From IMG/VR virus record IMGVR_UViG_3300037459_000253, positions 1 to 44,824 of that record: DNA of 44,824 nucleotides. One strand, written 5' to 3'. How positions within the stretch are numbered: the first letter of the stretch is position 1; each line of letters opens with the position of its first letter. Shown one piece after another: positions 1 through 44,824 of the stretch. This stretch comes from a virus. Both the position numbers and the translations under genes were made by a program. The notes below the pieces were generated by a model. That model had not been told where the DNA came from, searched no databases, and worked only from the letters and a program-made list of their open reading frames with translations.

Positions 1-765
1 TACCCAGATCATATTCGTAGACTAAGTTAGTAGTTTGCCCTCCCAAATATAGTTTATGAGAATAGGGGCTTATGTAACTACCTCGGACTCTCACCAATCC
101 ATCGACAGCAGTCGAGAATGAACTCTGAAACTGCGCCGTACTAACATCCCACGGTGTCGTAAGGAGGTACTCAAATACACTATCGTCGGCATCACTTAGT
201 ATGTGCATCAAGAGACCGTCGTCTCTCATTCCCATACCGACGACATCGCTTGGCTCAGAAGGTGTAAACGAGTTTACAAAAGAGGATGTAGTTACATCCC
301 AAGGAGTAGTCAGGTCGTAACTAAACACGGCATCGTTGGCCACGCCTGCGATAATGAACTGCCCTCCATCCGGTCTGAATACAATCGAGAAGGGGCTTGA
401 GTCTTGCGAGTTAACTGAGAAAGATTGATCGAATACAGCTGTAGAAACATCCCAAGCGGTACCCAAATCATACTGATAAACTTCTCTTCCTTGTGCAACA
501 GCAACACCGACTACGTACATGCGTGTTCCATCAGTCTTGAAAGAAACACCGGAAGGAATAGTGTTTTCAGTAAGAACACTAAATGACTGGTTTATGACAG
601 CTGTCGAAACGTCCCAAGCGATAGATAGGTCATACTCAAAGATTGCGCAGTTAGCATTTCCAACCACATAGAGCTTTAAACCGTCGTCCCTGAAAGTCAG
701 TCCATTTTGAGTGCCATCTTCGCTGCCAACATTAAATGTTTGGTTAAATTGTGTGGCACTTACAC
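1..765 (-). repeat. Beta-propeller-like protein repeats, at least five blades
   Basis: Diverged coding repeats of about 48-54 codons. Each ends with a YDL-x-x-[AP]WDVSTA-type strand followed by a QSFSV-type strand, and a DDG/TDG/PDG turn precedes each 'YVVG'-like strand. The fifth copy is cut by the window edge. The copies differ enough in DNA to show that the array is old, although its base composition differs from the flanking fibre stem. Confidence 0.75.
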
Positions 766-1774
766 GACCATCTTTTAGTGAAGGAGCGGCACCTTTTCTT
801 TGAGTTGAATCATCTATGAACTCGATATTGGTTGAAGCGAGGCCCGTGACAACGATGTTCCCCACGACGGCCAGGTTGGTACCGTCGGTCGTGATGCCGG
901 AGGCACCGGCAAACGCTCCCGAGTTGTTGAACTGCAGCTCGGTGTCGTTGCCGCCAGCTGCAGTGCCGCCTGTGTTCAGCCAGACAGACCCGTTGAAGTA
1001 CTCAGGCTCGTTGGTCGTGAGGTTGTAGATCTCCAGACCAGTGGCCGGCGATGCGATGGCGTCACGTTCCGTGGTCGTCATGCGGGGCTGTAGGAAGCCG
1101 CGAGTCGTGGACTCCATTTCCATGAGCGCAGACGCAGCAGGGAACGTGAGGCCCAGGCCGACAGCACCATCGCCGCGCACCGTGAACAGCTTGGCATCGG
1201 AAACGTCATGGACTGCAAAGCCGGTGACGGCCGTAGACGTGCCCACCATCGCCACGATGTCGTTGACGGCGCTGAAGCTGTTCAGCAGGAGGGGTCCTGC
1301 ACCGAGCTGCTCAATCTGGAGGGCACCGGTCTCGTTCCGTATCCGGCTGTCGATGCCATCGTGGAAGATCCTGAAATCAGAGCCGACCCCGAACTGAGCT
1401 TCGATCGAGTCCAGGAACTGGAGCGCAGACGAGCCACCCGACGTGATGAGCCCAGGGTGGCCTTGGAACTCCCCATCGTCGTTGAATTGGACTTGCCCGG
1501 GGTTCCCGCCAACGCCTCGGCGGCCGACTACGATCCATACGGTCCCGTCGAAATACTCGGACGCATTCCTGGTCGTGTTGAAGATCGTCAGACCCTGCTG
1601 GGGGGCACCGATGGCGTCCCGCTGGGTCTCGGTCATGCGTGGGAGCAGGAAGCCCTGGGCGGTTGATAATACGTCCAGGACGGAGGTGGGGTCCGCGTCC
1701 GGCTGCACCCCGATCCCTACGGCTCCATCGAGACCGCCGATCTGGACGATTGGCCCTTTACCTTGATAGCTCAT
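1..1774 (-). CDS. Tail fibre with C-terminal beta-propeller repeats (partial, runs off left edge)
   Basis: An open frame starts at ATG 1774 after a purine-rich AAGGGGGG and stays open to base 1, so the C-terminus is outside the window. The first ~310 residues contain two copies of a fibre motif (PRMT-x-T-x-RDAI-x-x-P-x-x-GL-x-I-x-N-x-T ... EYF-[DN]-G-[TS]-VW) known from many phage fibres, joined by a LQFNNSGAFAG-type linker. From about residue 338 there are at least five repeats of ~50 residues with a DG-x-x-[ML]-YVVG ... YDL-x-x-[AP]WDVSTA-x-F-x-x-SFS consensus, which resemble beta-propeller blades. That second part is distinctly AT-richer than the first. The gene starts 10 nt after the preceding gene stops, so it is the next cistron of the fibre operon. 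It is probably a receptor-binding fibre; the receptor is unknown. Confidence 0.85.
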   Translation of the reverse strand, partial: MSYQGKGPIVQIGGLDGAVGIGVQPDADPTSVLDVLSTAQGFLLPRMTETQRDAIGAPQQGLTIFNTTRNASEYFDGTVWIVVGRRGVGGNPGQVQFNDDGEFQGHPGLITSGGSSALQFLDSIEAQFGVGSDFRIFHDGIDSRIRNETGALQIEQLGAGPLLLNSFSAVNDIVAMVGTSTAVTGFAVHDVSDAKLFTVRGDGAVGLGLTFPAASALMEMESTTRGFLQPRMTTTERDAIASPATGLEIYNLTTNEPEYFNGSVWLNTGGTAAGGNDTELQFNNSGAFAGASGITTDGTNLAVVGNIVVTGLASTNIEFIDDSTQRKGAAPSLKDGRVSATQFNQTFNVGSEDGTQNGLTFRDDGLKLYVVGNANCAIFEYDLSIAWDVSTAVINQSFSVLTENTIPSGVSFKTDGTRMYVVGVAVAQGREVYQYDLGTAWDVSTAVFDQSFSVNSQDSSPFSIVFRPDGGQFIIAGVANDAVFSYDLTTPWDVTTSSFVNSFTPSEPSDVVGMGMRDDGLLMHILSDADDSVFEYLLTTPWDVSTAQFQSSFSTAVDGLVRVRGSYISPYSHKLYLGGQTTNLVYEYDLG

Positions 1775-1784
1775 CGTTCCCCCC

Positions 1785-2504
1785 TTAGAGGATCATCCAG
1801 CCGTTGCCGGGGCCGCGGGATTGAAGGCTCAGACTCCCGAAGTCGACGGCGATCACCTCGGTCTGGCTGCCGTCGATGTCACCACCTACCTGGGCGTCCA
1901 CCGTGATGTTGTTGACGCCCGCCTGGGTGCCGCCGTTGAAGGCGTCTTTGACGTTCACCGTGACGCCAGCCGTCGGTTCCGGGTTGGGCAGCGTGACCGC
2001 GAACCCGGCAACGGACACATCGCATGCGAAGGTGGTGATGCTGGCCTCGAGCGTTGCCACCGAAGGGGTCGGGTCCGCTGACACCTCGACCACGCTGAAG
2101 TCAGCGCTCGGACCTGCCAGCACGTTGAAGGCGTAACCCGTCAGCTCCACCATCATGAAATCGCCGGCTGACGCGGTCGGGGTCAGGCAGCGGCCCAGGA
2201 TGGCCCCGCCAGCGGACGTGACGGCCCTTCCTAGCGCGTCCGATTGGACGGCTGCCCCTCTGGACACCGCACCCCCCGCTTCGACGACAGCGACCCCCAG
2301 GAGCTGGATGCTGCCTTGGCCGCCGAGCGCCAGCTCGGTCTCGGACACTCCGTAGGCCAGAGCGCCCGCGGTGGACAGAGCCACTGAGAACGGGCTGGTC
2401 CCAGTGGCGAGGTTCACAAACCGCCGGGTGGGGATTATCGACCCTGAGACATTGACGCCGGGTCGGTTGCTCTTATCTGGGACAATAGCGACCGGTTCAG
2501 CCAT
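1785..2504 (-). CDS. DUF2190-like decoration protein fused to a fibre-type C-terminal domain
   Basis: 239 residues, ATG at 2504 behind GAGGAG. Residues 1-130 align with the decoration protein at 30354-30758. Both begin MAEP-x-A-x-V-x-DK-x-x-R-x-G-x-N and both carry the AxxRGAAVxSD/AxAKAAAVATD stretch, a GRAVTSAGG/GKMVTAGTG stretch and a closing MVELTG/EVELAG strand. The extra C-terminal ~105 residues have VTLPNPxPTAG, a NNITVDA strand, IDGS and a final GSLSLQS...GNGWMIL. That pattern is common at the C-termini of phage fibres and adhesins. It lies among fibre genes rather than head genes. I infer a particle-surface protein carrying an adhesin domain; whether it binds capsid or tail is unknown. 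Confidence 0.7.
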   Translation of the reverse strand: MAEPVAIVPDKSNRPGVNVSGSIIPTRRFVNLATGTSPFSVALSTAGALAYGVSETELALGGQGSIQLLGVAVVEAGGAVSRGAAVQSDALGRAVTSAGGAILGRCLTPTASAGDFMMVELTGYAFNVLAGPSADFSVVEVSADPTPSVATLEASITTFACDVSVAGFAVTLPNPEPTAGVTVNVKDAFNGGTQAGVNNITVDAQVGGDIDGSQTEVIAVDFGSLSLQSRGPGNGWMIL

Positions 2505-2568
2505 GCAGGGATCTCCTCATGACCTACATTGCTCAACACCGGAATACTTACAACCTTAATCCAAGTCA

Positions 2569-2617
2569 GACCAGGGTGGTCAGGGGACTCAACCAACCGG
2601 GATGGTTGGGAATCCCC
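2569..2617 (-). terminator. Paired stem-loops, possible weak terminator
   Basis: Just 15 nt after the stop at 2632, the minus-strand transcript can form a bipartite hairpin: GGGGA (2613-2617 side) pairs with TCCCC, and inside it CCAACC pairs with GGTTGG. A second perfect inverted repeat, GACCA-CCC-TGGTC, lies at 2569-2581. No real T-run follows, so this may be an attenuator or an RNA-stability element rather than an intrinsic terminator. Confidence 0.4.
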
Positions 2618-2631
2618 TGCGTGGCCTCTAC

Positions 2632-3021
2632 TTACGAGTCGAGCGCTGGACTTTCGTCTTGCCCTTCGGCTTCGGTTGCGTCTGCTTCGGTGGCCTCATC
2701 CGCCGTCGGTTCTCCGCTTCCGTTCGCCTTCGCTGCGTCCTGTTCAGCGGTAGCTGCTGCTTTCTTGGCGGCCACATCTGCCGCACTTTTCTCCGCGGCG
2801 GCGGTCGCTGTGTCAGCCTGCTCCTTTCGAATCGCGCCGAGCGCGTTCAGATTCTGAGCGATGACCTGCAGGCTGGTTTTCAACACGTCGTGCTGGTCGG
2901 CATCGCCCTTGAAAGCACGGGCGGCTTGCTGAACGTGGCCGAACGCCGTTTCGACTGTCATCTGCGGCTGTTGCGGCTGGGGCTGCTGTGGTGGCTGCTG
3001 TGTCTGATTTTCGGTGGTCAT
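2632..3021 (-). CDS. Gln/Pro-rich, Ala-rich coiled-coil phage protein
   Basis: 129 residues. I chose ATG 3021 because AAGGAG lies 6 nt upstream; the frame is open further upstream but without a ribosome site. The order is a Q/P-rich N-terminus (residues 8-22), then a helical segment with an ETAFGHVQQAARAFKG start that resembles small phage capping or assembly proteins. A long Ala/Lys/Glu coiled coil and an acidic Glu/Asp/Ala tail follow. It is the first gene after the 1430-residue fibre and its small partner. A fibre chaperone or a structural linker would both fit; the family is not recognised. Confidence 0.6.
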   Translation of the reverse strand: MTTENQTQQPPQQPQPQQPQMTVETAFGHVQQAARAFKGDADQHDVLKTSLQVIAQNLNALGAIRKEQADTATAAAEKSAADVAAKKAAATAEQDAAKANGSGEPTADEATEADATEAEGQDESPALDS

Positions 3022-3102
3022 GGATTCTCCTTGGCTATGATCCAAAGGCGGCAGTCTATCCAGCCATCCCGACCAAGGCAAGGGCAAGGGCAAGCCTTCT
3101 GG

Positions 3103-3348
3103 CTAGTCTCGGACGGGCTCGCCGTCGAGTCGGCTCATGGCGTTGGTGATCATGGTTTCGTAAGCCGCCCCCACGGTGGCGCCGCCCCCGATGATCTCCA
3201 TGCTCTCTGTGTTAGCCAGCTGGCCATTGCGACGCCGGTACAACACTTGGAAGTTGCCGACGTACCGGAACCCACCAGCCGGGTGCTCACGGATTATCTC
3301 ATCCGTGAGCATGGCTCGATGGTTGTTGTCGGTGATGATCGTTATCAT
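3103..3348 (-). CDS. Small phage protein, translationally coupled to the large fibre
   Basis: 81 residues. ATG 3348 overlaps the stop of the 1430-residue fibre as ATGA, which selects this start over upstream ones and implies coupled translation. The sequence is polar with a YVGNFQVLYRRRNGQ beta segment and GGGATVGAAYETMIT. I do not recognise a family. Its position directly after a giant fibre suggests a fibre assembly or attachment accessory, but this is inference from location only. Confidence 0.55.
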   Translation of the reverse strand: MITIITDNNHRAMLTDEIIREHPAGGFRYVGNFQVLYRRRNGQLANTESMEIIGGGATVGAAYETMITNAMSRLDGEPVRD

Positions 3349-6300
3349 GAGCGATTTCTCTGCCGAGTGGTGGTTGTCGTGGTGCCGTTCTCGTCCAGGG
3401 CGGTGCCGCCCACAACCGCGGCCCACGTCGCGCCGGGGGTATCCTCGAACACGCTCCAGCGGTTGTCCTCGGTGACGCCGTTCAGGGTCACGCAGCTGCC
3501 GGCCTCCAGCATGTCGTTGACGGTGTCACCGATCTGCTGATCCGTCATCGTCCCTTCAAAATAGGCAAGGCCTTCGTAGCTGGCCAGCGCATCCTTGGAC
3601 ATCGTCAGCACGCCCGTGGACACCGTCATGCCCGCGTTTGAGCCGGTGGTCGTACCAAGCTTGAGCGTGTTGATCCAGATCTCTGTCTGAAGGACGCTGC
3701 CGCCCGTCTGGAACGCGCGACCCACTAAGACAAAGTCCTTGTTGGACAGGGGAAACGCCACCGCGGGATTCAGCCCGCCCGTCCCAGCCTGCACTGCGAC
3801 GGCGCTGCCGTCGTGCGCCGTGAACAGGAAGTTGCCAAACGACCACGACAGGAGCCATCCGGTGAGTCCATTGATGGTGGTCACGAAGGTGCCCGAGCCC
3901 AAGCCCAAGTGCGTCGGGTTGAAGTTGCGCACATACAGGAACACCACGAAATCGGCGGCACCCTCGCACAGTACGCCGGAGCTGTCGTAGAAGTCGGACG
4001 AGGATGGCGCGTTGATGTACGTGACATCGGGGATGGTGTTGCCACCACCCGCATCGTCTTCCCATGACAGGACGCTGCGCCCGGCCGAGGGCGCTGCCGC
4101 CGAGAGTACCTGCCCCACGGTCGGTGCATCGATGGGCAACACGTACACCAGGTTGGCATCGCCTGGTCCGGTCGCCCCAGCCACGAATCCCGTGATGTCG
4201 CCATCGTTCGCGATCAACCGAAGCTCGGCCGCATCCGTACCCGATCGCTCGACCAGGACGGCGCCGATGGTGCCCGCAGTTTCCGCGCCCGCCTGGAGGA
4301 TGACGTTGCCGCCGCCGCCAGTTGCGCCGGCTGCGCCGCCGCCAACGGTTACAGACGCGCCGTCTGCCGATCCCTGGCCAGCTCCCCCTGTGAGCGATGC
4401 CGCGCCACCGACCGAGTTGCCAGCTGTGCCCGCGCCACCAGCGAACGTAGCGGCACCGCCAGCGCCCGAGGTTGCACCCCCAACGCCCGCGATGCCTGTG
4501 ATGCCACCACCAACGCCCGTTGCACCGCCGATGCCCGCACGCAGGTCCAGGAGGCCACCCGCGCCCGCTCCCGATCCGGCGGGAGTGATGATCTGATCTC
4601 CGCTGGAAAGGACGATGTCCGTGCCGCCCGTGATGTTGGCCACTGCCAGCACCGTGGCCAGATCATCGCCCGCGGCAATCCAGCTGAGCACGCTGCGACC
4701 AGCCGAGGGAACGGCCGCCGAGAGTACCTGGCCCGCAGTCGGCGCCGAGACGGGCAGGACGTAGATCACCGAACCGCCGGGCCCGGTTGCCCCAGCCACG
4801 AATCCGGTGACCGCGTTGTTGTCGGCCTGCATTTGCAGAGCCTTGGCGCGGCCGCCGCCGTTCAAAATGGCCACACTGCCGTCGTTGGCAACCACGTTGC
4901 CAACGCCGGGGTTGAGGAAGATGGTGCCTGCGATGCCGCCAGACGTACCGCCGTCGCCTGCCGTGGCTTGGATACTCCCACCGGCGGCGTTATCGTCACC
5001 GCCATTGCCAGCCCCACCGGCCGTGACAAATAGAGTGGCACCCGCGCCTGCAGTGCCCGCCACTACGTCGCCGCCGAGGCCCCCGATGATGGAGATGCCA
5101 CTCGCGTCGATGCCGCCGGTCGTGTCGGGCTGCGCCGTCTGGATCAGGATGCTGCCCACTGTGAACGCTGCCTGCGTCAAGATCTGGATGCTGCCGGATT
5201 CGGCGCTCGCGCCGTCTGCAGCACCGCCAGCGACAAGGGCAGTACCGCCGACGCCCCCTGCGTTCGTGTTGGTTCCACCGACCAGGACGGCGGTTCCTGC
5301 AGTGGTGGAGACGATCGCACTGGTGCCGCCTCGTACCACCGCGGCATAGATGGTGCCGTCTTCGGCCGCGCCTTCCATGACCACGCCGGGACCGGTGCCG
5401 CCACCGATGTCACCCGGCCCGATGCCGCCCACCCGAACGCCGGTGCCGCTGAACGTGCCGCCCTCGTAGAAGTCGATCAGAGGTGCCGTCACGTCAGCAC
5501 CGGCAGCTGCGCCGTGAAGCTCGATGGCGACCTCGCCGCCGGCCACGTTGAGAACTGTGTCGATCTGGAATGCCGGCGCCGTGTTGAGCGTGGCCGTGAT
5601 CTGAATGGAGCCGTCGGTGCTGTCACCAGCCGCCTCCGTGGTCAACTGATTGCCGCCGGTGTAAGCCTCCTGCAGGTTCTCGACCTTGCCCAGGTCAAGC
5701 GTGTTCAGCGCGTCGTCGACGAATGCGCCCACGACCGACGAGTCGTTGTCGACCTGGCTCGCGTCATAGTCCGAGGCCACGGCGACAACGAGCCCTGTGC
5801 GGCTGAAGACGCTCGTGACGGGCGCGGCTGGGCTAGCAGCGAACGTGAGTCCCCCGGCGCCGTCAGGGGCCAACCTAAGCGCAGTATCGCTTGTTCCCGC
5901 TGCAAGGTTCTCAACCGTGATTTCATCCGAGCCACCGTCCGAGTGCGTCGCCGCGTGAGCAGTGGACGCCTTCCCGGCGTTCAGGGTGTTCAGTGCGTCA
6001 TCGACGAACGCCCCAGTAACTCCCGAGTCGTTGTCCACCTGGCTGGCATCGTAGTCCGACGCGACTGCGACCACTGCGCCGGATCGCGTGAAGACGCTCG
6101 TGACGCCGCCGACATTGTCTTCCCAACTCAGCACACCGCCGGTCGTGGACGACAGCACTTGGGCCGCCGTCGGGGCGACGCTGGGCAAGGTGTACATCAG
6201 GTTGGTCGCAAGGGCGTCGGGTGCCTTGAAGCCCGAGAAATTGGTGCCGCCCGCGGCCAGCTCCAACAGACGGATCTCGCCGGTGTTCCCTGCGCCAACC

Positions 6301-7637
6301 GCGACGGGGGGAATGGCCAGGGAGGGGTTCGCCGTTGCGGAGATGGTCATCCCGCCGGTATCGGCCACCGTGACCAGGGAGTTCTGAATCAGCTTGCCGG
6401 TGGTGGTGTCGTATCGCGGCAGGGCGTTGTTGGTGGCACTCGCCGGGCCGACGACGTCGCCGGTGCCAGCCGCGGTGATCCACTCCAGGGTGGTGAGCGC
6501 TGCCGCCGCGTTGATGGCGAGCACCTGCCCGGCCGTGCCGCGCGCCGCGGGTAGTTCGTAGTCGGTGTCCTGGGTGGTGGACGGCGCCTGGAGCCCGATG
6601 AAGTTGCCGCTGGCGTCCAGCAGGCGCAGGCGCCCCTGACCCGCCGCCTGGGCGATCTGCACCGAACCATCCGTGCCGCCGTTGGAATCGCCGATCTCCA
6701 ACAGGACGTTGCCGGTGCCGCCGGCCTGCGAACTGCCACTTTTGAACTCAAGGTTACCGCTGGTGGTTGCACCCGTCTGGTCACCCGTCTGAATCCGCAA
6801 GAATCCGCGGACGTCGTCGAACATCTGCAGGGTCAGGTCGGCGTCAACCCCGTTGTTGCCCAGGCCGAACATCGCCAGGTCGGTGGCCCCGCTTCGCTGA
6901 AGCACCAGCCCTGGGACGAATGCCTCGCTCTGGGCCAGTTCCAACACCAGCACACGTTCGTTGTCACTGGCCTGGCCGGAGTTGGCCGCGCCCCGGATGG
7001 TCAACGCCGGTGTGGTGTTGAGCAGCGCCGTGACGACCATGCCGTTCTCGGTCGCGTCCAGTGTCCAGTCGCTGCCGCCATCGTAGGCGCCCTGGAAGTC
7101 GGCGACGCCGCCGCCGCCACCGGCCACCCAGGACAAGACGCCACCAGCCGTAGATGACAGTACCTGTGCCGCCGTAGGCGCGACGCTGGGCAACGTGTAC
7201 ATGATGTCGCCGGCCAGAGCGTCAGGGGACTTGAAGCCCGTGAAGTTCGTTCCGCCAGCAACCAGCTCGAGGAACCGGAGTTCGGCCGTCTCGCCCACGC
7301 CATCACCAGGCGCATTCAGATTGATGGCACCCACGGCACCGGCTGTGTGATCACCGGGGGTCAGCCCGATGCTCGCGCCGTCACCGGTAGAACCACCGTC
7401 GCCGGCAATCAGGTCAACCGGACCGCCCGGGCCACTCGTGTTGCCGTCGCCGCCGATGAGCGCGAGGCTGGATCCCGAGTTGGTAGGAGCGAGGCCGTCA
7501 GCCCCTGTGAGGGTCAGAGCGATCGCACCCGCCGTGAACGCCGCTGCGTCCAACGTGGCGCCGACCGTGGGCGTGCTGCCATTGGCACGCAGAAGCTGAA
7601 TCGCGCCTGTGACTTCGATTCCGGATAGCTTGGCCAC
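3345..7637 (-). CDS. Giant repeat-rich tail fibre with lectin-like C-terminal domain
   Basis: 1430 residues with a GTG start at 7637 behind AAGGAG. The body is built from recurring fibre modules. At least five variants of a unit contain GF-[KV]-A ... YxLP ... PTAxQVLS ... VLSW. There are two copies of a SVF-[ST]-R-[ST]-G-x-VVAVASDYDASQVDNDS module, and long Gly/Ala/Ser/Thr-rich stretches with GGxGG turns. About residue 1190 onward (DNA 3345-4070) the composition changes to a mixed beta domain (FVVFLYVRNF, LLSWSFGNFLFTAHDG, FVLVGRAFQTGG, SYEGLAYFEGTMTDQQI). It resembles a concanavalin/LamG-type jelly roll, the kind that binds glycans. Probably the main long fibre. The protein ends with a Thr run and basic residues. 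Confidence 0.85.
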   Translation of the reverse strand: MAKLSGIEVTGAIQLLRANGSTPTVGATLDAAAFTAGAIALTLTGADGLAPTNSGSSLALIGGDGNTSGPGGPVDLIAGDGGSTGDGASIGLTPGDHTAGAVGAINLNAPGDGVGETAELRFLELVAGGTNFTGFKSPDALAGDIMYTLPSVAPTAAQVLSSTAGGVLSWVAGGGGGVADFQGAYDGGSDWTLDATENGMVVTALLNTTPALTIRGAANSGQASDNERVLVLELAQSEAFVPGLVLQRSGATDLAMFGLGNNGVDADLTLQMFDDVRGFLRIQTGDQTGATTSGNLEFKSGSSQAGGTGNVLLEIGDSNGGTDGSVQIAQAAGQGRLRLLDASGNFIGLQAPSTTQDTDYELPAARGTAGQVLAINAAAALTTLEWITAAGTGDVVGPASATNNALPRYDTTTGKLIQNSLVTVADTGGMTISATANPSLAIPPVAVGAGNTGEIRLLELAAGGTNFSGFKAPDALATNLMYTLPSVAPTAAQVLSSTTGGVLSWEDNVGGVTSVFTRSGAVVAVASDYDASQVDNDSGVTGAFVDDALNTLNAGKASTAHAATHSDGGSDEITVENLAAGTSDTALRLAPDGAGGLTFAASPAAPVTSVFSRTGLVVAVASDYDASQVDNDSSVVGAFVDDALNTLDLGKVENLQEAYTGGNQLTTEAAGDSTDGSIQITATLNTAPAFQIDTVLNVAGGEVAIELHGAAAGADVTAPLIDFYEGGTFSGTGVRVGGIGPGDIGGGTGPGVVMEGAAEDGTIYAAVVRGGTSAIVSTTAGTAVLVGGTNTNAGGVGGTALVAGGAADGASAESGSIQILTQAAFTVGSILIQTAQPDTTGGIDASGISIIGGLGGDVVAGTAGAGATLFVTAGGAGNGGDDNAAGGSIQATAGDGGTSGGIAGTIFLNPGVGNVVANDGSVAILNGGGRAKALQMQADNNAVTGFVAGATGPGGSVIYVLPVSAPTAGQVLSAAVPSAGRSVLSWIAAGDDLATVLAVANITGGTDIVLSSGDQIITPAGSGAGAGGLLDLRAGIGGATGVGGGITGIAGVGGATSGAGGAATFAGGAGTAGNSVGGAASLTGGAGQGSADGASVTVGGGAAGATGGGGNVILQAGAETAGTIGAVLVERSGTDAAELRLIANDGDITGFVAGATGPGDANLVYVLPIDAPTVGQVLSAAAPSAGRSVLSWEDDAGGGNTIPDVTYINAPSSSDFYDSSGVLCEGAADFVVFLYVRNFNPTHLGLGSGTFVTTINGLTGWLLSWSFGNFLFTAHDGSAVAVQAGTGGLNPAVAFPLSNKDFVLVGRAFQTGGSVLQTEIWINTLKLGTTTGSNAGMTVSTGVLTMSKDALASYEGLAYFEGTMTDQQIGDTVNDMLEAGSCVTLNGVTEDNRWSVFEDTPGATWAAVVGGTALDENGTTTTTTRQRNRS

Positions 7638-7671
7638 TGCCTGACTCCTTACGGGTGGGAAAATCCCCTAT

Positions 7672-8403
7672 TCAGAACCCCACTACTGCATTCCAAGTGC
7701 CCGGGATCGTTCCCCCGTATGCATCCTGAAGGGACGTCAAGTCAATCGTCATCGTGTTCGCATCGACGTCAGTGGCCAGGTCGGATGTCACCGCTTCCCC
7801 ATTCTGGTCGAAGATCTGGAAGGCGTGGAACGACACCCCCAGATTGTGGGAAATCGTCAGCACGCCGGCCGCTAGCGACGCGTCGGTGAATGGCAGCCGG
7901 AACGCGGCCCCGCCTCCGCCGCCACCAGCAGCAATTGCATCCACAATCTCGTTCAGGTCGTCGCTGAAGCTACGCGCTCGGAACTGCTGAGTTTCCGCCG
8001 GTACCGTCTTCCGGAGCGGAGGCGTCGTGACCCCCGTGCGAATCGCCACCAGCCGCTCGAATACATCCTGCCCAGTCGGAGTCGATGCCGTACAGCGAAT
8101 CACCCAGGAGACGGCCAGGGCGACGACGGGGAGTGTGATCAGCACCGGGGTCGCGGGCGTCTCCGTGATGGCCGGCAGCGAGTTGTCATCGAAGGTGATG
8201 TTGGGGCTGGCCAGGGAGGCCAACGGCGAGTTCAGATCTGCCGGGTCGAAGACCTGGTAGCGAAACGCCAGCGCACCGGAGGGACTCTTCTCGGCCAGAA
8301 GGGTCAGCAGCTGGCCGCTGGTCGCAACGAATCCGCGGTCCCCGCTCGCGTCTTCCGACGGTGTTCCGTTGATGAGGAATCTTGCTTCATTGATATCAGC
8401 CAT
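7672..8403 (-). CDS. Fibre-associated protein with adhesin-type C-terminal domain
   Basis: 243 residues, ATG 8403, starting 4 nt after the previous stop. The N-terminal half is beta-rich, possibly an Ig-like or connector fold (QLLTLLAEKSPSGALAFRYQ, then PVLITLPVVALAVSW). A Gly6 linker (residues ~160-165) leads to a C-terminal domain with F-x-x-ASL-x-x-GVLTISHNLG and, later, ANTMTIDLTS and a terminal GTWNAVVGF. The same pattern closes many phage fibre and collar proteins. It lies between two large fibre genes in one operon, so a short fibre or fibre adaptor is likely. The exact role is unknown. Confidence 0.65.
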   Translation of the reverse strand: MADINEARFLINGTPSEDASGDRGFVATSGQLLTLLAEKSPSGALAFRYQVFDPADLNSPLASLASPNITFDDNSLPAITETPATPVLITLPVVALAVSWVIRCTASTPTGQDVFERLVAIRTGVTTPPLRKTVPAETQQFRARSFSDDLNEIVDAIAAGGGGGGAAFRLPFTDASLAAGVLTISHNLGVSFHAFQIFDQNGEAVTSDLATDVDANTMTIDLTSLQDAYGGTIPGTWNAVVGF

Positions 8404-8407
8404 GGCG

Positions 8408-8788
8408 TCAGACTCGCTCGTTGATCAGAATTTGGGAGAACGATTCGCCCTCCACGTTGAATAGCAGACGTCCTTGCCACTGGTTGTGTCCAGACTCTTT
8501 GATCAGAATGAAGTGCTGGCCCGCCCCCACCGCCGTGAAGGTGAAGCTGCTGGGTAGCGAACGTCTGAACACCTTCCGGATGTAGGCCACTCCATCAGTC
8601 GACGGGGGTTGAATGGATACCACTACCGGTAGCACCAATCCGCCGTCGGCGATCGCGGCTGTGTAGTCGAAGTTCACCGTGATGGGGCGCTCGACAAATG
8701 CCGGGTCATTCAGGGGGTCCAGGCTGACCCCTATCTTGTCCTCCCCCATGAACAGGGGGCTGAGTACGTCCAGGCGGCTGGTGGTCAT
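8408..8788 (-). CDS. Small beta-rich phage protein in fibre operon
   Basis: 126 residues. ATG 8788 overlaps the stop of the upstream gene as ATGA. The sequence alternates beta strands (ITVNFDYTAAI, VLPVVVSIQPPS, SSFTFTAVGAGQHFILIKES, GRLLFNVEG) as in a small beta sandwich. No signal peptide or membrane span is visible and the family is not recognised. With its neighbour at 8785-9234 it forms a coupled pair between two fibres, perhaps a fibre-tip or fibre-joining pair. Confidence 0.6.
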   Translation of the reverse strand: MTTSRLDVLSPLFMGEDKIGVSLDPLNDPAFVERPITVNFDYTAAIADGGLVLPVVVSIQPPSTDGVAYIRKVFRRSLPSSFTFTAVGAGQHFILIKESGHNQWQGRLLFNVEGESFSQILINERV

Positions 8789-9234
8789 GGGGGGACCTCC
8801 TGGACGTCGAAGTGGACGATTTTCGACCCGTGGTTGTCGCGTGCCAGCAGTTGTGTGAAGTGGCCCTCAGTCCGCACCGTGATGTTGTGGACTGCGGATA
8901 CCGCTACCTCTTGGATGTCGAAGGGGATGGCGAACGGATATTCGAGGAACGACGCCGTGAAGAACAGGTCCCCTGCCAGGCCGGCATCGGGGACCACCAC
9001 GCTGTCAATCAGTGCCGCTAGCTGGATGCTGATTCCGGCCGTGAGCTGGGCCGCCGTGGCCTGCATCAGGAAGTAATAGGGCTGGGCTCCGATCTGAGAG
9101 TTGAGCCGGTTGAACTGGCTGTTGATGGGATTCCCGGTGAGGTCTGCCCACTGACGCAAGATGACTGTCCCGTAGGTCAACCCCCCAATGGGATTCACAG
9201 GCACCAGTCGAATCTCTACGTCGAAGTTGGACAA
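8785..9234 (-). CDS. Phage protein of unknown function, TTG start
   Basis: 149 residues. The start is TTG at 9234. It is supported by a strong AGGAG 6 nt upstream and by the absence of any better ATG before the conserved-looking FDVEIRLVPVNP. The preceding fibre stops at 9244, within the same ribosome-binding region. The protein is beta-rich with a central helical segment (QPYYFLMQATAAQLTAGISIQLAALIDS). No family is recognised. Position suggests a virion adsorption-apparatus component. Confidence 0.55.
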   Translation of the reverse strand: MSNFDVEIRLVPVNPIGGLTYGTVILRQWADLTGNPINSQFNRLNSQIGAQPYYFLMQATAAQLTAGISIQLAALIDSVVVPDAGLAGDLFFTASFLEYPFAIPFDIQEVAVSAVHNITVRTEGHFTQLLARDNHGSKIVHFDVQEVPP

Positions 9235-9243
9235 CCGCTGCTC

Positions 9244-11277
9244 CTAGAAGACCGCGTTCACACGTCCCGCCGTCATGATGAAGAACGAGAAATCAAGCGC
9301 CGCCAACGCGAACTTGTCGAGCGTGTGAGTACTGACGTTCACTGCAACAGCCGCTATCTCAAACTCAGCAGGCAGCTGTGTGGTGACGACCGGTAGCAAA
9401 ATAAGATTACTACCAGCCACAATGGGATTCATCGTGATCATGTACGTGCTGTCATATGAAAAATCGAGACTGACCAGTGCTTGATCGCCGTTGGCCCCCG
9501 CTGCGAAACTTGTGACACCTTCATTCTCGAACAGATTGTAGGTGTCACCAGCGACCGTGTGAGTGACAAGCCCCCATGCGCGGACAAGCCATGGGATACG
9601 GTCATCGATCAAGCGCGCCCAGCCAGGGGCAGCCGTGGTGTCGCGGCCGATGTACGCACTCCTTTCCATGCCGGCGCCATTCCCCGAGAAGAACAGATCT
9701 CCATCTATCGGAGTCGCCGGGAAATCGTCCACCGGGTTGCTATGGAAATGACCGCGTCGCGGGGAGTTCACCGGGATCGCAGCTTCGAATGCGTACGCCT
9801 CCGGATTGGTGGTGTCAGCAATCGAGAACACACCCGCGCCGAACTGGGTGTCAGCTCCGGTAATTCCAGATCCCCGAGCGAATACGCCGAAGCCCTCAAG
9901 CGCTCCATCTTGCGAAGTAGCTGCAACGCCGATACCAGTCGCAACGCCATGGCCTACGAATGACGCACCCACCGACAAAGACGCGAGCGTGGCTCCCTCG
10001 CCAAACACACCAACACCGGACGCGTCCGCTGAAGCGGTCGCCAGGGCACCCTCCGCCAATGAATCCACCCGGCCAACGAGACCATTGCCCTCGAGACCCG
10101 CGGGAGCAAGGGCGGCTCCGCCGACACCTTCAACGCCGTGACCGGCTGCCTGTCCAGCGGTGACGTCGTCGTTGTCACCACCCCGGGCGAAGACACCGTG
10201 CCCTGCCGTGACTAGCGTGCTGCTGTCAGCACCGCCGCCGATCGCGAACACACCATGACCACCGAACGCGCCGACATTCGCAGTCCCGCTAAGGATCTCA
10301 CCCCCGAGGGTTTCCACGCCATGGGCACCGCTACCACCATTGCCATCGTTGCCGCCCGCGAAGATGCCCCCTGCACCTGCGAAAACCAACACGCTGGCAA
10401 CGGCGGCTTGTCCACGGCCGCCAAGACTGAAGGATCCGGCGCCGCCGTAGGCACCCACTACCGTTCCCTGACCACCCAGAGCGACGATGCCGTTACCCGT
10501 CGCGCCTACATCGGGGAAGGCACCACCACCGAGCGGCAACATGCTAGCCGTATCCGCGCTGTCACCGCCGGTCGCGTTGATGCCGTTGGCCAGATCGGTC
10601 GAAAGAATGGCACCCCCCGTCCAATCACCTGCAGCGGTGTTACCACCAATCGCAATTGCCCCGGGTCCAGGTAGCTGGTCGGTCTCGGTGGACTCCCCTC
10701 CCAGCAAACTACCCCCGGTACCACCTACACCAGACGAGCCAGCGAGCGTCGCGCCACCCTGGGCGAACAGTCCATCACCCCCTTCGCTCGAGCTAGCGAG
10801 CATCCCGGTCGCCCTCGGGCCACCTACGGCAGTGACGCCCACGCCGCCCGTCGACCCAAGCACCCCGTCACTGCCACCACCGGTGACAATCAAGCCGATG
10901 CCCGTACCACTGGCCTGAATCTCCACCCCAGGCTGCGTAGAAAGAGACGTGGGAGTGCTTGCGAGGAACGCGCCCATGGCTTTGGTCGCCCCTGCAGCGG
11001 GAACCAAGACCTCCACCAACAACCCGTGCAACAGATCGATGCCCGAAGGGGGCCGGATGTGCATCACAGCCGTGTCAGCACCGGGCACAGCGGTCGCCAA
11101 CGTGGCGTCGAGAGTGATATACCCATCTCCACGACCAGCGACTGTCTGCAGGGCGTAGATGCCACCCGCAACACCGTCCAGATTCTGGGTGGTGTGGATG
11201 TCCACCAGGTTTATTTGGCCCGATCTGAGCAACTCGAAGGCTGCCCACCCAAGCGGATTCGCGCGGGGCGTCGTCAC
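9244..11277 (-). CDS. Gly-rich repeat tail fibre
   Basis: 677 residues. The GTG start at 11277 overlaps the upstream stop as GTGA. A short N-terminal attachment region (1-125; NPLGWAAFELLRSGQ, then HGLLVEVLVPAAG) is followed by about 350 residues of irregular repeats with the core G-[HNTS]-G-[VIL]-x-[AV]-x-GG, spaced about 25-30 residues. The repeats suggest a repetitive beta-solenoid or polyglycine-type stem. The C-terminal ~170 residues are non-repetitive (YIGRDTTAAPGWARL, then SLDFSYDSTYMITMNPI, ending FFIMTAGRVNAVF), and probably form the tip. It is the first large fibre downstream of the gp48-like baseplate gene, the usual place for Mu fibre genes. It has no recognisable Mu S homology. 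Confidence 0.75.
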   Translation of the reverse strand: MTTPRANPLGWAAFELLRSGQINLVDIHTTQNLDGVAGGIYALQTVAGRGDGYITLDATLATAVPGADTAVMHIRPPSGIDLLHGLLVEVLVPAAGATKAMGAFLASTPTSLSTQPGVEIQASGTGIGLIVTGGGSDGVLGSTGGVGVTAVGGPRATGMLASSSEGGDGLFAQGGATLAGSSGVGGTGGSLLGGESTETDQLPGPGAIAIGGNTAAGDWTGGAILSTDLANGINATGGDSADTASMLPLGGGAFPDVGATGNGIVALGGQGTVVGAYGGAGSFSLGGRGQAAVASVLVFAGAGGIFAGGNDGNGGSGAHGVETLGGEILSGTANVGAFGGHGVFAIGGGADSSTLVTAGHGVFARGGDNDDVTAGQAAGHGVEGVGGAALAPAGLEGNGLVGRVDSLAEGALATASADASGVGVFGEGATLASLSVGASFVGHGVATGIGVAATSQDGALEGFGVFARGSGITGADTQFGAGVFSIADTTNPEAYAFEAAIPVNSPRRGHFHSNPVDDFPATPIDGDLFFSGNGAGMERSAYIGRDTTAAPGWARLIDDRIPWLVRAWGLVTHTVAGDTYNLFENEGVTSFAAGANGDQALVSLDFSYDSTYMITMNPIVAGSNLILLPVVTTQLPAEFEIAAVAVNVSTHTLDKFALAALDFSFFIMTAGRVNAVF
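9837..10902 (-). repeat. Gly-rich fibre repeat array
   Basis: Codons ~125-480 of the fibre gene encode about a dozen degenerate units of the G-x-G-[VI]-x-A-x-GG type (for example GHGVFAIGGG, GHGVFARGGD, GHGVEGVGGA, GNGIVALGGQ). Unit length varies by several residues, so the array is protein-level repetition and not a simple DNA tandem repeat. Confidence 0.7.
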
Positions 11278-11600
11278 TGAATAGCCTCCTCAATCGGAAT
11301 GCGGTGGAAGCCGTTCTGCAGCTCCCATCCGCCCCATCCACCGTCGTCATCTTGGTTGCGTTTGATGCATAGTCGCGACTTCGGGTCCACCAACGAGAAC
11401 GAATCGTCGAGCACCTTGAGACGACCACGATGAAGCAGCTCTGCTAGTGCAGCATCGACTGTTTCGATGGTCACCGCGTGCTGCTCCTGGACCCGCGGGT
11501 CCACCACCATCTCCATTGCAGTCCGTGACGCCCGGTCGTACGCCAGGAAGTTGTAGAGCGTCATGCCGATGGTCGATAGGGCGTAAAGTTCGGTGTCCAT
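11274..11600 (-). CDS. Hypothetical phage protein between gp48-like and fibre genes
   Basis: 108 residues, ATG 11600. The N-terminal half is helical. The centre, TIETVDAALAELLHRGRLKVLDDSFSLVDP, has the helix-then-beta-wing look of a winged-helix domain, which also occurs in structural adaptors. The C-terminus has a WGGWELQNGFHR segment. Its stop overlaps the GTG of the Gly-rich fibre, so the two are likely translated together. A fibre adaptor is plausible but the family is not recognised. Confidence 0.55.
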   Translation of the reverse strand: MDTELYALSTIGMTLYNFLAYDRASRTAMEMVVDPRVQEQHAVTIETVDAALAELLHRGRLKVLDDSFSLVDPKSRLCIKRNQDDDGGWGGWELQNGFHRIPIEEAIQ

Positions 11601-11607
11601 TGGGGTC

Positions 11608-12363
11608 CTAACTACAGAAGACTGTCAGATCTAGCAGGTCCTGGTCGAGCACGAATCCGCACGGCTGCCCGATACCAGATCCAAAGGCGAAAATAGTCAA
11701 GTTGCACCACGACGGCATGGCTTCGTTCATCAGAATACGGATCTGCTCGAACGATCTGAGCTGTGCTTCGGTCGGTGGGGTCCCTGGCGGCAACGGAAAC
11801 AGGACTAGGAAGATGAAATCGTCCGAGTAGTTAGGGAACCCCGTGGCCTGGTCGCCCGAGTTCCCCGTATTCAGGTTGAAGGGGGGGCCAGAGGCGTCTG
11901 GATTCGACGGATCCCAGTCCTGGAACATCCGACCCAGCTGCGTTTCCCGCAACAGATCGTGATCGGGAATCACGATGGTCACTCCGGGCTCAATCTCCTG
12001 CAGTAGAACCTCGATCGCCGGGATCGCAGCGTTGATTTCGCGGGTGTACGCCGTGGTCAGCTCCGACCGCTTCTGTTCGTCCGACGTATCCGCCGGAAAC
12101 CCGATGTCCAGCAGCTGTTCGAACATGGGAATCATGTCCGTGGCCAGGTCAGGGAAGTTTTGGGCCACTGCTCGAGCATCATCGACCGATGCAGCGAGCC
12201 CGCGCGCCTTGGCGAAGCGCCATGACTCCATCACCGACGCTTGGAAGTCACCAGGGGTGACGTTGCCGGTGCCAACCGCGTTCACCAGCGCTGCATACAC
12301 GGCTTCCTGGGGCGACGGGCCGCCTCCCAGTGCAAAGCTCAGTGGATTTCCTAGTCCTGCCAT
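11608..12363 (-). CDS. Mu gp48-like baseplate/tail protein (DUF2313-like)
   Basis: 251 residues from ATG 12363, 4 nt after the previous stop; the frame extends upstream but inside the previous gene. Recognisable features are an N-terminal segment with ALVNAVGTGNVTPGDFQ, a helical middle with LLDIGFPADTSDEQKRSEL, and a C-terminal half ending in a motif on Cys-containing strands (AMPSWCNLTIFAFGSG ... LDQDLLDLTVFC). This architecture and its place after gp47-like and before fibres match the Mu gp48/YmfQ family, which closes the baseplate at the fibre attachment point. Assignment rests on synteny plus general pattern. Confidence 0.6.
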   Translation of the reverse strand: MAGLGNPLSFALGGGPSPQEAVYAALVNAVGTGNVTPGDFQASVMESWRFAKARGLAASVDDARAVAQNFPDLATDMIPMFEQLLDIGFPADTSDEQKRSELTTAYTREINAAIPAIEVLLQEIEPGVTIVIPDHDLLRETQLGRMFQDWDPSNPDASGPPFNLNTGNSGDQATGFPNYSDDFIFLVLFPLPPGTPPTEAQLRSFEQIRILMNEAMPSWCNLTIFAFGSGIGQPCGFVLDQDLLDLTVFCS

Positions 12364-12367
12364 CTCA

Positions 12368-12904
12368 TCACCACAATGTGACCAACATCGGGACCGACGC
12401 ATCGAACGTCCCCACGCCAGTCATAGCCCCAATCGTCACCAGGTTGATATTCCCGCCCGATCCCGCCGATACCACCGCGCTACCCCGCGGGGTAGCGTTT
12501 CCCTGCGGCTGAGCAGACCCCCCGATGAAGTTCAGGTCCACATTAGTCCCCGCCAGGTCAGGAACCTGGTCCACGAACTGGATCTCTACTCGACCATCGC
12601 CCAGGAAGGCCACCGAATCGATCCACGGGGAGCTAGCCAGCGGGAATGGACCCGCCGGAGACAGGTTGATGTCCTGGAAGCCGTATTGCAGGGTCGCCCA
12701 CGCCACCGACAGCATCGATGTCGCCAATCCATCCAGGTAGGTGAACGTCACCAGGGGGGCGACCTTGCTAATGCCCGCTGCCTGCCAGAAGTTCAGGTTG
12801 ACGATGTCTGCACCGAGTTCGGTCCGAGGGTCCGTCACCTTCTTCTCATCGATCATCTGGGGGCCCCACCCATTGCGGCTAGGGCGCACGGGGAAGCCAC
12901 TCAT
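12368..12904 (-). CDS. Baseplate-region paralogue, copy 3 of 3
   Basis: 178 residues, ATG 12904, overlapping the stop of copy 2 as ATGA. It shares with copy 1 (13404-13943) the N-terminal signature M-x-G-[FY]-P-x-RPSR ... ID-x-[KR]-x-V-x-[DN]PR-x-ELGAD-x-x-NL-x-F-x-Q-x-AG; the bodies have diverged. The rest is beta-rich with GGSAQPQGNATPRGSAV and ends in VPMLVTLW. No known family is recognised. The position between gp47-like and gp48-like is usually empty in Mu, so these are extra baseplate or fibre-base proteins. Confidence 0.7.
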   Translation of the reverse strand: MSGFPVRPSRNGWGPQMIDEKKVTDPRTELGADIVNLNFWQAAGISKVAPLVTFTYLDGLATSMLSVAWATLQYGFQDINLSPAGPFPLASSPWIDSVAFLGDGRVEIQFVDQVPDLAGTNVDLNFIGGSAQPQGNATPRGSAVVSAGSGGNINLVTIGAMTGVGTFDASVPMLVTLW

Positions 12905-13404
12905 GAAGTCCCCCAGACCTGGATCAAAGCGCCTTCGGGGGCCACTGGTGCTCCCCCTAGGGCGCGGAACTCGATGCCCACGACCTGGCCCCGTACGAAC
13001 GTGACGATGTCTCGAGGCGTGGCCGCTAGCTGAGCAGCCGGGGTGGCGTAGTGGGGCAATGCCGACGCCACCATCGGGAAGAACCTACGCAGCTCCCCAT
13101 CCTCGTTCACCTGCTGGGCTGGGAACGTCAGCTCGAGGACCGTGCCCACCAGCACCACCGCCGGGGGATCAAGGATCTCCTTCGGGTCGAACGTCTGGGA
13201 CGCGAAGGTGATAGCCCATGGTCCCAGGTCCGCGCCGATCAAGACCGCGCTGGGCATCGTGGTACCCATCAGGTGTTCCTGCCATGCCGCCAGGTTGATC
13301 TCTTCCGCGCTCAGTTCCTTCTCAGGAAACTGCAGCGGATCCTTATTGCGGTAGGTGGGCCCGAATGAGAACCGGGTAGGGATCTGTGGAAAGCCTTGCC
13401 CCAT
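12901..13404 (-). CDS. Baseplate-region paralogue, copy 2 of 3
   Basis: 167 residues. I chose ATG 13404, which overlaps the stop of copy 1 as TGATG, over the GTG one codon upstream. It is the most diverged copy but keeps the frame: GFPQIPTRFSFGP, then a charged segment, ELSAEEINLAAWQ (compare ELGADxxNLxFxQ in the others), then beta-rich sequence with two Pro/Ala/Thr segments. It ends in a hydrophobic strand (GALIQVWG). The divergence suggests the three copies occupy non-equivalent positions. Confidence 0.65.
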   Translation of the reverse strand: MGQGFPQIPTRFSFGPTYRNKDPLQFPEKELSAEEINLAAWQEHLMGTTMPSAVLIGADLGPWAITFASQTFDPKEILDPPAVVLVGTVLELTFPAQQVNEDGELRRFFPMVASALPHYATPAAQLAATPRDIVTFVRGQVVGIEFRALGGAPVAPEGALIQVWGTS

Positions 13405-13943
13405 CACAGACCCCCATTGCGGCCGAAGACCACCACTGAGAATGGCACCGCCGCACCGAACAGTTCGATGTCCACGTCCACCGTATCCGTCTGCTGCACC
13501 ACCGTCACAAGAGCCGATGACCCATTGGCGATGCCCTCGCCCATCAGGCTGACCATCGCCGACGTCGGTTGGACTAGCGAGATGGACAATGCTGGATCAA
13601 TCAGCGCCTGGGCCACGGTGACGATGGTCCCCTTCTCGTTGGGGATCCCCCCGCGCTGGAACTCGATCGTCCAGTTGAACTCATCGACTCCAGCGACCAG
13701 AGCGATGCCTTGGTTGGCGTCGTTCAGCGACGTCAAGAACCCAAACGAACCGAGTAGAGTGATCGGGTCGATGTCTACCCGCGCGATCGCCAACGGGGCA
13801 GTCATCCCAGCGCCTGCCATCTGGTCAAACAGCAGGTTCATGGGGTCAGCCCCCAACTCTACACGCGGGTTCTGTACGCTACGCGCGTCGATCTTACGGA
13901 CCCCGTAGGCCGAGCGTGATGGGCGCTGTGGATAACCAGGCAT
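13404..13943 (-). CDS. Baseplate-region paralogue, copy 1 of 3
   Basis: 179 residues, ATG 13943, 4 nt after the gp47-like stop. The N-terminal signature PQRPSRSAYGVRKID ... NPRVELGADPMNLLFDQMAG is shared with copy 3. The body has alternating strands (FNWTIEFQRGG, GTIVTVAQALIDPALSISLV) and ends VPFSVVVFGRNGGL, similar in position to the closing strands of copies 2 and 3. Conserved N-termini with variable bodies fit a common docking segment on the baseplate and different outward faces. Function is inferred from location. Confidence 0.7.
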   Translation of the reverse strand: MPGYPQRPSRSAYGVRKIDARSVQNPRVELGADPMNLLFDQMAGAGMTAPLAIARVDIDPITLLGSFGFLTSLNDANQGIALVAGVDEFNWTIEFQRGGIPNEKGTIVTVAQALIDPALSISLVQPTSAMVSLMGEGIANGSSALVTVVQQTDTVDVDIELFGAAVPFSVVVFGRNGGL

Positions 13944-13947
13944 CAGC

Positions 13948-15633
13948 TCAGCTCAAGGGGTAAATGTTGACAGACCCGAGGCCTATGATGTTCGGGCCAT
14001 CGTTGATGTTCCCGGGTAGCGCGGGCTCGTTCTGCGAAATGAACGACAGCTCGCCATCGGATGCAATGCCCCCGAGATCGTCGAGCAACCGCGCGATGAC
14101 AGCTTGGCCAGCACGAATCGGGAATCCCACCTGTGGTTGCGGGTGACGGGCTGCCCGCACGAACCGCGGGTCCGTGTCAGCCACAACCTGACCTGGTCCC
14201 AAACTGTCGAAGTAATTCTCAAACGACTCCGCGATGATTTCCAGCCGGTCGGTGTATGGGCTGATGCGGGTGGCCGTGGCGGGAGTCGCACTGTCGACCA
14301 GCGTCATGACGGGGGCGGTCGCCAATACGACGGTAGCCAGGTTCACGCCGTCGTGTTCGATGGACGTCACGATCAACCGTTCGAACCGGCTCAGGTCTCG
14401 GTTCCACGCCATGATGGACGGGGCATCGTCGCCGCTCAGAGTCTTGGATACACTGGGGACCTGGTTCGGAAGCAGGGACGTCGTAGTGAGGGTGAAGTTC
14501 TGCTGGTCGGTCAGGGTGGTGATGACCACCTGCTCCGTCAGTGCGGGGTTGACCGGCTGCTCGGGATTGGGCCACGGCTCGACATTGAACCAGCCACCGC
14601 TGATTCCCTGGCCCATGGTGATCCGCTCGATCTGATCAGCGAGTTCAAAGTTCGTCGTGGTCGTCACCACGAACACCCGCTGTGGCACCACAGGGCTGTT
14701 GGGAGCCGTGATGAAGCTTGCCACCGTGGTCAGCAACCCGATAGACGGGACGCGCGCTAACGGACCAGCAGGGGGGCTGGCGTTGGGGTTGCGCTTCTGG
14801 AGCGGAGCCACCAGTACGCTACCCGCCTGGAAGGCGCACGGGTAGATGAACGACTGCTCCACCGCCACCGATGCTTGCCGCGTCCATGCCTGGAAGTGGG
14901 CAGGGTTGCCCGAGGCAGGGCGGGACCGGATGCGGTCTTCGATCCGGACCGCGTACTCTTGATCTGACTCCGTATCGAAGCCACCCGCGAAGCCGACCCC
15001 GGTACCCGTTGAGTCCAGGACGGTGGCCGTGGGGTCGGTGCCCAACGGGATGTTGAGCGACCATGTGAGGATCGTGTCAACGGGAATATTGGTGACGAAT
15101 CCGTCGGAGCTGCCGTCGGGAAGAACACCCTGAAGCGACAACGTAGCTGACGCTTCCCCGACCGGAATGCTGCTAGTCACCAGCACCTGGTAGCGGTTGC
15201 CGTTGGGGTCGGTTGCTACCGCCGCCGCGGGGTCTCCCAGTGTAGTGGAACCGACGTAGATCGTACCGGCGTTGCCCGGAGCATCCACGATTCCCGACGC
15301 GCCGACAGCCGGCAGCACAGAGTTCGGACCCAACCACAGGTTGCCGTGTTGGTCGCGCAGCACGGTGCTGTTCGCACGGCGTGGATCGATCTGGTCGCTG
15401 AGGTGCAGCGCGCGCTTCTGCATTGCCTGCCCGAACAGGTCGGTTGCATCCGCGTCGATGTAGAAGCGGGTCCCCTGCTGCGTCGCGCGCTGGATTTCGT
15501 CTTCGCTGAACGGCAGGCCCGTCTTGGTATTGATCAGAAACCGCAGCGCATTGCGGTAGCCTTCCAAGATGATGTTGTCTCGGACGTGTCCCCGCGGGAA
15601 GGTCGTAAAATCGCGTTCGTCAGGAGCAGCCAT
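13948..15633 (-). CDS. Baseplate assembly protein J-like (Mu gp47-like)
   Basis: 561 residues, ATG 15633 behind AAGGTG. The diagnostic segment is near residues 220-255: ESDQEYAVRIEDRIRSRPASGNPAHFQAW, the D-x-EYRxRI ... PxxGNxxDYxxWA signature of baseplate J/gp47 wedge proteins. The protein forms the baseplate wedge arm with the gp46/W-like protein encoded immediately before it. It is longer than Mu gp47 (about 360 residues), with an added middle and C-terminal part (residues ~330-560) that may contact the three paralogous proteins encoded next. Confidence 0.85.
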   Translation of the reverse strand: MAAPDERDFTTFPRGHVRDNIILEGYRNALRFLINTKTGLPFSEDEIQRATQQGTRFYIDADATDLFGQAMQKRALHLSDQIDPRRANSTVLRDQHGNLWLGPNSVLPAVGASGIVDAPGNAGTIYVGSTTLGDPAAAVATDPNGNRYQVLVTSSIPVGEASATLSLQGVLPDGSSDGFVTNIPVDTILTWSLNIPLGTDPTATVLDSTGTGVGFAGGFDTESDQEYAVRIEDRIRSRPASGNPAHFQAWTRQASVAVEQSFIYPCAFQAGSVLVAPLQKRNPNASPPAGPLARVPSIGLLTTVASFITAPNSPVVPQRVFVVTTTTNFELADQIERITMGQGISGGWFNVEPWPNPEQPVNPALTEQVVITTLTDQQNFTLTTTSLLPNQVPSVSKTLSGDDAPSIMAWNRDLSRFERLIVTSIEHDGVNLATVVLATAPVMTLVDSATPATATRISPYTDRLEIIAESFENYFDSLGPGQVVADTDPRFVRAARHPQPQVGFPIRAGQAVIARLLDDLGGIASDGELSFISQNEPALPGNINDGPNIIGLGSVNIYPLS

Positions 15634-15642
15634 GGTTCACCT

Positions 15643-16110
15643 TCAAGCAGCCGCGCCCTGCAGCGGCACGGGCAGCGGCAGAGTACGGACCTTCGCATCG
15701 AGCGCACGCAGATTCCGCCATTGCACTCGAATCTGGGTGAACTGCTGAGACTCTTCACTGAAGTCCGTGGTGACCCCGATCAGGGTGATGTCCCCCCGCC
15801 GAATCAGATCACGCAATGCCAGCTGGACGTTGGCCTTCAGGACCATGAGATGGGCAGCGTCCATCTTGCGGGGCTCGGGGGGTAGCCCGACATCGGTGAC
15901 CGATGGACCCGACCCACGGACAGTGCCCAGAGCGACCTTCACCGAGGCATCGATGGGGTCGTCCCCCGTGAAGATGTCCACATAGTCCCGGGAGTCCAGG
16001 TCTATGAAATCCGCGAGCAACGGATTCGGGGCCTCGAGCGGGGACGCCGGGGCGAAGAACCCGATGGCATTCTGGGTCGATGGGAGCGCGGGGCCTGCCA
16101 TGGCCGGCAT
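15643..16110 (-). CDS. Baseplate wedge protein W/gp25-like (Mu gp46-like)
   Basis: 155 residues, ATG 16110 (an ATG three codons on is also possible; neither has a clear ribosome site). The gp25/W family pattern is visible: FIDLDSRDYVDIFTGDDPIDASVKVALGTVRGSG, then helical ANVQLALRDLIRRGDITLIGVTTDFSEESQQFTQIRVQW, where an internal region corresponds to the sheath-like fold. It is placed directly before the J-like gene with a 9 nt gap, as in Mu (gp46-gp47). The W-like subunit primes sheath polymerisation at the baseplate. Confidence 0.7.
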   Translation of the reverse strand: MPAMAGPALPSTQNAIGFFAPASPLEAPNPLLADFIDLDSRDYVDIFTGDDPIDASVKVALGTVRGSGPSVTDVGLPPEPRKMDAAHLMVLKANVQLALRDLIRRGDITLIGVTTDFSEESQQFTQIRVQWRNLRALDAKVRTLPLPVPLQGAAA

Positions 16111-16159
16111 CGTAGCAGAAGACGGGGGTCAGCCGTGTGCACAAGTCTACACGGAGACC

Positions 16160-16474
16160 CTAATCCAGGGGGCAAAACAGCCCGGGAGGGATGGGCAAGG
16201 TGGGTACTGCCGGCACCGGGAAGCCCGGGATTGCCAGGATCAGCACCAGTACTGGCGACCCAGGGAGGGCAATGGTGAAGCCAGGTAGGGTCGGCAAGGT
16301 CGGCAAAGCCGGAAAGGGGGGAATGGGTACGGCAATCGATAGAACGAGCGTAGGGAGCCCAGGTAGGTCGATGGTGAATCCCGGTGGGGTAGGCAGCACG
16401 GGAAACGCTGGTAGCGGGGGGATCGGAATCGCTATCGACAGCGTCAGATCTGGAAACGAGCAGTTCGTAGGCAC
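16160..16474 (-). CDS. Pro-rich three-repeat protein of unknown function
   Basis: 104 residues with GTG start at 16474, 4 nt after the previous stop and no ribosome site, so probably translationally coupled. Residues 12-100 are three tandem units of 33 residues, each with L-[SI]-[IL]-A-[IV]-P ... PGFT-I-x-LPG-type segments and Pro at nearly every second or third place. Almost no charged residues occur. A Cys at residue 5 and one near the C-terminus (LFCPLD) could pair. It resembles neither a PAAR tip nor a collagen. Lying between spike and gp46-like genes, it may be a central tail-hub or spike accessory; this is a guess. Confidence 0.6.
   Translation of the reverse strand: MPTNCSFPDLTLSIAIPIPPLPAFPVLPTPPGFTIDLPGLPTLVLSIAVPIPPFPALPTLPTLPGFTIALPGSPVLVLILAIPGFPVPAVPTLPIPPGLFCPLD
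16175..16441 (-). repeat. 99-bp coding tandem repeat, nearly three units
   Basis: Units at 16343-16441, 16244-16342 and 16175-16243 (shorter) encode the 33-residue Pro-rich repeat. The DNA copies share stretches such as GGTCGGCAAGGT-like and CCAGGTAGG-like words, so they are diverged duplicates of one unit. Confidence 0.7.
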
Positions 16475-16478
16475 CGGG

Positions 16479-16814
16479 TCACAGAACCTTACCGGTGAGG
16501 GTCAGCGGTTGCCCTGCAGAAGGCAACAGTAGGTTCGGGGTCGTCGGCGAGGGGGGAGCGGGTGGCACAGTGTACGCCTGCAGCCCGGCATCGAGGGGGG
16601 ACACCAGGGTAGTGGTGTCCGCGTTCTCCTGGATGTACCCGATGACCTCGGAGATCCCATTGGCCAGACCGGCCACCGACTTCTGAGCGGCCGCAACGGC
16701 ATCAGCGGGTGTGTCGCCGGGGATGGACTGAGCGGCGAACAGGATGTCAAACACGATCTTCGCGAAACCGTCGCCCACCCCTGCGTCATTCACACTCCCT
16801 TGAACCATCGGCAT
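16479..16814 (-). CDS. Hypothetical small virion-region protein
   Basis: 111 residues, ATG 16814 with GAGGTG upstream. The N-terminal two thirds are amphipathic helices (KIVFDILFAAQSI, DAVAAAQKSVAGLANGISEVIGYIQ). The C-terminal third is Pro/Thr-rich with a VPPAPPSPTTPN linker and a last TLTGKVL strand. No family is recognised. It lies immediately downstream of the spike gene and upstream of the Pro-rich repeat gene, the two perhaps acting together. Confidence 0.55.
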   Translation of the reverse strand: MPMVQGSVNDAGVGDGFAKIVFDILFAAQSIPGDTPADAVAAAQKSVAGLANGISEVIGYIQENADTTTLVSPLDAGLQAYTVPPAPPSPTTPNLLLPSAGQPLTLTGKVL

Positions 16815-16823
16815 TGCATCACC

Positions 16824-17702
16824 TCACAACGATACGAACAGCTTACTCGAACCCTGGGATGCTACCCCAGGAAGAAGAGGGGACGCCGTGAATGGATCTC
16901 CGATCACAACGTTACCCGCTAGCCCAGGGTCCATCGTGATGGTCCCCGAGATCTGGATATTGGCCGCCGTCATCGTGATGCCATCGTCATCCAATCGGAA
17001 CGTTGCGTCACCCGACGCGTTCTTCATCAGGATGGCCTTCTTATCCTGACTGCTCATCGTGATCGCCATCCCATCGGCGTGCGCGATGATGATGGACTCG
17101 TTGCCTGGGGTCGGGTCCAGGATGATCGAGTGGGCCTTCTGTGCGACCCCATCATCATCGAAGTCATAGGGGCAGTAGAGCACGTGAATAGTACCCCCAC
17201 CGTCGGGGGTACTATCGCCCTCGACCGGCGTGAGACTGTGAAAGCCACCGCCGTAGCCAACGAGTGCGAGGACGCCTTCGCCCGGTGCGACGCCCCCTGC
17301 CATTTTCAACCGCAAGTCCCGAGCCGCGATTGGAACCAGTCCATCCTGTTCGCGAATGCAAATGACCTCCATATGTTCGTCGCGACCACCCCGCTTATCG
17401 GGTGGCAGCGGTCGCCCTATCAAACCCAACGCGCCGTAGACGTCCGACCCTTCGATCCCTTCGCCCTTGTCGTCTTCGAAGTTGATGGTAGTGGTCGCGC
17501 CCTGGGCGTTGTCCAAGATATCCAGTTCCATCCCGGCGATGCCGGCGATGTCATACTGCAGCGCCTGGGTGGGACTGGTCGAGATCGATGACCCGGTCAC
17601 CTTCGAAAACTGGAAGACCCCATCGATGGGTTCGCGAATGGCCGCCCCACCCCCGCCTTCGTCAGCGCTCGGCGTGCGGCGATAGTCGGTCTTGTGCTTC
17701 AT
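16824..17702 (-). CDS. Baseplate spike protein (Mu gp45-like)
   Basis: 292 residues from ATG 17702, placed 5 nt after the P-like stop; upstream in-frame codons lie inside that gene. The order is a mixed OB-like N-terminal part with YDIAGIAGMELDI and LGLIGRPLPPDKRGGRDE, a central part with GEGVLALVGYGGGFHSLTPVEGD, then a C-terminal trimeric beta-helix-like segment (GDATFRLDDDGITMTAANIQISGTI). This is the layout of gpV/gp45 tail spikes, which puncture the outer membrane. The order P then gp45 is the Mu order. Confidence 0.75.
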   Translation of the reverse strand: MKHKTDYRRTPSADEGGGGAAIREPIDGVFQFSKVTGSSISTSPTQALQYDIAGIAGMELDILDNAQGATTTINFEDDKGEGIEGSDVYGALGLIGRPLPPDKRGGRDEHMEVICIREQDGLVPIAARDLRLKMAGGVAPGEGVLALVGYGGGFHSLTPVEGDSTPDGGGTIHVLYCPYDFDDDGVAQKAHSIILDPTPGNESIIIAHADGMAITMSSQDKKAILMKNASGDATFRLDDDGITMTAANIQISGTITMDPGLAGNVVIGDPFTASPLLPGVASQGSSKLFVSL

Positions 17703-17706
17703 CACT

Positions 17707-18852
17707 TCACAGTCTCCAGAGACCACGCGCCAGCATGTTCAGATTCACAGCATCGCCCGCGGCCGCGTTTCGCGTCAACTCTACACGGTGCACGTAGTAA
17801 GCGCCCTGGGCTCCCCCCGATATGTCGCTGTTGACAGATGCCACCGTGTCGATCCCGTAGTTCACTTTGCTCGAGCCATCCCAGAAACTCAGGCCGTCAT
17901 TCTCCATGACGTAGGTGTCGAACCCCTTGGAACGGGCAGACATCTCACGGGCAGCAGCTCGGTTGGCATTGGCCTGGGTGCGAATGGCTTCAGCTGGCAT
18001 GACCAGCGGGCGATAGAATCCCCACTCAGCCATCTGGTCGTTCTGGGCGAACCCTGCAACCCGCGACTTGGTGAAGTCACGCTTGCCCCCTATGCCGAAG
18101 ATGCCGATGGCAGTGGGCATCCCCGAGATATCCCGAACCTTCGTCATTCCGAGGATGTTGTTCAGGTAGGACTTCGACGGATCCCGGTAGGCGTTGAAGA
18201 CGTACTGGGGATCCTGCAGATCGTTGGGGGCTCCGATCACAATCTTGCCGTCCGGTGCATCCCAGTGCATCAGCCCGTGTCGACGCAGGTGGCGGTCTAC
18301 GGCGGCGTAGATGGTTTCAGGGGGCTTCACCCTGGCCTCTTCCACCTTGATCTTTTCCAGGTCAACCGGTGCATCATTCCCTTGGTTACCCGACGGCACC
18401 CCCGTCATCAGATCACGTGACTCCGATGATCGGAAAATGAAGTCAGACTCGGCGTATCCAAGCGGGGCGTAGACATCGAGCACAAACTGTTTGATGGACG
18501 TGTTCTTGACGCGCACCGACTGGCGAGCGCTGCTGTACATCGCGTCCGACAACTTCGTACGAACCGTGAACCGCACGACTGACCCAGCGCTAGCGTCCAG
18601 CGGCAGATCGTTGTCCTCCACTCGACCAGCCAGCCGCAGCAGGTCGTTGACGAATACCCGGTAGAGCGCTCCTGGAGTGAACTGGTCCTGCAGCGACGGG
18701 AAGGTGCCATCGTTGCCGAGTTCGAAGCTGGCCGACGATGGGGCCGTGATGTCGTTCACGATCTGCAGAGATGTGAAGTTGTCTAGCGAACCGCCTAGCC
18801 GACCATTCGCCGCAACGATCTCCACCCGCACTGTGTCAATAGGGCGCTGCAT
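17707..18852 (-). CDS. Baseplate hub protein (Mu gpP/gp44-like)
   Basis: 381 residues, ATG 18852, one base after the N-like stop. It shows the late-control D/gp27-like pattern: an N-terminal beta domain with FTSLQIVNDITAPSSASFELGND, a VFVNDLLRLAGRVEDNDLPLD segment, and a middle with LDVYAPLGY. The C-terminal half contains IYAAVDRHLRRHGLMHWDAPDGKIVIGAP. The hub sits below the tube and carries the spike encoded next. Confidence 0.8.
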   Translation of the reverse strand: MQRPIDTVRVEIVAANGRLGGSLDNFTSLQIVNDITAPSSASFELGNDGTFPSLQDQFTPGALYRVFVNDLLRLAGRVEDNDLPLDASAGSVVRFTVRTKLSDAMYSSARQSVRVKNTSIKQFVLDVYAPLGYAESDFIFRSSESRDLMTGVPSGNQGNDAPVDLEKIKVEEARVKPPETIYAAVDRHLRRHGLMHWDAPDGKIVIGAPNDLQDPQYVFNAYRDPSKSYLNNILGMTKVRDISGMPTAIGIFGIGGKRDFTKSRVAGFAQNDQMAEWGFYRPLVMPAEAIRTQANANRAAAREMSARSKGFDTYVMENDGLSFWDGSSKVNYGIDTVASVNSDISGGAQGAYYVHRVELTRNAAAGDAVNLNMLARGLWRL

Positions 18853-18853
18853 C

Positions 18854-19825
18854 TCAACGGATGTTCCCGGTATTGGCGAATATCTTCACCAGCGTCTTGG
18901 CGGGAATGAACAACGGGTCAAGCGTCGGGTTGATGTCCATGAGGTCGACCACGTCCTGCTCGGTCAATGCAGAAACCGCAAACAGTGAAGTGTTGCGTGT
19001 CACCCGGATGGTGATGATTTGCGGACGACCGCGCCTGGCATCGTTGGTAAGCCGCGCTGCGATCGCGATCTCTTCGTTGACCTTGCGTTCCGTGCGATTC
19101 CCATTGGTGGTGATCATCAGGTTTCGGCCTGGTACCCCGGCCTGCTTGCTCAGCTGCAGGGTCTTCTTGGCAGTACCCTTGATGCGCTCGTTCGTATTCA
19201 CGATGTCATTGAACGTATCCTGGGGAGAGTTGGCCAGCGCCTGCAGGTCAGCGGTGAACGTCTCCAGATCGGCAAACGATTGGTCCCAGTCCCCTAGCGA
19301 CTGTGCATCGAACGTCGTGCTTTCAGCCAGACGCTGAGCGTTCGCGTTCGCCGTGGGAGCCGTGATGATTCGGAACGCTACGTCATCCTCGTTGTCTTCG
19401 AGGAACGTGAACTGCACCATGGCGGTGGACCGCAGATCGTCCTGCTCGACGCGGTTGTAGCTCTCGGCCCGAACACGTTGGCCTCCGATAGTGGGGACGA
19501 CCAGGGTGCCGGTCTCATGAACGTCGAATATCCCGATCAGCAGGTTGAGGATGTCGGGATACAGCGCCTGGTCACCGTTCACTTCGGAAACGCCATCCTC
19601 ACCAAGCGCCACGTTGTTGTTGAAGATGGCCATCATGGTCCATTCCTTCGGACGTGACCCCGTGTCGTCTAGCTTCGCGCCATCCCGGTAGGGACGTTCC
19701 CTGGGGATGATGCGATTGCCCCCTGACTCCTGGATGCTGACTACCGGGAATGCGTACTCGTCATTCCCGACCTTGAAGCTAGCAACTGGATAGTCTGGAA
19801 AGACGTCGTCTGCACCTTCAGCCAT
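18854..19825 (-). CDS. Tail/DNA circulation protein (Mu gpN-like)
   Basis: 323 residues, ATG 19825, just after the tape-measure stop. N-terminal beta-rich domain (FKVGNDEYAFPVVSIQESGGNR, RPYRDGAKLDDTG, MMAIFNNNV) fits the DNA_circ_N family. A helical centre (residues ~170-235) and a C-terminal part follow with TIRVTRNTSLFAVSALTEQDVVDLMDINP, which resembles a LysM-type segment found at the C-termini of tail connector proteins. Position between tape measure and P-like hub matches Mu gpN. Confidence 0.75.
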   Translation of the reverse strand: MAEGADDVFPDYPVASFKVGNDEYAFPVVSIQESGGNRIIPRERPYRDGAKLDDTGSRPKEWTMMAIFNNNVALGEDGVSEVNGDQALYPDILNLLIGIFDVHETGTLVVPTIGGQRVRAESYNRVEQDDLRSTAMVQFTFLEDNEDDVAFRIITAPTANANAQRLAESTTFDAQSLGDWDQSFADLETFTADLQALANSPQDTFNDIVNTNERIKGTAKKTLQLSKQAGVPGRNLMITTNGNRTERKVNEEIAIAARLTNDARRGRPQIITIRVTRNTSLFAVSALTEQDVVDLMDINPTLDPLFIPAKTLVKIFANTGNIR

Positions 19826-19827
19826 GA

Positions 19828-21876
19828 CTAACCTGCCTTGCTATCTGCGCCGGGAGTGGACGTCGGGGGAGGCGCCACCCCTCGCGAAGTGTCCTTGCCC
19901 ATCTTCTTGGTGTAGCTGGTCACGACCGCCAATGACGCGGCCAACTTATTCGCAGCGGCGGTCACCTTGTCATTGGCTTCCGCCTCGGCCAGCTGACCCT
20001 TCAAGATCTTGGCTTCGGCTTCCAATGCGTCAGAAGCGCGATCGCGCTTCTGACCGGTGGTGAGTTTCATGTCACCGCCCGTCGCACCAGCCCATCCCTC
20101 CACCAGAAAACTGACCGCGTCATCGAACGTGCTGGCCGTATCTTCCAGCTGCTTCTGAGCGATCTCGACATCCAGCAGAGCGCCCTGCTTCTCACCTCTA
20201 CTAGCGCCCGGTTTATCGGACACCCTCATAGCCGTCTCAACCGTCAGCCCGGCATCTTCCACAGCCCTGAAGCTCTCTTGGGCTACGTCGTCCATACCGG
20301 TAAGCCATCGGAACCCCGTCCCGACAGCTACACCTGCCGCTGCCGCTAGTGTAAGCGCCGCTGCGGCCGACGCGGCCGCCCCCGCTAGCCCTGCTAGACC
20401 TGCACCCCCGCCAGCCGCCGCTCTGACGGCCCCGCCAACGCCAAGGGTGGTAGCTCCCCGGGTGGCGATGCTGGCGGCCCCGCTAGCACCCTGCACGGCC
20501 AGCGTCTGGGCGAACATGGCTGCCATGCCCTTCGCTGCTACTTCGGCGATCATCGACCCACCGAACGCGAGCGCCAGCTTGCCCCCCACGATAGCCGCAA
20601 GACTTCCCCACGGATTATCCACAACCTTCGTGATGATCGAAGCGAGGGCATCGGCGAATGCAGGTAGCTTGTCTGCCAGCTTATCGAATGCCGCGATCAT
20701 CGACGGCTGGACCATCGCTTCCTTCACCCGGGCCAGCGCTAGGTTGAACTTGACGAGGGGGTCGGACTTCACGCGCTCAGCGGCTTCGGCCTGAATCTCA
20801 CTGTACTTCATTGTCGACTTGCTGGCTTCCGCCAGGTTGGCATCGAACGCCTCCATGCCCGCCTTCACAGCGTCAGCCTGCGACAACCCGCGCGCCTTCG
20901 CTTTCTCCATCGCCTCGTCGAATGGGATGGCAAGCTCGTCGTAGACCACACGAGCGTCGGCGGTGAACACCTGCTCGGCCGACTTGCGGCCCTTCGTGCT
21001 GGATAGGATGGCCTTCATCTTATCCATGGCGGTCATGTCCGCAGTGAAGGTGACCCCACTGCCCATGTCCTTCTTCAGCCGAATGAACTGGGCGCTCCCT
21101 CCCTTCAACGTCTGGAACATCAGCTTCAAACCGGGGTCAGCCTTCTCACCTATGGTGCTATCAAGCAACAGCAACACTCCGAGCAATTCAGAAATGCCCT
21201 CAGCTCCCTTAAAGCCTGCATTAGCCGCTTCACCTGCGACCAGAGCGAAGCGGCTAGATAGTTCTTCAATGCCCTTGCCGCCCACGCCAGTCTTCTCGAT
21301 CATTCGAGTCATGGCTTCTTCCATCTCATCAGGTCCAACCCCGAACTTACGAGATGCGAGCTGCATGGTGGTGGCCAGTGCGTCGATGCTGTGACCGGTC
21401 GCCGTGGCAGTGGTGCCGATGATGTCCATCGACTTCTTAGCAAACTCCATCGACCCGGTGGCCTCAAACACCGTCATGAATGCAGTCGACAGATCGTCAG
21501 CGTTGCGCCCGGTCTTCTGGACCGAGTCCGCGATCATCTGCTGGATGTCATTCCACTCGACCGCGTTGCCGGCCACCTTGTTCACGTTGAAGGCGATGTT
21601 CTTGTAGGTGTTCTGCATCTGCAGGGCATCTTTGGCTAGCCCTGTGAATGCCAACGCACCGCCCAGCGTCGCTACCGTCTTCACCCCGTTCTTCAGGGTA
21701 CTCATCATCCCACCGAGTTCGGTGCGGGCTGACTTCAGCCCCGCCGTCATCGGTCCACGCAACGCCGCACCCATCCGCTTGCCAGCGGACTTCGTCATGT
21801 TCTCCATCCGCCGCAGTCCCGATTGGAACGACTGCGGCAGCAGAGTGACCTTTATCGATGCTTCGCGGGCTGCCAT
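19828..21876 (-). CDS. Tail tape measure protein
   Basis: 682 residues, ATG 21876, beginning 4 nt after the end of the frameshifted chaperone product. Residues 1-420 are helical with IDALATTMQLASRKFGVGPDEMEEAMTRMIEKTGVGG-type sequence typical of tape measures. Residues ~424-525 are a Gly/Ala-rich hydrophobic block that could insert into the inner membrane during DNA entry. At the usual ~0.15 nm per residue, 682 residues predict a tail of roughly 100 nm (inference). Confidence 0.9.
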   Translation of the reverse strand: MAAREASIKVTLLPQSFQSGLRRMENMTKSAGKRMGAALRGPMTAGLKSARTELGGMMSTLKNGVKTVATLGGALAFTGLAKDALQMQNTYKNIAFNVNKVAGNAVEWNDIQQMIADSVQKTGRNADDLSTAFMTVFEATGSMEFAKKSMDIIGTTATATGHSIDALATTMQLASRKFGVGPDEMEEAMTRMIEKTGVGGKGIEELSSRFALVAGEAANAGFKGAEGISELLGVLLLLDSTIGEKADPGLKLMFQTLKGGSAQFIRLKKDMGSGVTFTADMTAMDKMKAILSSTKGRKSAEQVFTADARVVYDELAIPFDEAMEKAKARGLSQADAVKAGMEAFDANLAEASKSTMKYSEIQAEAAERVKSDPLVKFNLALARVKEAMVQPSMIAAFDKLADKLPAFADALASIITKVVDNPWGSLAAIVGGKLALAFGGSMIAEVAAKGMAAMFAQTLAVQGASGAASIATRGATTLGVGGAVRAAAGGGAGLAGLAGAAASAAAALTLAAAAGVAVGTGFRWLTGMDDVAQESFRAVEDAGLTVETAMRVSDKPGASRGEKQGALLDVEIAQKQLEDTASTFDDAVSFLVEGWAGATGGDMKLTTGQKRDRASDALEAEAKILKGQLAEAEANDKVTAAANKLAASLAVVTSYTKKMGKDTSRGVAPPPTSTPGADSKAG

Positions 21877-21880
21877 GGAC

Positions 21881-22650
21881 TTACTTCAATAGCTTATCGA
21901 TTTCCTTGAAGAACGGATTGAGATCCTGACCGTCGATTAGCTCAGCGAACCTTTCGATGGTGAGTACGCCTGCATCAAGCGCTCTAACGACTCCGATGAT
22001 AACTTGGAGGCCACTGAGTTCAGTAGCAGGTCCGCCATAGAAACTACAAAGGAAGTCTGAGCACCCGGCCCGTAGACGACTAAAGGGCCGAGGTGCCTTG
22101 CTTTCGCAATGGCGACAATCAACGCCACGATCTCACCATTGGAGAGTTGGTTAGGGGCAGGGTTCAGCACGTCGTTCAGACGTTCCAGCTTCTCCCACAT
22201 GTTCTGCAGGCAGACTTTGTCGTAACGAGCTTCCAGCTCCTTGGGATTCGGAACCCACGGTTCGTAGGGGGACGAATCGTTCCGGATGCAGCGCGCCAAG
22301 ATGCACATGTTCTCCATGTTGGCAAACAGATCCTTGTCCTTGTCTTCGTCCAGCTTCTCCTTCGCCGCCCAGGCGCGGGCTTCGATGCGGGACTTGCGCA
22401 GGTCGCTGTCCCGGGGGACGCGAAGCATCACCGTCTTCTCTTCCCACTTCCCTTCCGAGTTCCGGCGGTGCAGCGTCTCGGGAAATAGCAGGTACTCGTT
22501 GTGCTCGAGGGTCTTGAGGTCTTCCCAATCCGTCGTCATCAGCTTGGCCAGGACGTGACGATGCTGGTCTGCACCCTTCACGCCCTCGTAGCCAAGGGAC
22601 GTCAAGACGTCCATGATTTCCTGTTCAGGCGATACGGTTTCTTCGGTCAT
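21881..22650 (-). CDS. Tail assembly chaperone, -1 frameshifted long form
   Basis: Translation of residues 1-190 as in the short form, slip at C CCT TTA, then 66 residues in the -1 frame ending at TAA 21881-21883 (total 256). The -1 tail reads like real protein (IIGVVRALDAGVLTIERFAEL and a closing NPFFKEIDKLLK) with no stop between the slip site and the end. A TGA in the -1 frame at 22133-22135 confines the slip downstream of that point, and this heptamer is the only canonical one I see there. Tail chaperone frameshifts are conserved in long-tailed phages, including Mu. Confidence 0.8.
21937..22650 (-). CDS. Tail assembly chaperone, short (unshifted) form
   Basis: 237 residues, ATG 22650 behind AGGAGGG. 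Helical, charged, with EARAWAAKEKLDEDKDKDLFANMENMCILARCIR, as expected for a tape-measure chaperone encoded between tube and tape measure (Mu gp41 position). The zero frame ends at 21937, but a heptamer at 22081-22087 lets a fraction of ribosomes shift to -1. The last 47 zero-frame codons overlap the alternative frame. Confidence 0.85.
   Translation of the reverse strand: MTEETVSPEQEIMDVLTSLGYEGVKGADQHRHVLAKLMTTDWEDLKTLEHNEYLLFPETLHRRNSEGKWEEKTVMLRVPRDSDLRKSRIEARAWAAKEKLDEDKDKDLFANMENMCILARCIRNDSSPYEPWVPNPKELEARYDKVCLQNMWEKLERLNDVLNPAPNQLSNGEIVALIVAIAKARHLGPLVVYGPGAQTSFVVSMADLLLNSVASKLSSESLERLMQAYSPSKGSLS
22081..22087 (-). promoter_or_regulatory. Programmed -1 frameshift heptamer CCCTTTA
   Basis: The minus-strand sequence C CCT TTA is in the zero frame (CCT is codon 189 and TTA is codon 190) and fits the X XXY YYZ rule exactly. 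Slipping re-pairs CCT to CCC and TTA to TTT. The following ~150 bases hold the overlapping frames; I have not identified a specific pseudoknot. Confidence 0.8.
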
Positions 22651-22683
22651 CGGGTGCCCTCCTACGGCCCCACTAACGTATCA

Positions 22684-22713
22684 GGGCCGGCCCCCATATG
22701 CGAGAACCGGCCC
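22684..22713 (-). other. Intercistronic stem-loop between tube and chaperone genes
   Basis: A perfect 7-bp stem, GGGCCGG paired with CCGGCCC, with a 16-base loop, lies in the 93-base gap between the tube gene and the chaperone gene. It precedes the chaperone ribosome site and has no T-run after it. It could cap or stabilise an mRNA end or modulate expression of the chaperone. Confidence 0.45.
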
Positions 22714-22743
22714 ATGACCTGTTATTTCCGGGAAGAAGGACTG

Positions 22744-23121
22744 CTAGACCCCTGAATCGCTCATCGCTCCGATGAATGTCAGGGACAGCTTGATGGCGTC
22801 ATCGAGGGGCAGCTCGAAGTTCCGTGTGGTGTAGATGCCGTTCACGGTCATCGTCTCCCCAGGGATCTTGATGCGGACCTGGGTGATGATCCCCTTCTTG
22901 ACGAGCGTGAAATAATCGCGCTCCTGCCCTTCCTCCGACACGACCGAGTCGAAAGAGATGGTGGTCTCTTCCACGCCAAGGGTGACACCCGCCGCCTTGC
23001 GACGAATGGTGTGCACCTGCTTGCCGTTGTTGACTTGGTCGAGCTTGATGTTCGTGACGTCGATGAGATCGCCGCTGCCCTGGGCGATCTGACCGCGCGG
23101 ATAGATGAGTGTGTCTGCCAT
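22744..23121 (-). CDS. Tail tube protein (Mu gpM-like)
   Basis: 125 residues, ATG 23121 with AAGGAG upstream. Beta-rich and compact, with LIYPRGQIAQGSGDLIDVTNIKLDQ, an RKAAGVTLGVEETTISFDS strand pair and a final DDAIKLSLTFIGAMSD. This is the length and strand pattern of the gpM/tube family. It follows the sheath gene as in Mu. It polymerises as the inner tail tube. The window between it and the next gene holds a stem-loop. Confidence 0.8.
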   Translation of the reverse strand: MADTLIYPRGQIAQGSGDLIDVTNIKLDQVNNGKQVHTIRRKAAGVTLGVEETTISFDSVVSEEGQERDYFTLVKKGIITQVRIKIPGETMTVNGIYTTRNFELPLDDAIKLSLTFIGAMSDSGV

Positions 23122-23139
23122 GCGTCAGCGCTCCTTCGC

Positions 23140-24675
23140 TCAGTTCGGAACCCGTTGCACCACCACACCGAACTTGGCGAGGGGCGGAACGATGGAAAAT
23201 GGTAGCACGATGTCCACCTGAGACGGGTCCGACGCGTTCACCTGGACGATGAGCGTGCCGGTGGACACGGCCGTGTCCAGGCTGGACTGGGTGATAACAC
23301 CCTCCCCCTGCCAGAACCGCAGGCGAGAGATAAGGAACGCCTTGACGTCCCGTTCCTCGATAACCCCCTTGGGAGGCGGGTCCTCCCCAGCGGGTGTGTC
23401 CTTGACGATCTTCGCGTTGGGGAACTCCTGGGGCAGAGCCTCCCGAAGGTCGCGAGCGACGATGTAGGTGGCACTGACGTTCTGGATGTCCAGCAGCCGG
23501 CGATCCGGGGCCCCCGTGGCCGTCTGGCTGTGGGTGGTGATGGCGCGCATCAGGATCTCGAGACCCTGGGCCGTGTAGGAGATCAGCGATACGCCGTTGC
23601 CCAGCGCGGTCTCCGACTCCGCGGGTGATGGACGGTCGCCATCCACATCGGCCGACCCGATGTATTCGCTCATGTCCTCGCCGATGCGGTTGGCCGCCGG
23701 ATCCAGAGACGTCGCCGCCACCCAGCCGCCGACTTCGCGCCCACCGAGTTCGGCAGGAAGGCCTCGGCCGTTGACGCACAGGATCAACTCCCCGGTGGGG
23801 TCGTTCTGCGCACCGTTGGCGTTGGACGTCGCCGGTACCGCGATCGCAATGGACGATGTCATCCCCACCCAAGCCTGCTGCAGCTTGGCATCGAGCCCAG
23901 TGTTCAGCAGGTTGATGTGGTCGATGACCCTCGAGAAGTTGTTCTTGGTCCCGACGTTCCCCACGTCCGTGTTGGACAGGCAGGGAAGGATCGCGGCGTA
24001 CTCCTTGCCGGAGGTGGCCGCGAGCGCATTGGTGTAGTCGGGATCCGTGGCACCGCCCGCGAGAGGGGTGGGGACCAGAGCGCCCGCGACCGCTTCGGTG
24101 CCCGTCGCCGGGTTCTGAAGCGTGACCTTGACCTTGACGTCGTTGCCCTCGTTGCCGGCCGTCTTGGCGTTGATGGTGACGATGCCCACGCCGCCGTCGG
24201 CCGCGGTGGTGAACAGGTCGTCCGTGCGCGAGTTGATGGCGTCGATCGCTTTGTCCTTCACATCCTCGAAGGTCTCGCCCAGCAGCCAGGCCACTTCGAA
24301 CTCTCGGCCCATGACGTCCCACAGGGTGACGTTGTTGCCCGTCGGGACACCGCTCAGGGTGATGTCCAGGGTGGCGAGCCCGGTACCCGCGATGGGCGCG
24401 ATGAAGTCGATGACCGCCGCGGCAAACTGTCCGTAGAGCAGCTTCGCAGCCAGGTGGGCAGGGGTGCCCACGCCAAATGCCGTGGCCGCGGTATCAGCGC
24501 CGCCGCCAGCTCGGACTTCGGTGTCGGGGGTGAGGTCCCCGGCTGCGGACTTGGAGCCCATCAGCGCGATGCGGAGAAGGCCCGTCGAGGGGGACGCAGC
24601 ACCGGCCAACAGGTCGACGATGAGATAGACGCCGGGGGTGAGTGTACCCGGGCTTACGGCGAGCGGGATTGCCAT
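23140..24675 (-). CDS. Contractile tail sheath protein (Mu gpL-like)
   Basis: 511 residues, ATG 24675 behind AGGAGG. The N-terminus has TPGVYLIVDLLAGAASPSTGLLRIALMGSK, the PGVYxxVD opening of Mu sheath proteins. The body includes alternating insertion domains and VARDLREALPQEFPNAKIVKDTPAG. The C-terminus has QVDIVLPFSIVPPLAKFGVVVQRV, the closing strand of the sheath handshake. The length is close to Mu gpL (495). The presence of a sheath gene makes this a myovirus-type particle. Confidence 0.9.
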   Translation of the reverse strand: MAIPLAVSPGTLTPGVYLIVDLLAGAASPSTGLLRIALMGSKSAAGDLTPDTEVRAGGGADTAATAFGVGTPAHLAAKLLYGQFAAAVIDFIAPIAGTGLATLDITLSGVPTGNNVTLWDVMGREFEVAWLLGETFEDVKDKAIDAINSRTDDLFTTAADGGVGIVTINAKTAGNEGNDVKVKVTLQNPATGTEAVAGALVPTPLAGGATDPDYTNALAATSGKEYAAILPCLSNTDVGNVGTKNNFSRVIDHINLLNTGLDAKLQQAWVGMTSSIAIAVPATSNANGAQNDPTGELILCVNGRGLPAELGGREVGGWVAATSLDPAANRIGEDMSEYIGSADVDGDRPSPAESETALGNGVSLISYTAQGLEILMRAITTHSQTATGAPDRRLLDIQNVSATYIVARDLREALPQEFPNAKIVKDTPAGEDPPPKGVIEERDVKAFLISRLRFWQGEGVITQSSLDTAVSTGTLIVQVNASDPSQVDIVLPFSIVPPLAKFGVVVQRVPN

Positions 24676-24716
24676 GTGAGGGTCCTCCTAATGAGTCTTC
24701 GGCAGCCGGTGGCGCT

Positions 24717-25094
24717 TCAGCCTTCGGCGTTGCTTGTTTCTGACTCCACTTCATCGCCCCCGTCAAGCGCGTTGTCGCCACCGTCAGGGAACAGCTCGTC
24801 CGGGGTTGGGACCTGAGCGGCTTCCACAGCCCTGGCAGCTGCGTTGGCCTTGGAGGCGGCTTCCCGGTCCACCGTCCACTGGTCGAAGTCGGATTTGGTG
24901 ACTTCGATGAGTTCCCCCCGGCGCATGCAATTCAGGTACTCCCGCCTGTACTTGATGTCTTCTACCAACGGAATGGCCACCACCCGCTTCAGATCTTGCA
25001 CGTACCCTTGGCCGGCCACGTAGCGGGCTCCAATGTAGATATCGGTCCCGTAGCGGCGGACGATGCGCCCCTCGACGGCTCGGTAATATTTCAT
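24717..25094 (-). CDS. Mu gp38-like (DUF2635-like) small protein
   Basis: 125 residues, ATG 25094 behind AAGAGGAG. The N-terminal segment YRAVEGRIVRRYGTDIYIGARYVAGQGYVQ has the (V)EGRxV ... G-x-x-V opening of the DUF2635/gp38 family. The remainder is longer than usual, ending in an acidic low-complexity tail with DGGDNALDGGDEVESE. It lies directly upstream of the sheath gene as in Mu (gp38-gp39). The homology is weak and relies on order. Confidence 0.5.
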   Translation of the reverse strand: MKYYRAVEGRIVRRYGTDIYIGARYVAGQGYVQDLKRVVAIPLVEDIKYRREYLNCMRRGELIEVTKSDFDQWTVDREAASKANAAARAVEAAQVPTPDELFPDGGDNALDGGDEVESETSNAEG

Positions 25095-25105
25095 CTCAGC
25101 TCCTC

Positions 25106-26635
25106 TTAGGATTCTCGTTCAATGTTCGACCGGCCGAATGTAAATGGGGTGCCCAGCACCAGTGACGCGGTGGCGATGTCGACGCCCGAATCGTTGCTGA
25201 AATCGTTGACCCCTGGGTTGCTGCCCTCGACCACCAGGGCCGCCCCGCCGACCAAGATTTGAGAACCCGTCTTGGCGATCCCGGCGTGGGCCAGCGTGCT
25301 GCGGTATGACCCGTCGTCAACCTCAACCTGGGCGCCCTTGGAGGCGAGCAGGGCTGGTCCTGCGCTGTTGACAGCGTCAACCACTGCACTGCCCGCATCC
25401 AAGCTGATCCGAATCATGGCCCCTGGACCGTCGGCCCAAAATGTCCCATTGGAGTCCGCACTGTCCAGCGCGTACCAAGACCCGAGCACGCCCACCAGCA
25501 CCTCGCATGCGCCAATGGCTTGAACCCCCCCGCTGCCGCCTTGAACGTGGGACCGGCCGGACTCACGGAACACCGCGAACCCGGCGGGGGGTTGCGTAAG
25601 CCATCCCATGAAGTCTGAGAGCACGATGAACGAAGTGTCGACCTTGGCCAGTCCCCAGCCGACCCACCGCAAATCGAGTGCGGATTCATCGACGGGGTTA
25701 CCGGCGTCGGCCAGAGCGATGAATGGCAACGCATCCTCGTAGGGGGTGCCCAGCGGCGAAAACCGAGCGGCCGCGTAGACCGACGCACCACCCAAGCAAA
25801 GGCCGCTGTTGCCGGACACCTCCAGCCCGAATGCCAGTATTGTCGAGTCGGCAATGGTCGGGCCGAGCGGGGCGCCCAGCGGGAAGTCCAGCCGGATGTT
25901 CACGAATCCGATACAGCGGCGGAACGGAGCTTTACCCGCCGGCCCTTGTCCATTATCTCGACTGCCAATGCCGTCCGCGATGATGAAGTCGTCCGTGCCC
26001 GAGTACTGAAGTAACGCACCCGCGCGAACAATGCGGAACGTGTCGCCGGGTACAAACCCGGCAATGGCCCGGCCCACGTACAAATCGTCACCGTTGACCC
26101 GGTTGATGTGGCGCATCGCGCCAACGGCCACGCCGCTGGTCACCTCCAGCGTGTTGGACACGAACGCATTGGTGACCGACCCCGAGGTCACGATGATCTC
26201 CTCAGTGGACCCGGCCAGCGATGCCTCGGCTGCGCGCGTCTCCACGAACCCGTCGTCGCCAACCTGGCCGGCGCCATCGCCAAACATCCACACTGGAGAT
26301 CGCAGCCCCCAGCCCGCGGGGAAGACCGGGCCCACGTGGTTACCCGAGTCAAACTTGAAGATGACTGGCCACGCCGGGCCAGCTGCGTGCGCGTCGATGT
26401 ACGGCTGCGCGGTGGCCAGGGCGGCGAGGGCCGTCAGCCCATCGTTGGAGTCGTTGCCGTTAGCCTGGGAGACGAAGATGATGACCGTGTTGGAGATGTC
26501 GGGGGCGCTCGCTGCAACCTCGGCCGCATCGACTTTGACCGTGAACCCATTCTGAGTGCACGGGAACAGCTCGTCCCCCTGGAGGGGCTTGTTGCCATCA
26601 ACGAGTGCCCCAATCTTGATCGGTACATCAGCCAT
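25106..26635 (-). CDS. Right-handed beta-helix protein, adhesin or virion decoration
   Basis: 509 residues, ATG 26635 with AAGGA upstream. Residues 56-68 (SQANGNDSNDGLT) are the start motif of the pectate-lyase-like parallel beta-helix superfamily. Residues ~70-470 are repetitive strand-turn units (TSGSVTNAFVSNTLEVTSGVAVG, ADGIGSRDNGQG, HVQGGSGGVQAIGACEVLVG). No polysaccharide-lyase active-site residues can be assigned with confidence. It is unusual to find such a protein between the tail terminator and the sheath. It could be a collar-bound or capsid-bound adhesin or depolymerase. Confidence 0.7.
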   Translation of the reverse strand: MADVPIKIGALVDGNKPLQGDELFPCTQNGFTVKVDAAEVAASAPDISNTVIIFVSQANGNDSNDGLTALAALATAQPYIDAHAAGPAWPVIFKFDSGNHVGPVFPAGWGLRSPVWMFGDGAGQVGDDGFVETRAAEASLAGSTEEIIVTSGSVTNAFVSNTLEVTSGVAVGAMRHINRVNGDDLYVGRAIAGFVPGDTFRIVRAGALLQYSGTDDFIIADGIGSRDNGQGPAGKAPFRRCIGFVNIRLDFPLGAPLGPTIADSTILAFGLEVSGNSGLCLGGASVYAAARFSPLGTPYEDALPFIALADAGNPVDESALDLRWVGWGLAKVDTSFIVLSDFMGWLTQPPAGFAVFRESGRSHVQGGSGGVQAIGACEVLVGVLGSWYALDSADSNGTFWADGPGAMIRISLDAGSAVVDAVNSAGPALLASKGAQVEVDDGSYRSTLAHAGIAKTGSQILVGGAALVVEGSNPGVNDFSNDSGVDIATASLVLGTPFTFGRSNIERES

Positions 26636-26644
26636 ATCAGTCCT

Positions 26645-27646
26645 TCAGGGTTCCTCGGTAACTAGAATGTCACCATCCGGGTCGGTAGCCAAGAGCACGT
26701 TGTTCATTTCCACGCACATGTCATCCACCACTGTGATGCTGGTCTCATCGCCAGCAGACTGGGGATTGACCACGTCCATACAGGCCAGCAACCACGGGGC
26801 GTAAATCCGGCTGTCCTCGGTGACGATGGCCCCGGTCGCACTCACCAGCACATGGTAAATGTAGAACTTCTGGTAGATGTCCTGCGGACCGTTCTCCCTA
26901 AAGACGGACCGAATCTGCCACCCACCTGGGCTGGCCGCGACGTAGCCATCCACCGCGCTCCGGTCGTTCAGCAACGTCAGCACCCGGTCCACGATGGCGA
27001 GGCCTTCGTTCCTCCGGAACTGGTCACTGTCCGATCGAGTCGTGATGACGCTGACCGTATACGTGAACTTGTAGATGAACTGGCGGGTGCCCTGCCGAGT
27101 CCCACGCTGGGTGGTCGACGTAGCCGCGCCGTCACCCGGCTGGATGTCTTCGAACGTGACCAGGATGGCTGGCGTATCCTTCAGACCCGACCGCCGGATA
27201 TCCATCGTCAACACAGGACCGTTCAGCGTCTCATATTCAACGATGTCCTTGACGGCCCATACGTTGTTCGGATTCGTGCCGCCCACGAAGTCAGCGGCCG
27301 CCGTCGCCTCGACGAAATCGATCAGAGGCTCCTCAAATATGAACTGGGTCCCGGCCGGGAAGTTGTAGCGCTCGCCCCCGATGTTCGAAAAGCAGGCTGC
27401 GTTGACGCCACCTGCCAGCACTTCCCAAGCACCATCTTCACGGTCCGGGTTCTTCGCTAGCTTGATCAGCATCTGCGCACGGATCTGACCACTGAGCAAC
27501 GGGATCAAGTAGGTGTTGAAGGGCAGCAGTAGCCCAGGAGGCACCCCAGACTTCAGCTGGATGTCGACCGTCCCCGTTGCACGGTCACCCGTGAGGGGCT
27601 GCAGAGTGGCCATGATGGCTCGCGCTCGGTCGACGATGCTGCTCAT
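26645..27646 (-). CDS. Tail terminator-like / neck protein
   Basis: 333 residues, ATG 27646 overlapping the preceding stop as ATGA. It lies in the Mu gp37 slot. The N-terminal domain (residues 1-110) is beta-rich with FPAGTQFIFEEPLIDF. A middle block, QFIYKFTYTVSVITTRSDSDQFRRNEGLAIVDRVLTLLNDRSAVDG, fits the alpha/beta fold of tail terminators. It is larger than Mu gp37 (about 200), with an extra N-terminal region of unknown role. Confidence 0.55.
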   Translation of the reverse strand: MSSIVDRARAIMATLQPLTGDRATGTVDIQLKSGVPPGLLLPFNTYLIPLLSGQIRAQMLIKLAKNPDREDGAWEVLAGGVNAACFSNIGGERYNFPAGTQFIFEEPLIDFVEATAAADFVGGTNPNNVWAVKDIVEYETLNGPVLTMDIRRSGLKDTPAILVTFEDIQPGDGAATSTTQRGTRQGTRQFIYKFTYTVSVITTRSDSDQFRRNEGLAIVDRVLTLLNDRSAVDGYVAASPGGWQIRSVFRENGPQDIYQKFYIYHVLVSATGAIVTEDSRIYAPWLLACMDVVNPQSAGDETSITVVDDMCVEMNNVLLATDPDGDILVTEEP

Positions 27647-28062
27647 CCGGTTTCAATCTCGGTCAGCATGTAATCGCTGATGGTCTCCGACACCCGCGCT
27701 ATGTCAATGGCCAGGAAGTTGCGACGCTCCATCTTGCTGGTCCCTGTGACGTGCCAGCCGGCGTAGCGAGCAGGGGATTCGGCCGTCCCCGACAGTGAAT
27801 CGTGACTACCCTGGATGTTCGCTAGCAGCCCCGTGTCCTGAAGCAGCGTGCCCCCGCGTCGACGGGGATGTCGCTCGAGCGTGGACTCTTGGAATGGGTC
27901 CCATTTACCTTCGGTGCCGGCTCCGCCCTGGGTGCTAATCACGTCTTCGATTTCCGACGCCAGTACCTGACTGATGAACGCAGTGGGGAGATTCTGGGCG
28001 CGGCTGTTGTAGTCGTGGAGCACCTTGTTGATGGACGACAAATCGATACGGATCTGAACCAT
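27643..28062 (-). CDS. Virion morphogenesis protein (gpG/tail completion-like)
   Basis: 139 residues from ATG 28062, which overlaps the gp36-like stop as TGATG. The pattern is an N-terminal coil, then WDPFQESTLERHPRRRGGTLLQDTGLLANI ... SARYAGWHVTGTSKMERRNFLAI. The W-x-P-x-x-x-x-T and R-x-F-L motifs are characteristic of phage virion morphogenesis proteins (Mu gpG, P2 gpS). The order gp36, gpG-like, gp37-like differs slightly from Mu, where gpG is encoded in the head region. Confidence 0.75.
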   Translation of the reverse strand: MVQIRIDLSSINKVLHDYNSRAQNLPTAFISQVLASEIEDVISTQGGAGTEGKWDPFQESTLERHPRRRGGTLLQDTGLLANIQGSHDSLSGTAESPARYAGWHVTGTSKMERRNFLAIDIARVSETISDYMLTEIETG

Positions 28063-28637
28063 CAGACGATCCCAGCTACAGCATCGAGTACATGCGGGAG
28101 CGCAAGAAGTAGGGGCCACATAAACCCACCGTGTCCGGTTGGTGATTCCTTGCCGGGTGCGAACGTGAATGCACTCCCGGTGGCAGCGGGCGGCCGCGGT
28201 TGGATGATGCCCCCTGTGTTGGCGCCCTGGCCAGGTCCGGGATCGGTGGTCGTCCCCGCTTCGCCTGTGCCGCGCTGCAGTCCCTTGGACACGTTGTTCA
28301 GGTACTTGATGGCGCGGTCGTACTGGGTCTTCCAGGCACCTTCGCCCTCATCGGATGTGAACGAAGGACGACGCTCACTGGCAAATTGGACCGCAATCCA
28401 GGCGCAGTGCCCACGATAGGCCGCGTCCTCATTCGCATATAGGGTGATCGCTGCACGCGTCGGGTAGTGACGCAGCATCCTCGAATATCCCTCTGCCTCT
28501 GCCATGTCCATGACATCGATCAGGTTGACATTCGTGGCTAGGATTTCGGCATCGTTGCCGTCATCGTTCAAGTACTGAGCCAGCTTTGCGGCCCCGCACT
28601 TCTTTGTCAGATCAGCCAGCGTGAGAAAATCGGCCAT
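28062..28637 (-). CDS. Head-tail connector protein (Mu gp36-like, DUF1320-like)
   Basis: 191 residues, ATG 28637 behind AAGGAG. FLTLADLTKKCGAAKLAQYLNDDGNDAEI ... NLIDVMDMAEAEGYSRMLRHY is the helical head of the DUF1320 connector family. The C-terminal third is Gly/Pro-rich (residues ~120-170) and ends hydrophobic. It joins the portal to the tail. It is followed immediately by the gpG-like gene in a coupled overlap. Confidence 0.75.
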   Translation of the reverse strand: MADFLTLADLTKKCGAAKLAQYLNDDGNDAEILATNVNLIDVMDMAEAEGYSRMLRHYPTRAAITLYANEDAAYRGHCAWIAVQFASERRPSFTSDEGEGAWKTQYDRAIKYLNNVSKGLQRGTGEAGTTTDPGPGQGANTGGIIQPRPPAATGSAFTFAPGKESPTGHGGFMWPLLLALPHVLDAVAGIV

Positions 28638-28658
28638 CGTGGGTACTACTCCTTCCGG

Positions 28659-29171
28659 TTACAGCTTGGTGACAGCGTCCAGCCCTTCCAGTCGCTTGGT
28701 CTCGAATGCGTTCAGCGTGACCAGGGTGCCCACAGGCACGCGACCGTTGGCCACCGTGGTGATGTTCATCCGGGCTCGGTGGGTGGCCACCAGGGTACCG
28801 CCTCGCACCGGAGCGACGCCGGGAGCGACGGCTGCCGGTACCGTAGCCTCGGGCTGAACCGCCTTGACGTCGGGGGCCTGCCGCTGAACGGGGGTGGCAA
28901 CAGCAGGCGCCTGTGCAACGGGCTCGGGCACGCGGTAGTTCTCGGGCTCGGGATCAGCTTCGAACTTCTGGTCGGGCTCGGGATCAGCTTCGAACTGGTC
29001 GGGGCCACCGGGGTCTTCCGTGGGCATCACGGACTCGGTGGGGCCGGGTGGTTCCGGCGTCGGGGGCTCCAGGACGGGCATCACGGACTCGGCGGGGCCC
29101 GGTACTTCCTGGGTGGCGGCGGCGGCCATCAGAGCAGTAGCGGCTGGGTTGGATATTGGGGTCCTGGACAT
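28659..29171 (-). CDS. Pro/Glu-rich linker protein downstream of capsid gene
   Basis: 170 residues, ATG 29171 behind GGAG. Residues 20-100 are low complexity with duplicated modules (ESVMPVLEPP/ESVMPTEDPG and FEADPEPDQKFEADPEPEN). The last ~40 residues form a small globular end (VATHRARMNITTVANGRVPVGTLVTLNAFETKRLEGLD), like the short SH3-like proteins seen between capsid and connector genes. The long linker between N-terminus and this end is peculiar. Confidence 0.6.
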   Translation of the reverse strand: MSRTPISNPAATALMAAAATQEVPGPAESVMPVLEPPTPEPPGPTESVMPTEDPGGPDQFEADPEPDQKFEADPEPENYRVPEPVAQAPAVATPVQRQAPDVKAVQPEATVPAAVAPGVAPVRGGTLVATHRARMNITTVANGRVPVGTLVTLNAFETKRLEGLDAVTKL

Positions 29172-29189
29172 GGGTGATTCTCCTATTTG

Positions 29190-29234
29190 GGTCTAAAAGC
29201 GAACAGCCGCCCACCGGAATATCCAGTGAGCGGC
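29190..29234 (-). terminator. Rho-independent terminator-like hairpin after major capsid gene
   Basis: On the minus transcript GCCGCUCACUGGA pairs with UCCGGUGGGCGGC around a 3-base loop, a 13-bp stem with two G-U pairs (29206-29234). TGTTCGCTTTT follows. It starts 36 nt after the capsid stop, a place where phages often make transcripts end or attenuate after the most abundant product. Confidence 0.6.
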
Positions 29235-29269
29235 CGTAACTGTAGCGCGTTCGCCGCGTGCGATGGGGG

Positions 29270-30304
29270 CTAGACGACGCCCGTGATGATCCCACCAGCG
29301 TTGTCCGCGGTCATCTTGGCCTCGTCCGCCATGCCGACCACGACCATCGTGCCACCCTCAGGTCCGCGATTTTCCACGAAGAACTCGCGGACGTTGAAGC
29401 CGTTTCCGGCCGGGCCTCGACGTCGGAACGTCCAGGTCGTCGCGATGTCCTCGCCGTCCGCGGGGACGCCGGGGGTGTGCGTGATGAGGTTCACCACGTT
29501 GGCGAAGACGTAGTCCAGAGCGTCCGTGGATTCGTTCTTGACCTTGGATGCGGACACCTTGATGGGCGGAAGCCCGGGGATGTCCACGTCCAGATTCTCG
29601 ATGCCCGCTCGAAGGACCGCATTGGCCACCTCGGGTGCTCGGTCGTCCCCAAAGTACTGCCGCATCGAAGACACGATCTGGGGATGTCGCAGGAAGATGT
29701 GGGCAACGCTCTGGTTCATCCAGACCGAAGACACGGGCTGCGCAGACGCCTCGATGGAGTCCTGCAGGTCCGTGAGGGGCGTGCCGAGGGTGGCGTCCGT
29801 CCACGGGTTCGCCGCCGCGTTGACCACCGAAGCATCCCAGCTTGCGGTGGCGTTCAACAGCGCGAACACGTCCAGCTCTCGATCCAGCTCGATGGCTCGC
29901 CGGCAGCGGCGCATCGAAGCGAAGACGGGACGGTAGTTGTTCCCCGTCTGACGCTGCGTCTGCATCGGGATGAACGAGCCCACGAAGCGCTCGACCACCT
30001 TGTACGAGTCCAGGCTGGACTTGGGATCCACCTCTGGCACCGCGGACTGGGTCGAACCCTTCACGTCGACGCGTCGGAACGCATCGTCGGAGTTGAACGT
30101 CCGGAACTTGTCCGAGTCGTTGTCGACCAGGACGGGCACCGACAGTTCATCCGCCCGGTAGCCGAACGGCTTGTACCCCGCAAGGTACTCCGGCAGCTCG
30201 GTGGGATCGTGCACGTCCTGTGGCTCAAGAGCCAGAGTGACGCGTTGACCTTTGACGCCGTAGCCGGGCATGTCATTGGTCAGGGTGAGTGTAATCTCCT
30301 TCAT
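29270..30304 (-). CDS. Major capsid protein
   Basis: 344 residues. I chose ATG 30304 (GGAG 7 nt upstream) over an ATG two codons earlier. The N-terminal part is charged, and the middle contains NNYRPVFASMRRCRRAIELDRELDVFALLNATASWD. The C-terminal part has MNQSVAHIFLRHPQIVSSMRQYFGDDR, PGVPADGEDIATTWTFRRR and a closing GGTMVVVGMADEAKMTADNAGG. These match capsid proteins of the DUF2190/gpI cluster, expected to have an HK97-type fold. It follows the decoration gene, and is followed by a terminator-like hairpin. Confidence 0.85.
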   Translation of the reverse strand: MKEITLTLTNDMPGYGVKGQRVTLALEPQDVHDPTELPEYLAGYKPFGYRADELSVPVLVDNDSDKFRTFNSDDAFRRVDVKGSTQSAVPEVDPKSSLDSYKVVERFVGSFIPMQTQRQTGNNYRPVFASMRRCRRAIELDRELDVFALLNATASWDASVVNAAANPWTDATLGTPLTDLQDSIEASAQPVSSVWMNQSVAHIFLRHPQIVSSMRQYFGDDRAPEVANAVLRAGIENLDVDIPGLPPIKVSASKVKNESTDALDYVFANVVNLITHTPGVPADGEDIATTWTFRRRGPAGNGFNVREFFVENRGPEGGTMVVVGMADEAKMTADNAGGIITGVV

Positions 30305-30353
30305 ATCCATTCTCCTTTGGAGGTTCCCTGATGAGAGAAGCGCGGTCAGGCCA

Positions 30354-30758
30354 TTACGGCGAGACCGTGCCACCTCCCGGCCCAGCGAGTTCGACCTCGA
30401 TCAGCTCGTCTGCACCAGCAGCCGCCTTCACGAGATAGCCAACGATGATGTCCCCGGTGCCAGCGGTGACCATCTTGCCAGCGACGTCCGTCGCGACGGC
30501 AGCTGCCTTCGCGATAGCTGCGCCCGACGTGCAGATCGCCTTCTGGTTCAGCTGCACGTCACCGCGACTGAACTGGGGGATGGCCTCCATGGAGATCCCG
30601 AAAATGGGACCACCCGCGGAGGGCAGAATGACGTCATGCGGCTCCGTGCCCCCGCTGTTGAGGGCGACCGCAATGGCCTTATCGATACCCGCGCTGATGG
30701 TGCTGTTTAGGCCCCCTCGGATACCCTTGTCTGCGACTACTGCGGTAGGTTCCGCCAT
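30354..30758 (-). CDS. Head decoration protein (DUF2190-like)
   Basis: 134 residues, ATG 30758 behind CAGGAG. Beta-rich and Ala/Gly-rich with SAGGPIFGISMEA, RGDVQLNQKAICTSGAAIAKAAAVATD, and VGYLVKAAAGADELIEVEL. This is the DUF2190 pattern (head stabilisation/decoration), encoded between scaffold and major capsid genes as in many phages. A second, extended paralogue lies at 1785-2504. Confidence 0.75.
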   Translation of the reverse strand: MAEPTAVVADKGIRGGLNSTISAGIDKAIAVALNSGGTEPHDVILPSAGGPIFGISMEAIPQFSRGDVQLNQKAICTSGAAIAKAAAVATDVAGKMVTAGTGDIIVGYLVKAAAGADELIEVELAGPGGGTVSP

Positions 30759-30837
30759 GGTTCGACTCCTGTTGTTGGGTTGATCAAATCAGGACGCGCC
30801 GAGGAGGGTTGTCCGGAAAGAGTTTGGTGGTGGGGGT

Positions 30838-32631
30838 CTACTTGCGCAGTCCCGTGCAGACCACGTTGGGCTGCTTTTTGAAGTTGTAGGCCATCGACAT
30901 CTGGGTGTCGTAGTCGAGGCCGTCCCAGTTCGGGAGCGTGGCCGCCAAGTGGGCCTTCGCTGCGGCCGATGGGTTCGGCGCGTCGTACACGTCCAGGTTG
31001 ATGATGTCCTGGCCGCCGGCGATGGGGAGCACGGCGGGGGCCGGCGCAGGCGCGTTCTGGGACGTGCGGATGACCTGGCCGGTCGCCTGGTTCACGCGAA
31101 GCTCGGTGCCCCCGGGCTGGGTGACCAGCGGCTGGGTGAGCTGCTGCTTGGCCTCGACGTCGGCCGCGGGCTTTCCGGGCCACTTCTTCACGAACTCGAC
31201 GTGCCCGATCTGCTTGTGAAGCAGCACCATGGCGTCCTTCATTTCGGGCTGCCAGGCGTTGGCCGCGATGGCCTCGTCCACGTCCTTCTCGACGTCGGCA
31301 GCATCCCGCTCGACCTTCTCGGTCCGGAAGGCCTTCAGCTCGGGCATGGCCGTCACAAGCTCGTCTGCCTGGCGAACCAAGTCGGCGACCTTGTTCACGG
31401 AGCCGGCTGCATCTTCGACGCCCAGGGCGGTGAAGAGACCGGCCAGTGTCTCACGGGCCGCCTTGGCGCCATCGGCGACGTCCTTGGCTTCGGCAAGCAG
31501 CACCCTGGTGCCATCGCGATCCATGCCCAGCGTGGACTTGATGCCACCGCGCAGCTCGACCAAGTCCAAAACGGCCTCGGTGATGACGGTCTCGTTTTCC
31601 CGGACACCCAGTGCCGAGGCCAGTGCTTTCAGAATCTCCATTGTCTCTGTCCCTTCGGTGGATGCCGATGCAGCAACAGCTGCTGCTGCTTCGTCTGTCG
31701 GTGCCGCCGGTGGTGGCGCGGCATCCGTATTCGGGGCCAAAGCCCCAGGCGTGTTTTCGACAACGCCCTGCAATTGCGTGAGTGCCGACGTGATCACTTC
31801 AGCGTCTGGCATCAGTGGCGGCATGTTCAAGATGGTACGAATCGCCCCGAGGATCATCTCGGTGTCGACGCCCAGCGGGGCGACACCGGCAGCGACGAAC
31901 TGAGCCATCTTGCCGAGTTCCTCGAAAATCTCTTCGATGCCGTCGGTCTCGGACTTGCCGAACAGCTCCTTGAGCATCCGGACGGCTTCCATGGGGGTGT
32001 CGGCTGCGTCGTAGAACCGGCGAGCTTCGACGTCTGCCTTTGCGTTTGCCACGAGCTTTTCCATTCCCTGGATGAACGGCACGTTGGTCAACGCGATGGA
32101 CGAAATGGTCGCGCCCATGTCCTGCCCAGTCACGGGGTGTGTAGCATTGAAGTGCACCGCGACGCTTGCCCATTGGTACTGGCCGGCCTTGATGTAGCCC
32201 TTCGCCGGATCCAAGAACTGGGTCAGCGCCCAGAGTTCAGCCTTGCCGTCAGTGCCCTGGCGGACCTGGAAATCCATGGTCCATGCCTGGGCCGGGGCTC
32301 CGGTCGACGGGAGGGAACCGGTCGTCGGAGGCTGCTCGCTGGCATGGTCAAAATCCCACGGCACCAGGTTCGTCTTCCCGATGCCATCCTCACCGGCAAC
32401 GAACGACGGGTGGGCGTGAGCGTTCTTGACGATCTGTTCGAACGTCTCCGGGGTGAACATGAAGCCCTGCTTACCACCCTGGTAGCCAAGGTAGATGCCT
32501 TCACGTGCGACCATCACCCACTTCGCGGAGTCGCCGACATCGGTGCCCAGCTCAACGGCGAGCTTCACCCCTTGGGCCTTCGCGGGGCCTGACTTCAAGG
32601 TCACCGATCGCTGCAGTCGTCGTCGACTCAT
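30838..32631 (-). CDS. Capsid protease and scaffold (Mu gpI-like)
   Basis: 597 residues, ATG 32631. The N-terminal protease domain has WDFDHASEQ (His96, candidate catalytic base), KAGQYQWASVAVHFN (Ser156, candidate nucleophile) and SSIALTNVPFIQGM, the LTNxP signature of Mu gpI. After residue ~280 a Pro/Ala/Thr linker leads to a long helical scaffold domain (residues ~320-500), then a tail with NQATGQVIRTSQNAPAPAPAVL. In the Mu I gene a shorter internal product Z is the scaffold; an in-frame methionine near residue 330 (METMEIL) could be such a start. Cleaves itself and other head proteins during maturation. Confidence 0.8.
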   Translation of the reverse strand: MSRRRLQRSVTLKSGPAKAQGVKLAVELGTDVGDSAKWVMVAREGIYLGYQGGKQGFMFTPETFEQIVKNAHAHPSFVAGEDGIGKTNLVPWDFDHASEQPPTTGSLPSTGAPAQAWTMDFQVRQGTDGKAELWALTQFLDPAKGYIKAGQYQWASVAVHFNATHPVTGQDMGATISSIALTNVPFIQGMEKLVANAKADVEARRFYDAADTPMEAVRMLKELFGKSETDGIEEIFEELGKMAQFVAAGVAPLGVDTEMILGAIRTILNMPPLMPDAEVITSALTQLQGVVENTPGALAPNTDAAPPPAAPTDEAAAAVAASASTEGTETMEILKALASALGVRENETVITEAVLDLVELRGGIKSTLGMDRDGTRVLLAEAKDVADGAKAARETLAGLFTALGVEDAAGSVNKVADLVRQADELVTAMPELKAFRTEKVERDAADVEKDVDEAIAANAWQPEMKDAMVLLHKQIGHVEFVKKWPGKPAADVEAKQQLTQPLVTQPGGTELRVNQATGQVIRTSQNAPAPAPAVLPIAGGQDIINLDVYDAPNPSAAAKAHLAATLPNWDGLDYDTQMSMAYNFKKQPNVVCTGLRK

Positions 32632-32683
32632 GGTTCGCGCCTATCCTGAACACCAAAACCGGCGTCATGCAAGAGGGTTGTGT

Positions 32684-35600
32684 TCACAGCAGACCACCGA
32701 TGCCACTGCTAAATCCCGAGTCGGGCAATCCGGCGATCATAGTTCCGGTGGTGATGGTGTCCAGCTCAGAGCGGCCGCGCGTGACAACGCGGCACCGGCA
32801 GTTGAATCCAAACGGGGGATAGGCACTCTGCCAGAAAGGGTCTGTAGCCGAGAGCTTGCGCCCACTTGCGGCCTTGTGAGTGGCCCGCGTTCGGTCGTCG
32901 CCAACCGCTCGGATTTCCCACACGGGCCGTGCTCGAAGCATGGCCGGGCTCTGCTGTTGGGCGGCGCGGCCGCGGTTGTAGGCGTTCAGCACATTGGTCC
33001 GGAAGACCGTTTCCACGTGGGAAGCCGAGAGTGCCGTCTGACCAGGAGCGAACTCCACCACCTGGGCCAGGAAGCCCGCTGACTTCAGCCGATCCTCGGC
33101 CGCCTTCGCAAACGTCGCCAGATCTGCCCCGCCCGCGATCTCCCGGGACAGCTCCGACCGGATCGTCTGGAGCATCTGGGTGTTCATCACACCAGCGACC
33201 GTGAAGGAGCGGCGCTTCGCCGCGGCAGACATCTGGTCGAAGACGGTGCGCGTGACTACCTTCTGATCCTTGAAGAACTTGGTGGCGGCCCGGAAGTTCA
33301 TCTTGGAAAAGTCAGGGGGAGTGGTGGCCAGTAGCACCGAGGACGTCAACACCTTGCCTATGGCCTGATTGACGTCCTCCACATCCCCCGCCAGTTCTTC
33401 GCTCTCGGTCACGACTTCGGTGATGGTCTCGTCCCCGGGCGCGGTCGAATCTGTGACGGCTTCCCGGGCCGAATCGATCGCTCCCAGCATGAAACTCTGG
33501 AGCATGCGGCGTTCGATTTCGCGAGCGAGCGGGGTGATATCCATGCCCTGTGCGGCTGCATTGATCGAGTTGAAGATACCCAATGCACCCGGGCGCGCGT
33601 TGTCGATGGCTTCGAAGTAGCTACCGGCCAGGCTGCGCATGATGGACCGCGATGACGTCTGGCTCTTGTCCAGGATGGACTCAGATGAACCGAAGTCGCC
33701 GCTGGGCTGCGCATGCTCACGGATCAAGCGGACGTATCCAGCCTCGGTCTGTGGGATGTCCGTCGCACAGCCGCAGCTCAAGTGAAACTGCAGGTACCGG
33801 CGCTTCTTGTGCTTCGCTGCGACAACAGCGTCATCATCCTCGAGCACGCCGATCAAAGTCGCTTGGGTCTTGAAGAACTCCACCTGGCGAAGCCGGTCCT
33901 CGGCCTCCACACGCGTGGGGAATACCCCAAAGGATCGCGTGCCATCCTCGCTCAGTGCTTCAAAGCCGCCGGCCACCTTTTTGATGGTGCATTCGACGGT
34001 GGGGATATCCATCGTCAGGGTCGTGATCTGCGGCGATGCCACGACATCCAAATCATTGGCGCTGTCCAGTTCCTCGGTCGCGCGATCGCGGTCGTCCTGG
34101 GAACCCTCCCGCTGAGCATCCCCTGCATCGGACGCGCTCTGAACCGCCTGGTTGATGCTGTTCCCCTGGGCTTCGAACTCAGCCACCGTCAACTGGTCGC
34201 GTTCATCCCCGAACGGTGGAAGCCCCGCCTGGTTCCGAGCCTCCCCGACAGTGGTGACCGTGGCGGCATCGTCAGACGAGATCGGAGCAGACGGCTGCTG
34301 GCCCCCTTCGCCATCCGCGGACGCGACGGGGGGTGCCGGTAGCTGCTCGCCAGCCACTGGTGATTTGTCGATCGGGTAGATCGTGATGGCTCGAGGTGCC
34401 GGGGGATTCGCGGCCGCGGGCGGAGTGGGCGGCTGCTCGACTGCGATCACCACTTCGGTGACCGTCGGGACTCGGAATCCAGATGCTTCGTAAGCCTCGT
34501 CTTGAGCGACTGACAATCCCGCCTTCAAAGCCGACTCGAGCCGCTTCAGTTCCTCGTTCCGGTCCGTCGGCCGGTCGGCACGTAGGATAAACTTGGGGGC
34601 ATGGGTAACCGCTGATTCGCCGAAGTTCAGCGCAATGATTCGATCAGTCAGCATGGTCTCGATCAACTCGCTGAGCTGACGAGCGTCGCGGACCAGGATG
34701 CCCAGCTGTTCGTTGACCAGCCCGTCCATGACCGAGCCGCCATTGAGCCCAATCTGGATGCCGTCTGTCGTCCCTGTCTGGCCCAGGACGAGCTTGCTCA
34801 GCTGAGCGTCCACCGACTTGATGACGTCGTCGTGGATGGCACCGGCGGTCTTCTGCGGCTGCTCTACGTGGACCCTAGTCCCACGCGGCATCCGTGCAGT
34901 GTACGACGAACCAAGATTGTCGATGATGGTGTCCGCGTTCTCCAGTTCTTCGGCCCCCGCACTGGACTCTTCATCGACCTCGATGATGCGCCATGGCTTG
35001 CCGAACAGCTCGAGTAGGATCATCCGCTCACGCGCGCTGTAGCGCTTGAAGAATGACCAGTACATGCAGCGCTGGCCGAGGCCTTCGCGCTCCGCGTATT
35101 CGCCAAACAGCTGCGGCTTCCACCAGATGAACTTGTCCGGGATGTCCTCCAGGGCGAGCCCCGACGGTGTGAAGTTTCCCCCGATATCGACCCGCTCATC
35201 CTGAACGCGAAGCTCACGATGCGGGCCGTAGGACAAGCGACGGGGATGGATCCACGCCAGAGCCTGCACGACCATGCCGACGTTACCGTACAGATCAGAA
35301 GTGCTCGCCTCGCCGGTCGGCACCTGCAGCCAATGGAGTTCCTGGGCAGCCCGGTTGTCGAACAGTGCCCACGCCAGCTGCTCGAGGTTCTGCCTGAACC
35401 CCTTCAGGGAGTTCAGCTGGGCACGCACCACCTCCGCGTAATACATCGCGCGCTCAGGATCGATGTGCTGGCCCACTGGGGGCTGCACTTCCCAGGGCAG
35501 CGACGACAACGACCCGAACCGCTTCTGCAGGATGGACGCCAAATGGGGGTCGGCATCGATCGTCTCGCGGGACAGATCCGTGATGTCCCGCATGGACCCG

Positions 35601-35818
35601 ACGTAGGCCGCGCGCAGGGACGTCTCGATGCGATCCATGGAGATGGACCGGCCGAACCGCTGGCGGTTGACCCGCTGAGCGTTCTGATCCGTGAACAGCT
35701 TACTGGTCAGGATCTCAACAGGGGCGGTCGCGGCATCCTCCTGTTGCGGATATGCCTGAAGCTGGATTGTCCCCAGCGACTTCACCATCGGATTGTGACG
35801 CGTCCGCCGTCGACCCAT
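32684..35818 (-). CDS. Portal protein fused to MuF head morphogenesis domain
   Basis: 1044 residues in one frame. Residues ~1-470 are a DUF935-type Mu portal (gp29): FTDQNAQRVNRQRFGRS, ADPHLASILQKRFGSLSSLPWEVQPP and RMILLELFGKPWRIIEVDEES. Residues ~470-700 are a variable Pro/Ala/Asp-rich linker with a short SEDGTRSFGVFPTRVEAEDRLRQVE module. Residues ~840-1020 are MuF (gp30): HVETVFRTNVLNAYNRGRA, then PPFGFNCRCR with the CRC at 1007-1009. In Mu these are two adjacent genes. No frameshift or stop separates them here. Confidence 0.85.
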   Translation of the reverse strand: MGRRRTRHNPMVKSLGTIQLQAYPQQEDAATAPVEILTSKLFTDQNAQRVNRQRFGRSISMDRIETSLRAAYVGSMRDITDLSRETIDADPHLASILQKRFGSLSSLPWEVQPPVGQHIDPERAMYYAEVVRAQLNSLKGFRQNLEQLAWALFDNRAAQELHWLQVPTGEASTSDLYGNVGMVVQALAWIHPRRLSYGPHRELRVQDERVDIGGNFTPSGLALEDIPDKFIWWKPQLFGEYAEREGLGQRCMYWSFFKRYSARERMILLELFGKPWRIIEVDEESSAGAEELENADTIIDNLGSSYTARMPRGTRVHVEQPQKTAGAIHDDVIKSVDAQLSKLVLGQTGTTDGIQIGLNGGSVMDGLVNEQLGILVRDARQLSELIETMLTDRIIALNFGESAVTHAPKFILRADRPTDRNEELKRLESALKAGLSVAQDEAYEASGFRVPTVTEVVIAVEQPPTPPAAANPPAPRAITIYPIDKSPVAGEQLPAPPVASADGEGGQQPSAPISSDDAATVTTVGEARNQAGLPPFGDERDQLTVAEFEAQGNSINQAVQSASDAGDAQREGSQDDRDRATEELDSANDLDVVASPQITTLTMDIPTVECTIKKVAGGFEALSEDGTRSFGVFPTRVEAEDRLRQVEFFKTQATLIGVLEDDDAVVAAKHKKRRYLQFHLSCGCATDIPQTEAGYVRLIREHAQPSGDFGSSESILDKSQTSSRSIMRSLAGSYFEAIDNARPGALGIFNSINAAAQGMDITPLAREIERRMLQSFMLGAIDSAREAVTDSTAPGDETITEVVTESEELAGDVEDVNQAIGKVLTSSVLLATTPPDFSKMNFRAATKFFKDQKVVTRTVFDQMSAAAKRRSFTVAGVMNTQMLQTIRSELSREIAGGADLATFAKAAEDRLKSAGFLAQVVEFAPGQTALSASHVETVFRTNVLNAYNRGRAAQQQSPAMLRARPVWEIRAVGDDRTRATHKAASGRKLSATDPFWQSAYPPFGFNCRCRVVTRGRSELDTITTGTMIAGLPDSGFSSGIGGLL

Positions 35819-35834
35819 GGGCGGAAGGTATCAC

Positions 35835-36236
35835 CTACCCCGTCGTACGCGCCAGCCGTTGAGCGCACCAACCCCAGAATCGAGCCCACCCCGATGGCCG
35901 ACCATGCGCCAGTTGCAGCCGAACTTCATCTGCGCGCTGCGACTCCAATTGCAACGCAGCGAGACCCTGGGTTAGCCACTGATCCGCTACTCCACGCGAC
36001 TCCGACACTGCCACACGCGTCTGCTTTTCGAAGCTACGCATCATCTCAGCAAAGGCCTTGGACGTATCATCGCCGCTCTTACTATGGGCTACCTCATATT
36101 GACCCGCCCAGCGGCCGAAATCTTCGGCGCATTGGGCCCATGCCTCAGCGCGGCCGCGGGCAATCCCCGATTGGTACAGGTGGTAGTTCGTCCCCCGAAG
36201 CGCGATCAGCTGCGGCTCATTTTTTGAGGTGCTCAC
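35835..36236 (-). CDS. Coiled-coil phage protein of unknown function
   Basis: 133 residues from GTG 36236, supported by GGAG 5 nt upstream; an ATG at 36275 is an alternative that would overlap the previous gene more. Residues 20-110 are helical and Ala/Glu/Gln-rich (SFEKQTRVAVSESRGVADQWLTQGLAALQLESQRADEV). The C-terminus has aromatic residues (GWARFWGWCAQRL), which could touch membrane. It lies between terminase and portal and has no recognisable family. Confidence 0.5.
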   Translation of the reverse strand: MSTSKNEPQLIALRGTNYHLYQSGIARGRAEAWAQCAEDFGRWAGQYEVAHSKSGDDTSKAFAEMMRSFEKQTRVAVSESRGVADQWLTQGLAALQLESQRADEVRLQLAHGRPSGWARFWGWCAQRLARTTG

Positions 36237-36450
36237 TACATCTCCACAGGTAACACAGCCGCGGACCCCGGCCATGAAGACGATCGACCGCCAGTTCTTC
36301 GCAGCCATTTATCTGGCACTTGTAGGCGCGGATGCGGTTGGACCGCGTGCGTCTGAATCCGAAGACCTTGCAGGTTTTGCAACGGTACCACGGGAACGCC
36401 CCGTCCGGAGGAGCCAGACATGATTCCCAATCGTGAGTGCACACCGCCAT
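36217..36450 (-). CDS. Small Cys-rich zinc-finger-like protein
   Basis: 77 residues, ATG 36450 overlapping the terminase stop as TGATG. Two Cys clusters are visible: YRCKTCKVFG, and CQINGCEELAVDR ... LCYLWRCSEHLKK, compatible with two zinc sites. Basic residues lie between them (FRRTRSNRIR). It is translated with the terminase and might bind DNA or partner in packaging. The second cluster resembles the small protein at 42561-42707. Confidence 0.65.
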   Translation of the reverse strand: MAVCTHDWESCLAPPDGAFPWYRCKTCKVFGFRRTRSNRIRAYKCQINGCEELAVDRLHGRGPRLCYLWRCSEHLKK

Positions 36451-38165
36451 CAAAAACCTCCTGTGGCACACCCCTCACGACGGCGACCAACCGTGGGCTG
36501 CGGATCTGTGTACGTGCTTCGGCGACCGCGCTCCCCTGCGATCCACATTGACATCAGATGGTCAGGGGTGTGCGCTGGCGGCGGCTGGTAGTAGAGCGCC
36601 GCGTCGATGAGTAGCTGAATCTCCGGATGGACGTTGCCATCCTGATCACAAGGGATGATCCACGCGCCGTTCTGGAACTCGGTGAACAGCGACTCGACCC
36701 CGAAGTCTACCGAGCGTTTGTTCTGTGCGTTGGTCGTGTGCGCTTTGATCTTCAGGTCGGGTCGCTGCTGCAACGCCCACTGCCGGATGAAGTCCTGACC
36801 CTGATTGTTCTCGACCGCGACCATTGAACCGAACGCGTCGTGCTTCTGGATGAGCTTGTCAACGATCAGGTGGCCGTCCCATCGACCACTCTCGATATCC
36901 AGGATTCGCTTCATCCCGTTGGGCATCCGTTCGAAGGTGAAGAAGACAGTTAGGTCACTCTTCCCACTAGTACCGATCCCCAAGTCGAGTCCCGTGTAGG
37001 TCGGGTTCGGGCCCGTGTACCGCGACACCATTGACAGCCCCATGCCAAGCGACTTGCAGCGCTCGATCCATTCACGCTGACAGCGCGCCGCCCCTTCATC
37101 GAAGGGCTGACACAGGAACGTTCGGGCGAACTGGTGAGGCAGCATCCCGCCACCCTTGCCGTTGCGTCCGTACCGAATACGGTGGATGGCTTCGGAGCTG
37201 TAGCGTTCTGGCCAGAGCGGGGTTTCCTCGCTGTCGTCCGGATCGAACGCCCGTAGACGGTAGGCGTCTGGCCGCGTCAGTGACCTGCGAAGGAACAGCC
37301 GCTCCGCGCGCGCCATCCATGCCGCCGTTGCGTTGGTCACCCAGATGTAGCCGTAGATGTCCATCGTGATGGTGGGCCATCCGGAGTTCTCCAGGTGGTA
37401 CGTCAAGTCCTCCCGATTCCACGGGGTGTTCATCGTCACCGCGCGCGAGTTGTCCGGATCGAGACGCGAAATATGCTTGCTGTCGAATCGGTTGTTGACG
37501 TGATCGCGCGCGACCTTGGTGTTGGTGTTCTCATCGTCGATGGTGTCGTCCGATGCCAGCCATGACAGCCGCGCGCCAGCAGCGGTGGACTCCACGCCCA
37601 GCGCGACGACGGACGCATCACGGATTCCCGGATCCCGGTCCACCGTGATCTGATTTGCGGTCCACTTGTCCGCTATCCGCGGCGACTTGCGCAGGTCGGG
37701 GAACACCATGGTCAGGTTGGCGTTCAGCGTCGGTTCCTGGATGTAGTCGGCGATCATCCCGATCACCTTGGCCGCCTGCTTCTGAACCTTGCTGACGACG
37801 CCCCCTCGCTGGGTGACGTCTTTGCCCAGCATGAACAGCGCGTATGCCGCCATGGAGAACGTTTTGCCGCACCCTACCGGCATCCGAATGACGGTACGGT
37901 CGTGCTCCTGGATGAAGTCGAACAGCAGCTCCTGGTGGGGAGCCGCTTTCAGAGGCACCTTCGTGATCTCGTGCTTCATCACGAAGTTGTAAAATAGGGT
38001 CAGGTCGGTGCTGGCCTCTTCGGCCTGTCGCATCAGCGCCCGAATCGCTAGCGACGTGTCGGAGGGGATGTCGAACCCGGCAATAGCTGCGACCTCCGGG
38101 GCGACCCCCAGAGACGTGTCCACTGGCTCGGGCTTCTCCTTCCGAGCGATGCGACGACGACCCAT
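36450..38165 (-). CDS. Large terminase subunit (packaging ATPase and nuclease)
   Basis: 571 residues from ATG 38165; the frame runs on to a TTG at 38231 but this would overlap the divergent hydrolase start. Walker A is at residues ~96-102 (PVGCGKT) with the basic strand before it. Walker B is at ~200-207 (LSWLASDD). The nuclease domain has TGLDLGIGTSGKSDLT (Asp394) and VAVENNQGQDF (Glu452), the RNase-H-like acidic residues. It matches Mu gp28-like large terminases. No small terminase is recognised upstream; the two small genes at 39.0-39.5 kb are candidates. Confidence 0.9.
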   Translation of the reverse strand: MGRRRIARKEKPEPVDTSLGVAPEVAAIAGFDIPSDTSLAIRALMRQAEEASTDLTLFYNFVMKHEITKVPLKAAPHQELLFDFIQEHDRTVIRMPVGCGKTFSMAAYALFMLGKDVTQRGGVVSKVQKQAAKVIGMIADYIQEPTLNANLTMVFPDLRKSPRIADKWTANQITVDRDPGIRDASVVALGVESTAAGARLSWLASDDTIDDENTNTKVARDHVNNRFDSKHISRLDPDNSRAVTMNTPWNREDLTYHLENSGWPTITMDIYGYIWVTNATAAWMARAERLFLRRSLTRPDAYRLRAFDPDDSEETPLWPERYSSEAIHRIRYGRNGKGGGMLPHQFARTFLCQPFDEGAARCQREWIERCKSLGMGLSMVSRYTGPNPTYTGLDLGIGTSGKSDLTVFFTFERMPNGMKRILDIESGRWDGHLIVDKLIQKHDAFGSMVAVENNQGQDFIRQWALQQRPDLKIKAHTTNAQNKRSVDFGVESLFTEFQNGAWIIPCDQDGNVHPEIQLLIDAALYYQPPPAHTPDHLMSMWIAGERGRRSTYTDPQPTVGRRREGCATGGF

Positions 38166-38223
38166 GGGGGACCACACTAGCACCCCAGAAGGGCAAGGGA
38201 TATGCTCGGCGCAGGAGGTCCCC

Positions 38224-39060
38224 ATGACCAAGCTCGCAGTTTTGGTTCTTCACGGCATCGGCAATACCGGGCCCGGCTTCGCAGACAAGATGATTGCGGA
38301 GGTCCATGACCATCTGGGGAAAGCAGCCGATGACGTGCTGTTCGAACCCTGCTTTTGGGGGAATGTCCTGGATGGACGGCAGACCGAACTGGCAAACCGG
38401 ATGGCTCCGTTCGTCGACAAGACCCGCATCCGCCGCGAGCTGGTGATCGGCGGAATGGGCGACCTGATCGCCTACCTGGGAATGCCCACCTCGCCGTCGA
38501 TCTACTACCGGCCGATCCACGAACGGATTGAGAACTCGCTGTCCAAGCTCGAGTCCAAACTACGGAAGGCCAACATCGATCCGGAGACCACCCCGCTGAT
38601 CATCATGGCGCATTCACTGGGCGGCTACCTGGCGTCCAACTATCTCTGGGACCACCAGCGCAACAACGATCACGCCTTCGCTCGATCCCCCTTCAGTGCA
38701 TGCGAAACGCTGGTCAACATCATCACCTTCGGCTGCAACCTACCGCTGACGTCCCTGTCCTTCCCGGAAGGCGACACCCATCCGGCGCTACCGTTCGGCA
38801 AGCTGGGCAAGGCCTGCTTCAGCGAAGAGGGACAGATGCTGTACTCCGCGTCCGTGAAGTGGCTGAACTTCTTCGACCAGGACGACATCCTCGGCTTCCC
38901 GCTGGCCCCCGTGAACGAAGCCTACGCGAGCCAGGTGCGGGACATCGACATCAACACGGGTGGATTGCTACGCGCGCACACGGCGTACTGGACAGACAAC
39001 GACTTCACGCACGCGGTCACCAAGCGGTTCCGCGAGTTGCTCATGTATCTAATTGCGTGA
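38224..39060 (+). CDS. Alpha/beta hydrolase (lipase/esterase-like), only plus-strand gene
   Basis: 278 residues from ATG 38224 behind GCAGGAGGT; the frame extends upstream but without a ribosome site. N-terminal VLVLHGIGNTGPGFA is the oxyanion-loop strand. A nucleophile elbow AHSLGG is at residues 129-134 (Ser131; G-x-S-x-G with Ala first). WLNFFDQDDILGFPL (candidate acid Asp218/220/221) and RAHTAYWTD (His252) complete a plausible triad. It lacks a signal peptide, so it acts in the cytoplasm or is released by lysis. It is antisense to the head operon with divergent starts 58 bp apart and converges on the gene at 39041. Likely a moron; substrate unknown. Confidence 0.8.
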   Translation: MTKLAVLVLHGIGNTGPGFADKMIAEVHDHLGKAADDVLFEPCFWGNVLDGRQTELANRMAPFVDKTRIRRELVIGGMGDLIAYLGMPTSPSIYYRPIHERIENSLSKLESKLRKANIDPETTPLIIMAHSLGGYLASNYLWDHQRNNDHAFARSPFSACETLVNIITFGCNLPLTSLSFPEGDTHPALPFGKLGKACFSEEGQMLYSASVKWLNFFDQDDILGFPLAPVNEAYASQVRDIDINTGGLLRAHTAYWTDNDFTHAVTKRFRELLMYLIA

Positions 39061-39337
39061 CGTCCACGCGTTGCCAGAACGCGTCCTCTTCCCCGGCGTC
39101 GCGAGCCTTCACCCATTCGGCATGGACTTCCCCTTCGTGAGGGAATCCCATGTGCAGCCGGCGTAGCTCGGTCTCCGGTGCAGTGATCATCAAGTGCATC
39201 AGCTTGACGTAGAACAGCTCGAGCGGATCGCGCGGGGGTGACACTCCGTAGACGGCCATGCGCAATCGATAGGCAGCCTTCTGGATGTGGGGACGGTGCT
39301 CCCATCCGGGTGCCATCGGTCGGGGAGCGCGTGGCAT
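39041..39337 (-). CDS. Hypothetical phage protein
   Basis: 98 residues, ATG 39337, 3 nt after the previous stop. Its 3' end overlaps the hydrolase 3' end by 20 bases, tail to tail. It has a basic N-terminus with MAPGWEHRPHIQKAAYRLRMAVYG and then PPRDPLELFYVKLMHLMITAPETELRRLHMGF. Length, helical content and place upstream of the terminase make it a possible small terminase or packaging accessory, but this is location only. Confidence 0.5.
   Translation of the reverse strand: MPRAPRPMAPGWEHRPHIQKAAYRLRMAVYGVSPPRDPLELFYVKLMHLMITAPETELRRLHMGFPHEGEVHAEWVKARDAGEEDAFWQRVDVTQLDT
39066..39084 (+). terminator. Stem-loop after the hydrolase, possible terminator
   Basis: ACGCGTT-GCCAG-AACGCGT, a perfect 7-bp stem, begins 6 nt after the hydrolase stop. 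The following CCTCTTCCCC is pyrimidine-rich but not a T-run. It lies within the opposing coding gene. It might stop plus-strand transcripts from running against the late operon. Confidence 0.45.
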
Positions 39338-39340
39338 CGG

Positions 39341-39538
39341 CTAGAGGGGGCGGACCGCGGGCGGCGGCGCGATGCCGTTCTGCTTCCGGTACTGCGCATC
39401 CAAGTCAGCCGACTTTTTGGCGATCCCTCTCAGCTCGGCTTCCTGTTCATCCGTGGGCTCGTCCTCGAGCAGCTTGGTGATGCGGGCGCGCAACTCGAGC
39501 TTCTGGGCCTTGAAATCATCGGAGGTCAGGTCAGACAT
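39341..39538 (-). CDS. Small helical phage protein
   Basis: 65 residues, ATG 39538. One amphipathic helical segment (residues ~8-50: FKAQKLELRARITKLLEDE, then EAELRGIAKKSADLDAQY) followed by a Pro-rich end (APPPAVRPL). No family is recognised. It would fit a small oligomeric packaging or scaffold protein; it is 22 nt from the lipoprotein stop and 3 nt from the next gene. Confidence 0.5.
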   Translation of the reverse strand: MSDLTSDDFKAQKLELRARITKLLEDEPTDEQEAELRGIAKKSADLDAQYRKQNGIAPPPAVRPL

Positions 39539-39560
39539 GGAGGGACCCTATCACACCCGG

Positions 39561-40472
39561 TCAGCAACCCGCCGGATCGCATTCCCGGGCCGTCATCGTC
39601 GCGACGAATCGGTCAAGCTCACATTCGATGGTCTCACCAGGAACGAAATGGCACTCGAGGGTCTCCATCGTGGGGGTCCCATCATAGGTCCGAACGATAC
39701 TGATACGGATGCCACTGCCACTCACGAACTCTTCGGGCACCCCTTCGATGTCAATGGGCCAAACATTGACGAAAGACAGACGCTCTCCATCCAGGACAGA
39801 AGTTCGGAACGAGCGCGTGTGTAACGTCGACATCACCGTCTGACCTACACACCGGAACTCGGGGGCATCACACTGAGTGTCTGAATAGGTCGAATGGTCC
39901 AGGGGGGTCCGGAACGTGACAGCCGTGCTGGTCCAACCCGGGGCAGGACCAGCGCCGCCGATGTTGCTCCATGGCCCCACAAGCTCAACCCCGTCCAGGG
40001 TGATCGCATACAGCGGGGCGGGCTCGGGTTCTGGCTCCGGAGCGGGGGCTGAATCTGGTGTCCCAGTGTCGTCAGGCGCGGTCGCCTCAGCCATCGCGTC
40101 AACGAAATCGTTCGCGTCCGGCTCACCCGCATCGACATCCGCTGTGGCGGGCCCGGCCTCGAGCGCACCCGCGTCCAATTCAGGAGCGGTGCCAGAATCG
40201 GGGATGGCCGAATCCTGACCTGCATCTTCTATCAGGTCGGCTGATCCGTCTTCCACCGACACGGAATCGACGGTCATGGTGGTCGGACGCGGGGTGAACT
40301 CGAGCCCCAGGGCGGCGTCCGCGGCCGGGTCATCGAGGATCCCAGCGTCATCGGCGCCGTACACCGGCGACGGCTGTCCTACAGGGCCGTATTCCACAAG
40401 GGTCCCGTCCGAGATCAGCCCACATCCCCCGACCAGCGCGCACACACCCAGAATCGAAATGAATTTGCCCAT
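39561..40472 (-). CDS. Exported lipoprotein with Asp/Ala/Pro-rich linker
   Basis: 303 residues, ATG 40472. Signal peptide of lipoprotein type: MGKFISILGVCALVGGC, lipobox VGG-C17 (Cys17 becomes acylated). Residues ~35-150 are low complexity, rich in Asp, Ala, Pro and Glu (AGQDSAIPDSGTAPELDAGALE), as in many lipoproteins of Myxococcota. The C-terminal ~150 residues form a globular domain with six Cys arranged in three close pairs (TQCDAPEFRC, ECHFVPGETIEC, ECDPAGC), suggesting disulfides. It may alter the host surface, for example block superinfection. No ribosome site is obvious. Confidence 0.75.
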   Translation of the reverse strand: MGKFISILGVCALVGGCGLISDGTLVEYGPVGQPSPVYGADDAGILDDPAADAALGLEFTPRPTTMTVDSVSVEDGSADLIEDAGQDSAIPDSGTAPELDAGALEAGPATADVDAGEPDANDFVDAMAEATAPDDTGTPDSAPAPEPEPEPAPLYAITLDGVELVGPWSNIGGAGPAPGWTSTAVTFRTPLDHSTYSDTQCDAPEFRCVGQTVMSTLHTRSFRTSVLDGERLSFVNVWPIDIEGVPEEFVSGSGIRISIVRTYDGTPTMETLECHFVPGETIECELDRFVATMTARECDPAGC

Positions 40473-40581
40473 GCCTATTCAATGTCACGTCTCGGGGCGG
40501 TTTGACCAGGTGAGGGGCCCAGAATCGCGCCAGGAGGGGGCAACGCGGCCGCACGGTGGCTGGACGACCGGTAGGGCAGGC

Positions 40582-41097
40582 TCAGAGCTGGTTGCCCCAG
40601 CACGTCCAGCCTGGGCGAGGCCTACGGGCAAATAGCTCTGCGTACGGGCCGTAGCTGCGCTTCTCGATCAGGTCATGGGCAGATTCGGGCTTCCGGCTGT
40701 GAATGCGGCTCGAGGGAGCCAGCATCAGGGTGTCCAGGTTCTTCAGCTCGGTGCGGACCGCGTACCCGCGGCCGCGGACCCCAAACAGCATGTGCTCGGT
40801 TCGACCCCTGAAGTACTGGCCGAGCGACGGGCGCGTCTTGCCCCACGTGACCATGGTGACGTAGCGGAACCCCAAGATGGGTAGGATGGCCAACGCCGCC
40901 GGCAGGAAGGTGTTCGTGGTCCAGAAGTAGAGGTGGGCATTGGGAGCCGGATTCCAGTTGGGGGCCGCCAGGATGACGCCCGGAATCTCCCGCACCGGAA
41001 GCACGTCGTAGTGATTCTGTGCACCGCGGCCACCGCCCCCCTTCTCTGGCCAGGGCGAATCGACCAGGGTGGTTGAATAGATCTTGCGGCGCGCCAT
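40582..41097 (-). CDS. MT-A70-like DNA adenine-N6 methyltransferase
   Basis: 171 residues, ATG 41097 directly after the previous stop (TGAATG). It has the MT-A70 signature: catalytic loop DSPW at the N-terminus (the family norm is DPPW), LYFWTTNTFLP, FRYVTMVTWGKTRPSLGQYFRGRTEHMLFGVRGRG, and the C-terminal SSRIHSRKPESAHDLIEK. Phages use such orphan methyltransferases to mark their DNA against host restriction or to alter gene expression. No partner nuclease is visible. The Ser in the motif may affect activity. Confidence 0.85.
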   Translation of the reverse strand: MARRKIYSTTLVDSPWPEKGGGGRGAQNHYDVLPVREIPGVILAAPNWNPAPNAHLYFWTTNTFLPAALAILPILGFRYVTMVTWGKTRPSLGQYFRGRTEHMLFGVRGRGYAVRTELKNLDTLMLAPSSRIHSRKPESAHDLIEKRSYGPYAELFARRPRPGWTCWGNQL

Positions 41098-41334
41098 TCA
41101 GGATTCGGAGTAAGCCGTGCGGACAACGAAGCCATTTGTCATCGCGCGCTCTTCGTCGTTCAGAAAGCGACCCAGTTCGACCCGCAGCCGTTGGAGAACT
41201 TCAGTCCGGGTGTGGCCTTGGGCGGTGCACGTCACTCCCCGGTCAGCGATCACCCCAACCCATGTTCCTGGACGGGTGGGATTCGGGGTGATCACCACAG
41301 CGAAGGTGGGTAGCGGGGGTGTTATCTGAGCCAT
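41098..41334 (-). CDS. Small HicB-like protein
   Basis: 78 residues from ATG 41334, overlapping the DUF1643 stop as TGATG. A central pattern, FAVVITPNPTRPGTWVGVIADRGVTCTAQGHTRTEVLQRLRVEL, fits the strand-strand-strand-helix of HicB-fold proteins. No HicA toxin follows; the next gene is the methyltransferase. It may be a regulator, or an unrelated protein with this fold. Confidence 0.45.
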   Translation of the reverse strand: MAQITPPLPTFAVVITPNPTRPGTWVGVIADRGVTCTAQGHTRTEVLQRLRVELGRFLNDEERAMTNGFVVRTAYSES

Positions 41335-41903
41335 CAGCGGTTCCTCGGGTTCATCGGGTGGTCGGGGTGTTCCCACGAGTCGCGGGGATCGAACGAGCGC
41401 GGGACGTAGGGTAGCGCCTCGCGCTCGGTATCGTAGCTCAGCATCAGCGGGTGCTTGGGCTGTCGGGACTTGGTCGCCCCCAAGCAGCGGACACGCTTCG
41501 TCTCCAGGTGGTTCAGCCTCACCTGCATCTCGTCCCCGTCTTTGCCACCGTGATTACCCCATGCCGCGATGATCAGCGGCGCTTGTGCGATGGCCCCTGC
41601 GACAAAGTCCGCGTTCCTGGGACCGTAGGGGTCCGTGGCGAGCTTCAAATCCTTCGGCTGCGTTGCTCTGAAGGCGAACAGGTTGACGACGACCAGGGAC
41701 GTGTAGCCCCAGCGTAGCGTGAAGCCTCGGCACTTCCGGATCGTCGCGTCATCGCTGAACTCGTCGGCCGTGCTCGGGTTCAGCATGATCCACAGGACGC
41801 TACCCTTGTAGGACTTCTCACCATACGGAAGTCTCGTCAGCCACGACCGAGACAGGATGTAGCGATACTTCCCGTCGTCGCTGATGACCGCGTCGTCAGA
41901 CAT
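41334..41903 (-). CDS. DUF1643 family protein
   Basis: 189 residues, ATG 41903, overlapping the previous gene by 8 bases. Family motifs are clear: YRYILSRSW, LWIMLNPSTADEFSDDATIRKCRGF, LVVVNLFAFRATQPKDL, ADFVAGAIAQAPLIIAAWGNHG. DUF1643 proteins are common in phages and bacteria; their biochemical role is unsettled. C-terminal residues carry a Pro/Asp-rich tail (HPDHPMNPRNR). Confidence 0.8.
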   Translation of the reverse strand: MSDDAVISDDGKYRYILSRSWLTRLPYGEKSYKGSVLWIMLNPSTADEFSDDATIRKCRGFTLRWGYTSLVVVNLFAFRATQPKDLKLATDPYGPRNADFVAGAIAQAPLIIAAWGNHGGKDGDEMQVRLNHLETKRVRCLGATKSRQPKHPLMLSYDTEREALPYVPRSFDPRDSWEHPDHPMNPRNR

Positions 41904-42276
41904 CTTCGGTCCTTTGCCTCACCCAGTCTTCGAGTGAACTGGTGACCAGACCCAACCCGACCAGCCGCGATGCGTTCGCGTCCTGCAGCGCTACGAACAA
42001 TGAGGGGACCGAGTTGGCAATCACCATCTTGGTCGCCAGTGATTGGTGGCTCCAGATTGCACTGGGATCGTTCGGGTCGTCGTGCGGCATGATGTACAGG
42101 GAGTAGGAGTTGCCGGCTATTTTACCGAAGCCCACGGTGTACCCCGGGACCTCGCAGTCAACCTTGGCACTCAGCCCATGGTTCATGGCCCGCATCAGAT
42201 CAGACGCCGCCTCCAGTGCATCGTTGAGCCGGTGGCACACAATCTGCAATGCTTCTTCGGGTATCGGTTCAGTCAT
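41896..42276 (-). CDS. Hypothetical phage protein
   Basis: 126 residues, ATG 42276, overlapping the previous gene by 8 bases. Mixed alpha/beta with EALQIVCHRLNDALEAASDLMRAM, a beta stretch GYTVGFGKIAGNSYSLYIMPHDD, and a helical end SRLVGLGLVTSSLEDWVRQR. No family is recognised. It is in the accessory block with other small genes, all coupled by short overlaps. Confidence 0.5.
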   Translation of the reverse strand: MTEPIPEEALQIVCHRLNDALEAASDLMRAMNHGLSAKVDCEVPGYTVGFGKIAGNSYSLYIMPHDDPNDPSAIWSHQSLATKMVIANSVPSLFVALQDANASRLVGLGLVTSSLEDWVRQRTEDV

Positions 42277-42589
42277 TAGGGCCTACCTTGAAAATGCAGA
42301 GCTTCACTCCGCGGTCCTTCAGGGCGTCAGCGTCCAGGACCGTGCAGTCGTTCAGCCTGATGGTGATGAAATCGTTCCCGTTGGCGGTCTTGCCTTCCCA
42401 GCCGACGCCGATCTTCTGCCAGTAGCCACCGCTGTTCACGCTGACGGTGTGCGTGGGCCGGGCGGCCTTCGCCTTACGACGTCCCGTGTGGGCACCGGGA
42501 TGGGGGGCTGCATCGGGCGCCGTATGATCCGGCGGTGATTCATCGGATGGGAACGGTGCGTCATTCCCCTGGTCGTCTTTGTCGGTCAT
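42269..42589 (-). CDS. Hypothetical phage protein with C-terminal beta domain
   Basis: 106 residues. I chose ATG 42589 because AGAGG lies just upstream and the longer frame overlaps the neighbouring gene more. The first 45 residues are acidic/Pro-rich and disordered. The rest, with YWQKIGVGWEGKTANGNDFITIRLNDCTVLDADALKDRGVKLCIFK, is a compact beta domain with an OB-like look, as in small DNA-binding proteins. A firm family cannot be named. Confidence 0.5.
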   Translation of the reverse strand: MTDKDDQGNDAPFPSDESPPDHTAPDAAPHPGAHTGRRKAKAARPTHTVSVNSGGYWQKIGVGWEGKTANGNDFITIRLNDCTVLDADALKDRGVKLCIFKVGPND

Positions 42590-42707
42590 CGTCCTCTGTT
42601 TCCTTTGGGGTGTAGTCCTTGAAGTGTTCGTCACAGAAGTGGGATCCCTGATGCAACCGCTTTCGACTGCAGCCGGCCCACCAACATTCGGTGTACCAGT
42701 CGGTCAT
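42561..42707 (-). CDS. Small zinc-finger-like protein, 48 residues
   Basis: ATG 42707 overlaps the previous stop as ATGA, with AAGGA upstream, and the reading frame ends at 42561, overlapping the next gene by 29 bases. The sequence has CWWAGCSRKRLHQGSHFCDEH: Cys8, Cys13, Cys25 and His28 make a plausible single zinc site. The C-terminal 18 residues are highly charged. It resembles other single-site small phage zinc proteins. Confidence 0.6.
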   Translation of the reverse strand: MTDWYTECWWAGCSRKRLHQGSHFCDEHFKDYTPKETEDDDRQRRPGE

Positions 42708-43084
42708 AGTCGTCCTTCCTGCAACTCGGGTAGTAGAGCCTTGAGCGCATCGCTGCCATAGTGGCGGATTACGAAAATGGCCGAGCCCCCCGTGTTTTCA
42801 TCTTTCAGTTCCGGGAACACGCGCAGTGCCTCCACGAATAGACGGTCGACCTCAGCGCGTGTGTCGCGCATGTGGTGCATCGGGTAGCCATCATTGAAGT
42901 CACCCAGCGTGGTACCCGGCAGAGCCTTCTCGACGGCTGCCCCGTACTTCCAGGTCTCCTTGAGGTGCACGTTTATCGCGTCGCGCAGCTTGCGACGTAT
43001 AGCACCGCGGCCGAGCTTGCCGCCGCTACAGCGACCTCTGAGCGTGACCATCGCGGCCACAGGGGTGAGTGCGTCAATGTCCAT
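42704..43084 (-). CDS. Hypothetical phage protein
   Basis: 126 residues from ATG 43084, overlapping the previous stop as TGATG. It has a basic segment with SGGKLGRGAIRRKLRDAINVHLKETWKYG and acidic C-terminal helices (AEVDRLFVEALRVFPELKDENTGG). No family recognised; it lies in the coupled accessory run. Confidence 0.5.
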   Translation of the reverse strand: MDIDALTPVAAMVTLRGRCSGGKLGRGAIRRKLRDAINVHLKETWKYGAAVEKALPGTTLGDFNDGYPMHHMRDTRAEVDRLFVEALRVFPELKDENTGGSAIFVIRHYGSDALKALLPELQEGRL

Positions 43085-43278
43085 CACCACCCGTACCTTT
43101 CCCAGAGTTCGATTGCCGCGAATCCAACCACGGCCATCAATGACGCCCATGCGAACACCGTGACACCCAGCACGTCACGGGCGGTTTCTTCATTGGTCAA
43201 CCGGATGGCTTCTTGGTACTCAGCGTCAGCTTCGCGCATCGCCGCCGCATACTCATCGATGTGATGCAAGTCCCCCAT
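43084..43278 (-). CDS. Small single-span membrane protein
   Basis: 64 residues from ATG 43278, overlapping the previous stop as TGATG. An N-terminal charged helix (residues 1-32) leads to one membrane segment (VLGVTVFAWASLMAVVGFAAI, 21 residues) and a short WERYGW end. No pore or holin motif is evident. It may modify the host membrane or be a lysis accessory; the latter is a guess. Confidence 0.55.
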   Translation of the reverse strand: MGDLHHIDEYAAAMREADAEYQEAIRLTNEETARDVLGVTVFAWASLMAVVGFAAIELWERYGW

Positions 43279-43787
43279 CACCAACCGCCTTTCAGTAGCG
43301 CGCTCTTCAGCCAGCTCATCGCCGTCCACCATTGGGGCATGAGGGCCGGGGTGAGCCCGGCGGTGCGGCGGTGGCGGGCTAATGCATCGAACCGTTCCTC
43401 TGCATCCTCGATCAAGTCATCGAACTCCGGGGTGTGTCCGGGATCCCCGCCCAGCGCGTACCAGGCTTCGCTCAGATTGCCCATTTGCAAAAAGTCCAGA
43501 GCGAGCATCCGTTTCCGCAAGTCCGCCGGCATATGGTCCTCGTAAATGGCCATGTCGATCGGTACGTGATTGCGAATCACCGACCCCGCCAAGCACACGT
43601 GGCACCGTCCAGCGTCGTCGTCGATCGCCTGGCCGTGCCAGGAACCCATGTCGAGCACGTACTTCTCCGATTGCTCGACAGCACGAGCTTCCTTCAGCGC
43701 GACCTCGAGCAGCTCTCCCAGCGTGTCCGGTAACGGAGGGACCTCGTCCAGGATGTCGGCGGCGCTTCTTAGATCGACGTCGGTCAT
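43278..43787 (-). CDS. CxVCxAGSVIR family protein, copy 3
   Basis: 169 residues from ATG 43787 (TGATG overlap). Shared with its two neighbours: LPDTLGELL-x-VALKEAR-x-V at the N-terminus, LDMGSWH, CHVCLAGSVIRNH, then R-x-RMLALD-x-L-x-x-G, and a C-terminal WW-x-x-x-x-WLK-x-x-LL-x-GGW. The Cys-x-x-Cys and nearby His suggest a small metal site or a redox pair. No family is known to me. Copies differ in the central insertion. Confidence 0.65.
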   Translation of the reverse strand: MTDVDLRSAADILDEVPPLPDTLGELLEVALKEARAVEQSEKYVLDMGSWHGQAIDDDAGRCHVCLAGSVIRNHVPIDMAIYEDHMPADLRKRMLALDFLQMGNLSEAWYALGGDPGHTPEFDDLIEDAEERFDALARHRRTAGLTPALMPQWWTAMSWLKSALLKGGW

Positions 43788-44311
43788 CACCATCCACCTT
43801 TCAGTAGTTCGCGCTTCAGCCAATGCATCGTCGTCCACCATTTGGGCTCGTCCGCGATGTGGCGGTGTCCGCGAGCGCGTGACCACCTGTTGAACCGGGC
43901 GTGTAGCTCGGCCTGCAGATCCGCCGCCTCCATGGCCCTGCCCGGATACAGATACTGCCACGCCCCCCAAAGGAACCCCTGGCGCATCTCGTCCAGCGCC
44001 TGCATCTTGACGCGCATCCTTGCGCCGTAGTTGCCAAAATCATCCAGGTTCACCGGCTCGGAACCGTCCGGGACATGATGCCGAATGACTGACCCCGCAA
44101 AACACACGTGGCACAGTCCATCGTCATGCGGTCCATGCAGTGTAGCGGAATACGGGGAGTGCCACTCCCCCATGTCCAGCGTGTAGTCCTTCGAACGTTC
44201 AACAGCTCGAGCTTCCTTCAGCGCCACCGCCAACAGTTCCCCGAGGGTGTCCGGAAGGGCGGGTACGGCCTTCAGGGCTTTCCGCAGTTCGATATTCGTC
44301 GTGAACGCCAT
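43787..44311 (-). CDS. CxVCxAGSVIR family protein, copy 2
   Basis: 174 residues from ATG 44311 (TGATG overlap). The pattern is as in copies 1 and 3: LPDTLGELLAVALKEARAVERS, LDMGEWH, CHVCFAGSVIRHH, KMQALDEMRQG, and KWWTTMHWLKRELLKGGW. The N-terminal extension before LPDTL (residues 1-17) is similar in all three copies, which supports this start. Confidence 0.65.
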   Translation of the reverse strand: MAFTTNIELRKALKAVPALPDTLGELLAVALKEARAVERSKDYTLDMGEWHSPYSATLHGPHDDGLCHVCFAGSVIRHHVPDGSEPVNLDDFGNYGARMRVKMQALDEMRQGFLWGAWQYLYPGRAMEAADLQAELHARFNRWSRARGHRHIADEPKWWTTMHWLKRELLKGGW

Positions 44312-44824
44312 CACCAGCCCTCCGCGAGTAGTTCCCGCTTCAGCCAGTGCATGATGACCCACCACTTCGGGTTGTCCGCGATGCCGTCCATCTCACCCCA
44401 GTCACAGGAGTCACCACCGAACGCCTCATAGAACCGTTTCGTCAGCACCTCGTCCAGCAGCTTCACCTCCCGGGTGGGCACCTTGACCTGGATGGCATCC
44501 CACGCGGTCAGAAGGTCACCTTGGCGAAGCTGGTCCAGCGCTACCATCCCGGAACGGAGGTGGGTCGGGATGTCCGAGGTGTCCACCGTCTGTGTCGGGG
44601 ACAAGTGCCGTCGAATCACCGAACCCGCCAAGCACACGCTACACACCCCATGATCAAGCCCCATCCCCGGCAACTGCCACTGGGACATGTCCAGCTCGTA
44701 CCCCTTCGACCGTTGCACCAGTCGAGCTTCCTTCAGCGCCACACCCAGCAGTTCTCCAAGGGTCACCGGCAAACGGGGGACCTTCATCAGCTCGACGTAG
44801 ATCGGATGGTGGGTCAGTTCTTCA
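44311..44824 (-). CDS. CxVCxAGSVIR family protein, copy 1 (start probably outside window)
   Basis: Frame open from 44824 to the stop at 44311. An ATG at 44787 exists, but comparison with the two sister genes shows that their N-terminal ~18 residues align with codons upstream of it, so the true start is likely beyond the right edge. Features: LPVTLGELLGVALKEARLVQRS, LDMSQWQ, CSVCLAGSVIRRH, and a WW-x-x-x-HWLKRELLAEGW end. A longer insertion (residues ~95-130) separates the Cys pair from the end. Confidence 0.6.
   Translation of the reverse strand, partial: EELTHHPIYVELMKVPRLPVTLGELLGVALKEARLVQRSKGYELDMSQWQLPGMGLDHGVCSVCLAGSVIRRHLSPTQTVDTSDIPTHLRSGMVALDQLRQGDLLTAWDAIQVKVPTREVKLLDEVLTKRFYEAFGGDSCDWGEMDGIADNPKWWVIMHWLKRELLAEGW

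Follow-up and report, generated by a model that had tools for sequence, protein, structure and literature searches.

In the phi29 head fibre protein gp8.5, an N-terminal beta-tulip base (6qyy) attaches to the capsid and is followed by a C-terminal protrusion in the form of an alpha-helical supercoil (reviewed in PMC7602432). The capsid stabilisation protein of HFTV1 is trimeric and sits on the MCP shell; the gp8.5 base is among its structural matches (PMC12494034). Hoc, T5 pb10 and Sf14 gp20 are second capsid decorations with exposed Ig-like domains and a proposed role in adhesion (PMC11821841, PMC7602432). XD1 of the CBA120 tail spike TSP4 (residues 80-178) is a trimeric gp9/gp10-type module, apparently a spacer, and the glycan-binding domains of StcE and CpaA have the same fold (PMC8825819).

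Here we describe a gene (1785..2504, minus strand) whose 239-residue product joins a DUF2190 cement domain of beta-tulip type to a C-terminal beta-sandwich of the gp9/gp10 XD1 type. As in gp8.5, a predicted N-terminal beta-tulip base precedes a putative C-terminal protrusion; unlike the helical supercoil of phi29, however, the protrusion is predicted to be a beta-sandwich, and the phage has a separate plain cement protein. Because the C-terminal part is predicted to be all-beta, the protein is considered gp8.5-like in plan and is not classed as a gp8.5 homologue. It resembles Hoc, T5 pb10 and Sf14 gp20 as a putative second capsid decoration with an exposed domain, but its putative capsid-binding part is a different one and no sequence link to them was seen. 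No Ig-like domain was detected in it by Pfam, PHROGs and NCBIfam or among the significant PDB fold matches, which sets it apart from Hoc-like proteins. Compared with DUF2190/PF09956 decoration proteins, to which the N-domain belongs by cut-off and predicted fold, it has an additional C-terminal domain and its gene lies away from the capsid gene. The XD1-type domain, linked by profile and fold matches to T4 gp10, T4 gp9 and TSP4 XD1, sits in a baseplate or tail-spike protein in T4 and CBA120, whereas here it ends a cement protein.

The gene lies among fibre-like genes

The window, meaning the whole 44.8-kb virus contig analysed, carries a contractile-tailed gene set on the minus strand, comprising terminase, a fused portal/minor head protein, a Mu-like protease, a DUF2190 protein, capsid protein, neck, sheath, baseplate and fibres. 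The sheath shares roughly 23-28% identity with those of Mu-like phages. None of the genes scanned in the record was recognised as a transposase, so the term Mu-like applies to the virion genes only. Searches with the capsid, terminase and portal proteins returned a single relative of the phage (capsid, 53%). In the head cluster, a single-domain DUF2190 decoration protein of 134 residues (30354..30758, minus strand; Pfam, PHROGs) is encoded between the head maturation protease/scaffold (30838..32631, minus strand; Mu-like_Pro PF10123, phrog_328) and the major capsid protein (29270..30373, minus strand; phrog_1005).

The reading frame at 1785-2504 is intact. It starts with ATG, the sequence GAGGAG about 9 nt upstream serves as ribosome-binding site, and its GC content by codon position (0.65/0.53/0.80) is coding-like. 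Its stop is separated by only 10 nt from the next minus-strand gene (2..1774), which is truncated by the contig end and encodes a fibre-like protein with propeller-like repeats and two copies of the fibre motif GFLLPRMTETQRDAI...EYFDGTVW. Upstream, in the same direction, a repetitive protein of 1430 residues (3345..7637, minus strand) appears fibre-like by inspection and has no Pfam or PHROGs family match. The sequence-only reading had placed the gene among fibre genes, 28 kb from the head genes. This placement holds: the distance to the head-cluster DUF2190 gene is 27.9 kb and the neighbours look like fibre proteins.

The N-terminal domain is a DUF2190 cement domain

Residues 1-125 (2130..2504, minus strand) form the DUF2190 domain. 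The reported match of this part to the head-cluster protein was reproduced by BLASTP, with 35% identity over 126 residues (E = 1e-12), and these are the only two DUF2190-like places in the record. The N-terminal part belongs to Pfam PF09956 (Phage_cement_2) by sequence, scoring 33.3 bits against a cut-off of 24, and the family matches it more strongly than it matches the head copy. It also matches phrog_673 (E = 2.3e-18) and retains every residue that is invariant among eight DUF2190 proteins.

In a full-length AF2 model, residues 125-239 came out unresolved, which is why each domain was modelled on its own. A mixed alignment of all relatives was discarded because pieces of the C-domain fell under the N-domain. 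With an alignment of close relatives, the N-domain model reached block-mean pLDDT values of about 84-95 over residues 11-120. Structure prediction, proposed earlier as a check on whether a DUF2190 fold is present here, returned a beta-tulip-type decoration fold, and the top PDB matches are capsid decoration proteins. The best is 6qyy_A, the base of the phi29 head-fibre protein gp8.5 (E = 8.1e-7, prob 1.00, TM 0.77 by target), and further matches include the HFTV1 capsid (8qsy), the TW1 capsid stabiliser, and the Pam3 and T1 capsids.

The two DUF2190 proteins had been presented as paralogues. The term calls for caution, because the N-domain is nearer to head decoration proteins of other phages (41-42% to those of L007, L052 and L054) than to the copy in its own genome (35%). 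In a small tree it grouped with the L007 and L054 head copies, with weak support (0.54). A recent duplication of the head copy is thus not supported.

The C-terminal domain is of the fibre and baseplate type

Residues 126-149 are a probable linker, and residues ~150-239 (1788..2057, minus strand) form a second domain recognised by HMM, phrog_20556 and predicted fold. The C-terminal part alone matches phrog_20556, annotated 'baseplate protein', in an independent comparison (E = 2.8e-4). An HMM built from seven relatives, with the protein itself left out, scored it at 34.2 bits (E = 5.5e-9), compared with 14.3 for the best of 5,000 shuffled sequences; an eight-member HMM gave 41.4 versus 15.5. 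The seed sequences were reached from weak tblastn matches through HCTV-2 gp58 to baseplate proteins of haloarchaeal viruses and proteins of Arthrobacter and Salicola phages. Some seeds were first spotted via the protein under study, which is mildly circular, a concern to which the shuffle test is directed.

An alignment-based scan located the domain in 33 viral contigs, where it usually forms the final ~90 residues of fibre-like proteins and is internal in baseplate-type ones; it also lies inside archaeal-virus baseplate proteins. The copy studied here retains the conserved residues of its family and shares up to 39% identity with those in the 33 contigs. The earlier description of the part as a domain that ends fibres is thereby borne out; since no second copy was found inside the window, it rests on outside sequences. 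Profiles that include the C-terminal part itself gave weak, family-level matches to T4 gp10 (E = 2.7e-4) and CBA120 TSP4 (E = 0.0018).

The domain is predicted to be all-beta, with block-mean pLDDT values of 79-93 in its core. Its predicted fold matches TSP4 XD1 (7rej; E = 2.2e-5, prob 1.00, TM 0.69 by query), and the matched TSP4 residues 101-175 fall within XD1. Other fold matches are T4 and KP1 gp10, T4 gp9, StcE and CpaA. The likeness to StcE and CpaA is only suggestive of glycan binding. A capsid spike of phage Pa223 was also listed, as a weak match (rmsd 13.6), and a search for a paper on this spike found none. Ubiquitin matches to one C-domain relative and matches of designed 'Pizza' proteins to the DUF2190 profile were rejected, each being the sum of many low-scoring repeats. 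In three other contigs (L023, L028 and L036), several adjacent genes each end in a gp9/gp10 XD1-type domain, with two copies in some proteins.

DUF2190 relatives and cement-fibre fusions in other phages

Six close DUF2190 relatives from IMG/VR (L003, L006, L007, L052, L053 and L054) are all single-domain proteins of 124-139 residues. Each of their genes directly precedes a capsid-protein-sized gene, and the next gene in L003 is a confirmed capsid relative. The gene at 1785-2504, 27.9 kb from its phage's head-cluster DUF2190 gene, departs from this habit, which is a genomic and not a structural one.

The search for extended DUF2190 proteins that had been suggested from the sequence, run over the complete records of the relatives, yielded a fusion in a more distant phage, L061 (IMGVR_UViG_3300025087_000989). 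Its gene (L061 8694-10529; G027 34,693-36,528) encodes 611 residues, in which a DUF2190-type N-domain is followed by ~490 residues of fibre-like sequence. The extension matches the tail-fibre families phrog_892 and phrog_7660 and, by tblastn, annotated tail fibres. The gene lies between the protease and capsid (phrog_1005) genes, directly upstream of the latter, in the same head gene order as in the present record, and is the sole DUF2190 match found in its contig. The two fusions thus share a cement-type N-domain followed by fibre-type sequence; they differ in that the L061 protein has a long repetitive shaft and is encoded beside the capsid gene, whereas the 239-residue protein has one added domain. 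We propose the L061 protein as a long head fibre candidate. A search for further DUF2190-fibre fusions, covering 80 loci that carry the L061 shaft and 33 that carry the C-domain, returned only the L061-type gene again, in a second contig.

Of the 50 best beta-tulip matches in a library of viral structures, 18 have lengths of 218-954 residues, wherever the tulip lies, and names such as 'Head fiber protein' or 'tail fiber-like' occur among them. Long extensions thus appear to be common on the beta-tulip proteins of viral structure databases. The suggestion that such an arrangement is undescribed was therefore too strong, since a cement or beta-tulip base with a protrusion is the plan of phi29 gp8.5 and long extensions are found on many viral beta-tulip proteins. 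The unusual points are the separate location of the gene and the presence of a second, plain cement protein. The general design is that of known head fibres; what looks new is the pairing of the two domains and their place among tail-fibre genes.

A probable short head spike and its alternatives

The analysis shows the identity of both domains, by sequence and predicted fold, the setting of the gene, and a cement-fibre fusion that occurs independently in the head cluster of another phage. From these we infer that the 239-residue protein enters the virion, lies on the capsid and forms a trimer, and what it does there. A capsid-bound protrusion is the best reading, given that the N-domain fold is matched best by the base of the phi29 head fibre and that a related phage has a DUF2190-fibre fusion beside its capsid gene; the protein is probably a short head spike. 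The beta-tulip domain would sit as a trimer on the capsid exterior, as in other beta-tulip cement proteins, and the beta-sandwich, trimeric in solved relatives of the gp9/gp10-XD1 type, would project from it on a linker of ~25 residues. The phage would then have two cement-type proteins: one is plain and made together with the head proteins, while the other bears a protruding module and is made together with the fibres. The module would most likely serve surface contact, such as weak attachment to cells, glycans or other particles, or hold another fibre, for example the product of 2-1774. A role as adhesin is putative, and the spacer and connector roles of its relatives urge caution; the module may instead cap the spike. 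Against a head spike count the position of the gene, 28 kb from the head genes and adjoining fibres, and the six close DUF2190 relatives, which are single-domain and encoded beside the capsid gene. So do the solved relatives of the C-domain, which are baseplate or tail-spike parts, and the modelling, in which each domain was predicted separately.

The same gene position, within the fibre cluster and 10 nt before a fibre-like gene, would fit a protein that is never on the capsid, its cement-type domain having been recruited as an assembly module of a fibre or baseplate complex. The C-domain, with relatives mainly among baseplate gp9/gp10 and tail spikes, is consistent with such a tail part. The N-domain points the other way: all of its solved top fold matches are capsid surface proteins, and its degree of conservation equals that of true head decoration proteins. 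The L061 fusion, encoded in a head cluster directly before the capsid gene, likewise argues for the head, and we consider a tail or baseplate part unlikely. The short spacing to 2-1774 can also be taken to mean that a C-domain trimer on the capsid holds that fibre on the head, as a docking base not itself binding cells. T4 gp10 and TSP4 bind partner trimers in a comparable way, via neighbouring XD domains. However, XD2 and XD3 are the modules that bind partners, whereas XD1, the module matched here, is described as a spacer that binds no partner on its threefold axis (PMC8825819). In most relatives, moreover, the C-domain is a free C-terminal end. As these relatives are mostly connectors or spacers, the domain could in itself equally be a docking site, but as an account of the whole protein a docking base is decidedly improbable. 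There is likewise just a slim chance that this contractile-tailed phage mounts a baseplate-type connector on its head through the second cement protein and, by carrying the 2-1774 fibre on it, places tail-type fibres on the capsid. Taking spike and docking base together, location on the capsid is rather likely.

A chance fusion or a decaying gene with no role in the virion would be in line with the result that no full-length relative of the protein was found by tblastn and pattern scans of phages, plasmids, IMG/VR and GTDB genomes. This explanation is very hard to reconcile with the intact frame, the ribosome-binding site and the coding-like codon-position GC, and with the fact that both domains keep the conserved residues of their families.

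The protein shows that a DUF2190 cement domain can carry putatively exposed modules derived from fibres and baseplates; fusions of this kind occur in a head cluster (L061) as well as among fibre genes (1785-2504). Should the protein prove to lie on the capsid, phage heads may touch their hosts more often than annotation suggests, since genes of this sort receive the label 'cement' or else 'tail fibre'. In practice, a gene of a fibre cluster whose product begins with a DUF2190 domain is best marked as a head fibre candidate.

Other features of the record

Three large proteins of the structural region (9244-11277, 19828-21876 and 25106-26635) are without a convincing Pfam or PHROGs match. The portal and MuF-type minor head protein form one frame both here (32684-35818) and in L061 (5334-7685), matching phrog_113 and phrog_220. 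Just upstream of 1785-2504 on the minus strand, a strong hairpin at 2565-2625 (CAGGGGA...TCCCCTG, with a nested AACC/GGTT stem; z = -1.96) is not accompanied by a T run. Within the fibre gene 2-1774, GC content drops from ~0.62 to 0.43-0.47 over positions 1-800 of the window, where the propeller-like repeats (YDL..PWDVSTA) start, which suggests that this distal part of the fibre was exchanged recently.
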